Positions 1 to 53,467 of a stretch of DNA of 53,467 nucleotides are shown piece after piece (the first letter of the stretch is position 1; each line of letters starts with the position of its first letter). The stretch spans positions 1 through 53,467 of the IMG/VR virus record IMGVR_UViG_3300010354_003850, one strand, 5' to 3'. Origin of the DNA: a virus. The translations under genes and the position numbers were made by a program. A model generated the notes under the pieces. The model had not been told where the DNA came from. It was given only the letters and a program-made list of their open reading frames with translations, and did not search any database.

Positions 1-186
1 GTCAAGGTAATCGCAACGGTTCCTCCGATGCAGGAAAACCCAATAGATAACAAATACGAGTTGTTTCGTTACATTGAGAAGTACATCAAGAACATGAAGG
101 CAAAGGGTGTCATCAAGGGAAAGTATGAGATCGTTCATCCGAATGATCCCAAGTTCCGACAGAGTGCCAAAAGAAAAGTATCCTGA
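1..186 (+). CDS. C-terminal end of unknown protein (partial)
   Basis: The reading frame is open from the first base and stops with TGA at 184-186, leaving the last 61 residues of a gene that begins outside the window. The visible part is basic and rich in lysine and tyrosine (for example YELFRYIEKYIKNMKAKG), with no motif I recognise. A sigma-70-type promoter for the next transcript begins 4 bases after the stop, so this is probably the last gene of an upstream unit. The frame is reliable; the function is unknown. Confidence 0.6.
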   Translation, partial: VKVIATVPPMQENPIDNKYELFRYIEKYIKNMKAKGVIKGKYEIVHPNDPKFRQSAKRKVS

Positions 187-190
187 CCTA

Positions 191-218
191 TTGACTCCTG
201 TCGGGAGTGTGGTATAGT
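191..218 (+). promoter_or_regulatory. Early (host sigma-70-type) promoter for the small RNA
   Basis: A -35 box TTGACT (191-196) and a -10 box TATAGT (213-218) are separated by 16 bases. The start would be near 225, just before a structured stretch ending in a strong terminator at 309-347. Confidence 0.6.
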
Positions 219-224
219 CCATTC

Positions 225-347
225 ACAAAACCTTGCCAAGGGCTTTCTAGATGGCTGTTGGTCTTGGCAAAAAGGTGCGTTTACTGCCAACCGGTGGCGG
301 GATGCGCCGAGGACGGGTTATGCTAGGTTCCCCGTCCTTTCCTTTTT
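225..347 (+). ncRNA. Candidate small structured RNA (or 32-residue peptide mRNA)
   Basis: This ~123-nt unit has its own promoter and terminator. Three helices are visible: TTGCCAAG (233-240) with CTTGGCAA (263-270), an exact 8-bp stem; GGTGCG (274-279) with TGCGCC (303-308), enclosing a GCCA/TGGC hairpin; and the terminator stem GGACGGG/CCCGTCC (311-317/331-337). An ATG at 251 opens a 32-codon frame ending at 349, but the frame runs through the terminator and lacks a good ribosome site, so RNA is preferred. T4 also makes stable small RNAs of unknown role; no homology to them is claimed. Confidence 0.5.
309..347 (+). terminator. Rho-independent terminator of the small RNA
   Basis: The stem AGGACGGG/CCCGTCCT has a 13-base loop and is followed by TTTCCTTTTT. 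It lies immediately before a late promoter, insulating the late gene from the early RNA. Confidence 0.75.
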
Positions 348-356
348 AATCGTAGG

Positions 357-363
357 CTAAATA
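357..363 (+). promoter_or_regulatory. T4-type late promoter (CTAAATA)
   Basis: CTAAATA matches the core of the T4 late -10 element TATAAATA read by gp55-type sigma. The predicted start is near 369, with AGGAG at 372-376 ahead of the large late gene. Confidence 0.7.
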
Positions 364-386
364 CTCCCACTAGGAGCATTGTGCCA

Positions 387-2711
387 ATGATTAACGATTT
401 CCAAAGAAGAATTCTCGCTGAAGCCGCCAAGTTCGGTGGCGTGTTCGCCTCTAATTCACAGAAGATTGCAAAAGAATTGAATGAGGCTCCCGCTCTTGGA
501 TCCGACACGGCTACAACCATGTTCGGCTACAGCAAGCCGCAGTTCGAAGCCAAGATTCGACAATTGTTGCAGAAGATGGGATTCGAAAAGGGCATCACAC
601 GAATGATGACGAAGCCAAATGGCAACATGGTTCTTTACTTTGCCAACAAGGCAAAGGCACGGGACTTTGCCATGACCTTCGAAGGAATGACTCGCCGCAT
701 GTCGGGCGGAAGCAACATCGTGCAGTTCACCACCGGTGCAGACATGACACCCGATCAGAAGAAGTTCGCCACAGGAGCAGAGGCAATGGTGGAACTCATG
801 CTCAACAAACTCAAGAAGGAAAGCCTTGACAACGAGTCATACATTTTCATGGCTCTTGAGAATCTTCATGAGGAATATGTGACCGAGGGTGGCGTGAAGG
901 CTGCTCTTGAGGACTTCATGTATTCTCTCCCCAAGGCGGCGATTGCCGAACTCAAACCGCTGATGAAGACCAAGGGCGGCGTTGCACAGCAAGTCATGCG
1001 ACTCGCTTCGATCACGGCGATTCTGAACAAACACGGCGTTGTCAAGAAGTTTATGGGATTCAATACCGCCAATCTTGTCAATGATTACTTTGATACTTTC
1101 CACGGTGAGAGTGTTGAGGAGAATGGCGAGGTCTTAAGTGAGGGATCGGCAATGATTCCATTCAAGAAGATCCTCAAGGGAGTCAACGATATGGAAGGAC
1201 CATTCCTGATCGTTGTCATGCGTAAGGGCGGACCTGGCGCACTTATTCAGAAGAAGGTTCCTGGTCGTGCTGCGCTCCCTGCACACATCAACCATATGCT
1301 ATCAACCGAACTTCAGAAGTATGAGTGGAAGGCTATTGCAATTGAGAATGCAAAGGGCAAGATCGTCAATGTGCTTTATCCAAATGATGTATTGGTCAAG
1401 GCGGGATCAAAGCCCTCTTTCAAGGAAGAGGTTGAACTTGAACTTGATGAAGACAATTGGGGCGGTGGTTTTGAGACTTCCCGTGAGGCTCAGGCAAAGG
1501 TTCAGGCAGGACTCAAGGCAGATGCCAAGAAGCGTCAGGCTTTGATCTTGAGTGCCTTGCAGCAAGTCATCGATGGCAAGATGTCGAAGCCCGCTTTCAA
1601 GAAGTTGACAGGCTCCTCTTTTGGAGACATCATGTCCCTGCCCTTCTATTCGAAGAAGGTCAAGATGAAGAAGGAAGAGGTAGTCGAAGACGGCGAGATC
1701 GAAGAGGCAAAAGAGAAGTACCTCACAGGTCCAGGAAAGAAGGATCCAAAGAGAATCATCGGCATCTACACCATGAAGGGCAAGTGGATCAAGGACATGG
1801 GCAGCGAGAAGGAAGCCGCAAACTTCGTAAATAAGAGTTGGGGCGAGTCGGTCGAAGAGGAGATCGAAGAGGCAACTTCAATCGGCAAGGTATTGAAAGC
1901 CGCAAAAAAGTCTGTCTTGGCAGATAGAGATGGTCGCAATACGCCCAAAGCAAAAGCGGCAATGGCAGCATACAAGACAGCAGCGAAAAATCATTTGAAT
2001 AAGGAAGATGTCGAAGTCTCTGAACAGTTCAAGGCAGGGGATAAGGTAAAGGTTCCCCACAAGGGCAAGATGGTCAGCGGCAAGATCGTCCGATTCGATG
2101 ATGGCGGCACAAGCAAGGCACAGCAACATGGCGGTGGCTATGTGGTTGATGTCGGTGAGCCTGCAAGCATCACCGTTCCGAAGCAGAAGGTGCAGAAGGA
2201 AGAGGTTGAAGTTAGCGAGGCTGTTAACATCGGAACCAATGCATATCAGATTCAGCGGTCGGGATCAAACTGGGAAGTGTGGCGGCTGTCCTACAGTCAG
2301 GGCAGCGTCCGTTTCGCAGACGGACGCAAGGGCACCAAGTTGCGTAGCGACTTCAAGTCATACGAAGATGCCTTGGCATACGCAAAGAAGGACGCAGGGG
2401 TGAAGGAGGAGGTCGAGATTGAAGAAGGCGTTCGCATCATGACAGGCGCAGAGACCATGATCAAGAATGCGGGTGGATCTTCCATGGTTAGCAACTTCCG
2501 TAAGATCAAGTCAGAGTTCGGCAAGAAGCCCGTGGGAAGCGTCATTGTTCTCACCACCGAGAAGGATCCCGAGTCTCATGAAATCAAGGTATATGATCCG
2601 AAAGACTTTCAGAACATGGTGAAGGGTCTCGCCAAGAAGGTTGAACCAAAGGTTGGTTCAAAGGGAAGTTGGTCGGACGGTGAAGTGACCGTCATCGGCA
2701 TCAAGGAATAA
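387..2711 (+). CDS. Large late protein with acidic VEVSE/VEIEE linkers, probable packaged polyprotein
   Basis: A protein of 774 residues. ATG 387 is chosen because it gives an N-terminus (MINDFQRRILAE) like T4 capsid-targeting sequences; GTG 381 is an in-frame alternative, and AGGAG (372-376) fits either. The N-terminal ~400 residues form one unrecognised globular region. The rest is a string of small modules separated by acidic linkers near residues 429, 489, 539, 605 and 673, such as KEDVEVSE, KEEVEVSEA and KEEVEIEE. One module (about 547-600) resembles a short beta-barrel binding fold. The linkers contain V/I-x-E sites of the type cut by T4-like prohead proteases. Late promoter upstream, terminator downstream. 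A virion or head-internal role is inferred; the enzymatic function is unknown. Confidence 0.75.
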   Translation: MINDFQRRILAEAAKFGGVFASNSQKIAKELNEAPALGSDTATTMFGYSKPQFEAKIRQLLQKMGFEKGITRMMTKPNGNMVLYFANKAKARDFAMTFEGMTRRMSGGSNIVQFTTGADMTPDQKKFATGAEAMVELMLNKLKKESLDNESYIFMALENLHEEYVTEGGVKAALEDFMYSLPKAAIAELKPLMKTKGGVAQQVMRLASITAILNKHGVVKKFMGFNTANLVNDYFDTFHGESVEENGEVLSEGSAMIPFKKILKGVNDMEGPFLIVVMRKGGPGALIQKKVPGRAALPAHINHMLSTELQKYEWKAIAIENAKGKIVNVLYPNDVLVKAGSKPSFKEEVELELDEDNWGGGFETSREAQAKVQAGLKADAKKRQALILSALQQVIDGKMSKPAFKKLTGSSFGDIMSLPFYSKKVKMKKEEVVEDGEIEEAKEKYLTGPGKKDPKRIIGIYTMKGKWIKDMGSEKEAANFVNKSWGESVEEEIEEATSIGKVLKAAKKSVLADRDGRNTPKAKAAMAAYKTAAKNHLNKEDVEVSEQFKAGDKVKVPHKGKMVSGKIVRFDDGGTSKAQQHGGGYVVDVGEPASITVPKQKVQKEEVEVSEAVNIGTNAYQIQRSGSNWEVWRLSYSQGSVRFADGRKGTKLRSDFKSYEDALAYAKKDAGVKEEVEIEEGVRIMTGAETMIKNAGGSSMVSNFRKIKSEFGKKPVGSVIVLTTEKDPESHEIKVYDPKDFQNMVKGLAKKVEPKVGSKGSWSDGEVTVIGIKE

Positions 2712-2749
2712 ACAACTTAAAAGAAAGCGGTCAAGTCCGAAAAAAAGAT

Positions 2750-2785
2750 AAGCCCCTGCCATGCTCTGGTGGGGGTTTGTCTTTT
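2750..2785 (+). terminator. Rho-independent terminator
   Basis: A 12-bp stem (2750-2761 with 2767-2778, including G-U pairs) with a five-base loop TGCTC is followed by GTCTTTT. It ends the large late gene's transcript. Confidence 0.75.
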
Positions 2786-2870
2786 AACTTGTTTGGAGTT
2801 GGGTAATAAAGCGTTCGGTGGCTGCAATTCAGGGTATACATATCCGCACCCTCCGATGAAGAGGGGTGTC

Positions 2871-2878
2871 TAAAAATA
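2871..2878 (+). promoter_or_regulatory. Possible degenerate late promoter (CTAAAAATA)
   Basis: The run CTAAAAATA lies just before the ribosome site AGGAG of the outer-membrane gene and resembles the late box with one extra A. A -10-like GTATACAT lies ~35 bases further upstream without a clear -35. Neither is convincing alone, though the preceding terminator requires some promoter here. Confidence 0.3.
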
Positions 2879-2893
2879 GGAGAAAAGACAGTA

Positions 2894-3649
2894 ATGAATC
2901 GCAACACTTTTATCGCAACAGGAGTCGCCGCAGTCCTTTCGACCGCTGCACTCGCACAGAACGCCGCTCCCGCTCCCGCCCCTGCGTGGGATCTCAAGTG
3001 GTCGTTCAATGAGACAGCAGAGATCCACACCTTCAAGGGTGCTGGCTCCACCCTCGTTGGGCTGAATCAGAATCTGTCGGTTGACATCAACAACAAGTTC
3101 CACATCGACTTGGATGTTCCTGTGTACACGCAGGATGACAACACCACGGTGAGCAACATCAACCTTGGTGGTATGTGGGACGCATTTGGAGGAAAGAATG
3201 ATACACTCGGTCAATGGAACTTCGCTATTGGTGGTGGTGTGTATCTACCTGTGGGTTCGGAGTACTTCCGCAATGCGAATGTTGACCCGTACCTCAACGC
3301 TGCTTTCAACTGTGATCTCTGGATTTTCGACTTCACGCAGACAGCGGGTTACCGCTTCAACGGTGGCGAGTCCTACATCACTTGGCTCGGCGCAAAGACC
3401 AACTCGGATGTCCTCAACTTTGAGACAGACCTTGCCTATGCATGGAACTCGCTCAAGTTCGGTCTTGCTTTCGACCAACTGTACTATGTGAATTCTGGCG
3501 AAGCCCAACTCTTCCTTGGCCCCACGGTCAATTGGAATGTGGCTTCGAATGTCGATCTGAACATGGGGGTTGCAATCCCCGTTTATCAGGATGTTGTGAC
3601 CCCGGAGGCGAACGCAATCGTCACCGCCGGTCTAGGCATCAAGTTCTAA
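2894..3649 (+). CDS. Outer-membrane beta-barrel (porin-like) protein with signal peptide
   Basis: A protein of 251 residues. Residues 1-21 form a classical signal peptide (basic start, hydrophobic core, cleavage after ALA), followed by an Ala-Pro-rich spacer (APAPAPAW). The mature part alternates polar and hydrophobic residues in short strands (LDVPVYTQ, WNFAIGGGVYLPVG, AGYRFNGGESYITWLG) and ends in the C-terminal phenylalanine (GLGIKF) typical of proteins inserted by the BAM machinery. AGGAG precedes the ATG. With the next small gene it lies between two terminators, like an independently expressed moron. A host-derived porin altering the cell surface or excluding other phages is inferred; a virion role cannot be excluded. 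Confidence 0.75.
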   Translation: MNRNTFIATGVAAVLSTAALAQNAAPAPAPAWDLKWSFNETAEIHTFKGAGSTLVGLNQNLSVDINNKFHIDLDVPVYTQDDNTTVSNINLGGMWDAFGGKNDTLGQWNFAIGGGVYLPVGSEYFRNANVDPYLNAAFNCDLWIFDFTQTAGYRFNGGESYITWLGAKTNSDVLNFETDLAYAWNSLKFGLAFDQLYYVNSGEAQLFLGPTVNWNVASNVDLNMGVAIPVYQDVVTPEANAIVTAGLGIKF

Positions 3650-3682
3650 TAGTTGCTTTACACATCTAACAAAGGAGAAAAA

Positions 3683-3838
3683 ATGAGCAACAATAAGTGC
3701 CCCGTTACTGGCTGTGGTTTCTGCTGGAAGAACCCGACCCATGTGGTCCTCTTCCTCGCCGTCCTCCCGTTCGCCCTCAAGGGTGTACAGGTTGCATGGG
3801 AAACCGTTTCCACGGCAGTCAACACGCTGACCAAGTGA
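3683..3838 (+). CDS. Small Cys-rich single-pass membrane protein
   Basis: A protein of 51 residues; AAAGGAG lies 5 bases before ATG 3683. The N-terminus carries a cysteine cluster (CPVTGCGFC), followed by one strongly hydrophobic segment (VVLFLAVLPFALKGVQV, about residues 21-37) and a short polar tail. It sits 33 bases downstream of the outer-membrane gene and directly before a terminator, so the two are probably co-transcribed. The cysteines could bind metal or lipid, or form disulfides; no function is known. Confidence 0.65.
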   Translation: MSNNKCPVTGCGFCWKNPTHVVLFLAVLPFALKGVQVAWETVSTAVNTLTK

Positions 3839-3861
3839 CTTGATGTCATAAAGGTAGAATT

Positions 3862-3890
3862 GGGGGGAGTCTTCGGACTCCCCCCTTTTC
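3862..3890 (+). terminator. Strong rho-independent terminator
   Basis: A perfect 10-bp stem GGGGGGAGTC/GACTCCCCCC (3862-3871/3876-3885) with a TTCG tetraloop is followed by TTTT. It closes the outer-membrane cassette. Confidence 0.9.
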
Positions 3891-3897
3891 ATTTGGG

Positions 3898-3904
3898 CTA
3901 AATA
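3898..3904 (+). promoter_or_regulatory. T4-type late promoter (CTAAATA), leaderless
   Basis: CTAAATA ends at 3904. By T4 spacing, transcription would start at about 3910, exactly on the GTG start codon of the next gene. Confidence 0.7.
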
Positions 3905-3909
3905 CCTTT

Positions 3910-4209
3910 GTGAAGAGTTTCCGCCAATATCTTAAAGAAACAAACAATACCGGCAACATGCTTTACTTCTCTGCTTTCGGTGCGGGATTTGCAGTTGACA
4001 CGGTTGATGCTGATTTCGATGTTGACGAGTATGACAGCGACCCCGAGGATCGAAAGAAAATGAAACCTTGGGAAGTCAGGAACGCACTTGCCGCAAATGA
4101 AAGACGGGAAATGGTGCTTCGTTGGCTCAAGTCCGCTGGTGCGGGAGAAAAGTCCGTCACAGACAAAAGCATCCCAAAAACACCTGATTGGCAATCGGAG
4201 GAAAGATGA
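3910..4209 (+). CDS. Late protein with capsid-targeting-like N-terminus
   Basis: A protein of 99 residues from GTG 3910. This start is chosen because it yields MKSFRQYLKE, close to the T4 internal-protein leader MKTYQEFIAE, with an L-x-E site for prohead protease. No Shine-Dalgarno exists, and the late promoter puts the transcript start on the GTG. The rest is acidic in the middle (DADFDVDEYDSDPEDRKK) and basic later, with no recognised domain. It overlaps the next gene by 4 bases (ATGA), so both are probably made together. Inferred to be a small head-internal protein. Confidence 0.65.
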   Translation: MKSFRQYLKETNNTGNMLYFSAFGAGFAVDTVDADFDVDEYDSDPEDRKKMKPWEVRNALAANERREMVLRWLKSAGAGEKSVTDKSIPKTPDWQSEER

Positions 4210-5117
4210 AAGCATTTGGCAAGTATCTCACGGAGCGTCATGATGGTGATGGTGACTGTATGCAAGCCGCCGTCAATTTCATGATGCGGGCATACACCCA
4301 ATTTTTTGGAAAGCCTGTCAAGACTGCCACGGGAAAGCCTGTGCTTGTTCAGGCATTGGTATATGGGCAAGGCGCAGTCAAAGGATTGCGGTTTCCACAC
4401 GCATGGGTAGAGGATGGGGATACTGTCATCGATCAATCAAACGGCAGGGATATCAGAATGGACAAAAAGGTTTACTATGCTTTGGGTGGAGTGAAGCCCA
4501 AGGAGCGAGGAGCCTATTACAAGTATGATTTCCCTGCAATGAAAAGGAAACTCATATCCACGGGTCACTATGGTCCATGGGAATTAGACGAGTCCCTAGA
4601 AGAGTCGATAGGAATCGGAGACAAGAGAAAAATTGGAAAGAGAAAGAAGCGAGTGAGTGCCGCTCTCCTTTCCGCACTTGGAGAGTCTTTAGGTGAGGGT
4701 ATAGTCACCGACAGACCAACCACGGGATATGCGGGATATCGAATGCAGGAACCGATGTCCAAGGTATCGTGGAACGACCTGAAGAGGCTTGAAAGTGTCC
4801 TTGATGCCATGTTCGCATCCGCAAAGTTGGACATCGCATTCACCCGTCACTTTTGGGAGCGCATCAACGGAAGTCGTGGCTACGGCGGCACAGTCACCTT
4901 GCCCGAGTTACAGGATGCATTCCGAAAGACATACGCAAAGTATGCACAGAAGATCAAGGATCACCCCGCCGACTGGAAGGCGATTATCCTTGATGTCAGT
5001 AAGAACCTGAACATGCCGTTCACCCTTGATTGGGACGGAAAGAAGAAGAGCATGATCATGGTCACAGCAATGAAGAAGCCAAATTTCATGAGTCCTGATC
5101 CCAAGTTGCCGGTATGA
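4206..5117 (+). CDS. Capsid-targeted two-domain protein: Cys-peptidase-like plus C-terminal toxin-like domain
   Basis: A protein of 303 residues; GGAGG precedes ATG 4206. The N-terminus MKAFGKYLTE matches the capsid-targeting pattern. Residues ~11-125 contain a candidate Cys-His-Asp arrangement (GDGDCMQAAVNF, then FPHAWVEDGDTVIDQS) as in papain or transglutaminase folds. A basic linker follows with several L-x-E sites (LDE, LEE, LGE), which would let a prohead protease separate the halves. The C-terminal ~110 residues (AFTRHFWERING ... LDVSKNLNMPF ... MKKPNF) recall small domains in marine T4-like phages that look RelE/BrnT-like, a weak assignment. Catalysis is inferred, not shown. Confidence 0.6.
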   Translation: MKAFGKYLTERHDGDGDCMQAAVNFMMRAYTQFFGKPVKTATGKPVLVQALVYGQGAVKGLRFPHAWVEDGDTVIDQSNGRDIRMDKKVYYALGGVKPKERGAYYKYDFPAMKRKLISTGHYGPWELDESLEESIGIGDKRKIGKRKKRVSAALLSALGESLGEGIVTDRPTTGYAGYRMQEPMSKVSWNDLKRLESVLDAMFASAKLDIAFTRHFWERINGSRGYGGTVTLPELQDAFRKTYAKYAQKIKDHPADWKAIILDVSKNLNMPFTLDWDGKKKSMIMVTAMKKPNFMSPDPKLPV

Positions 5118-5296
5118 AAGAAGACATCATCCAACGAGGAAAAGATTGGTTTCAGTTCCGCAAAGGAATGGACGATTTCGTTCTTCAGCAGAAATCCCTG
5201 AAGAAGGGAAAGGAAACCAAAACACGGGCGATTCCAAATAATACACAGATTGCCCCCCACTCCGTGAGAAACATTGGGGTGACCACAAGACCATAA
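5114..5296 (+). CDS. Small basic protein, translationally coupled
   Basis: A protein of 60 residues starting at the ATGA overlap with the preceding stop. It is Lys/Arg/Gln-rich (RGKDWFQFRKGMDDF) with no recognised motif. The frame is open up to a late promoter whose box overlaps its stop codon. Its reality rests mainly on the coupled overlap and tight packing. Confidence 0.45.
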   Translation: MKEDIIQRGKDWFQFRKGMDDFVLQQKSLKKGKETKTRAIPNNTQIAPHSVRNIGVTTRP

Positions 5297-5299
5297 ATA
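5293..5299 (+). promoter_or_regulatory. T4-type late promoter (ATAAATA)
   Basis: ATAAATA overlaps the stop of the small upstream gene. The predicted start near 5305 is only four bases before ATG 5309, so the message would be almost leaderless. Confidence 0.7.
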
Positions 5300-5308
5300 G
5301 GAAATGAC

Positions 5309-6385
5309 ATGAAGACTTTCCAAGAACTACGAGACACACACCAGATCGAATTCTACAAGCCCCTCGCAGAAGAGATTCAGCGATACCTTGAGGAAAAACT
5401 CCTCATCGTTGGAAAGGGTCAGAACACAGGACAGGCAGTCATCCTCGCCGGTGGTGCCGGGTCAGGAAAGTCATTTGCCGTGAACCAAATGATTGGTGGT
5501 CAATACAAGATATTCAATCCCGATGACATCAAGGATTCGCTCATCAAGATGCGTGACAACATCGCCAAAGGAAAGAGCGACTTCCCAAGATCATCGAACT
5601 TACTTGATCTCATGGACAAGATCAAGAACTTAGACCTTCGCAATCCAACTGATACCGGTCTTCTTCACATGGCAGTCAAGGGATTGAGCCTTGATCAAAG
5701 AAAGATGCAAGCATTCTTTATGACGGACAAGACAAAGAGCATTCTGCCGAATGTCTTGTTTGATGCCACGCTGAAGGACATCAGCCAACTTCTAGGAGAT
5801 GGGGAAGGGTTCGGCATTCTCGATTTCCTGCGCCATGCAGGATACAAGCCGGAGAACATTCACATCATATGGATTCTCACCGACTATAGAATTGCCATGC
5901 GACAGAACCTCACCCGTGAGCGTGTGGTTCCTGCGGACATTCTGTTCAAGACGCACAGCGGCGCATCGAAGACCATGCAAGACATCATGTTCCGTGATTA
6001 TCGCAGACTTGGCGTGAACGGCGACATCTCCGTTATCATCGGCGGCAAGAGTACGATTACATATGCGAAGGGCACGACAATCGAACGGGATGGAGTCAAC
6101 TACACGGTCACTCAAGACATGACCGGACCTGTGGTGAAGGACTTCAAGTACTTCCGTGTGAAGAAGGCAGGGGATTCGCAAATCAATCCTGCTGCGCTCA
6201 CAGCCATCAAGGACTTCATCGATCAATTTGCCCCCAAGCCGAATGCAACGCCCGATAAGGAACTAAAGAGAGTAATCAATGCAATTGGCAAGAAGAAGAC
6301 GGGCAAGAAGATTCACCCAACCACGGCAAAGGCACTTGACATACCGCTAGACAGTCCTGCCGTTGACAGAAGGACAACGCCGTAA
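5309..6385 (+). CDS. Zeta-toxin-like P-loop kinase, late expressed
   Basis: A protein of 358 residues beginning MKTFQELRDT, similar to the other capsid-targeting-like N-termini but without a tidy L-x-E. A Walker A motif GGAGSGKS lies at residues 48-55, followed by FNPDDIKDS, which in zeta-type kinases precedes substrate binding, and a basic segment (MRQNLTRERVVP) fitting the lid arginines. This matches the zeta toxin/polynucleotide kinase fold; zeta toxins phosphorylate UDP-N-acetyl sugars, but substrate cannot be told here. The late promoter suggests a packaged or end-stage role. The C-terminal ~70 residues are basic. An RNA/DNA end kinase is the main alternative. Confidence 0.65.
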   Translation: MKTFQELRDTHQIEFYKPLAEEIQRYLEEKLLIVGKGQNTGQAVILAGGAGSGKSFAVNQMIGGQYKIFNPDDIKDSLIKMRDNIAKGKSDFPRSSNLLDLMDKIKNLDLRNPTDTGLLHMAVKGLSLDQRKMQAFFMTDKTKSILPNVLFDATLKDISQLLGDGEGFGILDFLRHAGYKPENIHIIWILTDYRIAMRQNLTRERVVPADILFKTHSGASKTMQDIMFRDYRRLGVNGDISVIIGGKSTITYAKGTTIERDGVNYTVTQDMTGPVVKDFKYFRVKKAGDSQINPAALTAIKDFIDQFAPKPNATPDKELKRVINAIGKKKTGKKIHPTTAKALDIPLDSPAVDRRTTP

Positions 6386-6402
6386 TTCAGACAGATTGCT
6401 TC

Positions 6403-6431
6403 TTGACACATCGTAAGAAATGGGGTAGGAT
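6403..6431 (+). promoter_or_regulatory. Early sigma-70 promoter, leaderless
   Basis: TTGACA (6403-6408), 17-base spacer, TAGGAT (6426-6431). The expected start near 6438 immediately precedes ATG 6439. The TTG at 6403, which could open the same frame earlier, is part of the promoter. Confidence 0.75.
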
Positions 6432-6438
6432 AACCAAA

Positions 6439-6939
6439 ATGCTAAAGCCACGCCTAGTTAAGTCGCTGATTCAACAGAATGCAAACCTACTGCGGCAGCG
6501 TCAATACTTCATGGACTACCTCCGTGCATTGGAGTTGACTCTTCATGCGATACAGTCAACCGCAAAAGATACAGGAGCAGTCAATCTGAAGGACATCCAT
6601 GAAATCCGAGCGCAGATGCGGAACATGCTTGCCGTCAACGACATTGCACAGTTCAATCAGACAGGTCATATGCTGCCGCCTACCAAGGAGCAGTTGGGTG
6701 CATGGGTAAGCATCGACCAAGGAATCTTCAATGATTCGACCGACAAGAAGACGATCATCATGAAGGACGAAAAGGAACTGAAAGAGTTCCTGAATGATTT
6801 CTTCAACGGCATCATCGATCATGCAAAGAAGAAAAAGGAGAATCCCGAAATTGATCCCATGAATTTCGGCGGTGACCTTGAGGGTGAGTGGCAAGATTTT
6901 CCGCCAGACAACCCCTTTGATGACGGCGAGAACAAGTAA
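6439..6939 (+). CDS. Conserved-looking phage protein of unknown function
   Basis: A protein of 166 residues. ATG 6439 is chosen because a near-consensus promoter occupies the sequence just upstream; no ribosome site is present, implying a leaderless message. The first ~100 residues look alpha-helical and heptad-like (LIQQNANLLRQRQYFMDYL), followed by an acidic C-terminus ending in DGENK. Not recognised. The stop TAA shares its last A with the ATG of the next gene. Confidence 0.6.
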   Translation: MLKPRLVKSLIQQNANLLRQRQYFMDYLRALELTLHAIQSTAKDTGAVNLKDIHEIRAQMRNMLAVNDIAQFNQTGHMLPPTKEQLGAWVSIDQGIFNDSTDKKTIIMKDEKELKEFLNDFFNGIIDHAKKKKENPEIDPMNFGGDLEGEWQDFPPDNPFDDGENK

Positions 6940-7526
6940 TGGACTATTACAACACACACGAACTGAATGAGGCTACGCTCGTTCGCTTGTATCGTCATAC
7001 AACGGACAGGAACATCGGTATCATTTCTGCGTTCCGTGGTCGTTACACCAAGCAGGAGAACATGAAGCGCAGCAGCGATTTGGAATCATTGATTCGTGCT
7101 GCGGGGTTTGGGTTCTATCGCTTGGAGGGGCATTACATCGAAGGCTACGGTTCGGAGCAGTCGAAGGATGTCAAAGAGCGTTCCTATCTCATCATCGGAA
7201 ACAAGGGCGATGACAGCGGCAACCTGAAGGGGTTCCTCCGCAAGATGGGCGGCAAGTTCAATCAGGACTCCGTTCTCTACAAGCCATTCGACTCAAAGGC
7301 GGCAGTACTCATCGGCACACAGGCGCAGGATGAAGACGGCAATGCTGTTGAGTTCCCCGGCATGGGCAAGGAATTCTCCGTTGGGGAGTTCAAGCCAATG
7401 AAGGTGAATCAGTTCTATTCCAAGATGAAGGGAAAGCCATTTGTTTTTGAATCTTATGGTATTCAAAAGACTTGGTTTGAAGCCTTTGCTGATTACATTC
7501 GTTCAAAGCAGTCCGAAGCCACTTGA
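6939..7526 (+). CDS. DUF3293-like protein
   Basis: A protein of 195 residues whose ATG shares one base with the preceding stop. The core (IGIISAFRGRYTKQEN, then a helix, GFGFYRLEGHYIEGYG, KERSYLIIGNKG, LYKPF) resembles the DUF3293 layout seen in bacteria and phages: an ISA(F/W) start, a helix with LR..G, a sheet with a glycine loop, and a final catalogue strand. The N-terminus MDYYNTHELNE ends in L-x-E like the packaged set, though it lacks a late promoter. Biochemical role unknown. Confidence 0.55.
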   Translation: MDYYNTHELNEATLVRLYRHTTDRNIGIISAFRGRYTKQENMKRSSDLESLIRAAGFGFYRLEGHYIEGYGSEQSKDVKERSYLIIGNKGDDSGNLKGFLRKMGGKFNQDSVLYKPFDSKAAVLIGTQAQDEDGNAVEFPGMGKEFSVGEFKPMKVNQFYSKMKGKPFVFESYGIQKTWFEAFADYIRSKQSEAT

Positions 7527-7551
7527 CTCCCCGAAAGGGTTGTGATATGAT
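7523..7551 (+). promoter_or_regulatory. Early sigma-70 promoter, leaderless
   Basis: TTGACT (7523-7528), 17-base spacer, TATGAT (7546-7551). The expected start at ~7558 is one base before ATG 7559. The -35 overlaps the end of the preceding gene. Confidence 0.8.
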
Positions 7552-7558
7552 TCACATC

Positions 7559-7849
7559 ATGGCAAAGATCATCGACAATCTAACCGAACAGCAGGATGCG
7601 CTCCGCAGCGAGATCATCGCTGCACTTCATGAGTCCGTTTGCAGCGTGACCTTCATCAAGTCAGACGGCACGGAGCGAGTCATGCAATGCACCCTTCTTC
7701 CCGAGAGGCTTCCGATTCGGGATGATGCCAACACAGGCAAGCCCAAGCCGAAGCGCACTCCGATGAATGTCGTTGTGTGGGACATCGAAAAGAGTGACTG
7801 GCGGTCATTTAACATTAAGAATGTAATCCGCTGGAAACGAGAGCGTTGA
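7559..7849 (+). CDS. SH3-beta-barrel-fold phage protein
   Basis: A protein of 96 residues from ATG 7559, the start dictated by the promoter just upstream. After a helical N-terminus, the core (VCSVTFIKSDGTERVMQCTL ... PMNVVVWDIEKSDWRSFNI) is the pattern of a small protein widespread in T4-like and cyanobacterial phages, annotated as SH3 beta-barrel fold: VTF.K.DG..R.M.CTL, then VWD.....WR.F. Its role is unknown, perhaps nucleic-acid or protein binding early in infection. The first tRNA follows 7 bases after the stop. Confidence 0.75.
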   Translation: MAKIIDNLTEQQDALRSEIIAALHESVCSVTFIKSDGTERVMQCTLLPERLPIRDDANTGKPKPKRTPMNVVVWDIEKSDWRSFNIKNVIRWKRER

Positions 7850-7856
7850 ATCTCTT

Positions 7857-7930
7857 GTTCCCGTAACTCAGTTGGATAGAGTAGTTGCCTTCTAAGCAAC
7901 AAGTCGCTGGTTCGAATCCAGCCGGGAACG
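7857..7930 (+). tRNA. tRNA-Arg (TCT)
   Basis: A complete cloverleaf of 74 nt: acceptor GTTCCCG/CGGGAAC, anticodon stem GTTGC/GCAAC with loop CTTCTAA (anticodon TCT), T-arm GCTGG-TTCGAAT-CCAGC, discriminator G. CCA is not encoded. It reads AGA/AGG. Confidence 0.95.
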
Positions 7931-7935
7931 CTAAC

Positions 7936-8008
7936 GCTCTCGTAACTCAGTTGGTAGAGTAGCGGTCTTTTAAACCGCAAGTCATGGGTTCGAACCCCAT
8001 CGGGAGCA
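7936..8008 (+). tRNA. tRNA-Lys (TTT)
   Basis: A 73-nt cloverleaf: acceptor GCTCTCG/CGGGAGC, anticodon stem GCGGT/ACCGC with loop CTTTTAA (anticodon TTT), T-arm ATGGG/CCCAT, discriminator A. CCA is not encoded. Confidence 0.95.
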
Positions 8009-8013
8009 TTCGG

Positions 8014-8020
8014 CTAAATA
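8014..8020 (+). promoter_or_regulatory. T4-type late promoter (CTAAATA), nearly leaderless
   Basis: CTAAATA lies 6 bases after the tRNA-Lys gene. The predicted start near 8026 lies past GTG 8024 and four bases before ATG 8030, which decides the start codon of the next gene. Confidence 0.7.
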
Positions 8021-8029
8021 CCTGTGACC

Positions 8030-8557
8030 ATGAAATCCTTTATGCACCACATCACAGAGGCACCCAAAGGCGAAATCTACTGCGACATGGACGGTGTTCT
8101 GGTTGACATCATCGGCGGTCTTTCGAAACTTTACGGGATCAAGGATTTGAGCAATCGTAACTTTGATTCCTACATCGATCCGCTCAAGCCACAGATCGAC
8201 AAGGAGCATCCGAATCTATTTGCCGAACTTCCTTGGATGAAGGACGGCAAGCAGTTGTGGAACTACATCTCCAAGTACGAGCCGAACATTCTTTCCGCAC
8301 ACACCAACACATGGCAACCTAACTCAAAGGCTGACAAGAGAAAGTGGATTGAAAAGAATCTTCGTCCGCTTCCCAATCTCAGTCACATTCTTTTGCAGCG
8401 TCACAAAAAGAAGTACGCCACGAAGAATGGTGTGCCGAACATTCTTATCGATGATTGGAGCAAGAACATCGATGAGTGGAAGGCAGCGGGGGGAATCGGA
8501 ATCAAGCACAAGAGCGCAGCGGAGACAATTGCAGCATTGAAGAAACTTGGTTATTGA
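8030..8557 (+). CDS. Capsid-targeted 5'(3')-deoxyribonucleotidase-like HAD phosphatase
   Basis: A protein of 175 residues. ATG 8030 gives MKSFMHHITE, a capsid-targeting-like leader with I-x-E, directly followed by the enzyme body. The HAD motif I CDMDGVLVD (Asp19, Asp21), motif II in LSAHTN, and the late acidic motif NILIDDWSKNIDEW match the 5'-nucleotidase C family that dephosphorylates (deoxy)nucleoside monophosphates. Length (~165-residue body) fits. A late promoter rather than an early one is unusual for nucleotide metabolism and, with the leader, suggests delivery from the capsid. No Shine-Dalgarno is seen. Confidence 0.75.
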   Translation: MKSFMHHITEAPKGEIYCDMDGVLVDIIGGLSKLYGIKDLSNRNFDSYIDPLKPQIDKEHPNLFAELPWMKDGKQLWNYISKYEPNILSAHTNTWQPNSKADKRKWIEKNLRPLPNLSHILLQRHKKKYATKNGVPNILIDDWSKNIDEWKAAGGIGIKHKSAAETIAALKKLGY

Positions 8558-8561
8558 ATAT

Positions 8562-8634
8562 GGCGGGGTAGACCAACGGCAGAGTCAGTTGACTCAAAAT
8601 CAACAAAGTGTGGGTTCGAATCCCACTCCCGCTA
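8562..8634 (+). tRNA. tRNA with CAA anticodon (Leu codon) on a short-variable-arm scaffold
   Basis: A 73-nt cloverleaf: acceptor GGCGGGG/TCCCGCT with two G-T pairs, anticodon stem GTTGA/TCAAC with loop CTCAAAA (anticodon CAA at 8595-8597), variable region AAAGT of only five bases, T-arm GTGGG-TTCGAAT-CCCAC, discriminator A. CAA would read UUG (Leu), but bacterial tRNA-Leu normally has a long variable arm. Amino-acid identity is therefore uncertain. Confidence 0.8.
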
Positions 8635-8653
8635 CTAGTGAAAGGAGTTTGTT

Positions 8654-8983
8654 ATGCAAGGCAACAATGGCGCAGGAAAGGGCGATGATTACCGCCCCGT
8701 AGACCTTGAGAAGTACGGCAAGAACTACGATGCCATCTTTGGCTCAAAGGAGCCGAAGAAAAAGAAAAACGAGAAGCCCCAAGACACATGGATCATCCCA
8801 ATTGAGGAATCCATGTTTTATGATTTGGACGAAAAGACGGGACAGGAAACTGCGGAGAAGAAGTGCTATATTCGCATCCCGCCCGAAGTTTGTCGCCGCA
8901 TGAAGATTCGTGTGGGCACACCGCTTGACATAAAGGTTGTGAATGGAACCATTCAAGTAAGAAAGGTGAAGGGAAAGAGATGA
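8654..8983 (+). CDS. Small protein with AbrB/SpoVT-like C-terminal domain
   Basis: A protein of 109 residues; AAAGGAG lies 8 bases before the ATG. The N-terminus (GAGKGDDYRPVDLEKYGKNYDAIFG) resembles the GKGD..RP...Y..N.D.IFG segment recurrent in phage hypothetical proteins. After a Lys-rich linker, the C-terminal part (CYIRIPPEVCRRMKIRVG, then a strand) has the IP.EV...L.I..G..L pattern of AbrB/MazE swapped-hairpin domains, which usually bind DNA. A small regulator is inferred. It overlaps the next gene by four bases (ATGA). Confidence 0.55.
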   Translation: MQGNNGAGKGDDYRPVDLEKYGKNYDAIFGSKEPKKKKNEKPQDTWIIPIEESMFYDLDEKTGQETAEKKCYIRIPPEVCRRMKIRVGTPLDIKVVNGTIQVRKVKGKR

Positions 8984-9216
8984 GCGAAGAAACATATGTG
9001 CCGGGAAAGGCATACAACGAAGGATGGCAGGATCGCTACGCAGGAAAGTTGGAGCGTAGTTGGAATAGCATGGGAGGTTCACGGTCTCCGTATTGGGAGG
9101 AGTATCAGCAGGGTTATGCCGATGCCTCCAAGGAGATCATTGAGAATGCCCGCACCGCTGTTAAAAAGAACACAAACGAAGCCAAGAGTGACAGTCAAAC
9201 CTTTCTTTTTGGCTGA
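8980..9216 (+). CDS. Small hypothetical protein
   Basis: A protein of 78 residues coupled by ATGA overlap to the AbrB-like gene. It has paired aromatic-glycine segments (AYNEGWQDRYAGK, YWEEYQQGYADAS) typical of small phage proteins but assignable to no family, and a polar C-terminus. A late promoter box overlaps its end. Confidence 0.5.
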   Translation: MSEETYVPGKAYNEGWQDRYAGKLERSWNSMGGSRSPYWEEYQQGYADASKEIIENARTAVKKNTNEAKSDSQTFLFG

Positions 9217-9224
9217 TATAAATA
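9217..9224 (+). promoter_or_regulatory. T4-type late promoter (TATAAATA, full consensus), leaderless
   Basis: An exact TATAAATA. The predicted start near 9230 is two bases from ATG 9232, so the message is effectively leaderless. Confidence 0.85.
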
Positions 9225-9231
9225 CCGTACC

Positions 9232-9597
9232 ATGACTCTAATTACCACACTACTTACCCTTCAGGCACAACTTCGTGTCCTGCATTGGCAAACAAAGTCT
9301 TACGCAGAGCATCAAGCATTGGGTGGTCTGTATGGAGACTTGGACGAAAAGATTGATGATTTCGTTGAGACCTTCTCCGGTCGATATGGTGTTCCTGCCG
9401 CAAAGACCGACTATAAACTGACGGTGGTCAATTACAAGGACAACGCAGGAGTTGTTCAGATTCTTGACACCGCAATCGGATACATGATGAAAGATGTTCC
9501 TGCCATGCTTAAGCCGGAGGATACTGATCTGTTGAACATCCGTGATGAGATTGTCGGTTCAATGAACAAGACCAAGTACTTGCTCAGACTTAAGTGA
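9232..9597 (+). CDS. Dps/ferritin-like helical protein (DUF5856-like)
   Basis: A protein of 121 residues. The start of helix A (LRVLHWQTKSYAEHQALGGLYGDLDEKIDDFVE) carries the spaced HW-H-D-E arrangement of Dps and ferritin-like proteins found in phages and often annotated DUF5856 or Dps-like. Three further helices follow. Bacterial Dps is ~160 residues, so this is a short form. The strong late promoter implies abundant late synthesis, perhaps for iron handling or DNA protection. Metal binding and DNA binding are untested. Confidence 0.65.
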   Translation: MTLITTLLTLQAQLRVLHWQTKSYAEHQALGGLYGDLDEKIDDFVETFSGRYGVPAAKTDYKLTVVNYKDNAGVVQILDTAIGYMMKDVPAMLKPEDTDLLNIRDEIVGSMNKTKYLLRLK

Positions 9598-9609
9598 TTG
9601 GAGATCATC

Positions 9610-10056
9610 ATGAAATGTGAATTTGATCGATATGAAGATGATCCAGACTATGGACCTAGCAGCACTTTCTATTACAAGTCCGGGTTTTCTTTACATATAG
9701 TACGAGTCCTTAACGGCATTGACATTCGACCAAAAATTAATGAAGATTGGAACGGCATATGTTCCCTTATTTCACGGAGCGATGCTGAAGTTTACATTTG
9801 GTTTGATTGTGTGATTGATGCGCTGACTCGGTATTTCTCGATTTACGGGAATTCTCCAAAGATACTAGTATCCTTTAAAGAAGATATGAGTGACGAATCT
9901 CCCACTTTCAAATACATTGTCAACGCATTCGCATCAATAGATTACACTTTAGTAAGGAAGATGAAGAAGGAATGTGGGGCGTGTGAAAATTTGTATTTGA
10001 TGGTCTTCAAGCATTCAACCGCCGAAGAGGTCGAACAGCCGTATGACCACTACTGA
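9610..10056 (+). CDS. Unknown protein, copy 1 of a tandem paralogous pair
   Basis: A protein of 148 residues; GGAG precedes ATG 9610. It shares an aligned core with the next gene: (Y/S)xWFDxVxD...R, then PKILVSFKEDMSDESP, a helix ending IDYTLVRKMKKEC, and LYLMVFK. Base composition is AT-rich relative to neighbours. Two cysteines (ECGAC) near the end recur as KCLNC in the copy. Not recognised. It overlaps copy 2 by 14 bases. Confidence 0.6.
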   Translation: MKCEFDRYEDDPDYGPSSTFYYKSGFSLHIVRVLNGIDIRPKINEDWNGICSLISRSDAEVYIWFDCVIDALTRYFSIYGNSPKILVSFKEDMSDESPTFKYIVNAFASIDYTLVRKMKKECGACENLYLMVFKHSTAEEVEQPYDHY

Positions 10057-10510
10057 TTGTCATTTTCAAAGAGTCTGGTTTCCTTCCAATGAAAGTGGAA
10101 CAATTTCTCATGCATATGACTACTCTTGTGGACTGACTGTACGCATATACGGAAACATTGGTGACGAACTGATTACTATCAAACCACACATTAGCAACAA
10201 CTTTTCTGCCATATGCGAAAAAATGCAAATCATGACGGAAACTCTATCTATGTGGTTTGATGTTGTAAAAGACTCAGTTGTACGACACATCGAAAATACG
10301 ATGTATCGTCCAAAGTACATCATGATAGCCTTCAAAAAGAATCTTTCGGATGACCCCGTTATTGAGCAACAGGTGATTGACAGGTTTGAATCAATAGGCT
10401 ATAATCTGCACAAAGAGATGACTAGAAAGTGTCTAAATTGTGATGACGCAAGTGATCTCTACATTACTGTCTTTAGAAACAAAGGGGTCGAACAGGAATC
10501 GATTGCATGA
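10043..10510 (+). CDS. Unknown protein, copy 2 of the tandem pair; 3' end overlaps tmRNA
   Basis: A protein of 155 residues, diverged from the preceding gene (WFDVVKDSVVRH, PKYIMIAFKKNLSDDP, IGYNLHKEMTRKCLNC, LYITVFR). Beyond the shared core the N-terminus differs. The final 27 bases, including the stop, overlap the 5' end of the tmRNA gene, so the same DNA must satisfy both a protein end and the tmRNA acceptor strand. Confidence 0.6.
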   Translation: MTTTDCHFQRVWFPSNESGTISHAYDYSCGLTVRIYGNIGDELITIKPHISNNFSAICEKMQIMTETLSMWFDVVKDSVVRHIENTMYRPKYIMIAFKKNLSDDPVIEQQVIDRFESIGYNLHKEMTRKCLNCDDASDLYITVFRNKGVEQESIA

Positions 10511-10824
10511 GTACTGATGAGTGATGCGCCAAGAGGAACCATGCTAGGCTCTTAAAAGCGTATGGAAATCAAGACTGCCAACAAGCAGACTCGCCGTTAC
10601 GCTCTCGCAGCGTGACCTCAAACCACCCGACTCCGCTAGGGTGGGGAGAGCAAACAGCGGATGGGCTTTCGGGAACGGGAACGCCGAAGGAAGCCGAGAA
10701 CAAAGAGTCCCAATCTGATCCGCTAAGTCGCCTTCAGCGGCGGGTCTGAACAAGTGAAGGATATTGGCGTAGTAAGCACCACGGAATGCATGACAACACG
10801 GGGGTTCGAATCCCCCCGACTCCA
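10484..10824 (+). ncRNA. ssrA: Phage-encoded one-piece tmRNA (ssrA), tag ANKQTRRYALAA
   Basis: The 5' end GGGGTCG (10484-10490) pairs with CGACTCC (10817-10823), closing a tRNA-like acceptor. The 3' end has a perfect T-arm (GGGGG-TTCGAAT-CCCCC, 10800-10816) and discriminator A; CCA is not encoded. After the 5' end comes GGAATCGATT, a variant of the conserved tmRNA GGATTCGAC. At 10577-10615, 94 nt from the 5' end (about 90 in E. coli), a frame reads ANKQTRRYALAA then TGA, a proteolysis tag ending in the classic YALAA. Total length 341 nt is normal. The pseudoknot region follows the tag. It would rescue stalled ribosomes and tag products for ClpXP-type decay. Confidence 0.9.
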
Positions 10825-10830
10825 CTAACT

Positions 10831-10902
10831 GCGGATGTAACTCAACGGTAGAGTGCCACCCTTCCAAGATGGCTGTTGTGGGTTCGAATCCCATCATCCG
10901 CT
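10831..10902 (+). tRNA. tRNA-Gly (TCC)
   Basis: A 72-nt cloverleaf: acceptor GCGGATG/CATCCGC, anticodon loop CTTCCAA (TCC), T-arm GTGGG/CCCAT, discriminator T as usual for Gly. The anticodon stem CCACC/GATGG has one C-A mismatch. It begins 6 bases after the tmRNA. Confidence 0.9.
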
Positions 10903-11158
10903 TCTTTGATAGATCAACGAAACGCTAACCAAGGAGATACAATGAACGCCGTCCATAGTTAACTATTATTGATTGAGTCGGTGTGTAGGTCCGTTGGTGT
11001 ACCCTAGGTACTATACCCTTCCGAAAGGATGTAAAACGGCAGCACCGACACTCGGACCGATGGCGGGAATGTCCATCGTTTTGGCAAGTAGTGGAATGTT
11101 CTTGCCATGTAATGGCAAATACATCTCCGGTCTGACCCACCTCACGGGTCATTTCTAT
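10903..11158 (+). ncRNA. Structured RNA region with possible pseudoknot and a six-codon mini-ORF
   Basis: This is a gap between tRNA genes with no credible protein gene. AAGGAGA and ATG at 10942 open a six-codon frame (MNAVHS, stop 10960-10962). Downstream, GTCGGTG (10977-10983) pairs with CACCGAC (11043-11049) and GGTCCG (10988-10993) with CGGACC (11053-11058). The two helices cross, forming an H-type pseudoknot. Further hairpins are CGATGG/CCATCG (~11058-11077), GGCAAG/CTTGCC (~11083-11105) and GACCC/GGGTC (~11134-11150). The density of helices suggests a stable RNA. The mini-ORF could be a leader peptide or the remnant of a deleted gene. Confidence 0.45.
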
Positions 11159-11230
11159 TGGCTCGTAGCACAACGGTAGTGCATCCCGCTGTTAACGGGA
11201 CGGTTGAAGGTTCGAATCCTTCCGAGCCAG
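11159..11230 (+). tRNA. tRNA-Asn (GTT)
   Basis: A 72-nt cloverleaf: acceptor TGGCTCG/CGAGCCA, anticodon stem TCCCG/CGGGA with loop CTGTTAA (GTT), T-arm GAAGG/CCTTC, discriminator G. Confidence 0.95.
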
Positions 11231-11231
11231 T

Positions 11232-11302
11232 TCCCTTGTGGTGTAACGGTAGCACAGGAGATTTTGGTTCTTCTAGTTTTGGTTCGAATCCAAGCGAGGG
11301 AA
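11232..11302 (+). tRNA. tRNA-Gln (TTG)
   Basis: A 71-nt cloverleaf: acceptor TCCCTTG/CGAGGGA with one G-T pair, anticodon stem GGAGA/TCTTC with loop TTTTGGT (TTG), four-base variable region, T-arm TTTGG/CCAAG, discriminator A. Confidence 0.88.
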
Positions 11303-11307
11303 CCTAT

Positions 11308-11379
11308 GCCGTCTTAGCACAGCGGTAGTGCAGTTGATTTGTAATCAACAGGTCATCGGTTCGAATCCGATAGGCGGCT
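11308..11379 (+). tRNA. tRNA-Thr (TGT)
   Basis: A 72-nt cloverleaf: acceptor GCCGTCT/AGGCGGC, anticodon stem GTTGA/TCAAC with loop TTTGTAA (TGT), T-arm ATCGG/CCGAT, discriminator T. Confidence 0.93.
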
Positions 11380-11395
11380 TTGGTCTGATAATCAC

Positions 11396-11477
11396 GGGAG
11401 TGTACTCAAGCGGACAACGAGGGCAGACTGTAAATCTGCTGCCATTGGCTACGGGGGTTCGAATCCCTCCGCTCCCA
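11396..11477 (+). tRNA. tRNA-Tyr (GTA)
   Basis: An 82-nt class II tRNA: acceptor GGGAGTG/CGCTCCC, anticodon stem GCAGA/TCTGC with loop CTGTAAA (GTA), 13-base variable arm, T-arm GGGGG/CCCTC, discriminator A. Confidence 0.93.
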
Positions 11478-11480
11478 TTC

Positions 11481-11509
11481 TTGACACGGGGGAAGTTCTG
11501 TGCTATGAT
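11481..11509 (+). promoter_or_regulatory. Early sigma-70 promoter, leaderless
   Basis: TTGACA (11481-11486), 17-base spacer, TATGAT (11504-11509), a near-perfect promoter 4 bases after tRNA-Tyr. Start expected at ~11516, one base before ATG 11517. Confidence 0.85.
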
Positions 11510-11516
11510 CGTCAAT

Positions 11517-11897
11517 ATGAACAATTACACCTTCACCTTCGGAAGTCGTTACGGCGAGAAGAGAACTGCAACCTTGATTGAGGAAGAGAAGGGACAGGCT
11601 ACCTTCCATGTGCATGGCGTATCTCGCTATGTCCGTGGTGGAGAAGACATGTTCGACTTTGAGGGTGGTCCGTTCTATGGGGTCGGTGGCGACTTCCATG
11701 GGCGAGGAGACATTCTCTCCGTTGTCCCTGCACCTAGAGTGGTTCCCGCAGATCAGAATGATTCTGTTGGGGGATGCCTTGTTGTGGTCAAGTTGAACAA
11801 GGATGCCAAGAAGGAAATTCAGAAGTGGAACGAAAGCCGTCCCAAGATCGAAGCACTCAAGCAGGAGATCGGTGAATGGCTAGACAATGGGGAATAA
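11517..11897 (+). CDS. Early hypothetical protein
   Basis: A protein of 126 residues. The promoter placement fixes ATG 11517 as the start and implies a leaderless message. The N-terminal ~60 residues look like beta strands (YTFTFGSRYGEKRTATLIE, ATFHVHGVSRYV), with a Gly/Phe-rich middle (FDFEGGPFYGVGGDFHGRGD) and a helical C-terminus (KKEIQKWNESRPKIEALKQE). Unknown family. Its end overlaps the next frame by 22 bases. Confidence 0.6.
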   Translation: MNNYTFTFGSRYGEKRTATLIEEEKGQATFHVHGVSRYVRGGEDMFDFEGGPFYGVGGDFHGRGDILSVVPAPRVVPADQNDSVGGCLVVVKLNKDAKKEIQKWNESRPKIEALKQEIGEWLDNGE

Positions 11898-12262
11898 AAC
11901 TGTACAGCGGCAATGAAGACCGTGGTTGGGTTGTTTCGCACGGGCGTGTTGTCGCAGTCTACGAAGACAAGGACTTTGCAGAAAAGGAAGCAGAATGGCT
12001 GACGAACTTTCAGAAGAAGTGCGGAACGAAGAATCAGTACAAGGCAACCAAGTGGACTCCCGAGGAGGGAATGGAAACCCAAGTACAAGTGCCGCAATCG
12101 ACAAGATCGCAAAACTCGCTGACGCTCTCCGAGCATCGCAAGAAAAGCGTAGAGAAGAAATCGAAGCCCGTTACCCAAGGGTCTTCGGCGGTGGCACCAA
12201 CTCTCCCGACAAATCTATCGGAACTGTTTATTGGGAATTTGGATACGGATGGGACTCCCTGA
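11876..12262 (+). CDS. Hypothetical protein in a long overlap with the next gene
   Basis: A 128-residue frame from ATG 11876. The first ~65 residues look like a real protein (WGIKLYSGNEDRGWVVSHGRVVAVYEDKDFAEKEAEWLTNF). After about 12065 the translation becomes Ser/Thr/Gln-rich and reads like a shadow of the better-supported frame starting at 11995. Either the genes truly overlap by 268 bases, or a frameshift has lengthened this one. No distinct ribosome site; coupling to the preceding gene is likely. Confidence 0.45.
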   Translation: MARQWGIKLYSGNEDRGWVVSHGRVVAVYEDKDFAEKEAEWLTNFQKKCGTKNQYKATKWTPEEGMETQVQVPQSTRSQNSLTLSEHRKKSVEKKSKPVTQGSSAVAPTLPTNLSELFIGNLDTDGTP

Positions 12263-12594
12263 TCGAAAACCTTGCGGCGGCTATCGACCGTGAGATTGAA
12301 CACGATCCTTCCCTCCTCATCGAAGACCATGAGAACGGCAAGTTTGCCTTCAAGGTTGAGCAGATGAAGGAGAAGTTCGGCGCACTCCGTTTCTACTACA
12401 GCGGAGGAAACGATAGGATTCATGGTCTCGTTGACATGACAGAGAACCTGTCTGCAAGCGTTTGCGAGGTTTGTGGTAGTCTTGGGACTCTGTGCAAGAA
12501 GGACAACGGTTCTTGGATGAAGACCCTGTGCGAGGACTGTGCGGAAAAGATGGGATTCACCCCCATTTTGTTTGATGATGATGCAGAGGCATGA
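11995..12594 (+). CDS. Conserved phage protein with C-terminal four-cysteine zinc-ribbon-like motif
   Basis: A protein of 199 residues from ATG 11995; GTG 12052 is a later alternative. The body (RYPRVFGG, FGYGWDSLIENLAAAIDREIEHDP, VEQMKEKFGALRFYYSGG) followed by CEVCGS...C...WMKTLCEDCAEKMG matches a common phage and bacterial hypothetical family: an F.....GW..LI..L segment, QVKEKFG.LRFY, then two CxxC-type pairs. The cysteines probably bind zinc. The N-terminal ~30 residues overlap the upstream frame and are low in complexity. Function unknown. Confidence 0.65.
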   Translation: MADELSEEVRNEESVQGNQVDSRGGNGNPSTSAAIDKIAKLADALRASQEKRREEIEARYPRVFGGGTNSPDKSIGTVYWEFGYGWDSLIENLAAAIDREIEHDPSLLIEDHENGKFAFKVEQMKEKFGALRFYYSGGNDRIHGLVDMTENLSASVCEVCGSLGTLCKKDNGSWMKTLCEDCAEKMGFTPILFDDDAEA

Positions 12595-12598
12595 TGTC

Positions 12599-12605
12599 AT
12601 AAATA
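12599..12605 (+). promoter_or_regulatory. T4-type late promoter (ATAAATA), leaderless
   Basis: ATAAATA ends at 12605. The predicted start ~12611 is one base before ATG 12612 and lies after the in-frame GTG 12606, so the ATG is the start. Confidence 0.7.
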
Positions 12606-12611
12606 GTGGAT

Positions 12612-13016
12612 ATGGCTAACCAATTCGACAACCCACTAGTAAATGACATCATCAAGGTGATCTCCGAGGAAACAAATCCGCCCATGACTCTTGTAGTCAA
12701 CGGCACGAACGCAAAGACTCTGGATTTCACCGAGGACGCAAACGATCCTTCCGTCCACCTGTTTGGTCTTGGGGTTAGGAAACTCTCCACCCTGAAGAAA
12801 GAGATTCAGCAGGACTTGATGCGGTTCACTCAATTGGTCGGCAACAGGGATGCAAAGGATCTCATGGTTTACCTGACCGATTTTCAAGGCAAGTATTCGA
12901 GCAATATGTACTTCGCCTATAAGATTCAAGCCTTGATGGAAATCGAAGAGTTCATGAAGCGTCCCGAAGTCAAGCGCAAGGTGACCTTGATCAAGAAGAA
13001 GAAGCAAGGTGGCTAA
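12612..13016 (+). CDS. Late protein of unknown function
   Basis: A protein of 134 residues, leaderless from its late promoter. The N-terminus MANQFDNPLVNDIIKVISEE has an amphipathic helix with an I-x-E site, weakly like the packaged set. The body has beta-type segments (MTLVVNGTNAKTLDF) followed by helices and a basic tail (KVTLIKKKKQGG). The fold is unrecognised; a structural or packaged protein is plausible from the promoter. Confidence 0.55.
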   Translation: MANQFDNPLVNDIIKVISEETNPPMTLVVNGTNAKTLDFTEDANDPSVHLFGLGVRKLSTLKKEIQQDLMRFTQLVGNRDAKDLMVYLTDFQGKYSSNMYFAYKIQALMEIEEFMKRPEVKRKVTLIKKKKQGG

Positions 13017-13416
13017 AGCATTGAGAAACAATGCCCGTGTGACAAGTTGTCGCACACGCACATGCGCCCCCACGGGCGAGATGAAGGCATTGATTGCAGC
13101 CAAGTTGGGCAAGGGCGGCAAGTCTGATGACCGTGGCTATTCCGAAATTCTTGCTTTGGTTGACAAGATGGTTGAATCGAATGTTTGGGGAGGCAGCATC
13201 AAGGGATACCTTTTCAAGGGATCGGTTGATACTGGTACAAGGAGTGCGGTCACGGGATTCGCCAGAAGCAACGGCTGGCAACAGACAAATGGAAAGCGAA
13301 TCGTAAAGTATGGAATCATCATTCGTGGTGGCAAGCAGAACCGCCGTCACCTTCTCATCTTCGGTTACTATCGTGGAACCCCAAACCGAGCATACTGCTC
13401 ATTAACTGTAATATGA
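13009..13416 (+). CDS. Hypothetical protein carrying a GC-rich repeat near its start
   Basis: A 135-residue frame from GTG 13009, overlapping the previous gene by 8 bases. Residues ~15-24 are encoded by a GC-rich CGCAC/CGGGCG repeat of the kind found in three other genes here. If translation instead began at ATG 13081 (MKALIAAKLGKGGK), the repeat would be in the leader. The rest (GSIKGYLFKGSVDTGTRSAV, KRIVKYGIIIRGGKQNRRHLL, CSLTVI) looks like a small alpha/beta domain of unknown type. Confidence 0.5.
   Translation: MAKALRNNARVTSCRTRTCAPTGEMKALIAAKLGKGGKSDDRGYSEILALVDKMVESNVWGGSIKGYLFKGSVDTGTRSAVTGFARSNGWQQTNGKRIVKYGIIIRGGKQNRRHLLIFGYYRGTPNRAYCSLTVI
13051..13080 (+). repeat. GC-rich CGCAC/ACGGGCG repeat, copy A
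   Basis: A GC-rich run of CGCAC and CACGGGCG units in DNA otherwise near 47% GC. Related runs lie at 27911-27967, 41388-41434 and 50120-50170. This copy is short and degenerate. Confidence 0.5.
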
Positions 13417-13434
13417 AAAAGATCATTCAATTGT

Positions 13435-13463
13435 TTGACATGAAAGGTCGTAGGGTGTATGAT
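13435..13463 (+). promoter_or_regulatory. Early sigma-70 promoter
   Basis: TTGACA (13435-13440), 17-base spacer, TATGAT (13458-13463). It lies inside the frame that opens at 13413 and points to the ATG at 13515. Confidence 0.75.
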
Positions 13464-13514
13464 TTCGCCCACGATTGGGAAAACGACTTACCATCTCTTG
13501 AAAGGAGAATCGTT

Positions 13515-13820
13515 ATGCGTCAGAGAACAGGTGTGATTGAGAATATTCGTACTGGTACTTTTTTCATGGCTGTGGGTGTCGTTGCTTCGGCGGCGGCTTG
13601 CTACTTCGCATGGACCGGCAACCTTGCCGTGGCGATTGGTCTTGTTGCCGTTGGTGGACTGCTACATGCCGCAGGGAGCGCAGTTTCCTTTGCGAACGAG
13701 CGTCTTGAGTCGGTAACTACCGAGTACCGTGAGCGGGAGAACACCCGTGAAATCTGGACAAACATCAGCCGCATCGAAGATCGGCTTGAAGAGTTGCAGA
13801 CAAAGCGCAGCACCAAGTAA
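13515..13820 (+). CDS. Small membrane protein with two transmembrane helices and a coiled-coil tail
   Basis: A protein of 101 residues. ATG 13515 is chosen over the in-frame ATG 13413 because a strong promoter (13435-13463) lies between them and AGGAG is seven bases before 13515. Two hydrophobic segments (GTFFMAVGVVASAAACYFAW and LAVAIGLVAVGGLLHAAGSA) are joined by a short turn, and a charged helical tail follows (RENTREIWTNISRIEDRLEELQ) that would face the cytoplasm. An early inner-membrane protein is inferred; role unknown. Confidence 0.65.
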   Translation: MRQRTGVIENIRTGTFFMAVGVVASAAACYFAWTGNLAVAIGLVAVGGLLHAAGSAVSFANERLESVTTEYRERENTREIWTNISRIEDRLEELQTKRSTK

Positions 13821-13841
13821 GATTCATTGTAATCTTATTTG

Positions 13842-13875
13842 GGGAGGGGGGTTCCGCTACTCCCCCCTCCCTTTT
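13842..13875 (+). terminator. Strong rho-independent terminator
   Basis: A perfect 10-bp stem GGGAGGGGGG/CCCCCCTCCC (13842-13851/13862-13871) with a ten-base loop is followed by TTTT. Confidence 0.9.
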
Positions 13876-13879
13876 GCTA

Positions 13880-13953
13880 GGCCCCATCGTCTAGTCGGTC
13901 TAGGACACCTCCCTTTCACGGAGATAACAGGGGTTCGAATCCCCTTGGGGTCA
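13880..13953 (+). tRNA. tRNA-Glu (TTC)
   Basis: A 74-nt cloverleaf: acceptor GGCCCCA/TGGGGTC, anticodon loop CTTTCAC (TTC), T-arm AGGGG-TTCGAAT-CCCCT, discriminator A. The anticodon stem CCTCC/GGAGA has a mismatched outer pair. Confidence 0.93.
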
Positions 13954-13961
13954 TTGGAGAG

Positions 13962-13968
13962 ATAAATA
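13962..13968 (+). promoter_or_regulatory. T4-type late promoter (ATAAATA), leaderless
   Basis: ATAAATA overlaps the first base of ATG 13968. Transcription should start near 13974, after that ATG, so the usable start is ATG 13977, three bases downstream. Confidence 0.7.
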
Positions 13969-13976
13969 TGGAAGAT

Positions 13977-15125
13977 ATGCAATCGTTTAGCGAATTCGCC
14001 GTAGAAATCACCGATGTCCTCAAGGAATCCACCGAGGGGCATAAGTTTCAAAACGACTTGGCAAAGAAGATTCTTGCTTCCCTGACACCACAGCAGCGCA
14101 AGAAGGTCAAGGTAGTTGTCGCTCCTCCAAGTTCCACCCTTCCTGACATATCGATTATTCACAAGGACTATCCGAACGAGCCGCTGATCATCGAATGCAA
14201 ACTCGACAATGCACAGTCTGGCGGCATCACATGGGTGTTTGATGGTTCAAATTGGCAGTTCTCTACCCGTTCTGCACGGGCGAAGAGAATGTGCGAGTTG
14301 GACGATCCAACTCTGTGCGTCACCGTCATTGACATGGTTAAGAGTCCGCTCGTTCGAAACCGGATCGACAAGATTCAGTCGGAGTTGGGCAAGTGGTTCC
14401 CCGAACTATCAAGCAACAAGATTCCATTTCAGGCTTGCAAGGAATTCTGGCCCACCCTACTAGACAAGTACACCACGCATGACGAGGGCGGGAAGTGGCA
14501 GATTCCTGTCAGCAATACCTTCTGGAAGACATTGAACTCGCTCATGAAAAATGACCACTTCCTTGCCATCAGGGGATCGGGTTTGTTCCGTGTGGGTGGT
14601 GCAAAGTATCCTAGTTGGTTTCAGCCAACCAAGGAATTCCTTGCCACGATGCCTATTGTTTCGGAAATCACCGCAGCCCCAAAAGGAAACCTTGAACTTC
14701 GCCTGAAGCAGTCAGGAATGAAGCAGCGCAAGTTGCAAGCCAACCGTGTGCTACACATTCACTCCACCACAAAGCCAACGGTCGGACAGCATGTCCATGT
14801 TCAAGAATTGGGGAGCCTTGGTAAGAGTGGTGATTACAACGCACCAATCGGTCTGATCAGCAGCAAGGGTTCGACAACATACATCGTCAGTTCATCGGAG
14901 TCCGGTTCGATTGGGCAGATCAAGACAATTCATTCCGTGACACTAGATCCCAAGAGTGCCAACAAGAAGAGCGGGGACAAGGTATGGATCGTCAAGTGTG
15001 ATCTGAATCACCGTGTTGGCACGATCACTTTTGAGACCAACCTTCGTATCATTGACATCGATGTGAAGAGTGGAGTCAACCTTGAGACTAGTGCGGAAGA
15101 CTTTGCCCTGTTCTTCAAGGCATAA
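13977..15125 (+). CDS. Capsid-targeted PD-(D/E)XK-type nuclease-like protein
   Basis: A protein of 382 residues. ATG 13977 is favoured over 13968 because the late promoter overlaps the earlier codon and because it yields MQSFSEFAVE, close to T4 MKTYQEFIAE, followed by ITDVLKE. The nuclease signature is LPDISII (Asp57) then EPLIIECKLDNAQSGG (Glu73-x-Lys75), the PD...E-x-K pattern of restriction-like enzymes. A central helical region and a C-terminal beta-rich ~130 residues (LHIHSTTKPTVGQHVHVQEL, KVWIVKCDLNHRVGTITFE) complete it. Inferred to be packaged and delivered to cut host DNA or rival DNA; activity is untested. Confidence 0.7.
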   Translation: MQSFSEFAVEITDVLKESTEGHKFQNDLAKKILASLTPQQRKKVKVVVAPPSSTLPDISIIHKDYPNEPLIIECKLDNAQSGGITWVFDGSNWQFSTRSARAKRMCELDDPTLCVTVIDMVKSPLVRNRIDKIQSELGKWFPELSSNKIPFQACKEFWPTLLDKYTTHDEGGKWQIPVSNTFWKTLNSLMKNDHFLAIRGSGLFRVGGAKYPSWFQPTKEFLATMPIVSEITAAPKGNLELRLKQSGMKQRKLQANRVLHIHSTTKPTVGQHVHVQELGSLGKSGDYNAPIGLISSKGSTTYIVSSSESGSIGQIKTIHSVTLDPKSANKKSGDKVWIVKCDLNHRVGTITFETNLRIIDIDVKSGVNLETSAEDFALFFKA

Positions 15126-15127
15126 AA

Positions 15128-15146
15128 TCTGATACTTTTCATCAGA
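15128..15146 (+). other. Short RNA hairpin after the nuclease gene
   Basis: TCTGAT (15128-15133) pairs with ATCAGA (15141-15146) around ACTTTTC. No T-run follows, so it is more likely a 3'-end stability element than a terminator. Confidence 0.35.
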
Positions 15147-15163
15147 ACGAACCGAAGGGAATG

Positions 15164-15170
15164 ATAAATA
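15164..15170 (+). promoter_or_regulatory. T4-type late promoter (ATAAATA)
   Basis: ATAAATA with predicted start near 15176, giving a ~28-base leader with GGAGG (15196-15200) before ATG 15204. Confidence 0.65.
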
Positions 15171-15203
15171 ACCTTTGGGCAGATGCCTCCGTTTGGAGGG
15201 GTT

Positions 15204-15902
15204 ATGAGGAGACTGTTGGTATTCACAGTCGCTCTGGTTCTTGCGGCAGGAACCATCCTCAAGGGTAAACAACCCGAAGTAGTCAGCACCCAAACAAACA
15301 TAGCAGAACAAGTCATGAATCTCGCTGTTGAGATTCATGCTATCAAAGACGGAAACATAGGAGTCGGATCAGGCGTTCTTTACAGAGCGAACGGAGAACT
15401 ATATGTTCTCACCGCAGCGCATGTAGTGGAAGAAGGTGCGATGTGTCTCATCGACCAGAAATCTATTGACGATGATTCGGTATGCAAAATGTGGCAAGGC
15501 GAGGTGGTTGCTCGGGACAATGATTCCGATTGGGCAATCATCCGGCTCGTAGGGGAATCACAAGGCATCAGAGTTGGAACAACTTTCATGCCCTCACCCC
15601 TACGGGTCGGAAACGAAGTTTATGTCGTTGGTTCACCTTTGGGAGAAGAAAACACTATTACCGAGGGCATCGTTGCAAATCATAAAAGGTCTGTGTCGTG
15701 GAACAACGACAGACACACAGTCATAACATGCAACGGTGCCCCCGGTTCTAGTGGAGGAGGAGTGTACGATGCGAAAACAGGAAAATGCATTGGTATCGTT
15801 GTTCGACTCAATTGTGGGGCAAACCTTTTGTATGTTGTTTCAATCGAAACGATACTCAAGGATTTGGAAGAAATGGGTAAGTCATCTTTGCTTCCCTCTT
15901 GA
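15204..15902 (+). CDS. Exported trypsin-like serine protease
   Basis: A protein of 232 residues. ATG 15204 is chosen over ATG 15183 because GGAGG precedes it and it starts a textbook signal peptide (MRRLLVFTVALVLAAG). The chymotrypsin-fold triad is visible: His73 in LTAAHVV, Asp109 in DSDWAII, Ser183 in GAPGSSGGG. Length and layout fit the HtrA/Deg protease domain without a PDZ domain. After export it would work in the periplasm, possibly on envelope or competing-phage proteins, or in lysis. Its final codons contain the -35 box of the clamp-gene promoter. Confidence 0.8.
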   Translation: MRRLLVFTVALVLAAGTILKGKQPEVVSTQTNIAEQVMNLAVEIHAIKDGNIGVGSGVLYRANGELYVLTAAHVVEEGAMCLIDQKSIDDDSVCKMWQGEVVARDNDSDWAIIRLVGESQGIRVGTTFMPSPLRVGNEVYVVGSPLGEENTITEGIVANHKRSVSWNNDRHTVITCNGAPGSSGGGVYDAKTGKCIGIVVRLNCGANLLYVVSIETILKDLEEMGKSSLLPS

Positions 15903-15926
15903 CTTCAGGGCTAAACAGGCTATGAT
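15899..15926 (+). promoter_or_regulatory. Early sigma-70 promoter for the replisome genes
   Basis: TTGACT (15899-15904), 16-base spacer, TATGAT (15921-15926). The leader of ~32 bases contains AAGGAG (15947-15952) before ATG 15965. Confidence 0.8.
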
Positions 15927-15964
15927 CCCTGTAACTCTACGAGTCAAAGGAGACCGTCTACATC

Positions 15965-16657
15965 ATGAGCGCAACAATGAACAAGATCACCATTTCATCT
16001 GACACGCTGAACATCCTCAAGAATTTTGCATCGATCAACAGCAACCTCCATGTCAAGCCGGGGCAGACGATCACCACGATCTCTCCTTCGGCAACCATCC
16101 TTGCAGAAGCCAAGGTAGAGGAGTCTTTCGACACCGAGTTCGGAATTTGGGACATGGCGAAGTTCCTGTCCACAGTCAGCCTGTTCAAGGATGCCGAGTT
16201 CTCTTTCGAGGACACCCATGTGACGATCAGTTCTGCGGGTTCCAAGGCATCGGTCAAGTATTTCTACAGCGACCCGCAACTCCTAACCAAGTCGGACAAG
16301 AAGATCACGATGCCCAAGATTGCGGTATCGTTCCTTCTCAACTCCAATGACATGGCGGCGATTCTCAAGGCGGCATCGGTGCTTCAGGCTCCCGACATGT
16401 GCATTGAATCCTGCGATGACGGTGTGTGCATCCGTGTGTGCGACAAGAAGGATCCGACCGCACACAGTTGGAGTCTGACCGTTGCGGAGAACCCCGATAA
16501 TTCGACCTTCAAGTTCTGGTTCAAGGTGGAAAACCTCAAGATGATTGCCGGTGACTACAATGTGCAACTCGCAGAGAAGCGTGTTGCCAAGTTCGAAGGG
16601 ACTACGATCCCCGTGAACTATTGGGTCGCAATGGAATCAGACAGCAGCAAGGGATAA
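15965..16657 (+). CDS. 45: Sliding clamp (DNA polymerase processivity factor, gp45)
   Basis: A protein of 230 residues, the length of T4 gp45. Recognisable features are the N-terminal KITISSDTLNILKNFASINSNL, the central MPKIAVSFLLNSNDMAAILKAASVLQAPD, and the end VNYWVAMESDSSKG, which closely follows T4-type clamps. It forms a trimeric ring that tethers DNA polymerase and, in T4, also the late RNA polymerase via gp33. That fits the many late promoters here. ATG 15977 is a possible internal alternative. Three bases separate it from the clamp loader gene, the T4 order 45-44-62-regA. Confidence 0.93.
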   Translation: MSATMNKITISSDTLNILKNFASINSNLHVKPGQTITTISPSATILAEAKVEESFDTEFGIWDMAKFLSTVSLFKDAEFSFEDTHVTISSAGSKASVKYFYSDPQLLTKSDKKITMPKIAVSFLLNSNDMAAILKAASVLQAPDMCIESCDDGVCIRVCDKKDPTAHSWSLTVAENPDNSTFKFWFKVENLKMIAGDYNVQLAEKRVAKFEGTTIPVNYWVAMESDSSKG

Positions 16658-16660
16658 TTC

Positions 16661-17593
16661 ATGAACGATCTCCTCGTAGAGAAGTATCGACCCCGAAAGG
16701 TGTCGGAGTGTGTCCTTCCCGAAGCACTATCCGACACCTTCGGGGACATGGTTAAGTCGGAGGACATTCCAAATATGATCCTCTGTGGTGGTGCGGGCTG
16801 CGGCAAGACAACCGTAGCCCGTGCCTTGTGCGATGAACTCAATCGTGATGTGCTGTTCATCAACGCATCCGAAGATGGCGGCATCGATACCTTGCGTACC
16901 CGAATTCGGCAGTTCGCTTCTGCGGTATCGTTGGGTGGTGGTCACAAGGTTGTCATCCTAGACGAGGCTGATTACCTGAACCCACAGTCTACGCAACCCG
17001 CTCTCCGTGGTTTCATCGAAGAGTTTGCCAAGAACTGCCGCTTCATCCTCACATGCAACTTCAAGCATCGGATCATCGAACCGCTGCACAGCCGCTGCAC
17101 ATGCATCGACTTCAAGATTCCTGCGAAGGAGAAGCCGAAGATGGCGAAGCAGTTCTTGGACAGGACGAAGGATATTCTTTCCAAAGAATCTATTGAGTCT
17201 GATGACCGTGTTCTTGCGGAACTTATCATTCGGCACTTTCCCGATTTCCGCCGTGTCTTGAATGAGATTCAGCGGTACTCCGTATCGGGTGCGATTGATG
17301 CAGGGATTCTTGTTGCTGCTGATGTTGGGGTGGAATCGCTCGTCAAAGCCTTGAAGAGCAAGAACTTCAATGAGATTCGCAAGTGGGTGGTGGACAACGG
17401 GGACAGGGACACAGCCCATGTTTTCCGCAAGATTTATGAAACCCTCGTAGATCAACTGCAACCCGCATCTGTCCCACAGGCAGTTCTCACTCTTTCGGAG
17501 TATCAGCACAGGGCGGCGTTTGCCGCCGATCAGGAGATCAACCTCGCCGCTTGTTGCATTATGTTGGCATCGGAATGCTCCTTCAAATCCTAA
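16661..17593 (+). CDS. 44: Clamp loader large subunit, AAA+ ATPase (gp44)
   Basis: A protein of 310 residues. It opens with the clamp-loader box VEKYRPRKVSECVLP, then Walker A CGGAGCGKTT (about 42-51), Walker B VVILDEADYL (~96-105), sensor 1 ILTCNF, and SRC (LHSRCTCIDF) typical of the RFC/gp44 family. With gp62 it opens and loads gp45. Immediately upstream is the clamp and downstream are an unknown gene and gp62, so the operon is conserved except for the insertion. Confidence 0.93.
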   Translation: MNDLLVEKYRPRKVSECVLPEALSDTFGDMVKSEDIPNMILCGGAGCGKTTVARALCDELNRDVLFINASEDGGIDTLRTRIRQFASAVSLGGGHKVVILDEADYLNPQSTQPALRGFIEEFAKNCRFILTCNFKHRIIEPLHSRCTCIDFKIPAKEKPKMAKQFLDRTKDILSKESIESDDRVLAELIIRHFPDFRRVLNEIQRYSVSGAIDAGILVAADVGVESLVKALKSKNFNEIRKWVVDNGDRDTAHVFRKIYETLVDQLQPASVPQAVLTLSEYQHRAAFAADQEINLAACCIMLASECSFKS

Positions 17594-17596
17594 ATA
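17590..17596 (+). promoter_or_regulatory. T4-type late promoter (CTAAATA)
   Basis: CTAAATA overlaps the gp44 stop codon. The start near 17602 precedes GGGAGG and ATG 17620. Confidence 0.55.
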
Positions 17597-17619
17597 GAAG
17601 TGACGAAGGGAGGCACGGT

Positions 17620-18348
17620 ATGGTTGTAAAGAGCCTCAATGATCTTTCCATCACGATCCATGAGATCGGGAAAAGATACAACATTCAGAATTACATCGAT
17701 GAGTTCCGTACATCGATGACGAACGAAGTGAGTCAGAAGTTTTGGGATGAATTCAATTCGATTCGAACCACTCCTGTTGGAGAAATTGCAAATCCTTTGG
17801 AGAAGATCATGCTTCTCTCAAGTGTCATCAGCAATGAGGAGTTGGAAAAGGTATCGAAAATCAATCAGCGGCTTGACAAGAAGTATTCGTACACGGACTT
17901 TCTGAAAGAGTGTGAAAGTGCCCGTCAGGCTTTCCTGCGTGAGCGCAAGACATACTTCGCCATGAAAGTAGCAAAAAAGCACAGCGATGATTCGGGGAAC
18001 GGTGGACTTGGTTCCTACTTGGATATCACAGGAATGACCGATGTCATGCTTGCAGAATGGCTAGATTCTTTGTTGGAGAAAATCTATCCCGATCATCTAG
18101 ACATTGAATACGAAGATATGTCGGGAAAGAAAATCAAGACAAAGATATCTCACCGTGTCTGCGTTGTCGGACCGGATTATGTTGAAGCACCGCTGATTGA
18201 TCGGTATCATGGCAGCAATGCATATGATCAGTTCCTCCTTCATTCGGTCTATGACATCAAAAAGCGTAAGTGGGTTTATGTTCCCATGCGCCTCATCGTG
18301 AGCGTCAAGAGTGAGGACATTGACATTGAGAAGATTGACTTAACATGA
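17620..18348 (+). CDS. Unknown protein between clamp-loader genes
   Basis: A protein of 242 residues; GGGAGG lies 6 bases before ATG 17620. The first half is helical and charged (IHEIGKRYNIQNYIDEFRTSM, KECESARQAFLRERKTYFAMK); the second half has beta segments (KTKISHRVCVVGPDYVEAPLID, KWVYVPMRLIVSVKSEDIDIE). No family is recognised. It ends in an ATGA overlap with gp62. Because its own late promoter precedes it, the pair 17620-gp62 may be transcribed both early and late. Confidence 0.6.
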   Translation: MVVKSLNDLSITIHEIGKRYNIQNYIDEFRTSMTNEVSQKFWDEFNSIRTTPVGEIANPLEKIMLLSSVISNEELEKVSKINQRLDKKYSYTDFLKECESARQAFLRERKTYFAMKVAKKHSDDSGNGGLGSYLDITGMTDVMLAEWLDSLLEKIYPDHLDIEYEDMSGKKIKTKISHRVCVVGPDYVEAPLIDRYHGSNAYDQFLLHSVYDIKKRKWVYVPMRLIVSVKSEDIDIEKIDLT

Positions 18349-18740
18349 GCAAACTAACCCCGTTCGACTTCATCAAAAGCATCAACGAAAAGACCGGAAA
18401 CATGATGGGCATAAACCCCGAGGCAGAGCGGGACTATGTTCCGTTTATCGTCAACCGGGGGCTTTCCTACAGCCCCGATACGATTTTTTATGCCAATGAA
18501 ATGAACTGCCTGCCCCTAGCGGACAAGAGAATGCAGTATGACTATCTCTACCACTCCGTCCGTAAACGCAAGAGATTTGATAAGTGGATCAAGCAGGACG
18601 AGCAGGACGAGGATTTGCTTGATGCGATCATGCTTGCTTATGGGGTGAGCAGGAAGAGGGCGATTGAATACATTCGTTTGTTGTCGAAGGAGCGGATTGA
18701 ATCCCTCCGAAAGAGCAGAGGTGGCTCTAATGCTAAATAA
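18345..18740 (+). CDS. 62: Clamp loader small subunit (gp62)
   Basis: A protein of 131 residues. The segment FIVNRGLSYSPDTIFYANEMNCLPLADKRMQYDYLYHSVRKRKRFDKW is the hallmark of marine T4-like gp62: VNR.LS...DT...AN.MN....L....QYD.L....R...RF..W. It is shorter than T4 gp62 (187), as in cyanophages. It bridges gp44 subunits to the clamp. The C-terminus (AIEYIRLLSKERIESLRKSRG) is helical. Confidence 0.88.
   Translation: MSKLTPFDFIKSINEKTGNMMGINPEAERDYVPFIVNRGLSYSPDTIFYANEMNCLPLADKRMQYDYLYHSVRKRKRFDKWIKQDEQDEDLLDAIMLAYGVSRKRAIEYIRLLSKERIESLRKSRGGSNAK
18733..18739 (+). promoter_or_regulatory. T4-type late promoter (CTAAATA)
   Basis: CTAAATA at the end of gp62; predicted start ~18745, ahead of regA. 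Confidence 0.5.
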
Positions 18741-18772
18741 TCGGAGAATCTTTACTAGGGAAGCATTGAGCC

Positions 18773-19195
18773 GTGAATACAGACGATATTGTGAGCAATC
18801 TGGTTGAGGTGAGTTTGCCGTCACCCGACAACTTCTTGAAGGTCAAGGAAACCCTGACCCGAATCGGCATCTCTTCAAAGACAGAGAAGAAACTGTATCA
18901 GTCGTGCCACATCCTGCACAAGCGGGGCAAGTATTACATCGTCCATTTCAAGGAACTCTTCATGCTTGATGGGCTTGAGAACGACTTCAGCGACTCTGAC
19001 AAGGGGCGTAGAAATACGATTGCAAACCTGTTGGAGCAATGGGGCTTGGTAAAGATTGTTAATCCCGCAAAGACCAAGGAACCTGTTTGTCCGATCTCTC
19101 ACTTCAAGATTCTCCCTTTCGGTGAAAAGAAGGATTGGGAATTGATCCCGAAGTATCGGATTGGGATTCGCAAGAAACCGCTTGACGAAGCCTGA
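18773..19195 (+). CDS. regA: Translational repressor RegA
   Basis: A protein of 140 residues from GTG 18773; AGGGAAG lies upstream. The diagnostic block NFLKVKETLTRIGISSKTEKKLYQSCHILHKRGKYYIVHFKELF is nearly the T4 RegA sequence, followed by NTIANLLEQWGLVKIV and WELIPKYRIG. RegA binds the start regions of early mRNAs, including clamp and loader messages, and shuts off their translation. T4 RegA is 122 residues; the extra length is at the N-terminus, so a start slightly downstream is possible. Confidence 0.93.
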   Translation: MNTDDIVSNLVEVSLPSPDNFLKVKETLTRIGISSKTEKKLYQSCHILHKRGKYYIVHFKELFMLDGLENDFSDSDKGRRNTIANLLEQWGLVKIVNPAKTKEPVCPISHFKILPFGEKKDWELIPKYRIGIRKKPLDEA

Positions 19196-19209
19196 TCTTG
19201 GTGTAGACT
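19182..19209 (+). promoter_or_regulatory. Early sigma-70 promoter
   Basis: TTGACG (19182-19187), 16-base spacer, TAGACT (19204-19209); drives the dUTPase gene. Confidence 0.6.
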
Positions 19210-19235
19210 GACACAATCTATTTGAGGTATTCATT

Positions 19236-19781
19236 ATGAGTGATCGTGTTGTCACGCTAGGTTTTCACAAACTGCATCCGTCCGCATTTCCTCCTGCATA
19301 CGCAACCGAGGAGTCGGCGTGTTTTGACATCCGTGTTTGCCTTCCTGCGGGCAAGCGTGAGGTGGATGCATGGGACAAGAACAGCAGCAACTTCAAGACG
19401 ATGGCTTTCGTTGATGAAGTTCGTGGTGACAAGGACGCATCGATCATTCTTCGTCCCGGCAACAGGATTCTCCTGCCGACACAACTTGTCCTAGACATAC
19501 CCCGAGGATATTCGGTTCGACTGCACATGCGGTCAGGATTGGCGATCAAGGGGGGTTTGATGCTTTCGAACTGCGAAGGAGTTATCGACTCCGATTACAC
19601 GCAGCAACTGATGGTTCCTGTAACCAATACAAGCACGACCGATATTAAGATAACTCATGGCGACCGCATCTGCCAAGGCGAAATCGTGGAAAAAATCTAC
19701 ACGAACTTCGTGCAACTTGCCGATGAAGTAAAAGGGAAGACCGACCGTAGCGGCGGGTTCGGCTCCACAGGAAAGTCTTAA
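19236..19781 (+). CDS. dut: dUTPase (deoxyuridine triphosphate nucleotidohydrolase)
   Basis: A protein of 181 residues. All five trimeric dUTPase motifs are seen: CFDIR (motif 1), RSGLAIKGGLML (2), GVIDSDYT (3), GDRICQGEIV (4) and DRSGGFGSTG (5). The ~40-residue insertion between motifs 1 and 2 (DAWDKNSSNFKTMAFVDEVR) makes it longer than the usual 150 residues. It hydrolyses dUTP to dUMP, feeding ThyX (51152-51829) and keeping uracil out of DNA. T4 itself uses a different dCTPase/dUTPase. Confidence 0.92.
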   Translation: MSDRVVTLGFHKLHPSAFPPAYATEESACFDIRVCLPAGKREVDAWDKNSSNFKTMAFVDEVRGDKDASIILRPGNRILLPTQLVLDIPRGYSVRLHMRSGLAIKGGLMLSNCEGVIDSDYTQQLMVPVTNTSTTDIKITHGDRICQGEIVEKIYTNFVQLADEVKGKTDRSGGFGSTGKS

Positions 19782-20608
19782 TGTCCGAAAACGAAGAACT
19801 GGAGATTCAGGCGAATAACGAGGATGATCCACATCCTTTTATCATCGCATATGAGTTTTTGCAGTCGCCATCCATTTCTGACTATGAGTTGGTTGCATCC
19901 TCCGACTCTCCGAAAAGAAATTGGATGGACAACACTCAAGAAAAGTTTGCGTATCGATGCTTGCCCCTACTGATGGCAAACACAATTGGATGGCAAATCA
20001 AAACACGGTTTGCTTTCATGGCTGTATGGAATGGTGGCGACAGAATCCAAGACCTTGTGGTTGCCTTCCTTGACAATGACAAGAGACATACCAAATCGGT
20101 TGTTTCACATTTCGGTTCTGGGATATTGACATTCCAATTGCCGTGGCATTTTAGGACAAGTCCGGGACATAATCTCTTCGTCACAGGACCGACTAACGAA
20201 CCACGAAAAGACATTGCTCCTTTGTCGGGCATCGTTGAAACTGATTGGTTGCCCTTCACATTTACAATGAATTGGAAGGTTCTTGAAAAGAATGTTCCTG
20301 TGGTGTTTCAACCGGGGGATGTTGTCTGCCAATTCTTTCCGTATCCAAGGGGATATCCCGAAAAGTTTCTTGCCATGCGGCAGGACATCACTTCAAATCC
20401 AAGCGTAAACAACGAATATCGCAAGTGGTCTTTGTCACGGGAAGAATTTAACCGAAAATTGAAAGACCCGAACTGCACAGAGATTACACGCAAAGATTGG
20501 GAGAAGAATTACTTTTTCGGAGAACACAAAGACGGAACGAAGTTCGAAGAACACCAAACACGGATAAATTCATGTCCGTTCAAACATCCACCGAAAGGAA
20601 AGGCTTAA
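19781..20608 (+). CDS. DUF6065-like protein
   Basis: A protein of 275 residues; its ATG shares one base with the dUTPase stop. The layout (CLPLLMANTIGWQI, FMAVWNGG, VVSHFGSGILTFQLPWHFRTSPGHNLFVTGPTNEP, LSGIVETDWLPFTFTMNWKV, FQPGDVVCQFFPYPRG) is the pattern of a family called DUF6065 seen in phages and bacteria: N..GW, WNG, F..GILT..IP...RT..G..L...GP.N, DW...TFTMN....P......PGE....I.P. It lies in the nucleotide-metabolism block; its biochemical role is unknown. Confidence 0.7.
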   Translation: MSENEELEIQANNEDDPHPFIIAYEFLQSPSISDYELVASSDSPKRNWMDNTQEKFAYRCLPLLMANTIGWQIKTRFAFMAVWNGGDRIQDLVVAFLDNDKRHTKSVVSHFGSGILTFQLPWHFRTSPGHNLFVTGPTNEPRKDIAPLSGIVETDWLPFTFTMNWKVLEKNVPVVFQPGDVVCQFFPYPRGYPEKFLAMRQDITSNPSVNNEYRKWSLSREEFNRKLKDPNCTEITRKDWEKNYFFGEHKDGTKFEEHQTRINSCPFKHPPKGKA

Positions 20609-20610
20609 TT

Positions 20611-21021
20611 ATGCACCGTGATGAACTGCTACAACACCACAAGGTACTATGTTCCAAGGCGTTTGAACTGATGCGCCGCAAGAATGCTGACTATGCAGGA
20701 CGGCATGGAGTCGAACCGTTTGCGAACTTCACTCGGTGTGAAGCCATGGGAATCTGTCGCACCGAAGCGGGTATGCTTGTCCGCATGACCGACAAGATGT
20801 CCCGACTGTCTTCGTTCGTGGAAGCGGGTGTGTTTCAGGTCAAGGATGAAAGTCTAGAGGACACGATCCTTGACATGATCAACTACTCGGTTCTTTTCTA
20901 TTCATACATTCAGTCCAAGAAGGAGGAAGAGCATCATGCATCTAGACCGCACTTCATCGTTGGTGAGAATGTTCACATTCAGCCTATTGAGTCTGATCCT
21001 CCTGCTCCCACAAACGGTTAA
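20611..21021 (+). CDS. Nucleotide-modification-associated domain 1 (DUF1599-like) protein
   Basis: A protein of 136 residues; AAAGG lies seven bases before ATG 20611. The core (AFELMRRKNADYAGRHGVEPFANFTRCEAMG ... RMTDKMSRLSSFVEAG ... LEDTILDMINYSVLF) is the Nmad1/DUF1599 pattern: KN.DY......P..NF, RM.DK..R, DT..D..NY. Such proteins resemble all-alpha NTP pyrophosphatases and are often near base-modification genes. The overlap with the next gene is 86 bases. Confidence 0.75.
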   Translation: MHRDELLQHHKVLCSKAFELMRRKNADYAGRHGVEPFANFTRCEAMGICRTEAGMLVRMTDKMSRLSSFVEAGVFQVKDESLEDTILDMINYSVLFYSYIQSKKEEEHHASRPHFIVGENVHIQPIESDPPAPTNG

Positions 21022-21379
21022 TGCAGGAGAAGTGTCCGATGCAACCCTCGACAAGATCATCCCTGCCTTGGTTAGGGTGGAGTCGAAAGGTGACCCGAAG
21101 GCTGTTGGGGACGGAGGCAGAGCAATCGGCATTCTCCAAATTCACCGATGCTATTGGGAGGATGCGGTCGAATTCGACAAGTCTCTCGGTGGAAAGTACG
21201 AGGACTGCTTCAATCCTGACTACGCCAGACGAGTTGTACGGGCTTACCTCCGCAGATACGGAACCTCCGATTCGACTCTTGAGCAACTGGCAAGAATTCA
21301 TAACGGTGGACCAAAGGGACACAAGAAGTCAGCAACTCTGAAATATTGGGCAAAGGTGAAAAAGGAATTGAGCAAGTAG
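20936..21379 (+). CDS. Exported lysozyme-like transglycosylase
   Basis: A protein of 147 residues; AGGAGG lies 9 bases before ATG 20936 (ATG 20969 would remove the first 11 residues). The signal peptide MFTFSLLSLILLLPQTVNAG is followed by an SLT-type domain: catalytic Glu49 in ALVRVESKGDPKAV, GGRAIGILQI, and the final ARIHNGGPKGH, as in soluble lytic transglycosylases and invertebrate-type lysozymes. It would reach peptidoglycan through the Sec route, for lysis or for wall remodelling. Its 5' 86 bases lie within the upstream gene. Confidence 0.75.
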   Translation: MHLDRTSSLVRMFTFSLLSLILLLPQTVNAGEVSDATLDKIIPALVRVESKGDPKAVGDGGRAIGILQIHRCYWEDAVEFDKSLGGKYEDCFNPDYARRVVRAYLRRYGTSDSTLEQLARIHNGGPKGHKKSATLKYWAKVKKELSK

Positions 21380-21392
21380 ATGTGGTGGATGT

Positions 21393-22082
21393 ATGCCATA
21401 CAAAGATCCCGAAAAAAAGAAGTCTGCTGCCAAGGCAAGATACCTTGCTAATAGAGAGAAAAAAATTGCACAAGCAAAAGCATGGGTAGAGTCTCATCGT
21501 GAACAGATGCGAGAAAATCACAGAAGATGGCAAAAAGAAAACAGGGATCGTGTCAAGAGGTATCAGAAGAAATACGAATCAAAGGATCCAAAAAAATGGA
21601 AGGATTGGAAAAACAAGTGGAGAAGAGACTGGTATAAGAACAATCCTGAAAAGGCAGCGGAGTTGTGGAGAGTTAAGTTATATCGGAAAACCAAAAGTTT
21701 GGTGCCTCTTACAGCCAAAGAAAAACAAGCAGTTCTTTTGCTAGAGAAAACACGAAAGCAACTTCAAAAAGAGACAGGGCGAATCTATCATATAGATCAC
21801 ATTTTCCCGATTGTTCATGGTGGCATCCATCATCCGATCAACTTGAGAATACTTGATGGGACTGACAATTCTTCAAAACGAGATAAACTCCTTCCTGAAG
21901 CGATTGATCTTGCATATGACCACTACAAGTTGTATTATGAGCGAATCAGTCCCGAAAGAGCAGAGGACTTCGTGAAGCAACTTGCAAATGCGATTGGGCT
22001 GAACGAGGAAGAGATCGACTTGAAGAACAAAAAACTGCCCGCCCTACCACAGAAAGCGACATTGGAGGATTTATTCACATGA
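21393..22082 (+). CDS. HNH endonuclease, probable homing nuclease
   Basis: A protein of 229 residues. The N-terminal ~120 residues are extremely Lys/Arg/Trp-rich repeats (REKKIAQAKAWVESHREQMR, WKDWKNKWRRDWYKNNPEK), a DNA-binding array seen in phage HNH enzymes. The catalytic part is YHIDHIFPIVHGGIHHPINLRIL...SSKRDKL, with the DH, the mid-motif N and the final H/K positions of HNH nucleases. The AT-rich composition differs from neighbours and suggests transfer. It is inserted between the lysozyme and AdoMet decarboxylase genes; the ATGA overlap shows it is now integrated into the operon. Confidence 0.8.
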   Translation: MPYKDPEKKKSAAKARYLANREKKIAQAKAWVESHREQMRENHRRWQKENRDRVKRYQKKYESKDPKKWKDWKNKWRRDWYKNNPEKAAELWRVKLYRKTKSLVPLTAKEKQAVLLLEKTRKQLQKETGRIYHIDHIFPIVHGGIHHPINLRILDGTDNSSKRDKLLPEAIDLAYDHYKLYYERISPERAEDFVKQLANAIGLNEEEIDLKNKKLPALPQKATLEDLFT

Positions 22083-22474
22083 GCAAACCATTCGGATACT
22101 CTTACTACTTGGACATGTATCGCTGCCGTATTGGATCGGCAGATGACCTAGAACTACACTACCGCTTTCTTGAGAGAGTGGTGGACAAGATCGGCATGAC
22201 CCGCATGAGTCAGCCTGTCGTGATTCACGGACCAACACAGAACGGGAAGGAACTGTATCCTGCGAAGGCTGGCGTGAGCGGTTGGGTTCCGCTGATCGAA
22301 AGCGGCATTCAGATTCACTCAATCGAACCCAAGCGTTTCATCACGCTTGATGTATACTCCTGCAACAAGTTTGACAAGCAGATCATCCTTGACTATGCTC
22401 GGGAGTGCTTTGACTTTGAGCAGCACGAAGAGCATTTCTTCGTTCGTGGCATGGGTTATGGGGATATCGAATGA
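22079..22474 (+). CDS. speH: S-adenosylmethionine decarboxylase proenzyme
   Basis: A protein of 131 residues. The self-cleaving core is visible: PLIESGIQIHSIEPKRFITLDVYSC, where Ser75 would become the pyruvoyl group, with a His at 80 and Cys95 as in bacterial SpeD/SpeH (E-S-H...H.....D.Y.C). FGYSYYLDMYRCR matches the first strand. The product, decarboxylated AdoMet, is the aminopropyl donor for spermidine. Polyamines condense DNA, so this is a metabolic gene serving packaging or host physiology. Flanked by coupled overlaps on both sides. Confidence 0.8.
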   Translation: MSKPFGYSYYLDMYRCRIGSADDLELHYRFLERVVDKIGMTRMSQPVVIHGPTQNGKELYPAKAGVSGWVPLIESGIQIHSIEPKRFITLDVYSCNKFDKQIILDYARECFDFEQHEEHFFVRGMGYGDIE

Positions 22475-22755
22475 AGAAGATAACACCTGTCGGCAAATGG
22501 ATTGCGGTAAAGACTGAAGGACTTGGTGCTGAAAAGAAAACCGAGTCGGGAATCATCTACAAAGAGAAGATTACCAATCCAAACATTTGGAGCGTGGTTG
22601 TCGCCATCGGCAACAAGGTGAGCGAAGACATTCGAATCGGTGATCGGGTTCTTTGGGACTTGACAAAGAACACAACCCGTGTAGGATATCAGTCTTGCGA
22701 TCTGATTCATCAAGACTGGATTCATGCAACGGAGAGAACTGATGCCAACGCATAA
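22471..22755 (+). CDS. GroES-like co-chaperonin
   Basis: A protein of 94 residues, GroES size. It begins ITPVGKWIAVKTE, then KTESGIIYKE, and has NIWSVVVAIGNKVSEDIRIGDRVLWDL, matching the GroES barrel (P...R.LV, ...GGI.LP, G.V...G.G......V..GD.V). The residues between (TESGIIY) would form the mobile loop that contacts GroEL. T4 gp31 has the same job in folding the capsid protein; this version is closer to host GroES in size and pattern. Confidence 0.75.
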   Translation: MKKITPVGKWIAVKTEGLGAEKKTESGIIYKEKITNPNIWSVVVAIGNKVSEDIRIGDRVLWDLTKNTTRVGYQSCDLIHQDWIHATERTDANA

Positions 22756-23695
22756 GATTATTTTGGGTGACTGCATCAAGGGAATGAAGACGCTGCCTGA
22801 AGGCTGCATCAACACCTGTGTCACTTCGCCGCCGTATTTCGGCTTGCGTAACTATGGTGGTGGCGAGGACGAGATCGGACAGGAAGCAACCGTGGACGGA
22901 TTCGTTGAGAAGATGGTGGAGGTCTTCCGTGGCGTTCATCGCATTCTTCGTGATGATGGAACCCTGTGGCTGAACCTTGGCGACTCCTACATGTCTGCCA
23001 ACTGCGTCCCGCCCCCACAGACGGTTGCAAACGGAAACCACCGTGACATGCCGACCGACTTCGTTCCATCGAATCGACAGCCACAGAAGGGATTGAAGCA
23101 GAAGGACTTGATCGGCATTCCGTGGCGAGTGGCATTTGCCCTGCAAGCGGACGGTTGGTATCTCCGTCAGGATATCATTTGGCACAAGCCAAACCCGATG
23201 CCCGAGAGCGTGGAAGATCGTTGCACCAAGGCACACGAATACATCTTCCTTCTGTCCAAGAAGCCACGGTACTATTATGACTTTGAGGCAATCAAGGAAC
23301 CCGCCAAGGATTGGGGTACACGGGATCGAACCAACGGCAAGTACACCGCAGAGGACACCGAGTTCGGCTTGGAGCCGCATGGCGGTCTGAAGAACGGCAA
23401 CTTTGCCGAGCGTGGAAAGAACAAGCGTTCCGTTTGGAGCGTGACCACCAAGCCGTATCGTGGGGCGCACTTTGCCACCTTCCCGAAGGACTTGATTCTT
23501 CCGTGCGTCTTGGCAGGATGCCCCAAGGACGGCACGGTGTTCGATCCCTTCACGGGAAGCGGAACCACGGCGGTAGTTGCCCTGAACAACGGACGAAACT
23601 TCATTGGCACGGAACTCAATCCCGAGTACATTAAGATTGCCGAAGGGCGAATCGGGGAAGAGGTGAAACCGACCCTTGAAGGATTGTTTTCATGA
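22742..23695 (+). CDS. DNA methyltransferase (TSPPY type), copy 1
   Basis: A protein of 317 residues; GGAGA precedes ATG 22742. Motif IV TSPPYFGLRNYG, the substrate segment DGTLWLNLGDSY, and motif I DPFTGSGTT are in the beta-class order of N4-cytosine/N6-adenine methyltransferases; TSPPY with GLRxY favours this broad group without deciding the base. FAT FPKDLILPCVLAGCP is also typical. It starts inside the GroES gene and ends in an ATGA overlap with a close paralogue. The likely role is protection of phage DNA from restriction. Confidence 0.88.
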   Translation: MPTHKIILGDCIKGMKTLPEGCINTCVTSPPYFGLRNYGGGEDEIGQEATVDGFVEKMVEVFRGVHRILRDDGTLWLNLGDSYMSANCVPPPQTVANGNHRDMPTDFVPSNRQPQKGLKQKDLIGIPWRVAFALQADGWYLRQDIIWHKPNPMPESVEDRCTKAHEYIFLLSKKPRYYYDFEAIKEPAKDWGTRDRTNGKYTAEDTEFGLEPHGGLKNGNFAERGKNKRSVWSVTTKPYRGAHFATFPKDLILPCVLAGCPKDGTVFDPFTGSGTTAVVALNNGRNFIGTELNPEYIKIAEGRIGEEVKPTLEGLFS

Positions 23696-24675
23696 CGGTG
23701 AGTCATAGAATACTTCACGGCGATTGCATTCAAATGATGAAGACGCTGCCCGATGGTTGCGTCAATACTTGCATTACATCGCCGCCGTATTTTGGTCTCC
23801 GTGATTACAAAGGGGGTACGGCTGAAATTGGATGCGAGTCTTCCCCTGAAGAGTATGTCCGAAAGATAGTCGATGTCTTCCGTGAGGTTTACCGCATTCT
23901 GCGTGACGATGGAACGCTGTGGCTGAACCTTGGCGACTCTTATGCAAGCAATGGCTGTTACATTAATTCATGGTTGCAGAAAGAACACAATAAAGGCAAG
24001 AAGCATTTGCACACAAACAACCATGAAAGGTATGAAGATCGCAAGGCATTTCGTGGTGGAGAATACGGGATCAAATCCAAGGACTTGATGGGGATTCCAT
24101 GGCGAGTTGCACTTGCATTGCAGCAGGATGGTTGGTATCTGCGGCAGGACATCATTTGGCACAAGCCAAACCCCATGCCTGAAAGCGTTGAGGATCGTTG
24201 CACCAAGGCTCATGAGTACATCTTTCTACTGACGAAGAACCCAAAGTATTACTATGACTTTGATGCTGTTAAGGAGCCTGTTGCTCAAAGCACGGTAAGT
24301 CGATTGGCTCAAAAAAACTTGCCGAATCAAATCGGAAGCACCCGAGTGCCCGGAAAGACGAATGGCAACATGAAGGCTGTGGGCAATTCGGAAAAAAGAA
24401 ACCGCAGATCAGTTTGGACGGTGAATGTAAAAGGATACAAAGGAGCGCACTTCGCAACCTTTCCAAAGGAATTGATTGAGCCGTGTGTCTTGGCAGGATG
24501 TCCCGTTGGCGGCGTTGTGTTTGATCCATTTACGGGCAGCGGGACTACTGCCGTGGTTGCCCTGAACAATCAAAGAAACTTTGTGGGAACCGAGTTGAAT
24601 TCCGATTATGTCTGCCTTGCAGAGAGTAGAATCTCCGAAGAAGCACCGCAAACCCTCAAGGACATCCTTGCATGA
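23692..24675 (+). CDS. DNA methyltransferase (TSPPY type), copy 2
   Basis: A protein of 327 residues, clearly duplicated from copy 1: it shares the start (ILHGDCIQMMKTLPDG), TSPPYFGLRDY, WRVALALQQDGWYLRQDI and DPFTGSGTT. The differences cluster between residues ~80-115 (ASNGCYINSWLQKEHNKGKK) and ~195-235, where target recognition usually sits. This suggests the two enzymes methylate different sequences. Coupled by ATGA overlaps to copy 1 and to DNA polymerase. Confidence 0.88.
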   Translation: MTVSHRILHGDCIQMMKTLPDGCVNTCITSPPYFGLRDYKGGTAEIGCESSPEEYVRKIVDVFREVYRILRDDGTLWLNLGDSYASNGCYINSWLQKEHNKGKKHLHTNNHERYEDRKAFRGGEYGIKSKDLMGIPWRVALALQQDGWYLRQDIIWHKPNPMPESVEDRCTKAHEYIFLLTKNPKYYYDFDAVKEPVAQSTVSRLAQKNLPNQIGSTRVPGKTNGNMKAVGNSEKRNRRSVWTVNVKGYKGAHFATFPKELIEPCVLAGCPVGGVVFDPFTGSGTTAVVALNNQRNFVGTELNSDYVCLAESRISEEAPQTLKDILA

Positions 24676-27212
24676 AGCCGTTCTATACATCCGTAAATCA
24701 AAAGGGCAGTCGCATTCAGCACCGTGGCTACGACAAGAACGGCTCCCGTGTGCATGAGTCCCTGACATTCCGCCCAACCCTCTATGTTCCCACCAAGAAG
24801 CCGAAGCCGACTTCGTGGAAGACCATCGATGGCTTGACTGTCGATCCCGTTGATTTCGAGAACACCTACGAGGCATGGGAGTTCATGAAGAAGTACTCCG
24901 ATGTTGAGGGGTTCAAGGTCTACGGCGACATCGAAGCGCAGTATCAGTTCATTGCGGAGAACTACGGAAGCGAGGGGGAGTTGGAGTACGACTCTTCCCT
25001 GATCCGCATCATGTACATCGACATCGAAGTTGAGAGTGAGGACGGCTTTGCTTCCCCTGACACTCCCACCGAGCGCATCAATGCCATCACCCTGCACATG
25101 GGCGGGAAGACATTCTCTTTCGGCTTGGGGGAGTTCAAGGTTGAAGGCGTGAATTGTTATTCGTTTGAAGACGAAGCCGCCATGCTGCGACACTTCCTTG
25201 AGGCATGGGAGGAACTTGATCCTGACATCATCACGGGGTGGAATGTCAACATGTTCGACATGCCGTACCTGTACCGCCGTATTGAAAAACTCATGGGCGA
25301 GAAGGAAGCCAAGCGTCTGTCTCCATGGCGTGAAGTACGCAATCGCAAGGTTGTCATCATGGAGCGGCAGAATTGGGTGTATGACTTTGCGGGGATCAGC
25401 ATCCTTGATTACATGGATTTGTACCGCAAGTTCACCTTTGTCACCCGTGAGTCCTACAAGTTGCAGCACATTGCCATGGTTGAGTTGGGCGAGGGCAAAA
25501 TCGACTATTCCGATGTCGGTACGCTTACGAACCTGTATCAGCAGGATTTTCAGCGATTCGTGGAGTACAACATCAAGGACACCATGATCGTTTCGCAATT
25601 GGAGGACAAGTTGCGCCTGATCGAACTTGCACAGGCACTTGCCTACAGCGCACGGGGAAACTTCGGGGATGTCTTCTCACAGGTGCGAATGTGGGACAGC
25701 ATCATCTACAACCATCTGCGAACCAAGAAGATCACCATCCCGCCGAAGACGGGCAACGACAAGGACAACCAATTCGAAGGTGCATATGTCAAGTCTCCCA
25801 TCATCGGCGGTCATGATTGGGTGGTTTCCTTCGACTTGGACTCGCTTTACCCACACCTGATCATGCAGTACAACTTGAGTCCCGAGACCATCGTTTCGGA
25901 ACGGTTGCCATCGATCAGCATGGACGCTCTGCTCAATCCCGGTAGCGATCCTTCTTTTGAGGGATTCCTGTCCATGGCGAAGGAGAAGAATCTGTGTGTT
26001 GCCGCCAACGGAACGATGTATCGGCGTGACATTCATGGCTTCTTGCCCGAACTCATGGATACCATGTATGCACAGCGCAAGGAATACAAGAAGCGAATGC
26101 TTGAGGCGAAGGGGTGGATCAAGACGGAGGGCGGCAAGGCTAGCCCCGATCAGGTTGCCTCCAAGAAGAAAGAAGTCTCCAAGTACCACAACTTTCAGTT
26201 GGTGCGTAAGGTGCAGTTGAACAGCGCATTCGGTGCGTTGGGAAACCAATACTGCCGTTACTACAACTTGAGCATGGCAGAGGCGATCACGGTATCAGGG
26301 CAGTTGTCCATTCGTTGGGCAGAGGAGAACCTGAACCGCTTTCTGAACAAGGCTTGCGACACCGAGGGCGAGGACTTCGTGATTGCCGTGGACACCGACT
26401 CGGTGTATCTGCGGCTCGGTCCATTGGTCGCCAAGGCTTTGCCGAAAGGCGACACCAAGAAGACCACGCTCCTTGTGGACAAGTTCTGCAACGAGGTGAT
26501 CTCCCCGAAGATCAACAAGTGGTACGAGCAGTTGGCAGTCCGCATGAATGCATATGGCAATCGAATGTCCATGAAGCGGGAGGCAATTGCATCAAAGGGA
26601 GTATTCACCGCCAAGAAGCGGTACATGCTTGCCGTCCACCTTGGGGAAGACAATGTTTATATGGACGATCCCGATCTCAAGATTATGGGCATCGAAACCG
26701 CCCGTTCATCGACCCCGCAGATCGTCCGTACAAGGCTCAAGGAGGCGATCAAGTTGATCCTGACCGCTGACGAGGGGGCATTGCACTCTTTCGTTGAGAG
26801 GTGCCACAGCGAGTTCCTAGGGCTTCCCGTGTACGACATCGCCTTTCCCCGTGGCTGCAATGGAATGGATGATTATGCGGACGCTGCCAGCATCTACAAG
26901 AAGGGCACCCCGATCCATGTAAAGGGTGCATTGGTCTACAACTATTGGGTCAAGAAGAAGGGGCTGACCAAGAAGTACCCGCTTGTACGCAACGGAGAAA
27001 AGATCAAGTTCGTTGCCCTGAAAGAACCGAACCCCGTTCGTGAAAAGGTCATTTCATTTCCTGCTGCCTTTCCAGACGAGTTTGGTTTGGACAAGTTCAT
27101 CGACCACGAAACGCAGTTTGAGAAGTCATTTATCGAACCCCTGTCAACTATCCTTGGCTGCATCGGTTGGTCTGTCAGGGAAGAAAGTTCATTGGAAGGA
27201 TTGTTCTCATGA
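24672..27212 (+). CDS. 43: Family B DNA polymerase (gp43)
   Basis: A protein of 846 residues. The exonuclease domain shows IMYIDIEVES, DIITGWNVNMFDMPYL and YNIKDT. The polymerase domain shows DLDSLYPHLIMQYNLSPET (388-), KVQLNSAFGALGNQYCRYYN and the catalytic DTDSVYL (574-). The end (SSLEGLFS) is the kind of short tail that docks in the clamp. It is the replicative enzyme of T4-like phages, somewhat shorter than T4 gp43 (898). It directly follows the two methyltransferases with a 4-base overlap. Confidence 0.96.
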   Translation: MKPFYTSVNQKGSRIQHRGYDKNGSRVHESLTFRPTLYVPTKKPKPTSWKTIDGLTVDPVDFENTYEAWEFMKKYSDVEGFKVYGDIEAQYQFIAENYGSEGELEYDSSLIRIMYIDIEVESEDGFASPDTPTERINAITLHMGGKTFSFGLGEFKVEGVNCYSFEDEAAMLRHFLEAWEELDPDIITGWNVNMFDMPYLYRRIEKLMGEKEAKRLSPWREVRNRKVVIMERQNWVYDFAGISILDYMDLYRKFTFVTRESYKLQHIAMVELGEGKIDYSDVGTLTNLYQQDFQRFVEYNIKDTMIVSQLEDKLRLIELAQALAYSARGNFGDVFSQVRMWDSIIYNHLRTKKITIPPKTGNDKDNQFEGAYVKSPIIGGHDWVVSFDLDSLYPHLIMQYNLSPETIVSERLPSISMDALLNPGSDPSFEGFLSMAKEKNLCVAANGTMYRRDIHGFLPELMDTMYAQRKEYKKRMLEAKGWIKTEGGKASPDQVASKKKEVSKYHNFQLVRKVQLNSAFGALGNQYCRYYNLSMAEAITVSGQLSIRWAEENLNRFLNKACDTEGEDFVIAVDTDSVYLRLGPLVAKALPKGDTKKTTLLVDKFCNEVISPKINKWYEQLAVRMNAYGNRMSMKREAIASKGVFTAKKRYMLAVHLGEDNVYMDDPDLKIMGIETARSSTPQIVRTRLKEAIKLILTADEGALHSFVERCHSEFLGLPVYDIAFPRGCNGMDDYADAASIYKKGTPIHVKGALVYNYWVKKKGLTKKYPLVRNGEKIKFVALKEPNPVREKVISFPAAFPDEFGLDKFIDHETQFEKSFIEPLSTILGCIGWSVREESSLEGLFS

Positions 27213-27337
27213 GAATGCTTGAATCATTGCTCCATGTAGGAGTATTCCTTGTAATTGTTTACATCTTCATCTGTGCTTCAGTCATGGTGCTGAACCCTAA
27301 ATACCGTCAATGGCGAAGAGATTCGAATCATTCGTAA
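27209..27337 (+). CDS. Small single-pass membrane protein
   Basis: A 42-residue frame starting in the ATGA overlap with the polymerase stop. A single hydrophobic stretch (HVGVFLVIVYIFICASVMVL, about residues 9-28) is followed by a basic tail (KYRQWRRDSNHS). The late promoter and the first 28 bases of the next gene lie inside it. The overlap and clear membrane segment favour a real gene. Confidence 0.45.
   Translation: MRMLESLLHVGVFLVIVYIFICASVMVLNPKYRQWRRDSNHS
27297..27303 (+). promoter_or_regulatory. T4-type late promoter (CTAAATA), leaderless
   Basis: CTAAATA ends at 27303. Predicted start ~27309, one base before ATG 27310. Confidence 0.7.
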
Positions 27338-28080
27338 AAGAACCGATTAAGTATCCGCATGTTCATCTGTGCTTTGATGATCACTCGGTTTCGAATTGGT
27401 ACTCTTGCCGCCAACTGCTGACGAAGTACGAAGCCAAGGCTGCATTCTATGTGGATTCATTTCATCTGTTGGAGGTCAGCGAGTTGCAGATGCTGAAGGA
27501 ACTTCGTGATGATGGTCACATTATTGGATGCCACAGCAAGAGTCATAAAGACGCAATGAACTATTCACGCAAGTTCAACATTGACAGATACATCGATGAC
27601 GAAGTTATTCCTGCCATGGAAGAAATGGCAGGAGCGGGATTCAAGCCAACTCACTTTGCGTTTCCATATTCTCGCTTTGACGAGACTCTTTACTCCGCTG
27701 TCAATCCCATGTTCTGTTATGTCCGTCCCGGCAACGAGAGCCATTTCTATGCGGGTGAGAGAATGTATTTCAATCCAAGCAGATTGGAAAAACAGGAAAC
27801 TCCTACAGAGACATTGATTCGAAACGGCGACATGGAGGCAGTCATGACAAAACTCCGTGAAGGCGCAGAGGCAAACCATGGAATCAGTATTGTTCTCCAC
27901 GATGTTCGTCCTGCGGGCGCACCCCCGCACACGGGCACACACGCACGGGCGCACATCACGCACGGGGAGTTGGAACAGATTCTTAATGCGCTGAAAGACA
28001 ATGGATACTCGTATGAAACCTTTGAGAAGGTGTGCAAATACGGGTCGGATCCTTTTGACAAGCCCGATGGCTTGGTGTAA
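27310..28080 (+). CDS. Polysaccharide deacetylase-like (NodB-type) late protein
   Basis: A protein of 256 residues, leaderless. The N-terminus MAKRFESFVKE fits the capsid-targeting pattern with V-x-E. The NodB fold is indicated by HLCFDDH (motif 1, ~20-25, DD), GHIIGCHSKSHKD (motif 2, H-S-x-x-H) and THFAFPYSRF (motif 3). A late HDVRP (ISIVLHDVRPAG) fits motif 5. Such metal-dependent enzymes remove acetyl groups from glycans. The GC-rich repeat falls right after HDVRP and inserts ~15 residues of Ala/Gly/Pro/His/Thr. It may be packaged or on the tail, acting on the host surface. Confidence 0.65.
   Translation: MAKRFESFVKEPIKYPHVHLCFDDHSVSNWYSCRQLLTKYEAKAAFYVDSFHLLEVSELQMLKELRDDGHIIGCHSKSHKDAMNYSRKFNIDRYIDDEVIPAMEEMAGAGFKPTHFAFPYSRFDETLYSAVNPMFCYVRPGNESHFYAGERMYFNPSRLEKQETPTETLIRNGDMEAVMTKLREGAEANHGISIVLHDVRPAGAPPHTGTHARAHITHGELEQILNALKDNGYSYETFEKVCKYGSDPFDKPDGLV
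27911..27967 (+). repeat. GC-rich GGGCGCAC-type repeat, copy B
   Basis: Runs of GCGGGCGCAC, CACACGGGCAC and CGCACGGGCGCAC inside the deacetylase gene, encoding a low-complexity PAGAPPHTGTHARAH insertion. The frame is kept. Confidence 0.7.
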
Positions 28081-28083
28081 GAT
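28055..28083 (+). promoter_or_regulatory. Early sigma-70 promoter for uvsX
   Basis: TTGACA (28055-28060), 17-base spacer, TAAGAT (28078-28083). The leader carries GAGG shortly before ATG 28114. Confidence 0.75.
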
Positions 28084-28113
28084 CACCTAAATCATTCTAG
28101 TGAGGTATACCCA

Positions 28114-29157
28114 ATGAACTTTCTGAAGACACTCGTCAAGAGCAGCGGTAACGAATTCGCATCTATTGCAAACGATGGATTGGAGGCAGATGTCTCCGGT
28201 TTCATCGACACCGGCTCATACTCCTTCAACGCACTCGTTTCTGGTAGCCTGAAGGGTGGAATCCCCGACAACAAGATTCTAGGTATTGCGGGTGAGTCTG
28301 CCACAGGCAAGACTTACTTTGCGCTTGGTATTGCTGCACAGTTCCTCAAGGACAATAAGGAGGGTGCAATTCTTTACTTCGACTCGGAGCAGGCTGTGAC
28401 AAGCAGCATGATCTCTGATCGTGGGCTTGACAAGAACCGTGTTGCAGTATTTCCCGTGTCCACGGTGGAGCAATTCCGCCATCAGGTTCTTCAGATTCTC
28501 GACAACTATGGCAAGTTGGACAAGTCGGATCAGAAGCCGATGATGATCGTGCTTGACTCACTTGGAATGCTTTCGACCTCCAAGGAGATGAACGACAGCA
28601 CCGAGGGCAAGGAAGTCCGAGACATGACTCGCAGTCAGGTCATCAAGTCTGTGTTCCGCACCGTAACCCTCAAGTTGGGCAAGCACAACATTCCGATGAT
28701 CGTCACGAACCACACCTACGATGTCGTGGGTGCCTATGTACCGACCAAGGAAATGGGTGGCGGCAGCGGTCTCAAGTATGCTGCAACCACGATCATCTAC
28801 CTGTCCAAGAAGAAGCATAAGGACGGTGATGGACAGATCGTAGGAAACATCATCCATTGCAAGGCATACAAGAGCCGCATGACCAAGGAGAATCGTGTGG
28901 TCGATGTGCTGCTGAACTTCGACAGCGGACTTGATCGTTACTACGGTCTCATCGAACTTGGGATTAAGCACGGCGTGTTCAAGAAGGTATCGAACAAGGT
29001 GCAGTTCCCCGATGGCAAGTCGGAGTTTGAGTCCAAGATCAACAAGAACCCCGAGAAGTGGTTCACCGAGGATGTGATCAAGGCACTTGAGGATGCTGCT
29101 GCCAAGGAGTTCAAGTACGGTCAGGACGAGGAGGCGGAAGATGTCGCCGGAGAATGA
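28114..29157 (+). CDS. uvsX: RecA-like recombinase UvsX
   Basis: A protein of 347 residues. Walker A GESATGKT (60-67), a strand ILYFDSEQAVTSSMI, Walker B MMIVLDSLGML, the DNA-binding loops (EMGGGSGLKYAATTIIYLSKKK) and a C-terminal acidic tail match T4-like UvsX. It forms filaments on single-stranded DNA, driving recombination and recombination-dependent replication. Position after gp43 is the T4 order. Confidence 0.94.
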   Translation: MNFLKTLVKSSGNEFASIANDGLEADVSGFIDTGSYSFNALVSGSLKGGIPDNKILGIAGESATGKTYFALGIAAQFLKDNKEGAILYFDSEQAVTSSMISDRGLDKNRVAVFPVSTVEQFRHQVLQILDNYGKLDKSDQKPMMIVLDSLGMLSTSKEMNDSTEGKEVRDMTRSQVIKSVFRTVTLKLGKHNIPMIVTNHTYDVVGAYVPTKEMGGGSGLKYAATTIIYLSKKKHKDGDGQIVGNIIHCKAYKSRMTKENRVVDVLLNFDSGLDRYYGLIELGIKHGVFKKVSNKVQFPDGKSEFESKINKNPEKWFTEDVIKALEDAAAKEFKYGQDEEAEDVAGE

Positions 29158-29662
29158 TCCGAAGCCCCTTCTTTTTGATGGGTTTGAAAAGGCATACATC
29201 GGTATGCTCCGAAGGTATGGGCACTCCGCACCCGTTGCACTCTACGATTACAACAAGTGCATGAACATCCTCATGGATCGGGACGGAATGGAGGAGGATG
29301 AGGCTGTTGAGTGGATTGAGGTAAATATGTTGGGCGGCTACCTAGGAGAATCCACTCCCGGCATGGTGTTTCGCTGCACACTCAATGAAATGGCAGAGGA
29401 GTGCGACATCCCCCTTCCCGAACAGGAAGATGATGACCGTGATTACGGGGATGAGCATGAGGAAGAGTTGACTGTGGAGCAAAAGGAAGCAATTGAGAAT
29501 GCTCTTCACAAGTTTGCTCATCACTTCGTGAATTATGTGCGGGATGTCGATCCCAAACTGTTCCTTCGTGCAAAGCAATATGCTGCGGACTATTCTGGAA
29601 CCGACATGGTTGAATTTGTCGTTGACGATGAGGATGAAAAGGGAGAGGGCAATGGCGCATAA
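29141..29662 (+). CDS. Conserved phage protein of unknown function
   Basis: A protein of 173 residues; GGAGG precedes ATG 29141, which lies 17 bases inside uvsX. The block ALYDYNKCMNILMDRDGMEEDEAVEWIEVNMLGGYLGESTPGMVF is common in phage and bacterial genomes (YD...C...L..DG....EA.E...FN..GA..GE.TP.F). A long acidic C-terminus follows (EQEDDDRDYGDEHEEE). Role unknown; its place after uvsX suggests early expression. Confidence 0.65.
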   Translation: MSPENDPKPLLFDGFEKAYIGMLRRYGHSAPVALYDYNKCMNILMDRDGMEEDEAVEWIEVNMLGGYLGESTPGMVFRCTLNEMAEECDIPLPEQEDDDRDYGDEHEEELTVEQKEAIENALHKFAHHFVNYVRDVDPKLFLRAKQYAADYSGTDMVEFVVDDEDEKGEGNGA

Positions 29663-30314
29663 ACTTGCCGTGGTAGTTCCTTATCGTGACAGAGAACCGC
29701 ATATGCGGTTTTTTGTTCCATTCATGTTCAACTTCTTGACGAATCAGGAGATCGACCACAGGATCGTGATTGTCGAACAGCACAAGCATGAGAAACTTTT
29801 CAATCGTGCAAAGTTGATGAATGTTGGATACGACATCGCAAAGAACGATTGCGATTACTTTGTTTTCCATGATGTTGATCTCATTCCCGAGTCAGCAGAC
29901 TACTCTTATCCGAAATGCCCCACTCATATGTCGGCATACTGTTCGCAGTTCAATTATCAACTGCCGTATGAAACCATCTTTGGTGGCGTATCGATGTTCA
30001 CCAAGGAAGACTTCATCAAGGTGAACGGATACAGCAATGAGTATTGGGGATGGGGGGCAGAGGATGATGACATGTACAACCGCTGTGAGCGTGAGGGAAC
30101 GGGCTTTGAACGAAGACCGAACAGGTACAACAGCCTTGCTCACGAAAAGCAAACGCTGACGCAGCAGGATTACATGAAGAACATCGAAAAACTTCAACAG
30201 CAAAAGGCGGGGCAGAAAAACCATCGTGAGGATGGTTTGAACACATTACAGTACACGCTGATTGCAGAGCAACCCTTGGGCTTTACAGCCAGAAAGTACA
30301 CGGTGTCGATATGA
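29652..30314 (+). CDS. Beta-1,4-galactosyltransferase-like glycosyltransferase (GT7)
   Basis: A protein of 220 residues; GGGAGAGG precedes ATG 29652. All hallmark pieces of the GT7 family are visible: VVVPYRDRE, FNRAKLMNVGYDIA, DYFVFHDVDLIPE (metal-binding D-V-D), FGGVSMFTKEDF and VNGYSNEYWGWGAEDDDMYNR. It would transfer galactose or a related sugar from a UDP-sugar. GT7 is best known from animals. First gene of the glycan cassette, overlapping neighbours on both sides. Confidence 0.88.
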   Translation: MAHKLAVVVPYRDREPHMRFFVPFMFNFLTNQEIDHRIVIVEQHKHEKLFNRAKLMNVGYDIAKNDCDYFVFHDVDLIPESADYSYPKCPTHMSAYCSQFNYQLPYETIFGGVSMFTKEDFIKVNGYSNEYWGWGAEDDDMYNRCEREGTGFERRPNRYNSLAHEKQTLTQQDYMKNIEKLQQQKAGQKNHREDGLNTLQYTLIAEQPLGFTARKYTVSI

Positions 30315-31117
30315 GAGCGATTGGACCGGATTGGTTGAATATTGATTTGCCTTTTCCATGTGAGGTTCATGCCCACAAGTTCATGAGCAATTTGTCGCCC
30401 ACCCAAAATTACAGAGTTTATGTGGACACATGGGAGCCTCGCTCTTCTTGTGAATCTGTTGAAACGATTCGTCAATATGCAAATCGTTTTGATTTGATTC
30501 TTACCCTTGATGATGAACTAGCAAAGTTGCCAAATGCAAAATTGTTGGTTGGAGGAAGCACATGGGTTCATCCGTGGCTTCCTGATCGCAAGGACTTCAG
30601 CGTTTCTTTTCTTTGCACGGCGAACAACTATCTTCCCGGCTATCAGATTCGCCACACTCTTTGGGCAAATCAGCATAGGATTTATGCCCTGCCAAAGAGG
30701 TTCTGGTCGAGCAGAATGCGACCGGTTGATCCGAACCGAATGATTCCCACAAGGACTGATGGGCAGAACGAAAAAGTAGAACTCTTCTACAGCATGTTCT
30801 CCATCTGTCCAGAGAACACGCAGCAGAGAAACTATTTCACCGAAAAGGTTCTTGATTGCCTTGTAACCAAGACGGTTCCCATCTATTGGGGATGCCCGAA
30901 CATCGGGGATTACTTTGATGTCCGTGGGATGGTTATTGTCAACGATATCGAAGACCTGTTCAAAAAGGTCAACTCTCTGACCGAAGAGACCTACATGCAA
31001 ATGCTTCCTTATGTTGAGGAAAACTACAAGAAGTCCCTGGCATATGCAAAGCCTGATGGTCCCGAAAGACTTCGGGCAGCAATCCTTGCCGCAAAGAGGG
31101 TAGAGGTTTCTGCATGA
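30311..31117 (+). CDS. Alpha-fucosyltransferase-like glycosyltransferase (GT10)
   Basis: A protein of 268 residues. The GT10 signature is the C-terminal YFTEKVLDCLVTKTVPIYWGCPNIGDYFD, the donor-binding segment shared by alpha-1,3-fucosyltransferases, preceded by FYSMFSICPENTQQRNY. EVHAHKF at the start is less typical. It would add fucose or a related deoxysugar from a GDP-sugar, although no GDP-fucose synthesis genes are seen here. Coupled by ATGA overlaps. Confidence 0.8.
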   Translation: MRAIGPDWLNIDLPFPCEVHAHKFMSNLSPTQNYRVYVDTWEPRSSCESVETIRQYANRFDLILTLDDELAKLPNAKLLVGGSTWVHPWLPDRKDFSVSFLCTANNYLPGYQIRHTLWANQHRIYALPKRFWSSRMRPVDPNRMIPTRTDGQNEKVELFYSMFSICPENTQQRNYFTEKVLDCLVTKTVPIYWGCPNIGDYFDVRGMVIVNDIEDLFKKVNSLTEETYMQMLPYVEENYKKSLAYAKPDGPERLRAAILAAKRVEVSA

Positions 31118-31857
31118 AGAATTTGGTTATTATTCCCGCAGGGAAGAATTCAGAGCATCAAAAGTGGGAACAGGATCACCGAGATCATGGATTTGATCTT
31201 TGTATCATGAACTACGCAACCCCATTTGTTTTTTCTGACAGAAACAGTCAAAACGCAAAGTTTGTGATGAATGAGAATGGGATGAAGTTCAAATTGATGA
31301 CAAAATTCATTGATCAGAATCCTTCCGTAGTTGAGAACTATGACTATGTGCTTTTGATGGACGATGATATCTCAACCAGCCCGATAGAAATAGAAAAACT
31401 GTTTGATGTATGCCGTAGCGAAAACTTTGATCTCTCGCAGGCAGGGCTGTGTTCAGGAAGCACATATACTTTTATGCCAACAGTAAAAGTGAAGAACGCA
31501 AAATACCACCTGACAAATATGGTTGAAATAATGATGCCATGTTTCAGCAAAAGACTTTTCAAAGAAACTATCGAAGACATTAGAAATTCGAAATATGGTC
31601 ATGGGTGGGGGTTAGAAGGTGTGTGGAACAAGAAGTTTCATGTTGGTAATGGTGCAAGTAAGTTTGGCGGAAAGATTGGTGTGATCGATTGCGTTAACTT
31701 TTGTCATTTGAGACCTCTTGGTGGAGGGGATACAAAGATATACGAAAAGTTTGGATCTCCTTGGGACGAACTCAAAGAGCAAGAAGTCCGTGTTGGATTC
31801 AAATGGGCAGAAATGAATTTCACGACATATTCAATTGAGTGGACGGATTCACAATGA
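31114..31857 (+). CDS. DUF707-like glycosyltransferase
   Basis: A protein of 247 residues. NLVIIPAGKNSEHQKW, YDYVLLMDDDISTSPIEIEKLF, the conserved end WGLEGVWNKKF and CHLRPLGG match the DUF707 family of putative glycosyltransferases, with DDD as the metal-binding motif. Substrates unknown. Coupled to both neighbours; AT-rich like the rest of the cassette. Confidence 0.65.
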   Translation: MKNLVIIPAGKNSEHQKWEQDHRDHGFDLCIMNYATPFVFSDRNSQNAKFVMNENGMKFKLMTKFIDQNPSVVENYDYVLLMDDDISTSPIEIEKLFDVCRSENFDLSQAGLCSGSTYTFMPTVKVKNAKYHLTNMVEIMMPCFSKRLFKETIEDIRNSKYGHGWGLEGVWNKKFHVGNGASKFGGKIGVIDCVNFCHLRPLGGGDTKIYEKFGSPWDELKEQEVRVGFKWAEMNFTTYSIEWTDSQ

Positions 31858-32672
31858 GAGAAACAATACGAGTAGAATTTGATGGATCGTTTCTAAACTT
31901 TGAAGAGAATGGCTGTTACGAAAGTCGTGGAAAAAGCACAATTGCACTAATTCAGGATGCTTACAATTCAATACCTAGAGAAACACTTGACAGGCTGAAT
32001 CCTTTTTCGGTTCTTTTCTACTTGGGGGACAGAAGCATGTATCCTTTCTCCTATAGTGCAAAGCAGTACAATCCAAGAACCATACCCTGCCATGTTTTCC
32101 ATGCGTGGAAGGAATGCGGGATATCAGATTATGATTCTGTTTGTAATGAAATGAATTCTGCCTCTTTACAAGAGCCAAAGGACTCTCGTCTTTTTTGGAT
32201 CGGAAATGCTGCAACTCATTCAACAAGGAATTTGTTTTTGGATGTAACCAAGAGTAGATCCGATGTGTACGCAATTGATTCTGGAAATTGGCACGGAACG
32301 GACGGGACAATGAAGACTGCTGAAAAGAAGTACATTTCTTTGCCAGAACATTGTGATTACAAGTATCTCATTGATATACAAGGAAATGGTTATTCAGGAA
32401 GAACCAAGTTACTGATGCATAGCGGGAGACCCCTGTTTTATCAAGACAGAGAATGGCATGAGTATTGGTTCTTTGAAACAAAACCATTTGTTCACTACAT
32501 TCCTGTCAAAGAAGATTTCAGCGATCTGAACGAAAAACTAGACTGGGCTAGTGAAAATCCACAGGTATGTGATACAATCGCCGCAAACGCACTTGCTTTT
32601 GCGAAAGCAAATCTTCGAAGAAGCAATGCTGTTAAGAGATACCAAGACATCATCATGATGCTAGGAGAGTGA
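31854..32672 (+). CDS. Glycosyltransferase family 90 (CAP10/POGLUT-like)
   Basis: A protein of 272 residues from the ATG in the ATGA overlap (GTG 31839 is a less likely earlier start). The GT90 block is KYLIDIQGNGYSGRTKLLMHSGRPLFYQ, then HEYWFFETKPFVHYIPVKEDFSDL and LDWA, found in fungal CAP10 xylosyltransferases and animal protein O-glucosyltransferases. It would transfer glucose or xylose from a UDP-sugar. Confidence 0.82.
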   Translation: MRETIRVEFDGSFLNFEENGCYESRGKSTIALIQDAYNSIPRETLDRLNPFSVLFYLGDRSMYPFSYSAKQYNPRTIPCHVFHAWKECGISDYDSVCNEMNSASLQEPKDSRLFWIGNAATHSTRNLFLDVTKSRSDVYAIDSGNWHGTDGTMKTAEKKYISLPEHCDYKYLIDIQGNGYSGRTKLLMHSGRPLFYQDREWHEYWFFETKPFVHYIPVKEDFSDLNEKLDWASENPQVCDTIAANALAFAKANLRRSNAVKRYQDIIMMLGE

Positions 32673-32673
32673 C

Positions 32674-33756
32674 TTGTACGACTATTTGATTATCGGATCA
32701 GGATTGTTTGGCTCCATCTTTGCCCGTCAAATGACGGACAGGGGTGCGAAGTGTCTTGTGGTTGACAAGAGGAGCCATATCGGGGGAAACTGCTATACCC
32801 GAAATGTGGGTGGGATCAATGTCCATGAGTATGGACCGCACATCTTCCATACTAACAGCGACACCGTTTGGAATTACATGAACCGATGGACAAAGTTCAA
32901 TCACTATGTCAATCGTCCAAAAGTTCTTTACGGAGACAAGTTGTATTCGTTTCCCATCAACCTCTTCACACTCTACCAACTATGGGGTGTCAAAACCCCC
33001 GCAGAGGCGCACCGAAAGTTGCAAGAGGTCAAGGTTCCGATTTCAAATCCGAAAAACCTTGAGGAATGGGTGCTTTCGCAAGTCGGTGAAGAAATATACC
33101 AGAAGTTCGTCTACGGATACACGAAGAAGCAATGGGGTCGTGATCCAAAGGACTTGCCATCATTCATCATCAAGAGATTGCCAATACGCATGACCTTTGA
33201 TGACAATTATTACGAGGACAAGTATCAGGGAATTCCCATCGGCGGCTATACCGCAATATTCGAGAAGTTGCTGCAAGGGATTGACCATGAAGAGGGCGTT
33301 GATTACATGAAAGATAGAGAGCATCTTGAACGGAAGGCTAAAAAGATCGTCTATACGGGACCAATTGACGAATTCTTCGGATGCGACAACGGCAGACTGG
33401 AGTGGCGCAGCCTTCGCTTTGAGCATGAAACGCATGATGTGGAAGACTATCAGGGAAACGCCATCGTCAACTATACCGAAGAAGCAACGCCGTACACAAG
33501 AACATGCGAACACAAACACTTTGAATTCGGAAGACAATCTCACACGGTTGTTACTAAGGAATATCCACAGAATTGGGATTCAAACAAAGAGAAGTTCTAT
33601 CCAGTCAATGACGAAAAAAATAACGAAATGTATCAACAGTACAAGCAACGGATAGATTCTTCACGCCACATTTTTGGCGGTCGTTTGGCAGACTATAAGT
33701 ACTATGACATGCATCAAGTAGTTGGTTCCGCATTAGCAAGGAGCGATAAAGAATGA
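32674..33756 (+). CDS. glf: UDP-galactopyranose mutase
   Basis: A protein of 360 residues from TTG 32674; AGGAG is six bases upstream. FAD-binding IIGSGLFGSIFA (residues 5-16), VDKRSHIGGNCYT, and the Glf-specific HEYGPHIFHTNSDTVW, FPINLFTLYQLWG, YGYTKKQWGRDP and IPIGGYTAIFEKLL are all present. It interconverts UDP-galactopyranose and UDP-galactofuranose, supplying Galf for surface glycans. The rare start codon may keep levels low. Confidence 0.93.
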   Translation: MYDYLIIGSGLFGSIFARQMTDRGAKCLVVDKRSHIGGNCYTRNVGGINVHEYGPHIFHTNSDTVWNYMNRWTKFNHYVNRPKVLYGDKLYSFPINLFTLYQLWGVKTPAEAHRKLQEVKVPISNPKNLEEWVLSQVGEEIYQKFVYGYTKKQWGRDPKDLPSFIIKRLPIRMTFDDNYYEDKYQGIPIGGYTAIFEKLLQGIDHEEGVDYMKDREHLERKAKKIVYTGPIDEFFGCDNGRLEWRSLRFEHETHDVEDYQGNAIVNYTEEATPYTRTCEHKHFEFGRQSHTVVTKEYPQNWDSNKEKFYPVNDEKNNEMYQQYKQRIDSSRHIFGGRLADYKYYDMHQVVGSALARSDKE

Positions 33757-34532
33757 GCAAGAAAAAGTGTGCAATTTTACTGCGTGGTCACTCAAAAAGA
33801 ACACGGACGGATCCATACGATCCCATTTACTTTGATGCATTGCTTGGTGGAGTTCAGTCCTTCAAGGAAAATGTTCTTGCGCCGCTGAAAGATCAATATG
33901 AAGTTGATGTCTACATGGTGCCATCAAACAATGACAACATAGCACAACTTTGTGCAGAACTGTCTCCTAGGCAATTTTGGTTGTCGATGAATGAAGGAGA
34001 CTTGGCGCAGTCTACAAACATGCTGACGGGCTTAACCATGCTAAGGAAGCAAGATCATTATGACTGCATCTTTATCACCCGATTTGACATCCTGTACAAG
34101 AAGAAAATTACAGAATTCGTAAACGGAAGAAATGAGGATGTAATCATCCCATTTTTCGATGTTCAAACAACACCGAATCGATCATGTGATATTATGCATT
34201 GGATTAACAACGATTCAGAAAACAAGGTGTTTGACAAGTTCATTGATTCCGTTTTGGATATCAGAAACAACAACAAAGAATACAACGAAAAAAATACATG
34301 GGAAAAAAGGGAAAGAACTTTTCACGACATCTACAACCCACTAACCGAAAGAGGTCTAAAGGTCGGTGTAATGGTTGAAGGAAACTACGATAGCAATACA
34401 TCAAGATGGCCCGGTGCATGGAAACTTCCCGAAGGATCAAGAAATGACATTTTTGCCATGAGCGGAAGATTGTACTATTACGATGATATCCATCATCCAA
34501 CTTTGTTCCGCCCCCAAATAAAGGGAAAGTAA
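33753..34532 (+). CDS. Putative glycosyltransferase-like protein of the glycan cassette
   Basis: A protein of 259 residues, coupled by ATGA overlap to glf. It starts CAILLRGHSKRT and has HYDCIFITRFDILYKKKITEFV and DDIHHPTLFRP. The first resembles the opening of capsule and LPS transferases; TRFDI may play the D-x-D role. No firm family assignment; the role is inferred from context. Confidence 0.5.
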   Translation: MSKKKCAILLRGHSKRTRTDPYDPIYFDALLGGVQSFKENVLAPLKDQYEVDVYMVPSNNDNIAQLCAELSPRQFWLSMNEGDLAQSTNMLTGLTMLRKQDHYDCIFITRFDILYKKKITEFVNGRNEDVIIPFFDVQTTPNRSCDIMHWINNDSENKVFDKFIDSVLDIRNNNKEYNEKNTWEKRERTFHDIYNPLTERGLKVGVMVEGNYDSNTSRWPGAWKLPEGSRNDIFAMSGRLYYYDDIHHPTLFRPQIKGK

Positions 34533-34533
34533 C

Positions 34534-35145
34534 ATGAAAGTTGATGCCGTTCTTTTCGATCTTGATGGGGTTTTGGTAGATGCTTGTGACTGGCACTATC
34601 ATGCCCTAAATCATGCTCTAGTTGATGCAGGATATTTGGCAATTTCAAGAGATGATCATCTATCAAAATACAATGGTCTGCCAACAAAGGTAAAGTTAAA
34701 GATGTTGGGCATTCCTGAAGGACTGGCGGAAAAGATCAATTCTGCAAAACAAGAACACACCCTATCAACCATACGAAAAACCGCCAAGGTGATGCCAGAG
34801 AAATTGGAATTGCACAAGCATCTGAAATCAAAGGGTATTAAGATCGCTTGTGTGACCAACTCAATAAAAGAAACGGCGACAGAGATGTTGCGACATACAG
34901 GACAATTAGAGTACATTGACCTTCTTGTTTCGAACGAAATGGTGAAGAATAACAAACCAAGTCCCGAATGCTATAACATTGCAGTAGAAAAATTAGGAAT
35001 TGACCCAAAGTTTTGCGTGTGTGTCGAAGACTCTCCGAAAGGTATTGAGGCAGCAAAATCAAGTGTTGTTTCAAACCTTTGGGTTGTCCCCGACCCATCT
35101 TATGTGAACAAAGTCAACTTCGTTTCATTTATTTCAGAGGACTAA
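34534..35145 (+). CDS. HAD-family sugar-phosphate phosphatase/mutase-like protein
   Basis: A protein of 203 residues. Motif I FDLDGVLVDACDWH, motif II ACVTNS, Lys in NNKPSPE and motif IV VCVEDSPKGIEAA are those of HAD hydrolases of the beta-phosphoglucomutase subgroup, with the alpha-helical cap between motifs I and II. It probably acts on a sugar phosphate feeding the cassette's nucleotide sugars. Confidence 0.82.
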   Translation: MKVDAVLFDLDGVLVDACDWHYHALNHALVDAGYLAISRDDHLSKYNGLPTKVKLKMLGIPEGLAEKINSAKQEHTLSTIRKTAKVMPEKLELHKHLKSKGIKIACVTNSIKETATEMLRHTGQLEYIDLLVSNEMVKNNKPSPECYNIAVEKLGIDPKFCVCVEDSPKGIEAAKSSVVSNLWVVPDPSYVNKVNFVSFISED

Positions 35146-35147
35146 TC

Positions 35148-35861
35148 ATGAAGATACTCATACCAATGGCAGGAGAGGGGAGTAGGTTTGCGAAAGAGGG
35201 ATATACTTTTCCGAAACCTTTAATAGATGTGCGGGGCAAACCAATGATTCAAGCAGTTGTTGAGAATCTTGATTTTGATGCAGAGTACATCTTTCTAGTT
35301 AGAAAAGAACACTTGGAAAAGTATCAAGGTCTTCCGTCCACTCTTGAGAGAATAACCAATGGCAAATCAAAGATTGTCACAGTTGATAGCCTTACAGAGG
35401 GTGCTGCATGTACCGCTCTACTGGCTGAAAAATACATCAATAACGATGACGATCTTCTGATCGCCAACTCCGACCAAATCATCGAATACAGTCCGCAGAA
35501 CTTCAACTCATTGAGAAACATGACTAATGTTGACGGAATCGTATTTGCATTCAATGCAGTTCATCCGAAGTGGTCTTTCGTGAAAACCAATTCAAGGGGA
35601 ATTGTTATTGAGGTTGCGGAAAAGAAGCCGATCTCGGACATCGCAACATGCGGAATTTATTGGTATCGCCGTGGTTCCGATTTTGTTGCATGTGCGAAAA
35701 AAATGATCGAAAAGAACATTCGTGTCAACAACGAATTCTACATTGCTCCTGTGTACAACGAAATGATTCAGAACGGAGGAACTTTGATTCCTTTCTTCGT
35801 CCACCGTATGCACGGAATTGGAACTCCTGAAGACCTTAATGCATATCTATCAACAACATGA
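35148..35861 (+). CDS. Sugar-phosphate nucleotidyltransferase-like protein
   Basis: A protein of 237 residues. MKILIPMAGEGSRFAKEGYTFPKPLIDVRGKPMIQ is the nucleotide-binding signature of NTP transferases (G-x-G-x-R...PKPL), and IANSDQIIEY is the metal site. It would make a nucleotide sugar or sugar alcohol from NTP and a sugar phosphate. Product unknown. Next to the HAD gene, with which it probably forms a pathway step. Confidence 0.85.
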   Translation: MKILIPMAGEGSRFAKEGYTFPKPLIDVRGKPMIQAVVENLDFDAEYIFLVRKEHLEKYQGLPSTLERITNGKSKIVTVDSLTEGAACTALLAEKYINNDDDLLIANSDQIIEYSPQNFNSLRNMTNVDGIVFAFNAVHPKWSFVKTNSRGIVIEVAEKKPISDIATCGIYWYRRGSDFVACAKKMIEKNIRVNNEFYIAPVYNEMIQNGGTLIPFFVHRMHGIGTPEDLNAYLSTT

Positions 35862-36313
35862 GCAAATTGTTGGTCATCTCGCATAGAGGAAACACGGAAG
35901 GTCGAATTCCCGAAAAGGAGAATTCCCCAGAGTACATTCAAAATGCTGTAGATTTTGGGTTTCGTGTTGAGGTGGATGTTTGGTTTCAGGATGGATCATT
36001 TTTCCTTGGACACGATTTCCCACAATATAAAACCACACTTTCGTGGCTGCGAGAAAATCCGCTATGGTGTCATGCGAAGAATCGTGATGCATTTGAGCGG
36101 CTGCTTCATGGTGGGCTTCATTGTTTCTGGCACGAAACAGACAAATGGACGATCACAAGCAAAGGTGTAGTTTGGGCGTATCCGAACAATCCCATGAAAG
36201 ACTGTATCTTGGTTGCTCTTGAGAAATGGGACGCAGAAAAACACTCCACCTTAAAAGAAATTCGTGGCGTGTGTACTGATTATCCTGTATCTTGGTTGAG
36301 CAAGACCGACTAA
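35858..36313 (+). CDS. GDPD-like phosphodiesterase domain protein (short)
   Basis: A protein of 151 residues. VISHRGNTEGRIPEKENSPEYI (HRG...EN), FRVEVDVWFQDGSFFLGHDFP (E-V-D and GHD) correspond to the first half of the glycerophosphodiester phosphodiesterase barrel. The usual ~240-residue length is cut short, ending at CTDYPVSWL. This short form accompanies glycan genes in other phages and bacteria as far as I recall. Catalytic competence is uncertain. Confidence 0.65.
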   Translation: MSKLLVISHRGNTEGRIPEKENSPEYIQNAVDFGFRVEVDVWFQDGSFFLGHDFPQYKTTLSWLRENPLWCHAKNRDAFERLLHGGLHCFWHETDKWTITSKGVVWAYPNNPMKDCILVALEKWDAEKHSTLKEIRGVCTDYPVSWLSKTD

Positions 36314-36316
36314 ATA
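36310..36316 (+). promoter_or_regulatory. T4-type late promoter (CTAAATA)
   Basis: CTAAATA overlapping the stop of the previous gene; predicted start ~36322, then AAAGGAG before ATG 36345. It gives the second half of the glycan cassette late expression. Confidence 0.65.
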
Positions 36317-36344
36317 CTCCGCACAAAGGAGTGAGGTATACACT

Positions 36345-37247
36345 ATGAGATATTTGGTTACTGGTGGTGCAGGATTTATTGGTTCTAATTTGGTTGATTC
36401 GTTGATCAATGATGGGCATGATGTAACCGTCATAGACAATGAGTCCTCGGATGCCCATGATCAATTCTATTGGAATCCGAAAGCAAAGAACCACAAATAC
36501 AATATCAATGACTATGAAATGGTACGCAAACTCTACGAGGGGATTGATGTAGTATTTCATCTTGCAGCAGAGGCTCGGATTCAGCCTTGCATTGTCGATC
36601 CTCTAAAAGCAGTTGAAGCAAATATGCTCGGTACTGCAAGCGTACTCCAATGCGCCCGTGTGTGCCGGGTAAAGAGGGTCATTTATTCATCCACATCATC
36701 GGCATACGGTTTAAGTAATGAGCCACCGTTGGTCGAAACGATGCCAAACGACTGTCTGAATCCGTACTCCGTAACAAAAACGGGAGGAGAGGAACTATGC
36801 AAAATGTACTCCAAACTCTACGGACTGCAAACGCTTATATTCCGATACTTCAATGTATATGGAGAAAGACAGCCACTTAGAGGACAATATGCTCCGGTTA
36901 TTGGAATTTTCTTGCGTCAGCGGGCGGCAGGGGAGGCAATGACAATCGTAGGAGATGGTGAACAGAGAAGAGATTTTACTCATGTAAGCGATGTTGTTCG
37001 TGCAAATGTTCTCGCCGCTGAATTCAATCCCTCCGAGTCTTGGGAGTGGGGGCAGATTTACAACATCGGAACAGGAACAAATCACTCAATCAATGAAATT
37101 GCTCATTTGATGGGGGGACATACTGTAAACATTCCTGCACGATTGGGCGAATCTAGGATTACTTTGGCAAATGCGAACAAAGCAAAAGAACACTTGAATT
37201 GGACAGCCAAAGTTAGGCTTGAGGATTGGATCGAAAGAAACAAATAA
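36345..37247 (+). CDS. NAD-dependent sugar epimerase/dehydratase (UDP-glucose 4-epimerase-like)
   Basis: A protein of 300 residues. The Rossmann TGGAGFIG (6-13), VFHLAAEARIQPC, SSTSSAYG and catalytic YSVTK (141-145) place it in the extended short-chain dehydrogenase family, closest in style to UDP-glucose/UDP-GlcNAc 4-epimerases. RYFNVYGERQ is also typical. It could make UDP-galactose for the galactopyranose mutase and the GT7 enzyme. Confidence 0.9.
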   Translation: MRYLVTGGAGFIGSNLVDSLINDGHDVTVIDNESSDAHDQFYWNPKAKNHKYNINDYEMVRKLYEGIDVVFHLAAEARIQPCIVDPLKAVEANMLGTASVLQCARVCRVKRVIYSSTSSAYGLSNEPPLVETMPNDCLNPYSVTKTGGEELCKMYSKLYGLQTLIFRYFNVYGERQPLRGQYAPVIGIFLRQRAAGEAMTIVGDGEQRRDFTHVSDVVRANVLAAEFNPSESWEWGQIYNIGTGTNHSINEIAHLMGGHTVNIPARLGESRITLANANKAKEHLNWTAKVRLEDWIERNK

Positions 37248-37258
37248 GGACGATTGCA

Positions 37259-38863
37259 ATGAAACTAATTACAGTATGCTCCGAGTCGCACAATCAATTG
37301 CTGGAAACGCACTTTCTCCCATCAATTCCAACTACTTTGACTCCGATTGTCGAGAGAACAAAGCAGCATGGGAATGGTAGATATGATACAGAACATTTTC
37401 TTGATGCGATGAAAGACAAACTTCGCACGGTAATTCATTACACAAAAACAGAGAAAGACCCCTTCATATACTCGGATGTTGATGTTCGATTCAATCCTTT
37501 ACTGAATCCTGTTCCTATTTTGTTCGAACTGCTGCGAAGATCAGGATCAGATATGCTTTGTCAGAGAGACTGGAGAGCAGTCTGTTGTGGATTCATGGTC
37601 ATAGTCCCTTCCAAGAAAAATGCAGACTATCTTCAGGCAGTAATGGATTACATGGAACTGCCAATTAATGCATCAAGAAAAATGGACTTTCACGATCAGG
37701 TTGCATTCAATGAACTGTATGGGTCGAATCATTTTCAAAATGTAGAGAGACCGAAGATAACACTAATTGATGCGACAAATGGGTTTGGAAACATGAACCA
37801 CATACAGCCGGGTGTTCTGTGGGAACCAAACAATGACATCATTGAAAAGAACAAAGACCTCATGAAGAAGCAATTCATGTGGCACGGCAATTTTACTGTT
37901 GGGAATGAAAACAAAATGGAGATGTTGGAGAGATTCAAGAACGCAGCAATGGTTCAGACAAGTAATCCGATTTCCGATTTGCTTCGACCTTGGCCCCCAA
38001 GATATGGTGTGTATCCGCCATACAATGCAACTCTCCCTCTAGAAGACTACTTTCATAAGTTTGCTGAAGGAAAATCGTTCAATCGCCAATACATCGGAGT
38101 TTCATGGACTACTCTGTACAATGATGGAACAAACATCGATGTCCAAGCAGTACTCAATCGTCTACCTAGAGATGGTAGTTATTTCACGGTATGTCAACAC
38201 GATGATGCACCACAAAGGCATTTTTTGCCGAAGGATACCATGATTTTTTCTGCTGGAGGAAATGCAACTCGGGGCAACATCATTCCAATTCCCCTGATAT
38301 GCTCACCAATCGTTCTTCCAAATGAAGACATCTCTGTTGAGAAAGAGTTACTTTGTTCTTTTGTTGGGTCAGATACTCACCCTATTCGTAAAAAGATGAT
38401 TCAGCAATTTGAGAATGATGATGATTTTGCAATTATTCATCGTGAGTGGGCGATGAATGTGGGCGAAGCATCACTTAATCTATTCAAGAGAATCACGAAG
38501 AGGAGCGTATTTGCTCTTTGTCCTAGGGGATATGGGAAAACAAGTTTCCGTATGTACGAGGTTATGCAAATGGGAGCAATTCCGGTATACCTTTCAGATG
38601 ATCACTACTTACCTTGGGCAGATGAACTTGACTGGAATGAGTTTGCTGTTCTGGTTAAAGAAAAAGATATACCGAATATCAAGACCATACTTCTTTCTTA
38701 CAGCGAAAAAAAGCAACAGGATATGGTCAACCGTGCAAAACAAATCTACAATGATTATTTCAGCCTAGACGGTGTTTGCAAACAAATACAAAAAAGAGTC
38801 AACAACCAAAACCTCACATCAGCAAAGGAACTTCGTCATGGAACACTTCTATCAACTCCCTAA
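37259..38863 (+). CDS. Fused glycosyltransferase: nucleotide-diphospho-sugar transferase plus exostosin-like (GT47) domain
   Basis: A protein of 534 residues; AAGG precedes ATG 37259. Residues 1-~210 contain PFIYSDVDVRFN (D-V-D), CGFMVIVPSKKN and FHDQVAFNELYG, a GT77-like arrangement. Residues ~270-520 contain LLCSFVGSDTHPIRKKMIQQF, RSVFALCPRGYGKTSFRMYEVMQMGAIPVYLSDDHYLPW and the final DIPNIKTIL, the exostosin/GT47 layout. Two linked transferases could build a disaccharide in one polypeptide. Exostosin domains are best known from eukaryotes. Confidence 0.78.
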   Translation: MKLITVCSESHNQLLETHFLPSIPTTLTPIVERTKQHGNGRYDTEHFLDAMKDKLRTVIHYTKTEKDPFIYSDVDVRFNPLLNPVPILFELLRRSGSDMLCQRDWRAVCCGFMVIVPSKKNADYLQAVMDYMELPINASRKMDFHDQVAFNELYGSNHFQNVERPKITLIDATNGFGNMNHIQPGVLWEPNNDIIEKNKDLMKKQFMWHGNFTVGNENKMEMLERFKNAAMVQTSNPISDLLRPWPPRYGVYPPYNATLPLEDYFHKFAEGKSFNRQYIGVSWTTLYNDGTNIDVQAVLNRLPRDGSYFTVCQHDDAPQRHFLPKDTMIFSAGGNATRGNIIPIPLICSPIVLPNEDISVEKELLCSFVGSDTHPIRKKMIQQFENDDDFAIIHREWAMNVGEASLNLFKRITKRSVFALCPRGYGKTSFRMYEVMQMGAIPVYLSDDHYLPWADELDWNEFAVLVKEKDIPNIKTILLSYSEKKQQDMVNRAKQIYNDYFSLDGVCKQIQKRVNNQNLTSAKELRHGTLLSTP

Positions 38864-39974
38864 TTTCGGAGAAGACTGGTTTACATACCCACAACTTTAC
38901 AAGAGGTTTGTAAACAAACTTCCAAGCAACTCAAAAATTGTTGAAGTTGGCTCTTGGAAAGGCAAAAGCACCGCATTTCTTGGTGTGGAAATTATCAATT
39001 CGGGGAAGAATATCGAACTCCATGCAGTAGACACATGGGGAGGTTCTGGTGAACACAGTAATGATCCTTATGTCAAGACAAACACACTCTATCCATTGTT
39101 TCTGGCAAACATTGCACCAGTAAGTTCTGTCGTAAAGACTGTTCGTAAGAAATCGACAGAAGCAGCCAAAGACTACGAGGATGAATCTTTGGATATCGTG
39201 TTCATTGATGCATGTCACGAATATGAGTGTGTGAAGGAAGATATTGCTGCATGGCTTCCAAAGGTAAAAATGGGCGGTATATTGGCAGGACACGACTTTA
39301 CAGCAAGTTTCCCCGGAGTAATCAAAGCCGTACAAGAACTGTTTCCCATCGATCAGATAGAGGCTACGGAGATGTGTTGGGTTTACACAAAGAATAAACC
39401 AAAATCATTGAATCCGAATCGAGTGTTTGTCGATATTGGAACCAATCTCATGCAGGGATATGATCATCTGTCAAAAAAGTTTGGTGTTGATGATTCCTGG
39501 AAAGTCTGTTTGATTGAACCTAACAGGAATTGCCATTCCACAATATTGTCGAAGATAGAAAACAAACCAAACATGAAATTGTACAAGGCTGCAATCGATT
39601 CCAAAAATGGTGTGGCGAAGTTTGTACGCACAGAGGATACTCCGACAGATATTGCGGGAACAATATGCGGCAAAGATTGGCTTACTGCGGTGCGAGCCAA
39701 ATTTGATCTGGTGACAGACAAGACCGAGGAATACGAGGTCGAAACAAAATCGTTGTCAAGTATTTTGAATGAGTATCCCGATCATTCGTTTTGGTTGAAG
39801 TTAGACTGTGAGGGAAAAGAGTATGACATTCTTGAATCACTTGATACTGACCAATACGATATTCAGGCTTTGGTCGTAGAATTTCATATCATTAATGAGA
39901 AAGACACGGAAAGAAAACAAAACATTCTTCAGAAATTCTCTGCCGCTGGAATTCCGGTATACGAGTGGCATTAA
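38838..39974 (+). CDS. Fused SAM methyltransferases (class I plus FkbM-like)
   Basis: A protein of 378 residues; AAAGGA precedes ATG 38838, 26 bases inside the upstream gene. The N-terminal half has IVEVGSWKGKSTAFLG (SAM-binding), VDTWGGSGEH and IVFIDACHEYECVKEDI, a Methyltransf_24-like domain. The C-terminal half has VFVDIGTNLMQGYDHL, CLIEPNRNC, TKSLSSILNEYP and FWLKLDCEGKEYDIL, an FkbM-type domain. Such enzymes O-methylate sugars, capping glycans. Last gene of the cassette. Confidence 0.78.
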   Translation: MEHFYQLPNFGEDWFTYPQLYKRFVNKLPSNSKIVEVGSWKGKSTAFLGVEIINSGKNIELHAVDTWGGSGEHSNDPYVKTNTLYPLFLANIAPVSSVVKTVRKKSTEAAKDYEDESLDIVFIDACHEYECVKEDIAAWLPKVKMGGILAGHDFTASFPGVIKAVQELFPIDQIEATEMCWVYTKNKPKSLNPNRVFVDIGTNLMQGYDHLSKKFGVDDSWKVCLIEPNRNCHSTILSKIENKPNMKLYKAAIDSKNGVAKFVRTEDTPTDIAGTICGKDWLTAVRAKFDLVTDKTEEYEVETKSLSSILNEYPDHSFWLKLDCEGKEYDILESLDTDQYDIQALVVEFHIINEKDTERKQNILQKFSAAGIPVYEWH

Positions 39975-39996
39975 CAAGCAAGTTGGTAAAAATGGC

Positions 39997-40024
39997 TTGC
40001 AATCTGTCTGCTGCTGTGTATGAT
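39997..40024 (+). promoter_or_regulatory. Early sigma-70 promoter, nearly leaderless
   Basis: TTGCAA (39997-40002), 16-base spacer, TATGAT (40019-40024); start ~40031, four bases before ATG 40035. A small inverted repeat GCAAG/CTTGC overlaps the -35 and could be an operator. Confidence 0.6.
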
Positions 40025-40034
40025 TACACTCTAG

Positions 40035-41462
40035 ATGAACGATAAAATCGAACTCGTCATTCTGCGTAGTTTGCTCTACAGGGCAGACTATACCCGCAGA
40101 GTTCAGCCCTTCCTCAAGGAAGAGTATTTCCACGACAACTGCGAAAAGCGGCTGTTCAAGACCATCTCTGACTTTATTGAGAAGTACTCAAACGCACCGA
40201 CCCGTGAAGCGTTGAACATCATTCTCAATGGTCAGGATGGTCTTTCGCAGGGGGAATACGATGAGTGCATCAAGTTGGTGGAGGCTATCTCTGTTGGGCA
40301 GGAGAATCCCGATGAACAATGGCTAATCGACCAGACCGAGAAGTTCTGCAAGGACAAGGCGGTTTACAATGCCATCATGGAGTCAATCGAACTCCTTGAC
40401 GAGAAAAAGGCAAAGGGTCGCTCCAAGAACGCCATTCCCGAGATTCTTACGAAGGCATTGAGCGTATCCTTTGATGAACACATCGGTCACGACTTCATTG
40501 AAGATGCTAGTGAACGGTACGACTTCTATCACCGTGTGGAGAAGAAAACTGCATTTGATCTTGACTACTTCAACAAGATCACCAACGGTGGTGTGCCCGA
40601 CAAGACTCTGAATGTAGTGCTTGCAGGAACAGGCGTGGGCAAGAGTCTATTCATGTGCCATCATGCAGCCAACTGCCTTACACAAAGCAAGAATGTTCTT
40701 TACATCACCTGTGAGATGGCGGAAGAGCGGATCGCAGAGCGCATCGATGCCAACCTGATGGACATCTCACTTGATGATCTGAAGAAGTTGCCTCTTGAAA
40801 TCTATTCCAAGCGGCTTGCAAAGGTTACGGCAGGGATCACGGGCAAGTTGCTCATCAAGGAGTACCCCACGGCATCTGCCAATGTCAATCACTTCCGACA
40901 CCTGTTGGACGAGTTGCGCCTGAAGAAGAACTTCAAGCCGGATGTGGTCTTCATCGACTATCTGAACATCTGTGCTTCTTCCCGTTTCAAGGCGAATGGC
41001 AATGTCAATTCGTACACATATGTCAAGGCGATTGCCGAGGAACTTCGTGGTTTGGCTGTGGAGATGGGTGTTCCGATCTTCACCGCCACGCAGACAAATC
41101 GATCAGGTTTCTCCAACACCGATGTTGAGTTGACCGACACTTCCGAATCATTCGGTCTTCCTGCAACGGCAGATTTCATGTTTGCTCTGATCTCAACCGA
41201 GCAGTTGGACGAGTTGGGTCAAGTGATGGTGAAGCAGTTGAAGAATCGGTACAACGATGTCGCTACCAATCGCAAATTCGTCATTGGAATTGACCGTTCC
41301 AAGATGAAGTTGTTCGATGTTGCTGAGGAGGAGCAGCAGTTGATCCAAGGAAACCACGCAGCAGACCAAGACGAGGACGATGAGGGTCGTGCGCCCATAC
41401 GCACGGGCGGGTACGGGCGCACGGGCGCACGGGAGAAACCCGCCCTAGATGATTGGTCTTGA
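40035..41462 (+). CDS. 41: Replicative DNA helicase (gp41, DnaB-like)
   Basis: A protein of 475 residues, as T4 gp41. It has a helical N-terminal domain, Walker A AGTGVGKS (197-204), LYITCEMAEERIAERIDANL (H1a-type), Walker B VVFIDYLNICAS, and TATQTNRSGF (H3). It unwinds DNA 5'-3' as a hexamer and partners with primase gp61, located at 49837. Near its C-terminus (about residues 452-467) a GC-rich repeat encodes RAPIRTGGYGRTGARE. Confidence 0.94.
   Translation: MNDKIELVILRSLLYRADYTRRVQPFLKEEYFHDNCEKRLFKTISDFIEKYSNAPTREALNIILNGQDGLSQGEYDECIKLVEAISVGQENPDEQWLIDQTEKFCKDKAVYNAIMESIELLDEKKAKGRSKNAIPEILTKALSVSFDEHIGHDFIEDASERYDFYHRVEKKTAFDLDYFNKITNGGVPDKTLNVVLAGTGVGKSLFMCHHAANCLTQSKNVLYITCEMAEERIAERIDANLMDISLDDLKKLPLEIYSKRLAKVTAGITGKLLIKEYPTASANVNHFRHLLDELRLKKNFKPDVVFIDYLNICASSRFKANGNVNSYTYVKAIAEELRGLAVEMGVPIFTATQTNRSGFSNTDVELTDTSESFGLPATADFMFALISTEQLDELGQVMVKQLKNRYNDVATNRKFVIGIDRSKMKLFDVAEEEQQLIQGNHAADQDEDDEGRAPIRTGGYGRTGAREKPALDDWS
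41388..41434 (+). repeat. GC-rich GGGCGCAC tandem repeat, copy C
   Basis: Near-tandem ACGGGCGC octamers (GTACGGGCGCACGGGCGCAC) inside the helicase gene, adding Arg/Gly/Thr/Ala residues between an acidic run and the final PALDDWS. Confidence 0.75.
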
Positions 41463-41469
41463 CACCCAC

Positions 41470-41543
41470 AGGCGGGTGCCTGAAGTGGAAAAAGGTGGTG
41501 ACTTATAATCGCCCTCATGCGGGTTCGATCCCCGCCCCGCCTA
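41470..41543 (+). tRNA. tRNA-Ile (TAT)
   Basis: A 74-nt cloverleaf: acceptor AGGCGGG/CCCGCCT, anticodon stem GGTGA/TCGCC with loop CTTATAA (anticodon TAT), T-arm GCGGG-TTCGATC-CCCGC, discriminator A. It reads AUA directly, whereas most bacteria use a lysidine-modified CAU tRNA. It begins 8 bases after the helicase stop. Confidence 0.9.
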
Positions 41544-41554
41544 TTACAAAACAC

Positions 41555-41561
41555 CTAAATA
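41555..41561 (+). promoter_or_regulatory. T4-type late promoter (CTAAATA)
   Basis: Predicted start ~41567, then AGGAAGG (41570-41576) and GTG 41583; placed 12 bases after tRNA-Ile. Confidence 0.7.
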
Positions 41562-41582
41562 CTCCCCGCAGGAAGGATATCT

Positions 41583-42782
41583 GTGCTATCGTTTAAAGAT
41601 GCCATACCCTCCTTGACGGAGGAAACCGTCAGGAACAAGCACCTTGATCACATTGAGGATCTTATGATTCTTCAAGGTGAAAGAGGGCTAAAACTGTCAA
41701 TTGCATTTCTAAAGGACATAGCGCAAAGCCTCAAGACCGGCGAGACCTCCTTGGGAATTTCTACCAAGTGGGATGGAAAGCCTGCAATTGTGTGTGGAAT
41801 AAACCCCGACAACGGCAAGTTCTTCGTTGCAACAAAGGGAGCATTCAACAAGACTGTTGTTGCATTTCACACCGAAGCAGAAGTCAAAAAGGGCGTTCCG
41901 AATGCTGATCTGGCATCGAAGTTGATTCAATGCCTGAAGTATTTGCCAAAAATTGGAATCAAGGGAGTCTTGCAGGGAGACCTGATGTTCACCCCCGATT
42001 CCAAAAAGACGCAGACGATAGATGGTAAAGAGTACATCACCTTCATGCCGAATACCATCATGTACGCAATCCCTGTAGGAAGCGATATAGGGCGTTCTGT
42101 TGCGTCTGCGAAGGTGGGGATAGCCTTCCACACCGTCTACAGCGGAAAGACCATGGCGGCTCTCTCTGCCTCTTCATTCAACTTCAATTCATCCTCTCTG
42201 AAGAAGACTCCTGATGTCTGGTTCACCGATCCAAACATCTACGACATTACCCCCGCCCTTCTCAAAGGAAATGAATATCAATCTCTGATGAGCATGATTA
42301 AAGATTGTGAATCAAAAGCGAAGACTGTCGGTCCGTTCATCAAAACGCTGATGAGTAACAAGGATTTGGTCGAATACATTCTTCCATATGTGAATGCAAC
42401 AATCAACGGTGGCTTGGCGCAGTTCTCGTCAAAAGGACTTGCCTTGAGCATCGAAACCAAGTTGGACAAAGAGATCGATAAGTTGAAAACCGAGCGGGGT
42501 AAGCAGGGAAAGCAGGAAGTCAAGAAAAAGTTGCTTTCCTTCATCAGCGCATATGACAAGCAGTTCAACGAAATGTTTGGACTACATAATAGTATTGCCA
42601 AGGCAAAAGAAGTACTTCTTGGCAAGTTCTATGCCCTGTCACAGTTTGGACATTTCTTTGTGGACGATGAGGGCATTCGTCCGACAGACCCCGAGGGGGT
42701 TGTCATCGCTCGTTCGGGCAAAGTAACAAAATTGGTCAATCGTCTTCGTTTCAGCCGCCAAAATAGGAAGATCAATCAATGA
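41583..42782 (+). CDS. Late ligase-like covalent nucleotidyltransferase
   Basis: A protein of 399 residues from GTG 41583. The N-terminus MLSFKDAIPSLTEE includes L-x-E. The ligase superfamily motif I is TKWDGKPAIVCG (Lys62-W-D-G), a later strand LQGDLMF fits motif III/IIIa territory, and DPEGVVIARSGKVTKLV near residue 375 fits motifs IV-V (EGVV, K.K). This is the set of DNA/RNA ligases and capping enzymes that form a lysine-nucleotide intermediate. T4 has RNA ligases that reseal cleaved tRNAs. Whether the substrate is RNA or DNA is unknown; a late promoter and packaging-like leader are notable. Confidence 0.7.
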   Translation: MLSFKDAIPSLTEETVRNKHLDHIEDLMILQGERGLKLSIAFLKDIAQSLKTGETSLGISTKWDGKPAIVCGINPDNGKFFVATKGAFNKTVVAFHTEAEVKKGVPNADLASKLIQCLKYLPKIGIKGVLQGDLMFTPDSKKTQTIDGKEYITFMPNTIMYAIPVGSDIGRSVASAKVGIAFHTVYSGKTMAALSASSFNFNSSSLKKTPDVWFTDPNIYDITPALLKGNEYQSLMSMIKDCESKAKTVGPFIKTLMSNKDLVEYILPYVNATINGGLAQFSSKGLALSIETKLDKEIDKLKTERGKQGKQEVKKKLLSFISAYDKQFNEMFGLHNSIAKAKEVLLGKFYALSQFGHFFVDDEGIRPTDPEGVVIARSGKVTKLVNRLRFSRQNRKINQ

Positions 42783-45700
42783 TGGAGAGGTTTGCAACTC
42801 ATATCACCGAAGCAAAGAAGAAAGATACCGCAGTCTTTGCATTCGGAAGAATGAACCCGCCCACGATTGGTCACGGTGCTGTCGTTGACAAGGTAATGTC
42901 CGAGGCATCAAAGAGAAACGCAGATCACTACATCTTTGTCTCCAAGACGCAGGAGCCAAAAAAGAATCCCTTGGATCAAAAGACCAAGATTGCCTATCTC
43001 AAGAAGTTTTTCCCGAGAGGCAATTTTCCGATTGGCAAGTCAATCAATCCATTTGACACGGTTCTGTACCTGTGTGAACTTGGGTACAAGCACATTGTTG
43101 TCGTAACAGGAAGCGATCACCTTGCCGAGTACAACAAGATCAAGGAATACAAGGGCAAGGTTGCATCAAACGATCCGAAGAAGCGAAAGTATTCGTTTGA
43201 AACATTTGAGGTCGTAATTGCCGGTGAGGCGAGAGATGACGCAGCCACAGGCGTTGCCGGTATGTCCGCTTCAAAGATGCGGGCTGCTGCGTTCAACAAC
43301 GATTACAAGTCTTTCTCCGCAGGCGTTCCGGGTACGGACGATGCAACCAAAAAGAAGTTGTTCAAGGATGTGCGAAAGGGACTCAACCTCAAGGAAGAGT
43401 ATTTCCCCGAAGCCAAGGACGAGACAGAGAATGTCACCATTCTTGCAGTTACTTCTTCGGAAAAAGATTTGAGCGACACCATCGAAAAGATGGAGGAAAT
43501 CTGCAAGCGGCGCAAGATCAATTTCTATGCGGTGAAGACAAGCAAGGCACAGGTTGACATTTCGAATGTCGCATCCAACAAGATAACGATCAAGAACTAT
43601 GACGGAGAAGGCAAGGATGTGACGATTGTCCCCGGCGATACCGTTGCCGTGGTTCGTGGTGGCGTGATGAACAGCGACATCGGTGTTGCAATCATGACGA
43701 TCTTGCAGAACAATGGCGTGTTCATGATCAATGAGCGTGGGGGCATGGAACTATGTGCCAACAAGTTGGAGACAGCAATTGCTCTCAAGAAGCATGAATT
43801 GCCCCATCCACGAACTGCCTTTGTCGCAAACGAAGAGAACATTGAATCGGCAGTCAAGGAAATCGGCGGAAAGTTCCCCGTCATCGTGAAGACGCTCACG
43901 GGCGCAGAGGGAATCGGGGTTTCCAAGATCGAAAGCATGGAAAGCCTGAAGTCCGTCTTGCAGACCCTGTGGAAGTACGGCGCAGAGGTCATCATGCAGG
44001 AGTTCCTGCCGAACTTCAAGAACGATGTGCGAAGCATCTGTCTCAACGGCAAGATATTCGCATGTGCCAAGCGGGACAAGGCACCGAAGGATTTCAGAAC
44101 CAATATCGCCCGAGGTTCCAAGGGCGGGTCTTTCCAACTTTCTGACGAGGAAATAAAGTTGGTGGAGCGGGCAGCAAGGGTCAGCAAGTGCTACTATGTC
44201 GGCATCGACCATGTAATCAACGATGGCAAGCCTTACATTATTGAAATGAATGCGTCACCGGGCAGCGGCAACATCTATTACCGATACTACGAGGACGGCA
44301 AGGGCAAGGACAATGTAAAGGGTGAGGAGTTGGTTGAGGATTTTGTTGATTACATTCTGAACAAGGCACATTGGAAGTTGTTCTCGAATCTTGCGGTCCG
44401 TGAGGAGGTCGTTATCGATGGCGAGGAATACACCGCCAAGATTGACACCGGCAACAGCGGTTACAACATGATCCATGCCGAGGACATCAAGGATAACGGA
44501 GATCACACCGTCACCTTCAAGTTGCCCAACGGCAAGAAGGTCACCAAGAAGATCGTCAGTCGCATCACGGTTAAGAGTGGAATCGGACAAAAGAAGCGTT
44601 TGGTGGTACTCATGGATATTGAATTCCATGGCAAGAAGTACACAAACATCAAGTTCAGCCTTGGTGATCGCAGCCATATGTCAACGAAGGTTCTCATTGG
44701 TTTGCAGTTTTTGAGCAAGACAGGAATGGTGGTGGATCCTGCTGATGCAATCTATCCACAGCCCGATGTCAACTCCAAGCGCAAGGGCGATGAAGAAGAG
44801 GAGATGAACGAGGACATGGCAATCAGCCAAGCCAAGGAGGCGGCAGTTGACATCCTCAAGACACCTGTTATTGCATCAAAGATATTTGCCGTTGCCAACA
44901 AAAAGGGCAAGTTGGCTCCCGAAGAATACAAGAGGGAAGTCGAAACGGTCAAGATGGAAATCATCAATCAGGCATACAAGGCATTGGGTGCAGGAAATAC
45001 CCTCACTCGATTTACCCAAGAAAACAAAGTAGCCAAGATACTGACCAAATTGATGGACAAGTTCATCGTGAGTGGCGGAATCGACATCAGCACATGGAAC
45101 AAATTGATGATGGGTGCAATCAAGTTTGTTCACATTCTTGGCATGGGCGATGAGTTGGAGGGAACTCCGATTGCGGAAGCGGATGCGACCAAAGGCAAGG
45201 AATTCAAGACAAAGACGGGAAAGATCAAGCAGAGTCCAAAAGACAAGGGTACGGGTCTTCCAAAGAAGTATGTCTCTGGATTGAGCAAGCGTGATGCAGA
45301 ACTACGAAAGAAGCGTTTGGAGAAGAGGAAGAACATGAGAGATGATGATCCAAAGACATGGGAATTCGTCAACCCCAAGGAAAAGAACATCAAGACGAAG
45401 CCATCGAAGTACAGCACTCTTTACAAGAAGTTGGAAAAGAAGGGGCAACTCAAGGCTCTGAAGAACCAATACGAACACGATACGGTAATGGAGCGATTGT
45501 TGGTCATTGACGAATCCAACGGCTCTGTTGGTCAAAAGATGCGTAAGGCAATTGAGACCGAGGAAAGGTGCCGCAATCGTGGAATGAGTGAAGGTGCAAA
45601 AATATCTCGTTGGTACATTGAATACCTGAAGGAAATTCGAAACACAGAATTGTCTTCCGATGAAACTCCATCGGATATCAACGAAGATTTTGAGTTCTTC

Positions 45701-46381
45701 ATGGTTGAGGTCAGTCCACCAAGCGGTCCTGCACGGCGATTCTCCAAGAAAGAAAAGATCAAGCAGCAATTCAGAGATCGTTACGGCAAGCGATGGAAGG
45801 AAGTTTTCTATGCTACGGCATGGAAGATGCACAAGGGAGAGTCCGTTGAGCCGACCGAGGATTGGTTGACCGAATCAAAAAAGATCAATTCGGTCATGCA
45901 ATGGACTGCCTTGGGCAAGCGTGGTCCTCTTCTGATTGGAACAAAGGAAATCGTAAACACCTACAAGCGAGACACCCCGGGTGAGCGTGAGCGACTTGGC
46001 GAGGAAAAGACTCCCGAGGAGAAGGATGCGCTGTACAAGGAGTGGCAAAAACTCGTAAACATGTCGGGAAAGGAAATACAATCGTTCCTTGATTCCGATG
46101 AGGGCAAGGAAGCGGGACTCTCTCGCAAAGAGGCTGGCAAGGCAGGATCAAGTGGTGGCAAGATCACAAGTGGCAGAGATTCTGCCCGTGCAATTATTCG
46201 TATGCTTGACACCCCCAAGGACAAGTGGACACCAAACGATTGGAAATGGGCTGGCAAGCAAGTCAGTTTCATTAGTCGCATGAAGGGCGCAAAAGGTGGT
46301 CTCCGTGACGAAAAGGGCAGACCAACCCGCAAATTGCTTGCGCTCAAAGTATGGGGCTACAATCCGGAGAAGAAGTCATGA
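42779..46381 (+). CDS. 1200-residue late polyprotein: nucleotidyltransferase, ATP-grasp, pepsin-like protease and tail modules
   Basis: ATG 42779 or 42782; the latter gives MERFATHITE, a capsid-targeting-like leader. Domains in order: (1) residues ~17-190, a cytidylyltransferase/NMN-adenylyltransferase fold with FGRMNPPTIGHG (H-x-G-H-type) and SASKMR; (2) ~222-525, RimK-like ATP-grasp with GGKFPVIVKTLTGAEGIGV and YIIEMNASPGSG; (3) ~537-660, RimB-like aspartic protease (PF05618 style) with AKIDTGNSGYNMIHA, LGDRSHMSTKVLIGLQFL; (4) helical ~680-790; (5) a basic C-terminal region with WLTESKK and GRDSARAIIRMLD...WAGKQVSFISRMKG. The RimK/RimB pairing is known to glutamylate ribosomal protein S6. 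Proteolytic processing and packaging are inferred. Confidence 0.75.
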   Translation: MMERFATHITEAKKKDTAVFAFGRMNPPTIGHGAVVDKVMSEASKRNADHYIFVSKTQEPKKNPLDQKTKIAYLKKFFPRGNFPIGKSINPFDTVLYLCELGYKHIVVVTGSDHLAEYNKIKEYKGKVASNDPKKRKYSFETFEVVIAGEARDDAATGVAGMSASKMRAAAFNNDYKSFSAGVPGTDDATKKKLFKDVRKGLNLKEEYFPEAKDETENVTILAVTSSEKDLSDTIEKMEEICKRRKINFYAVKTSKAQVDISNVASNKITIKNYDGEGKDVTIVPGDTVAVVRGGVMNSDIGVAIMTILQNNGVFMINERGGMELCANKLETAIALKKHELPHPRTAFVANEENIESAVKEIGGKFPVIVKTLTGAEGIGVSKIESMESLKSVLQTLWKYGAEVIMQEFLPNFKNDVRSICLNGKIFACAKRDKAPKDFRTNIARGSKGGSFQLSDEEIKLVERAARVSKCYYVGIDHVINDGKPYIIEMNASPGSGNIYYRYYEDGKGKDNVKGEELVEDFVDYILNKAHWKLFSNLAVREEVVIDGEEYTAKIDTGNSGYNMIHAEDIKDNGDHTVTFKLPNGKKVTKKIVSRITVKSGIGQKKRLVVLMDIEFHGKKYTNIKFSLGDRSHMSTKVLIGLQFLSKTGMVVDPADAIYPQPDVNSKRKGDEEEEMNEDMAISQAKEAAVDILKTPVIASKIFAVANKKGKLAPEEYKREVETVKMEIINQAYKALGAGNTLTRFTQENKVAKILTKLMDKFIVSGGIDISTWNKLMMGAIKFVHILGMGDELEGTPIAEADATKGKEFKTKTGKIKQSPKDKGTGLPKKYVSGLSKRDAELRKKRLEKRKNMRDDDPKTWEFVNPKEKNIKTKPSKYSTLYKKLEKKGQLKALKNQYEHDTVMERLLVIDESNGSVGQKMRKAIETEERCRNRGMSEGAKISRWYIEYLKEIRNTELSSDETPSDINEDFEFFMVEVSPPSGPARRFSKKEKIKQQFRDRYGKRWKEVFYATAWKMHKGESVEPTEDWLTESKKINSVMQWTALGKRGPLLIGTKEIVNTYKRDTPGERERLGEEKTPEEKDALYKEWQKLVNMSGKEIQSFLDSDEGKEAGLSRKEAGKAGSSGGKITSGRDSARAIIRMLDTPKDKWTPNDWKWAGKQVSFISRMKGAKGGLRDEKGRPTRKLLALKVWGYNPEKKS

Positions 46382-46638
46382 AATCATTCAAGGGACTGCT
46401 GAACAGCATTCAAGAAGCAAGAATCGCTGCGCTTGAAAAGAAAGCAAAGAAGAGCGGCATCCCTTACGGCATTCTAAAGAAAGTGTACGACCGGGGCATG
46501 GCAGCATGGAAGGGTGGGCATAGACCCGGTGCCAGCAGCCATGCATGGGCGTTCGCAAGAGTCAATTCATTCATAGTTGGCGGCAAGACCCGAAAGACGG
46601 CGGATGCCGATCTTTGGAAGAAGGCAAAGGGCGGCTGA
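46378..46638 (+). CDS. DUF5824-like small protein with capsid-targeting-like leader
   Basis: A protein of 86 residues in ATGA overlap with the polyprotein. The leader MKSFKGLLNSIQE (I-x-E) is joined to KSGIPYGILKKVYDRGMAAWKGGHRPGASSHAWAFARVNSFI, the DUF5824 block found in many phage proteins (G...L..V..RG..AW..GHRPG....QW...RV.SF). Function unknown. Probably co-transcribed and co-packaged with the polyprotein. Confidence 0.75.
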   Translation: MKSFKGLLNSIQEARIAALEKKAKKSGIPYGILKKVYDRGMAAWKGGHRPGASSHAWAFARVNSFIVGGKTRKTADADLWKKAKGG

Positions 46639-46646
46639 TCCCGTAC

Positions 46647-46654
46647 TATAAATA
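46647..46654 (+). promoter_or_regulatory. T4-type late promoter (TATAAATA, full consensus)
   Basis: An exact TATAAATA with start ~46660, then AGGAGAG before ATG 46678. Confidence 0.85.
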
Positions 46655-46677
46655 ACGAGTATCCACAGGAGAGACTA

Positions 46678-47046
46678 ATGTTTCACAATCCATTCAATTC
46701 CAAGATCGTTGCAGACATCACCAAGTTTCTGAATGAACACAGAAACGACATCGACATCATGCCATGCCTGAACGAGAAGGCTGCTGCCGCTGCCGAGAAG
46801 GTCGCAGAGCAGACCGTCCTTGAGGAGCGCAAGACTGTCCTTGTTACTCTGTTCAACGAAGCAGTTAAGGATTGCGGTTGCCGTGGAACAACCAAGGAAG
46901 CAAATGACTTTGCCAAGGCTGTGCAGATGCACATCGAAGCAAAGAAGATTGTAGTCCCCGCTGGCAAGGTTACCAACCCATCCCACAAGGCAAATGAGTT
47001 GGAAACCCCCGAGAGCGTCAAGAAGAAGACTGCAAACCCCAAGTAA
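46678..47046 (+). CDS. Late helical protein, possible scaffold or internal protein
   Basis: A protein of 122 residues. The N-terminus MFHNPFNSKIVADITKFLNE has an amphipathic helix ending L-x-E. Then come an Ala/Glu-rich stretch (EKAAAAAEKVAEQTVLEERK), a C-x-C (CGCRG) and a Lys/Thr/Pro tail. A strong late promoter suggests high expression. No family recognised; a head core or internal role is inferred. Confidence 0.55.
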   Translation: MFHNPFNSKIVADITKFLNEHRNDIDIMPCLNEKAAAAAEKVAEQTVLEERKTVLVTLFNEAVKDCGCRGTTKEANDFAKAVQMHIEAKKIVVPAGKVTNPSHKANELETPESVKKKTANPK

Positions 47047-47053
47047 TCAACGG

Positions 47054-47060
47054 ATAAATA
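47054..47060 (+). promoter_or_regulatory. T4-type late promoter (ATAAATA)
   Basis: Start ~47066, then AAGAGGAG before ATG 47082; own late promoter for a virion protein. Confidence 0.7.
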
Positions 47061-47081
47061 GACCAAGAGGAGAACTACCCA

Positions 47082-48185
47082 ATGGCATATTGGAATTCAA
47101 CCGACAGAGAAGAATCGAAGCCAACATGGCTGAACGCCGCACAGAAGATTAACTGCGTCCGCACAGTCAAGGGTTGGGAACTCCCTCTTGATGGGACTTC
47201 TCTTGGTGGACAGTTGCACGGAAAGTTGGGAACCACGGCAAGCATCCCCGTGACCGAACTATTGGTAGCAATGCCAAATGATCCGGTATATTCTCCGTAT
47301 CTTCTCCTTACCGTTACGGGCAGAGCAGCAAACCTTGCTGTAAACGCTTCGGGCGGAACTGGATACACCGCAGGAACCAAGATTCTCTGCTATTTGCCTG
47401 ATAATTACCCAATCGGATCGACATCTGCTAGTGTCTTTGCCGGAACAATTGCCGGTTCGACAGCAGCAGCAGGAACCGTTACTCTTCAGGTAACACCAAT
47501 CGTTCCTGCAAATTACACCACGATTGACGAAAGCATTCAGGTCGAAGTCAAGGCAAACGGTCTTGTTCACCCGATTGGATTCACAGGACCGACTGCACAG
47601 ATTCAAACCGCAACATTTGTGGATAACTATGATACAAACTCATTGCTGACTTCTCGCTCGGTGACAAGTGCCGCAGGAGGTACAGCATCAAGTGATGTTC
47701 CCGCATATGCTCCGTACATCACTTGCCCCTTCAACGGCGATAGCGCAACTGCCGGTGGATTTGATGGTGTGGGTCTTTCCTTCACTACATCCGCAGCGGG
47801 TTCGGGAACTGCATATGGAAACTATGCAGTAAATGGTTATGGAGTTTCTACTCTTAACTTCCCCGCCTCTGCAACCGCATATGTCAAGATCGTTGCAAAC
47901 GACAGCAACTTCACCAACAACCTGACATTCTCGGAGCCAACGGATCCATTTGGCACTTATGGAAACCTGATTCAGGGAGCCGACCTGTTGACAACAACGA
48001 ATGTTCCTGCCGCCATCTATGAGGCATTCTTCGGACCGACAAGTTCGTTCAACAACAACATTGCGGTTCTCAAGGTCAATAGAGCAGGAGCAACAGCAGG
48101 AAGTTACACGGTCAGAGTTCTTGTAACCGATGATGGTGCAGGAAGCCTGACAGGTGACAGCACATTCAAGGTTGCATTCGTCTGA
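47082..48185 (+). CDS. Virion surface/structural protein, beta-rich
   Basis: A protein of 367 residues. The conserved-looking N-terminus MAYWNSTDREESKPTWLNAAQKINCVRTVKGWELPL resembles the start of a structural protein of marine T4-like phages. The remainder is Gly/Ser/Thr/Ala-rich with repeated strands (TVTGRAANLAVNASGGTGYTAG, ADGAGS-like turns) and no charged clusters, like decoration proteins on capsids. Own late promoter. A head decoration role is the best guess; tail location cannot be excluded. Confidence 0.65.
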   Translation: MAYWNSTDREESKPTWLNAAQKINCVRTVKGWELPLDGTSLGGQLHGKLGTTASIPVTELLVAMPNDPVYSPYLLLTVTGRAANLAVNASGGTGYTAGTKILCYLPDNYPIGSTSASVFAGTIAGSTAAAGTVTLQVTPIVPANYTTIDESIQVEVKANGLVHPIGFTGPTAQIQTATFVDNYDTNSLLTSRSVTSAAGGTASSDVPAYAPYITCPFNGDSATAGGFDGVGLSFTTSAAGSGTAYGNYAVNGYGVSTLNFPASATAYVKIVANDSNFTNNLTFSEPTDPFGTYGNLIQGADLLTTTNVPAAIYEAFFGPTSSFNNNIAVLKVNRAGATAGSYTVRVLVTDDGAGSLTGDSTFKVAFV

Positions 48186-48204
48186 TAAAAAGGAAGGAAC
48201 CGAC

Positions 48205-48693
48205 ATGAAGTCTTACAAAGAACTTCGCAAGACAATTCGTGAGCAGCACGGGGCATCTGAACCTTTTAGTGCATTTACTTCCCGTGGGCGTGTCGGTCCT
48301 CAAGATGGCGACAATGGGTTGGATGCGGACATGAATTTGTCTTCCCTAACGCCGGGAGCAATTGCCCGCATCAACACCTATCTCGGTGCATTGTCGGCAA
48401 AGCCCTATATCGACCCAATGGCTGCACTCAAGCAAGCACAGGGTCGTTTGCAGATGATTGGACTCAACTTTGATCTGACCAAGGAATGCGCCATGAGATT
48501 GGCTACGCAGACAGAAGAGATTATTCCTCTTGTCCGCTTTGGTGGCGTGTTCGGTAGTGATGGTACTACATACAGTACATCTTATGATGACGGAATCACT
48601 CCGAAACTTGGTCACGGTCTTGCAATTCGTGTTGAAACTCACAGACTCCCAAATGGATTGACACAGATTCACGCACAGATTGTACCAAACTGA
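48205..48693 (+). CDS. Late protein with capsid-targeting-like leader
   Basis: A protein of 162 residues; GGAAGG precedes ATG 48205. The leader MKSYKELRKTIRE (I-x-E) matches the T4 pattern, followed by a polar linker (SAFTSRGRVGPQDGDNGLDAD) and a body with LTPGAIARINTYLGALSAKPYIDPMAALKQAQGRLQMIGLNF and VETHRLPNGLTQIHAQIVP. The body resembles cyanophage virion-associated proteins of unknown role. It follows the surface protein gene by 19 bases and shares its late transcript. Confidence 0.65.
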   Translation: MKSYKELRKTIREQHGASEPFSAFTSRGRVGPQDGDNGLDADMNLSSLTPGAIARINTYLGALSAKPYIDPMAALKQAQGRLQMIGLNFDLTKECAMRLATQTEEIIPLVRFGGVFGSDGTTYSTSYDDGITPKLGHGLAIRVETHRLPNGLTQIHAQIVPN

Positions 48694-48711
48694 TTCCAAT
48701 GGCTTTACATA

Positions 48712-49101
48712 ATGCAGGGCGACAGCCTGACCAATGAGAACTACATTCGTTATGCGATGCGGAACTACGACAATCCGTATTGCATTGGGGTCAAGGAATT
48801 CGAAGAAGACCTGGCACGGATCGTGTATCTAAAGAGACTTTTTCGAAGATACAAGAAGGGCGGCGTTCTTCGTGAGCGTCTTATCCTCAATCATATCATC
48901 ACATTCTGCAATGTTTTTGGAGTCGAGGCAGGCACTCGACTTCTGTTCTTTAAGATAGACTCCGATCTTCACTACATACTTAAGACTTTTCTAGTGTTCC
49001 TAGAGTATTTGCCGGAAGACAAGCAGAAGTTCAATCTTGAAGTCGATATAGTGAAGATCAGCATGGATCAGGAAATCATCAAACGACTTCGGAGCATCTG
49101 A
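48712..49101 (+). CDS. Conserved T4-like marine phage protein (DUF7207-like)
   Basis: A protein of 129 residues. The block YAMRNYDNPYCIGVKEFEEDLARIVYLKRLFRRYKKGGVLRERLILNHIITFCNVFGVEAGTRLLFFKI...LKTFLVFLEYLP recalls a small protein common to T4-like cyanophages: YDNP.C....F..DL.R..Y...L..RY...G.L..RLILNH.I...N.FG. Possibly replication or virion related; unknown. One-base overlap with the next gene. Confidence 0.65.
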   Translation: MQGDSLTNENYIRYAMRNYDNPYCIGVKEFEEDLARIVYLKRLFRRYKKGGVLRERLILNHIITFCNVFGVEAGTRLLFFKIDSDLHYILKTFLVFLEYLPEDKQKFNLEVDIVKISMDQEIIKRLRSI

Positions 49102-49670
49102 TGAACATCGACAACCTTGTTACGAGTCAGTTTCGCCGTTTCATGACTTCTCCAATCAAGGAACCCAAGTGCGTCTTTGAACGCCTTGTGTACGAATTTC
49201 GCAAGCAAGTTGAGGCGGGAATGCCATTCAATACTTGGTCGCAGCCCTATCTTCCACACATGGTTGCAGAGTCCGGCTATCAACTTAATGAATTCAGCAA
49301 GAAGGAAACTCAAGTGATTGAATCCCTCATCAAGGAAGAACTTGAAAAATATGGGCTTCTTCACTCAATTCTGAACGAGCAGCACGAAGCAAAGACAATC
49401 GAACCGGGAAAGTATTCCCTTTCAAATGGAACGAGATTCGAACTCAATGCACCGCTTTTGCCTTGCGATGAATTCTTGGGATATCCAATCTACAAGCACG
49501 GAGACTTGCGATTCACATATGAACAGGTTCATCACGAGGATGCTCCCGTGAATGCCGTTGGTCATGGCAACATTGCGGGTGTCTCTCCGGGGCAGGAGCC
49601 TCCGGGCAAGAGCGGACTGTATCTACGCAGAAACAAGAAGAAGACGAAGGAACTCAAGCGCAAACTGTGA
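49101..49670 (+). CDS. Conserved T4-like marine phage protein
   Basis: A protein of 189 residues starting on the last base of the previous stop. The first half is helical (FRRFMTSPIKEPKCVFERLVYEF, KETQVIESLIKEELEKYG). The end DAPVNAVGHGNIAGVSPGQEPPGKSG followed by basic RRNKKKTKELKRKL matches a short motif (APVN..G.GNIAG.G) often seen near the C-terminus of marine T4-like phage proteins. Role unknown. Confidence 0.6.
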   Translation: MNIDNLVTSQFRRFMTSPIKEPKCVFERLVYEFRKQVEAGMPFNTWSQPYLPHMVAESGYQLNEFSKKETQVIESLIKEELEKYGLLHSILNEQHEAKTIEPGKYSLSNGTRFELNAPLLPCDEFLGYPIYKHGDLRFTYEQVHHEDAPVNAVGHGNIAGVSPGQEPPGKSGLYLRRNKKKTKELKRKL

Positions 49671-49794
49671 GGCGGTATGTATGCGCCTGAACTGCTTGTT
49701 TTGAGGTCGAGTTTTCGAGTTTCATAAGAAAGTCTATTCATCTTCTCGGACTTATAATCCGGAAAACGATCTTATAACTTTGATTCGATTGTCC

Positions 49795-49823
49795 TTGACT
49801 GCGAGCAACATCAGAAGTACAGT
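49795..49823 (+). promoter_or_regulatory. Early sigma-70 promoter, near-leaderless
   Basis: TTGACT (49795-49800), 17-base spacer, TACAGT (49818-49823). Start ~49830, seven bases before ATG 49837 with no ribosome site. The remaining 120 bases of the gap show nothing else firm. Confidence 0.7.
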
Positions 49824-49836
49824 AGTCACAAATTAA

Positions 49837-50865
49837 ATGCCGATACACATCGACACAAAGTACATCAATCTGCTGTCACCACGGCTAGAGAAGTTCCAAT
49901 GGAAGAAGCAGTCATTGGCGGTCTGTCGTTGTCCAATCTGCGGGGACAGCCAGAAGAGCAAAAGCAAGGCTCGGTTTTATCTGTACGAAAAGAAGGGATC
50001 GTTCTTCTGCAAGTGCCACAACTGCGACTATAGCGCATCTTTGGGTTGGCTTCTCAAGACAATCGATTCCAATCTCCACAAGCAGTATTCATTCGATGTC
50101 CTAAAGGAAACAGGAGTCTCGCACGGGCGCACACGGGCAGGCACGGGCGCACCCGCCCCCGCACGAAGGGCAGAAGACAAGGTTCTGAAGTTGCTGCCCA
50201 AATTGTCTGAACTTGAGAAGACTCATCCTGCGGTCGAATGGGCAATCAACAGGAAACTTCCCAAAGAGAGCCTTGACATACTGTACTATGCAGAGGACTA
50301 TGGCGAATGGGCGAAGAACATCGATGCCGATGTACAGGCGGGAAACGATCAACGAGTTGTCATTCCCATACTAGACAAGGACGGAAAGGTGATCGGCGCA
50401 CAGGGAAGAATCTTGAGCGGGAAGAATCCTGACAGAAAGACGATTCGATACATCACGGTGAAGGCAGACAAAGACGGTGGAAAGTCTTGGTACGGTCTAG
50501 ATCGATGCAATTCCAAGAAGCCCGTTATTGTTGTTGAAGGTCCGATTGACAGCCTGTTCCTTGACAATGCCGTGGCAATGATCGGTTTGTCTGATGCAAC
50601 AAACATCCCTGTCGATCTTGATGGTGCAGAACTGATCTATGCATTGGACAATGAGCCAAGGAACAAGCAAGTTGTTGAATCCATGGAACGATTGATCGAT
50701 GAAGGTCACACCGTTTGCATTTGGTCTGATCGTTTCCGTGGAATGAAGGACATCAACGAAATGATTCTTGCAGGATACAGCAAGATCAGCGTAATGCAGG
50801 AAATACAACGCAATTCCCATTCGGGTCTTGCGGCACATATTGCCCTCAAAAGGTGGGCTAAATAA
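49837..50865 (+). CDS. 61: DNA primase (gp61)
   Basis: A protein of 342 residues, the length of T4 gp61. The zinc-binding region carries Cys at 30, 32, 35, 58, 60 and 63 (CRCPIC, CKCHNC). The TOPRIM domain shows VIVVEGPIDSLFL (~229-241) with ALDNEPRN and the DI motif IWSDRFRGMKDINEM. It makes RNA primers with the gp41 helicase. A GC-rich repeat at codons ~95-111 inserts RTRAGTGAPAPARR between the zinc domain and the polymerase core. Confidence 0.93.
   Translation: MPIHIDTKYINLLSPRLEKFQWKKQSLAVCRCPICGDSQKSKSKARFYLYEKKGSFFCKCHNCDYSASLGWLLKTIDSNLHKQYSFDVLKETGVSHGRTRAGTGAPAPARRAEDKVLKLLPKLSELEKTHPAVEWAINRKLPKESLDILYYAEDYGEWAKNIDADVQAGNDQRVVIPILDKDGKVIGAQGRILSGKNPDRKTIRYITVKADKDGGKSWYGLDRCNSKKPVIVVEGPIDSLFLDNAVAMIGLSDATNIPVDLDGAELIYALDNEPRNKQVVESMERLIDEGHTVCIWSDRFRGMKDINEMILAGYSKISVMQEIQRNSHSGLAAHIALKRWAK
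50120..50170 (+). repeat. GC-rich GGGCGCAC-type repeat, copy D
   Basis: GCACGGGCGCAC, ACACGGGCAGGCACGGGCGCAC and CCGCCCCCGCAC runs inside the primase gene, in frame at an interdomain linker. Confidence 0.75.
50858..50864 (+). promoter_or_regulatory. T4-type late promoter (CTAAATA)
   Basis: Overlaps the primase stop; start ~50870, then AGGAGG before ATG 50882. Confidence 0.7.
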
Positions 50866-50881
50866 CAAAGGAGGATTTGAG

Positions 50882-51148
50882 ATGAACCCCGAGAATGATG
50901 ACATTGAGTACGCAAGCGATGCACAGGATGACATGGGTGATGTACATCAGGAACCCATGCCAACCGTCATTGATCTAGTTGTTGACGGCAAGGCTAGCGA
51001 GGCAAAGGACGCAATTTATTCCGCACTTTACCAAAAGGTAGGCGAAAGAATCGATGCGCTCCGTCCCGAAATTCGGCAGTCGATCAACGGCGCAATCGCA
51101 AACATTGCACAGATAGAACCGACAGAAACATCTACCGAGCAGGAGTGA
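50882..51148 (+). CDS. Small late protein, possible prohead-core (scaffold) protein
   Basis: A protein of 88 residues; AGGAGG is eight bases upstream. A very acidic N-terminal third (NPENDDIEYASDAQDDMGD) leads to TVIDLVVDGKASEAKDAIYSALYQKVGERIDALRPEIRQSI. This resembles the short helical segment (D.V..G....A...F......L...K..V) seen in T4-like prohead core proteins. Its small size, acidity and late promoter fit gp67/gp68-like scaffold, but homology is weak. Confidence 0.5.
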   Translation: MNPENDDIEYASDAQDDMGDVHQEPMPTVIDLVVDGKASEAKDAIYSALYQKVGERIDALRPEIRQSINGAIANIAQIEPTETSTEQE

Positions 51149-51151
51149 TCC

Positions 51152-51829
51152 ATGGAAGTGATTAGTGAAGCCATCCCTGTTCTTGACAGGGGCTTTGTTC
51201 AATATGTTTCGCATATGGGGGATGACCTCACGGTGGTGAATGCCGCCCGTGTTTCATTCAACAAGGAAAGCACGGAGTTCACCGGACGGGACGAAAAACT
51301 TATTTCGTACCTTGCCAAGCACAAGCATTGGACTCCGTTCGCACATCCGCAGATCACGCTGCGGATCAAGGCACCAATTTCCATTCGAACGCAACTCTTC
51401 AAGCACAAGCAGGGATTCGTTGAGAACGAGGTTTCCCGCAGATATGTGATCGAAGACCCCGAGGTATACCTTCCGAGATGGAGAAATGCCCCCACGGATG
51501 GGGCAAAGCAAGGATCGTCCGGCACGATGGACATCAATGAGGAATACAACACTTGCAGTCGTGCATATCTGATGGTGGTCGAAGAGGCTATGCACACATA
51601 CAAGATGCTCCTAGACAAGGGAGTTGCCCCGGAGCAGGCAAGGTTCGTGCTTCCGCAGGGAACATACACCGAATGGTGGTGGACGGGAAGTCTTGCTGCA
51701 TATGCACGGGTATACGGTCTGCGATCAGATTCCCATGCCCAATGGGAGGTTCGTGAGTATTCAAATGCAATTGGGGTGATCGTTCGTGATCTTTTCCCTG
51801 TCTCATGGGCAGCATTGACAAGCAGATAA
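51152..51829 (+). CDS. thyX: Flavin-dependent thymidylate synthase ThyX
   Basis: A protein of 225 residues. The ThyX motif lies in IRTQLFKHKQGFVENEVSRRYVIEDPEVY (consensus RHR..S.NE.S.RY), with HKHWTPFAHPQITLRIKAP upstream and PEQARFVLPQGTYTEWWWTGSL, R.V.P......W downstream. It methylates dUMP using FAD and folate, working with the dUTPase. T4 uses ThyA instead. Three bases after the small late gene, so it may be transcribed late as well. Confidence 0.93.
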   Translation: MEVISEAIPVLDRGFVQYVSHMGDDLTVVNAARVSFNKESTEFTGRDEKLISYLAKHKHWTPFAHPQITLRIKAPISIRTQLFKHKQGFVENEVSRRYVIEDPEVYLPRWRNAPTDGAKQGSSGTMDINEEYNTCSRAYLMVVEEAMHTYKMLLDKGVAPEQARFVLPQGTYTEWWWTGSLAAYARVYGLRSDSHAQWEVREYSNAIGVIVRDLFPVSWAALTSR

Positions 51830-51836
51830 GCCGTCC

Positions 51837-51843
51837 CTAAATA
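51837..51843 (+). promoter_or_regulatory. T4-type late promoter (CTAAATA)
   Basis: Start ~51849, with a 22-base leader before ATG 51871; ACAGG lies directly before the ATG. Confidence 0.7.
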
Positions 51844-51870
51844 CCCTGTAATCCCCTTTACGAGTACAGG

Positions 51871-53467
<1,597 letters not shown>

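What the first reader, a model, noticed from the sequence alone, without database searches (positions are those of the whole stretch)
42779..46381. 1200-residue fusion of nucleotidyltransferase, RimK-like ATP-grasp and RimB-like protease
Three enzyme folds in one late protein with a capsid-targeting-like leader. RimK and RimB-type proteins act together on ribosomal protein S6 glutamylation in bacteria. A head-delivered version could modify ribosomes at the moment of infection, while the HxGH nucleotidyltransferase could act on NAD or lipid precursors. Several (L/I/V)-x-E sites could release separate enzymes.
Basis: partly seen in the sequence, partly recalled or inferred. Interest (0 to 1): 0.85.

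Follow-up and report, generated by a model that had tools for sequence, protein, structure and literature searches.

The report
Head-packaged phage polyprotein carrying RimK–RimB
A T4-like water phage appears to build one long protein, cut it up inside its own head, and inject the pieces into the host, including a paired enzyme that resembles the bacterial machinery for adding and trimming glutamates on the ribosome.

Summary
Window 42779-46381 (+) is one intact 1200-aa ORF, conserved in more than 50 viral contigs and under purifying selection. It holds an NMNAT-like nucleotidyltransferase, a complete RimK-family ATP-grasp ligase and a RimB/RloA-like retropepsin domain with intact catalytic motifs, plus about 520 C-terminal residues in further modules.

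The best reading is a T4-like capsid cargo polyprotein. It has a T4-type capsid-targeting leader (MERFATHITE|A). At the module borders relatives keep hydrophobic-x-E sites, the cut rule of the T4 gp21 protease, although the surrounding sequence varies. Whole modules are lost, gained or swapped at these sites. Relatives encode gp21. Pelagibacter-type phages carry RimK–RimB as a separate gene; 76 of 76 examined have the T4 leader core. In published virion proteomics, a RimK–RimB protein (phage YerA41) and NMNAT-like proteins (cyanophages) were found in particles.

The substrate is untested: ribosomal protein S6 is one candidate, poly-Glu tracts in the phage's own scaffold and linker another. RimK with a C-terminal DUF785 in T4-like marine phages was reported in 2008, so the pair is not new; the head-targeted, cassette-built delivery is. 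No experiment was run here.

The parts
41555..41561 (+). CTAAATA, T4-like late-promoter-like motif 28 bases upstream of the operon
   Evidence: 10 CTAAATA on the + strand, 0 on the - strand of the window; several lie just upstream of gene starts
41583..42782 (+). DUF6267 gene (399 aa) with its own leader MLSFKDAIPSLTE|E; same operon, overlaps the polyprotein start by 4 bases
   Evidence: PF19782 9e-94; PHROG 455 holds this domain and the NMNAT domain in one protein
42779..46381 (+). whole cargo polyprotein, 1200 aa
42779..42811 (+). capsid-targeting-like leader MMERFATHITE, predicted cut after E11
   Evidence: leader kept as [LIVF]-x-E in 26 of 27 distinct relatives; T4 CTS core spacing F-x-x-H-I-x-E
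42812..43411 (+). NMNAT/cytidyltransferase-like module, residues 12-211, predicted product 1
   Evidence: PHROG 3041 1e-49; motifs GRMNPPTIGH and GMSASKMR
43403..43411 (+). predicted cut site FPE|A after E211
   Evidence: 25 of 25 distinct linkers carry [LIVF]-x-E|A with variable middle residue
43412..44812 (+). RimK–RimB module, residues 212-678, predicted product 2 (about 467 aa)
   Evidence: most conserved part of the protein; dN/dS about 0.04-0.09 where not saturated; AlphaFold mean pLDDT 77
43760..44272 (+). RimK-type ATP-grasp domain, residues 328-498
   Evidence: Pfam 6e-29; Foldseek TM (target) 0.81-0.83 to RimK, including RimK with RpsF, 5zk6
44384..44758 (+). RimB/RloA-like retropepsin domain, residues 536-660, D556-T-G
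   Evidence: PF05618 2e-9; profile match to 2pma, 9g58, 9g59; TM (target) 0.76 to 2pma and 0.72 to RloA2 9g59 in the first, lower-confidence model
44792..44812 (+). poly-Glu tail EEEE followed by predicted cut site MNE|D after E678
   Evidence: E4 or longer in 19 of 26 distinct linkers; site in all 33 distinct linkers but not distinguishable from shuffles because the linker is Glu-rich
44813..45178 (+). variable helical module, residues 679-800; absent or replaced in several relatives; ends at IAE|A
   Evidence: absent between sites in L020/L022/L034/L063; swapped in L019; extra cassettes in L008, L041, L055
45179..45709 (+). module with N-terminal half of DUF5824, residues 801-977, ends at MVE|V
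   Evidence: PF19141 weak; site conserved
45710..45874 (+). 'RYGKRWKEVFYATAWK' module, residues 978-1032, ends at WLTE|S
   Evidence: site kept in most but not all relatives
45875..46378 (+). C-terminal DUF3140/DUF6321 module, residues 1033-1200
   Evidence: PF11338 1.5e-8, PF19846 1.4e-5
46378..46638 (+). 86-aa gene with its own leader MKSFKGLLNSIQE|A carrying the C-terminal half of DUF5824, which in other phages lies inside the polyprotein
   Evidence: PF19141 2e-19 and PHROG 3041 positions 604-677; fused in Melnitz and HTVC008M

Best explanation
This is a capsid cargo polyprotein of a T4-like (Kyanoviridae-related) phage. It is probably made late, drawn into the prohead core by an N-terminal capsid-targeting leader, and cut by the phage's gp21-type prohead protease after hydrophobic-x-Glu sites. 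The cuts release an NMNAT-like enzyme, a joined RimK–RimB enzyme and several small modules. These are packaged with the DNA and injected. In the host the RimK domain would ligate glutamate(s) onto a protein or peptide using ATP, and the retropepsin-like RimB domain would trim or recycle that modification. Basis of each step. Supported by sequence and comparative evidence: domains, intact catalytic residues, leader, cut-site pattern, cassette swapping, gp21 in relatives. Supported by published proteomics of relatives only: presence in virions. Inferred: late expression, actual cleavage, injection and enzyme activity. Open: the substrate. Ribosomal protein S6 is the leading host candidate, at about 30%.
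For: Leader: the T4 CTS core [FY]xx[FYHR][ILV]xE occurs near the start of 4 window genes against 0.26 expected, and 10 genes of a 168-kb relative against 0.45; stand-alone RimK–RimB genes of Pelagibacter-type phages carry it in 76 of 76, with none in 32,012 internal residues (variants). T4 gp21 cuts at L/I-X-E, and 10 CTS residues suffice for packaging (PMC9026906). Cut sites: columns 11, 211, 678, 800 and 977 have Glu in at least 92% of sequences, always a hydrophobic residue two before, and a middle residue that varies widely at the four internal sites, mostly in variable linkers; NMNAT|RimK linker 25/25 against 6.6 in shuffles, maximum 13. Cassettes are lost, gained or swapped between such sites. 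gp21 homologues in two relatives. Cyanophage NMNAT proteins start MKSFFQFLSE|A, MKKFSAFLNE|A, MKRFLQFLSE|A, (V)KSFLEFITE|A, and NMNAT-like proteins were found in cyanophage virions (PMC9602691 and PMC10665884). YerA41's 'ribosomal protein modification protein' g112 is marked particle-associated by LC-MS/MS (PMC7354516); the YerA41 RimK–RimB gene beside the ribonucleotide reductase genes is taken to be g112. Enzymes; RimB stimulates RimK and cuts poly-Glu (PMC11957791).
Against: No proteomics was found for this phage or a relative with this exact architecture, and no cut product has been seen. The window itself, a 53-kb fragment, does not contain the gp21 gene; it was found in relatives. In this window the NMNAT|RimK site is FPE|A, with F rather than L/I at P3. 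The RimB|next site is not better than shuffled Glu-rich linkers. Detection in purified virions can reflect co-purification, as the cyanophage papers note. S6-specific and RimB equivalog cut-offs are far from met, and the host is unknown. Bacterial RimBK of D. psychrophila cut poly-Glu but did not glutamylate the P. fluorescens RpsF tested (PMC11957791).
Confidence: 0.7

Rival explanations
1. The RimK–RimB pair acts inside the prohead, not in the host. It extends and cuts poly-Glu tracts, namely its own C-terminal linker and a poly-Glu run in the head scaffolding protein, as part of core assembly or maturation.
For: RimB cuts internal poly-Glu (PMC11957791). Poly-Glu follows RimB in 19 of 26 distinct linkers, with mixed GAA/GAG codons. 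In the 168-kb relative G001 the only Glu runs of 5 or more in ORFs of 80 aa or longer are this linker and the scaffold protein. The G002 scaffold has one too, and 25 of 29 close scaffold relatives have E7-E11 at one position.
Against: Phage Mosig has RimK–RimB but no such run in its scaffold, and DSL-LC02 has an E7 run without RimK–RimB. Several polyproteins lack the poly-Glu linker (L038, L048, L080). Scaffold proteins are Glu-rich in general. RimK needs ATP, whose supply inside a prohead is uncertain.
Confidence: 0.15
2. An ordinary multidomain enzyme expressed in the infected cell and not specially packaged; the leader and sites are incidental.
For: Detection in virions can be co-purification; poly-functional fusions are common in large phages.
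Against: The leader is preserved with T4-CTS spacing in independent gene contexts and the border sites stay while surrounding sequence changes; neighbouring genes carry such leaders too.
Confidence: 0.1
3. The RimK-like domain makes a small molecule or modifies a non-ribosomal protein (for example a glutathione-, LysW- or F420-type ligation) and RimB trims that product. This concerns the substrate and does not exclude head delivery.
For: Family-level but not S6-specific profile scores; higher or comparable hits to MptN, LysX, CofF and glutathione synthetase models. The RimBK hybrid tested in PMC11957791 showed no RpsF glutamylation.
Against: Best solved-structure matches are S6-type RimK, and pairing with a RimB-like domain fits the known RimK/RimB partnership.
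Confidence: 0.3
4. The fusion is an assembly or frameshift artefact.
For: None found.
Against: Same reading frame in dozens of independent contigs with high synonymous divergence and dN/dS about 0.04-0.09 in RimK–RimB where it could be estimated.
Confidence: 0.01

Closest known systems
Phage RimK with C-terminal DUF785 in T4-like marine contigs (Monier, Claverie, Ogata 2008, PMC2530865)
   Same: RimK ATP-grasp followed by PF05618 in T4-like phages; same domain order; a ribosome-modification role was already suggested there
   Different: In the passages read here, no capsid leaders, polyprotein form or prohead-protease sites are mentioned
Stand-alone RimK–RimB of Pelagibacter phage Mosig and relatives, and of YerA41
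   Same: About 28% identical RimK–RimB pair with the same invariant residues; Mosig type has a T4 CTS core leader
   Different: Separate gene, no NMNAT, no poly-Glu tail
Bacterial RimBK hybrid (D. psychrophila) and RimABK (PMC11957791)
   Same: RimB-like retropepsin joined to a RimK-family ligase
   Different: Opposite domain order (RimB first); cellular; equivalog scores here far below cut-off
T4 internal proteins IPI-IPIII and Alt, with capsid targeting sequence and gp21
   Same: Leader with the same spacing, L/I-x-E cut rule, cargo variable between phages
   Different: T4 cargo is mostly one protein per gene; here several enzymes and modules are strung in one chain with internal cut sites
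Cyanophage virion NMNAT/cytidyltransferase (S-SCSM1, S-CREM2, others)
   Same: NMNAT-like domain, CTS leader in the four cyanophage homologues read here, DUF6267-like gene next to it in several, NMNAT-like proteins found in virions
   Different: No RimK–RimB module
Polyvalent proteins (Iyer et al. 2017, PMC5512222)
   Same: Multidomain injected proteins released by proteolysis
   Different: Predicted to be cut by the head protease at linker sites in a T4-like phage; not based on the domain set described there

Membership tests
RimK family of alpha-L-glutamate ligases (TIGR00768, PF08443) | Model score over cut-off and intact ATP-grasp catalytic residues | tested here: met
   144.3 bits vs 143.4; Pfam 101 vs 21; K371, D477, E489, N491 invariant
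S6--L-glutamate ligase RimK (NF007764 equivalog) | Equivalog cut-off; modifies S6 C-terminus | tested here: not met
   65.7 bits vs 331; activity not testable here
RimB/RloA-like retropepsins (PF05618) | Family score over cut-off, DTG catalytic motif, retropepsin-like fold | tested here: met
   37.7 bits vs 27; D556-T-G invariant; TM 0.76 to 2pma
RimB or RloA3 equivalog (NF052261, NF052264) | Equivalog cut-off | tested here: not met
   29.3 vs 200 and 35.1 vs 210
NMN adenylyltransferase | Curated cut-off of an NMNAT model | tested here: not met
   16.8 vs 112 (TIGR00482), weak matches only, though that NMNAT model is the commonest hit, in 14 of 15 homologues; motifs T-x-G-H and S-x-S-K-M-R present
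T4-type capsid-targeted internal protein | N-terminal CTS ending in hydrophobic-x-E, conserved | tested here: met
T4-type capsid-targeted internal protein | gp21-type protease in the same phage | tested here: inconclusive
   Present in two relatives (G001, G002); window is a fragment without it
T4-type capsid-targeted internal protein | Found processed in virions and injected | not testable with these tools
   Only relatives' proteomics: YerA41 g112; NMNAT-like proteins in cyanophage virions

The most novel reading that the evidence does not exclude
T4-like aquatic phages deliver, in the head, a joined glutamate ligase and poly-Glu protease that rewrites a host translation protein (S6 or similar) at the moment of infection, cut from a cassette polyprotein whose cargo modules are exchanged between phages at head-protease sites.
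Probability: 0.25. Interest if true: 0.85.

Novelty: new variant of a known kind. Interest (0 to 1): 0.62.

Why it matters
It would show that T4-like phages string many head cargo enzymes on one chain and swap them as cassettes bounded by protease sites, so the sites give a sequence rule for predicting injected proteins in uncultured phages. It would also give the RimK–RimB genes, of which more than 200 were found in viral contigs by one partial scan, a place and time of action, making the 2008 idea that phages modify host ribosomes directly testable.

Tried and rejected
Artefactual fusion: rejected. Poly-Glu after RimB as a universal self-cutting site: weakened, because several polyproteins lack it. 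Link between scaffold poly-Glu and RimK–RimB presence: imperfect in both directions. First structure model from near-identical sequences had low confidence (pLDDT 58), so its RimK part was not used; a more diverse alignment gave 77. Sequence search of the NMNAT domain against solved structures gave nothing. Scans with the YerA41 and L082 proteins found no new relatives. A scan of cellular genomes found only four distant relatives, so no bacterial donor was identified. Host was not determined.

Full report
What is there. The ORF 42779-46381 (+) is intact, 1200 aa. From the N-terminus it has a short leader; an NMNAT/cytidyltransferase-like domain (PHROG 3041, 1e-49); a RimK pre-ATP-grasp and ATP-grasp region (Pfam 6e-29, TIGR00768 over cut-off); a RimB/RloA-like retropepsin domain (PF05618 2e-9); a Glu-rich linker; a variable helical module; a module with the first half of DUF5824; a small 'RYGKRWKEVFYATAWK' module; and DUF3140/DUF6321. 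It lies in a short operon behind a CTAAATA motif at 41555 (10 copies on the coding strand, none on the other), after a DUF6267 gene and before an 86-aa gene. Both neighbours have similar leaders.

It is real and conserved. Twenty viral loci encode the same protein, and a scan with the RimK–RimB part returned 60 loci, many of them new and not exhaustive. RimK–RimB is the most conserved part, with dN/dS about 0.04-0.09 where synonymous change was not saturated (dS is above 1, so these are rough). The ATP-grasp and retropepsin catalytic residues are invariant down to 27-30% identity. An AlphaFold model from 32 diverse sequences (mean pLDDT 77, pTM 0.65) matches RimK structures with target TM-scores 0.81-0.83, including RimK bound to RpsF.

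It looks like a head-cut polyprotein. T4 gp21 cuts after L/I-X-E, and ten leader residues target proteins to the head (PMC9026906). Here, conserved Glu columns with a hydrophobic residue two before and a freely varying middle residue sit at the module borders: after residues 11, 211, 678, 800 and 977, with a further site after 1032 in most relatives. At the leader 26 of 27 and at the NMNAT|RimK border 25 of 25 distinct linkers have the motif, against shuffled means of 9.2 and 6.6. At the RimB border all 33 do, but shuffles give 26.4, so that border is not significant by this test. Between these sites relatives lose the helical module (L020, L022, L034, L063), replace it by a 'KWVIYSKDGKKKLG' module (L019), or add modules (L008, L041, L055). 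Some modules that are inside the chain in one phage are separate genes with their own leader in another. PHROG 455 joins DUF6267 and the NMNAT domain in a single protein family.

Independent evidence for packaging. Pelagibacter-type phages encode RimK–RimB as a separate gene. All 76 examined start with a leader such as FKDYITE or FKNYLEE, the same spacing as the T4 leader, with no such motif in 32,012 internal residues. Those 76 are related sequences, so they are not 76 independent events, but the middle residue of the cut site varies among them. A distant third form (L082) starts MGIKQYLTE|G. The YerA41 homologue is annotated as a structural protein, and the paper marks a 'ribosomal protein modification protein' as particle-associated by LC-MS/MS (PMC7354516). 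NMNAT-like proteins have been found repeatedly in cyanophage virions (PMC9602691, PMC10665884), and the four cyanophage NMNAT proteins read here carry a T4-type leader. Two relatives encode a gp21-family protease.

What it probably does. RimK adds glutamates to S6, and RimB is a retropepsin that removes them, cuts internal poly-Glu and stimulates RimK (PMC11957791). The phage pair has both folds with intact active sites, so a ligate-and-trim cycle is the natural inference. The target is open. S6 is the best-known one, but S6-ligase and RimB equivalog cut-offs are far from met, and the host is unknown. An in-head role is possible. In the 168-kb relative the only two long poly-Glu runs are this linker and the scaffold protein, and 25 of 29 close scaffold relatives have such a run (my notebook entry says 26 of 31, which was a miscount). 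But Mosig breaks the link one way and DSL-LC02 the other.

Novelty. RimK with a C-terminal DUF785 in T4-like marine phages was described in 2008 (PMC2530865). NMNAT in virions, capsid targeting and multidomain injected proteins are also known. New here, as far as the held literature shows, are the head-targeting leader on RimK–RimB, its placement inside a polyprotein with conserved head-protease sites, and cassette exchange at those sites. The literature library is incomplete, so priority claims should be checked.

Limits. All conclusions about cleavage, packaging and injection in this phage are inferred from sequence and from relatives. The motif definitions for leaders and cut sites were chosen after looking at the sequences, which makes the counts somewhat optimistic; the T4 rule itself comes from the literature.

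Noticed in passing
window 8024-8557 (+): A 5'-3' deoxyribonucleotidase-like protein (PHROG 2643, 2e-25) starts MTMKSFMHHITE|A, so a nucleotide-degrading enzyme may also be head cargo.
   Followed up: partly
window 27310-28080 (+): A polysaccharide deacetylase-like protein (PF01522) starts MAKRFESFVKE; a 257-aa gene in relative G001 with a similar start reads MAQAFRSFLSE|E.
   Followed up: partly
window 4206-5117, 387-2711 and 48205-48693 (+): Proteins of unknown function with leader-like starts MKAFGKYLTE|R, MINDFQRRILAE|A and MKSYKELRKTIRE|Q; further candidate head cargo.
   Followed up: partly
L089 15179-16273 (-) and L027: Head scaffolding proteins of relatives carry a pure poly-Glu run (E7-E11 in 25 of 29 close relatives) at one position; a few relatives have lost it.
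   Followed up: partly
window 15183-15902 (+): A trypsin-like protease (PF13365, 6e-23; PHROG 9683 protease) in a phage genome.
   Followed up: no
window 22724-24675 (+): Two adjacent N6/N4 DNA methyltransferases (PF01555, both about 1e-52).
   Followed up: no
L084 5001-5288: A short stand-alone RimB-like ORF (152 codons stop to stop, DSGN motif) without a RimK in the same ORF.
   Followed up: no
window 7857-13953 and 41470-41543 (+): Ten tRNA genes; host not determined from them.
   Followed up: no
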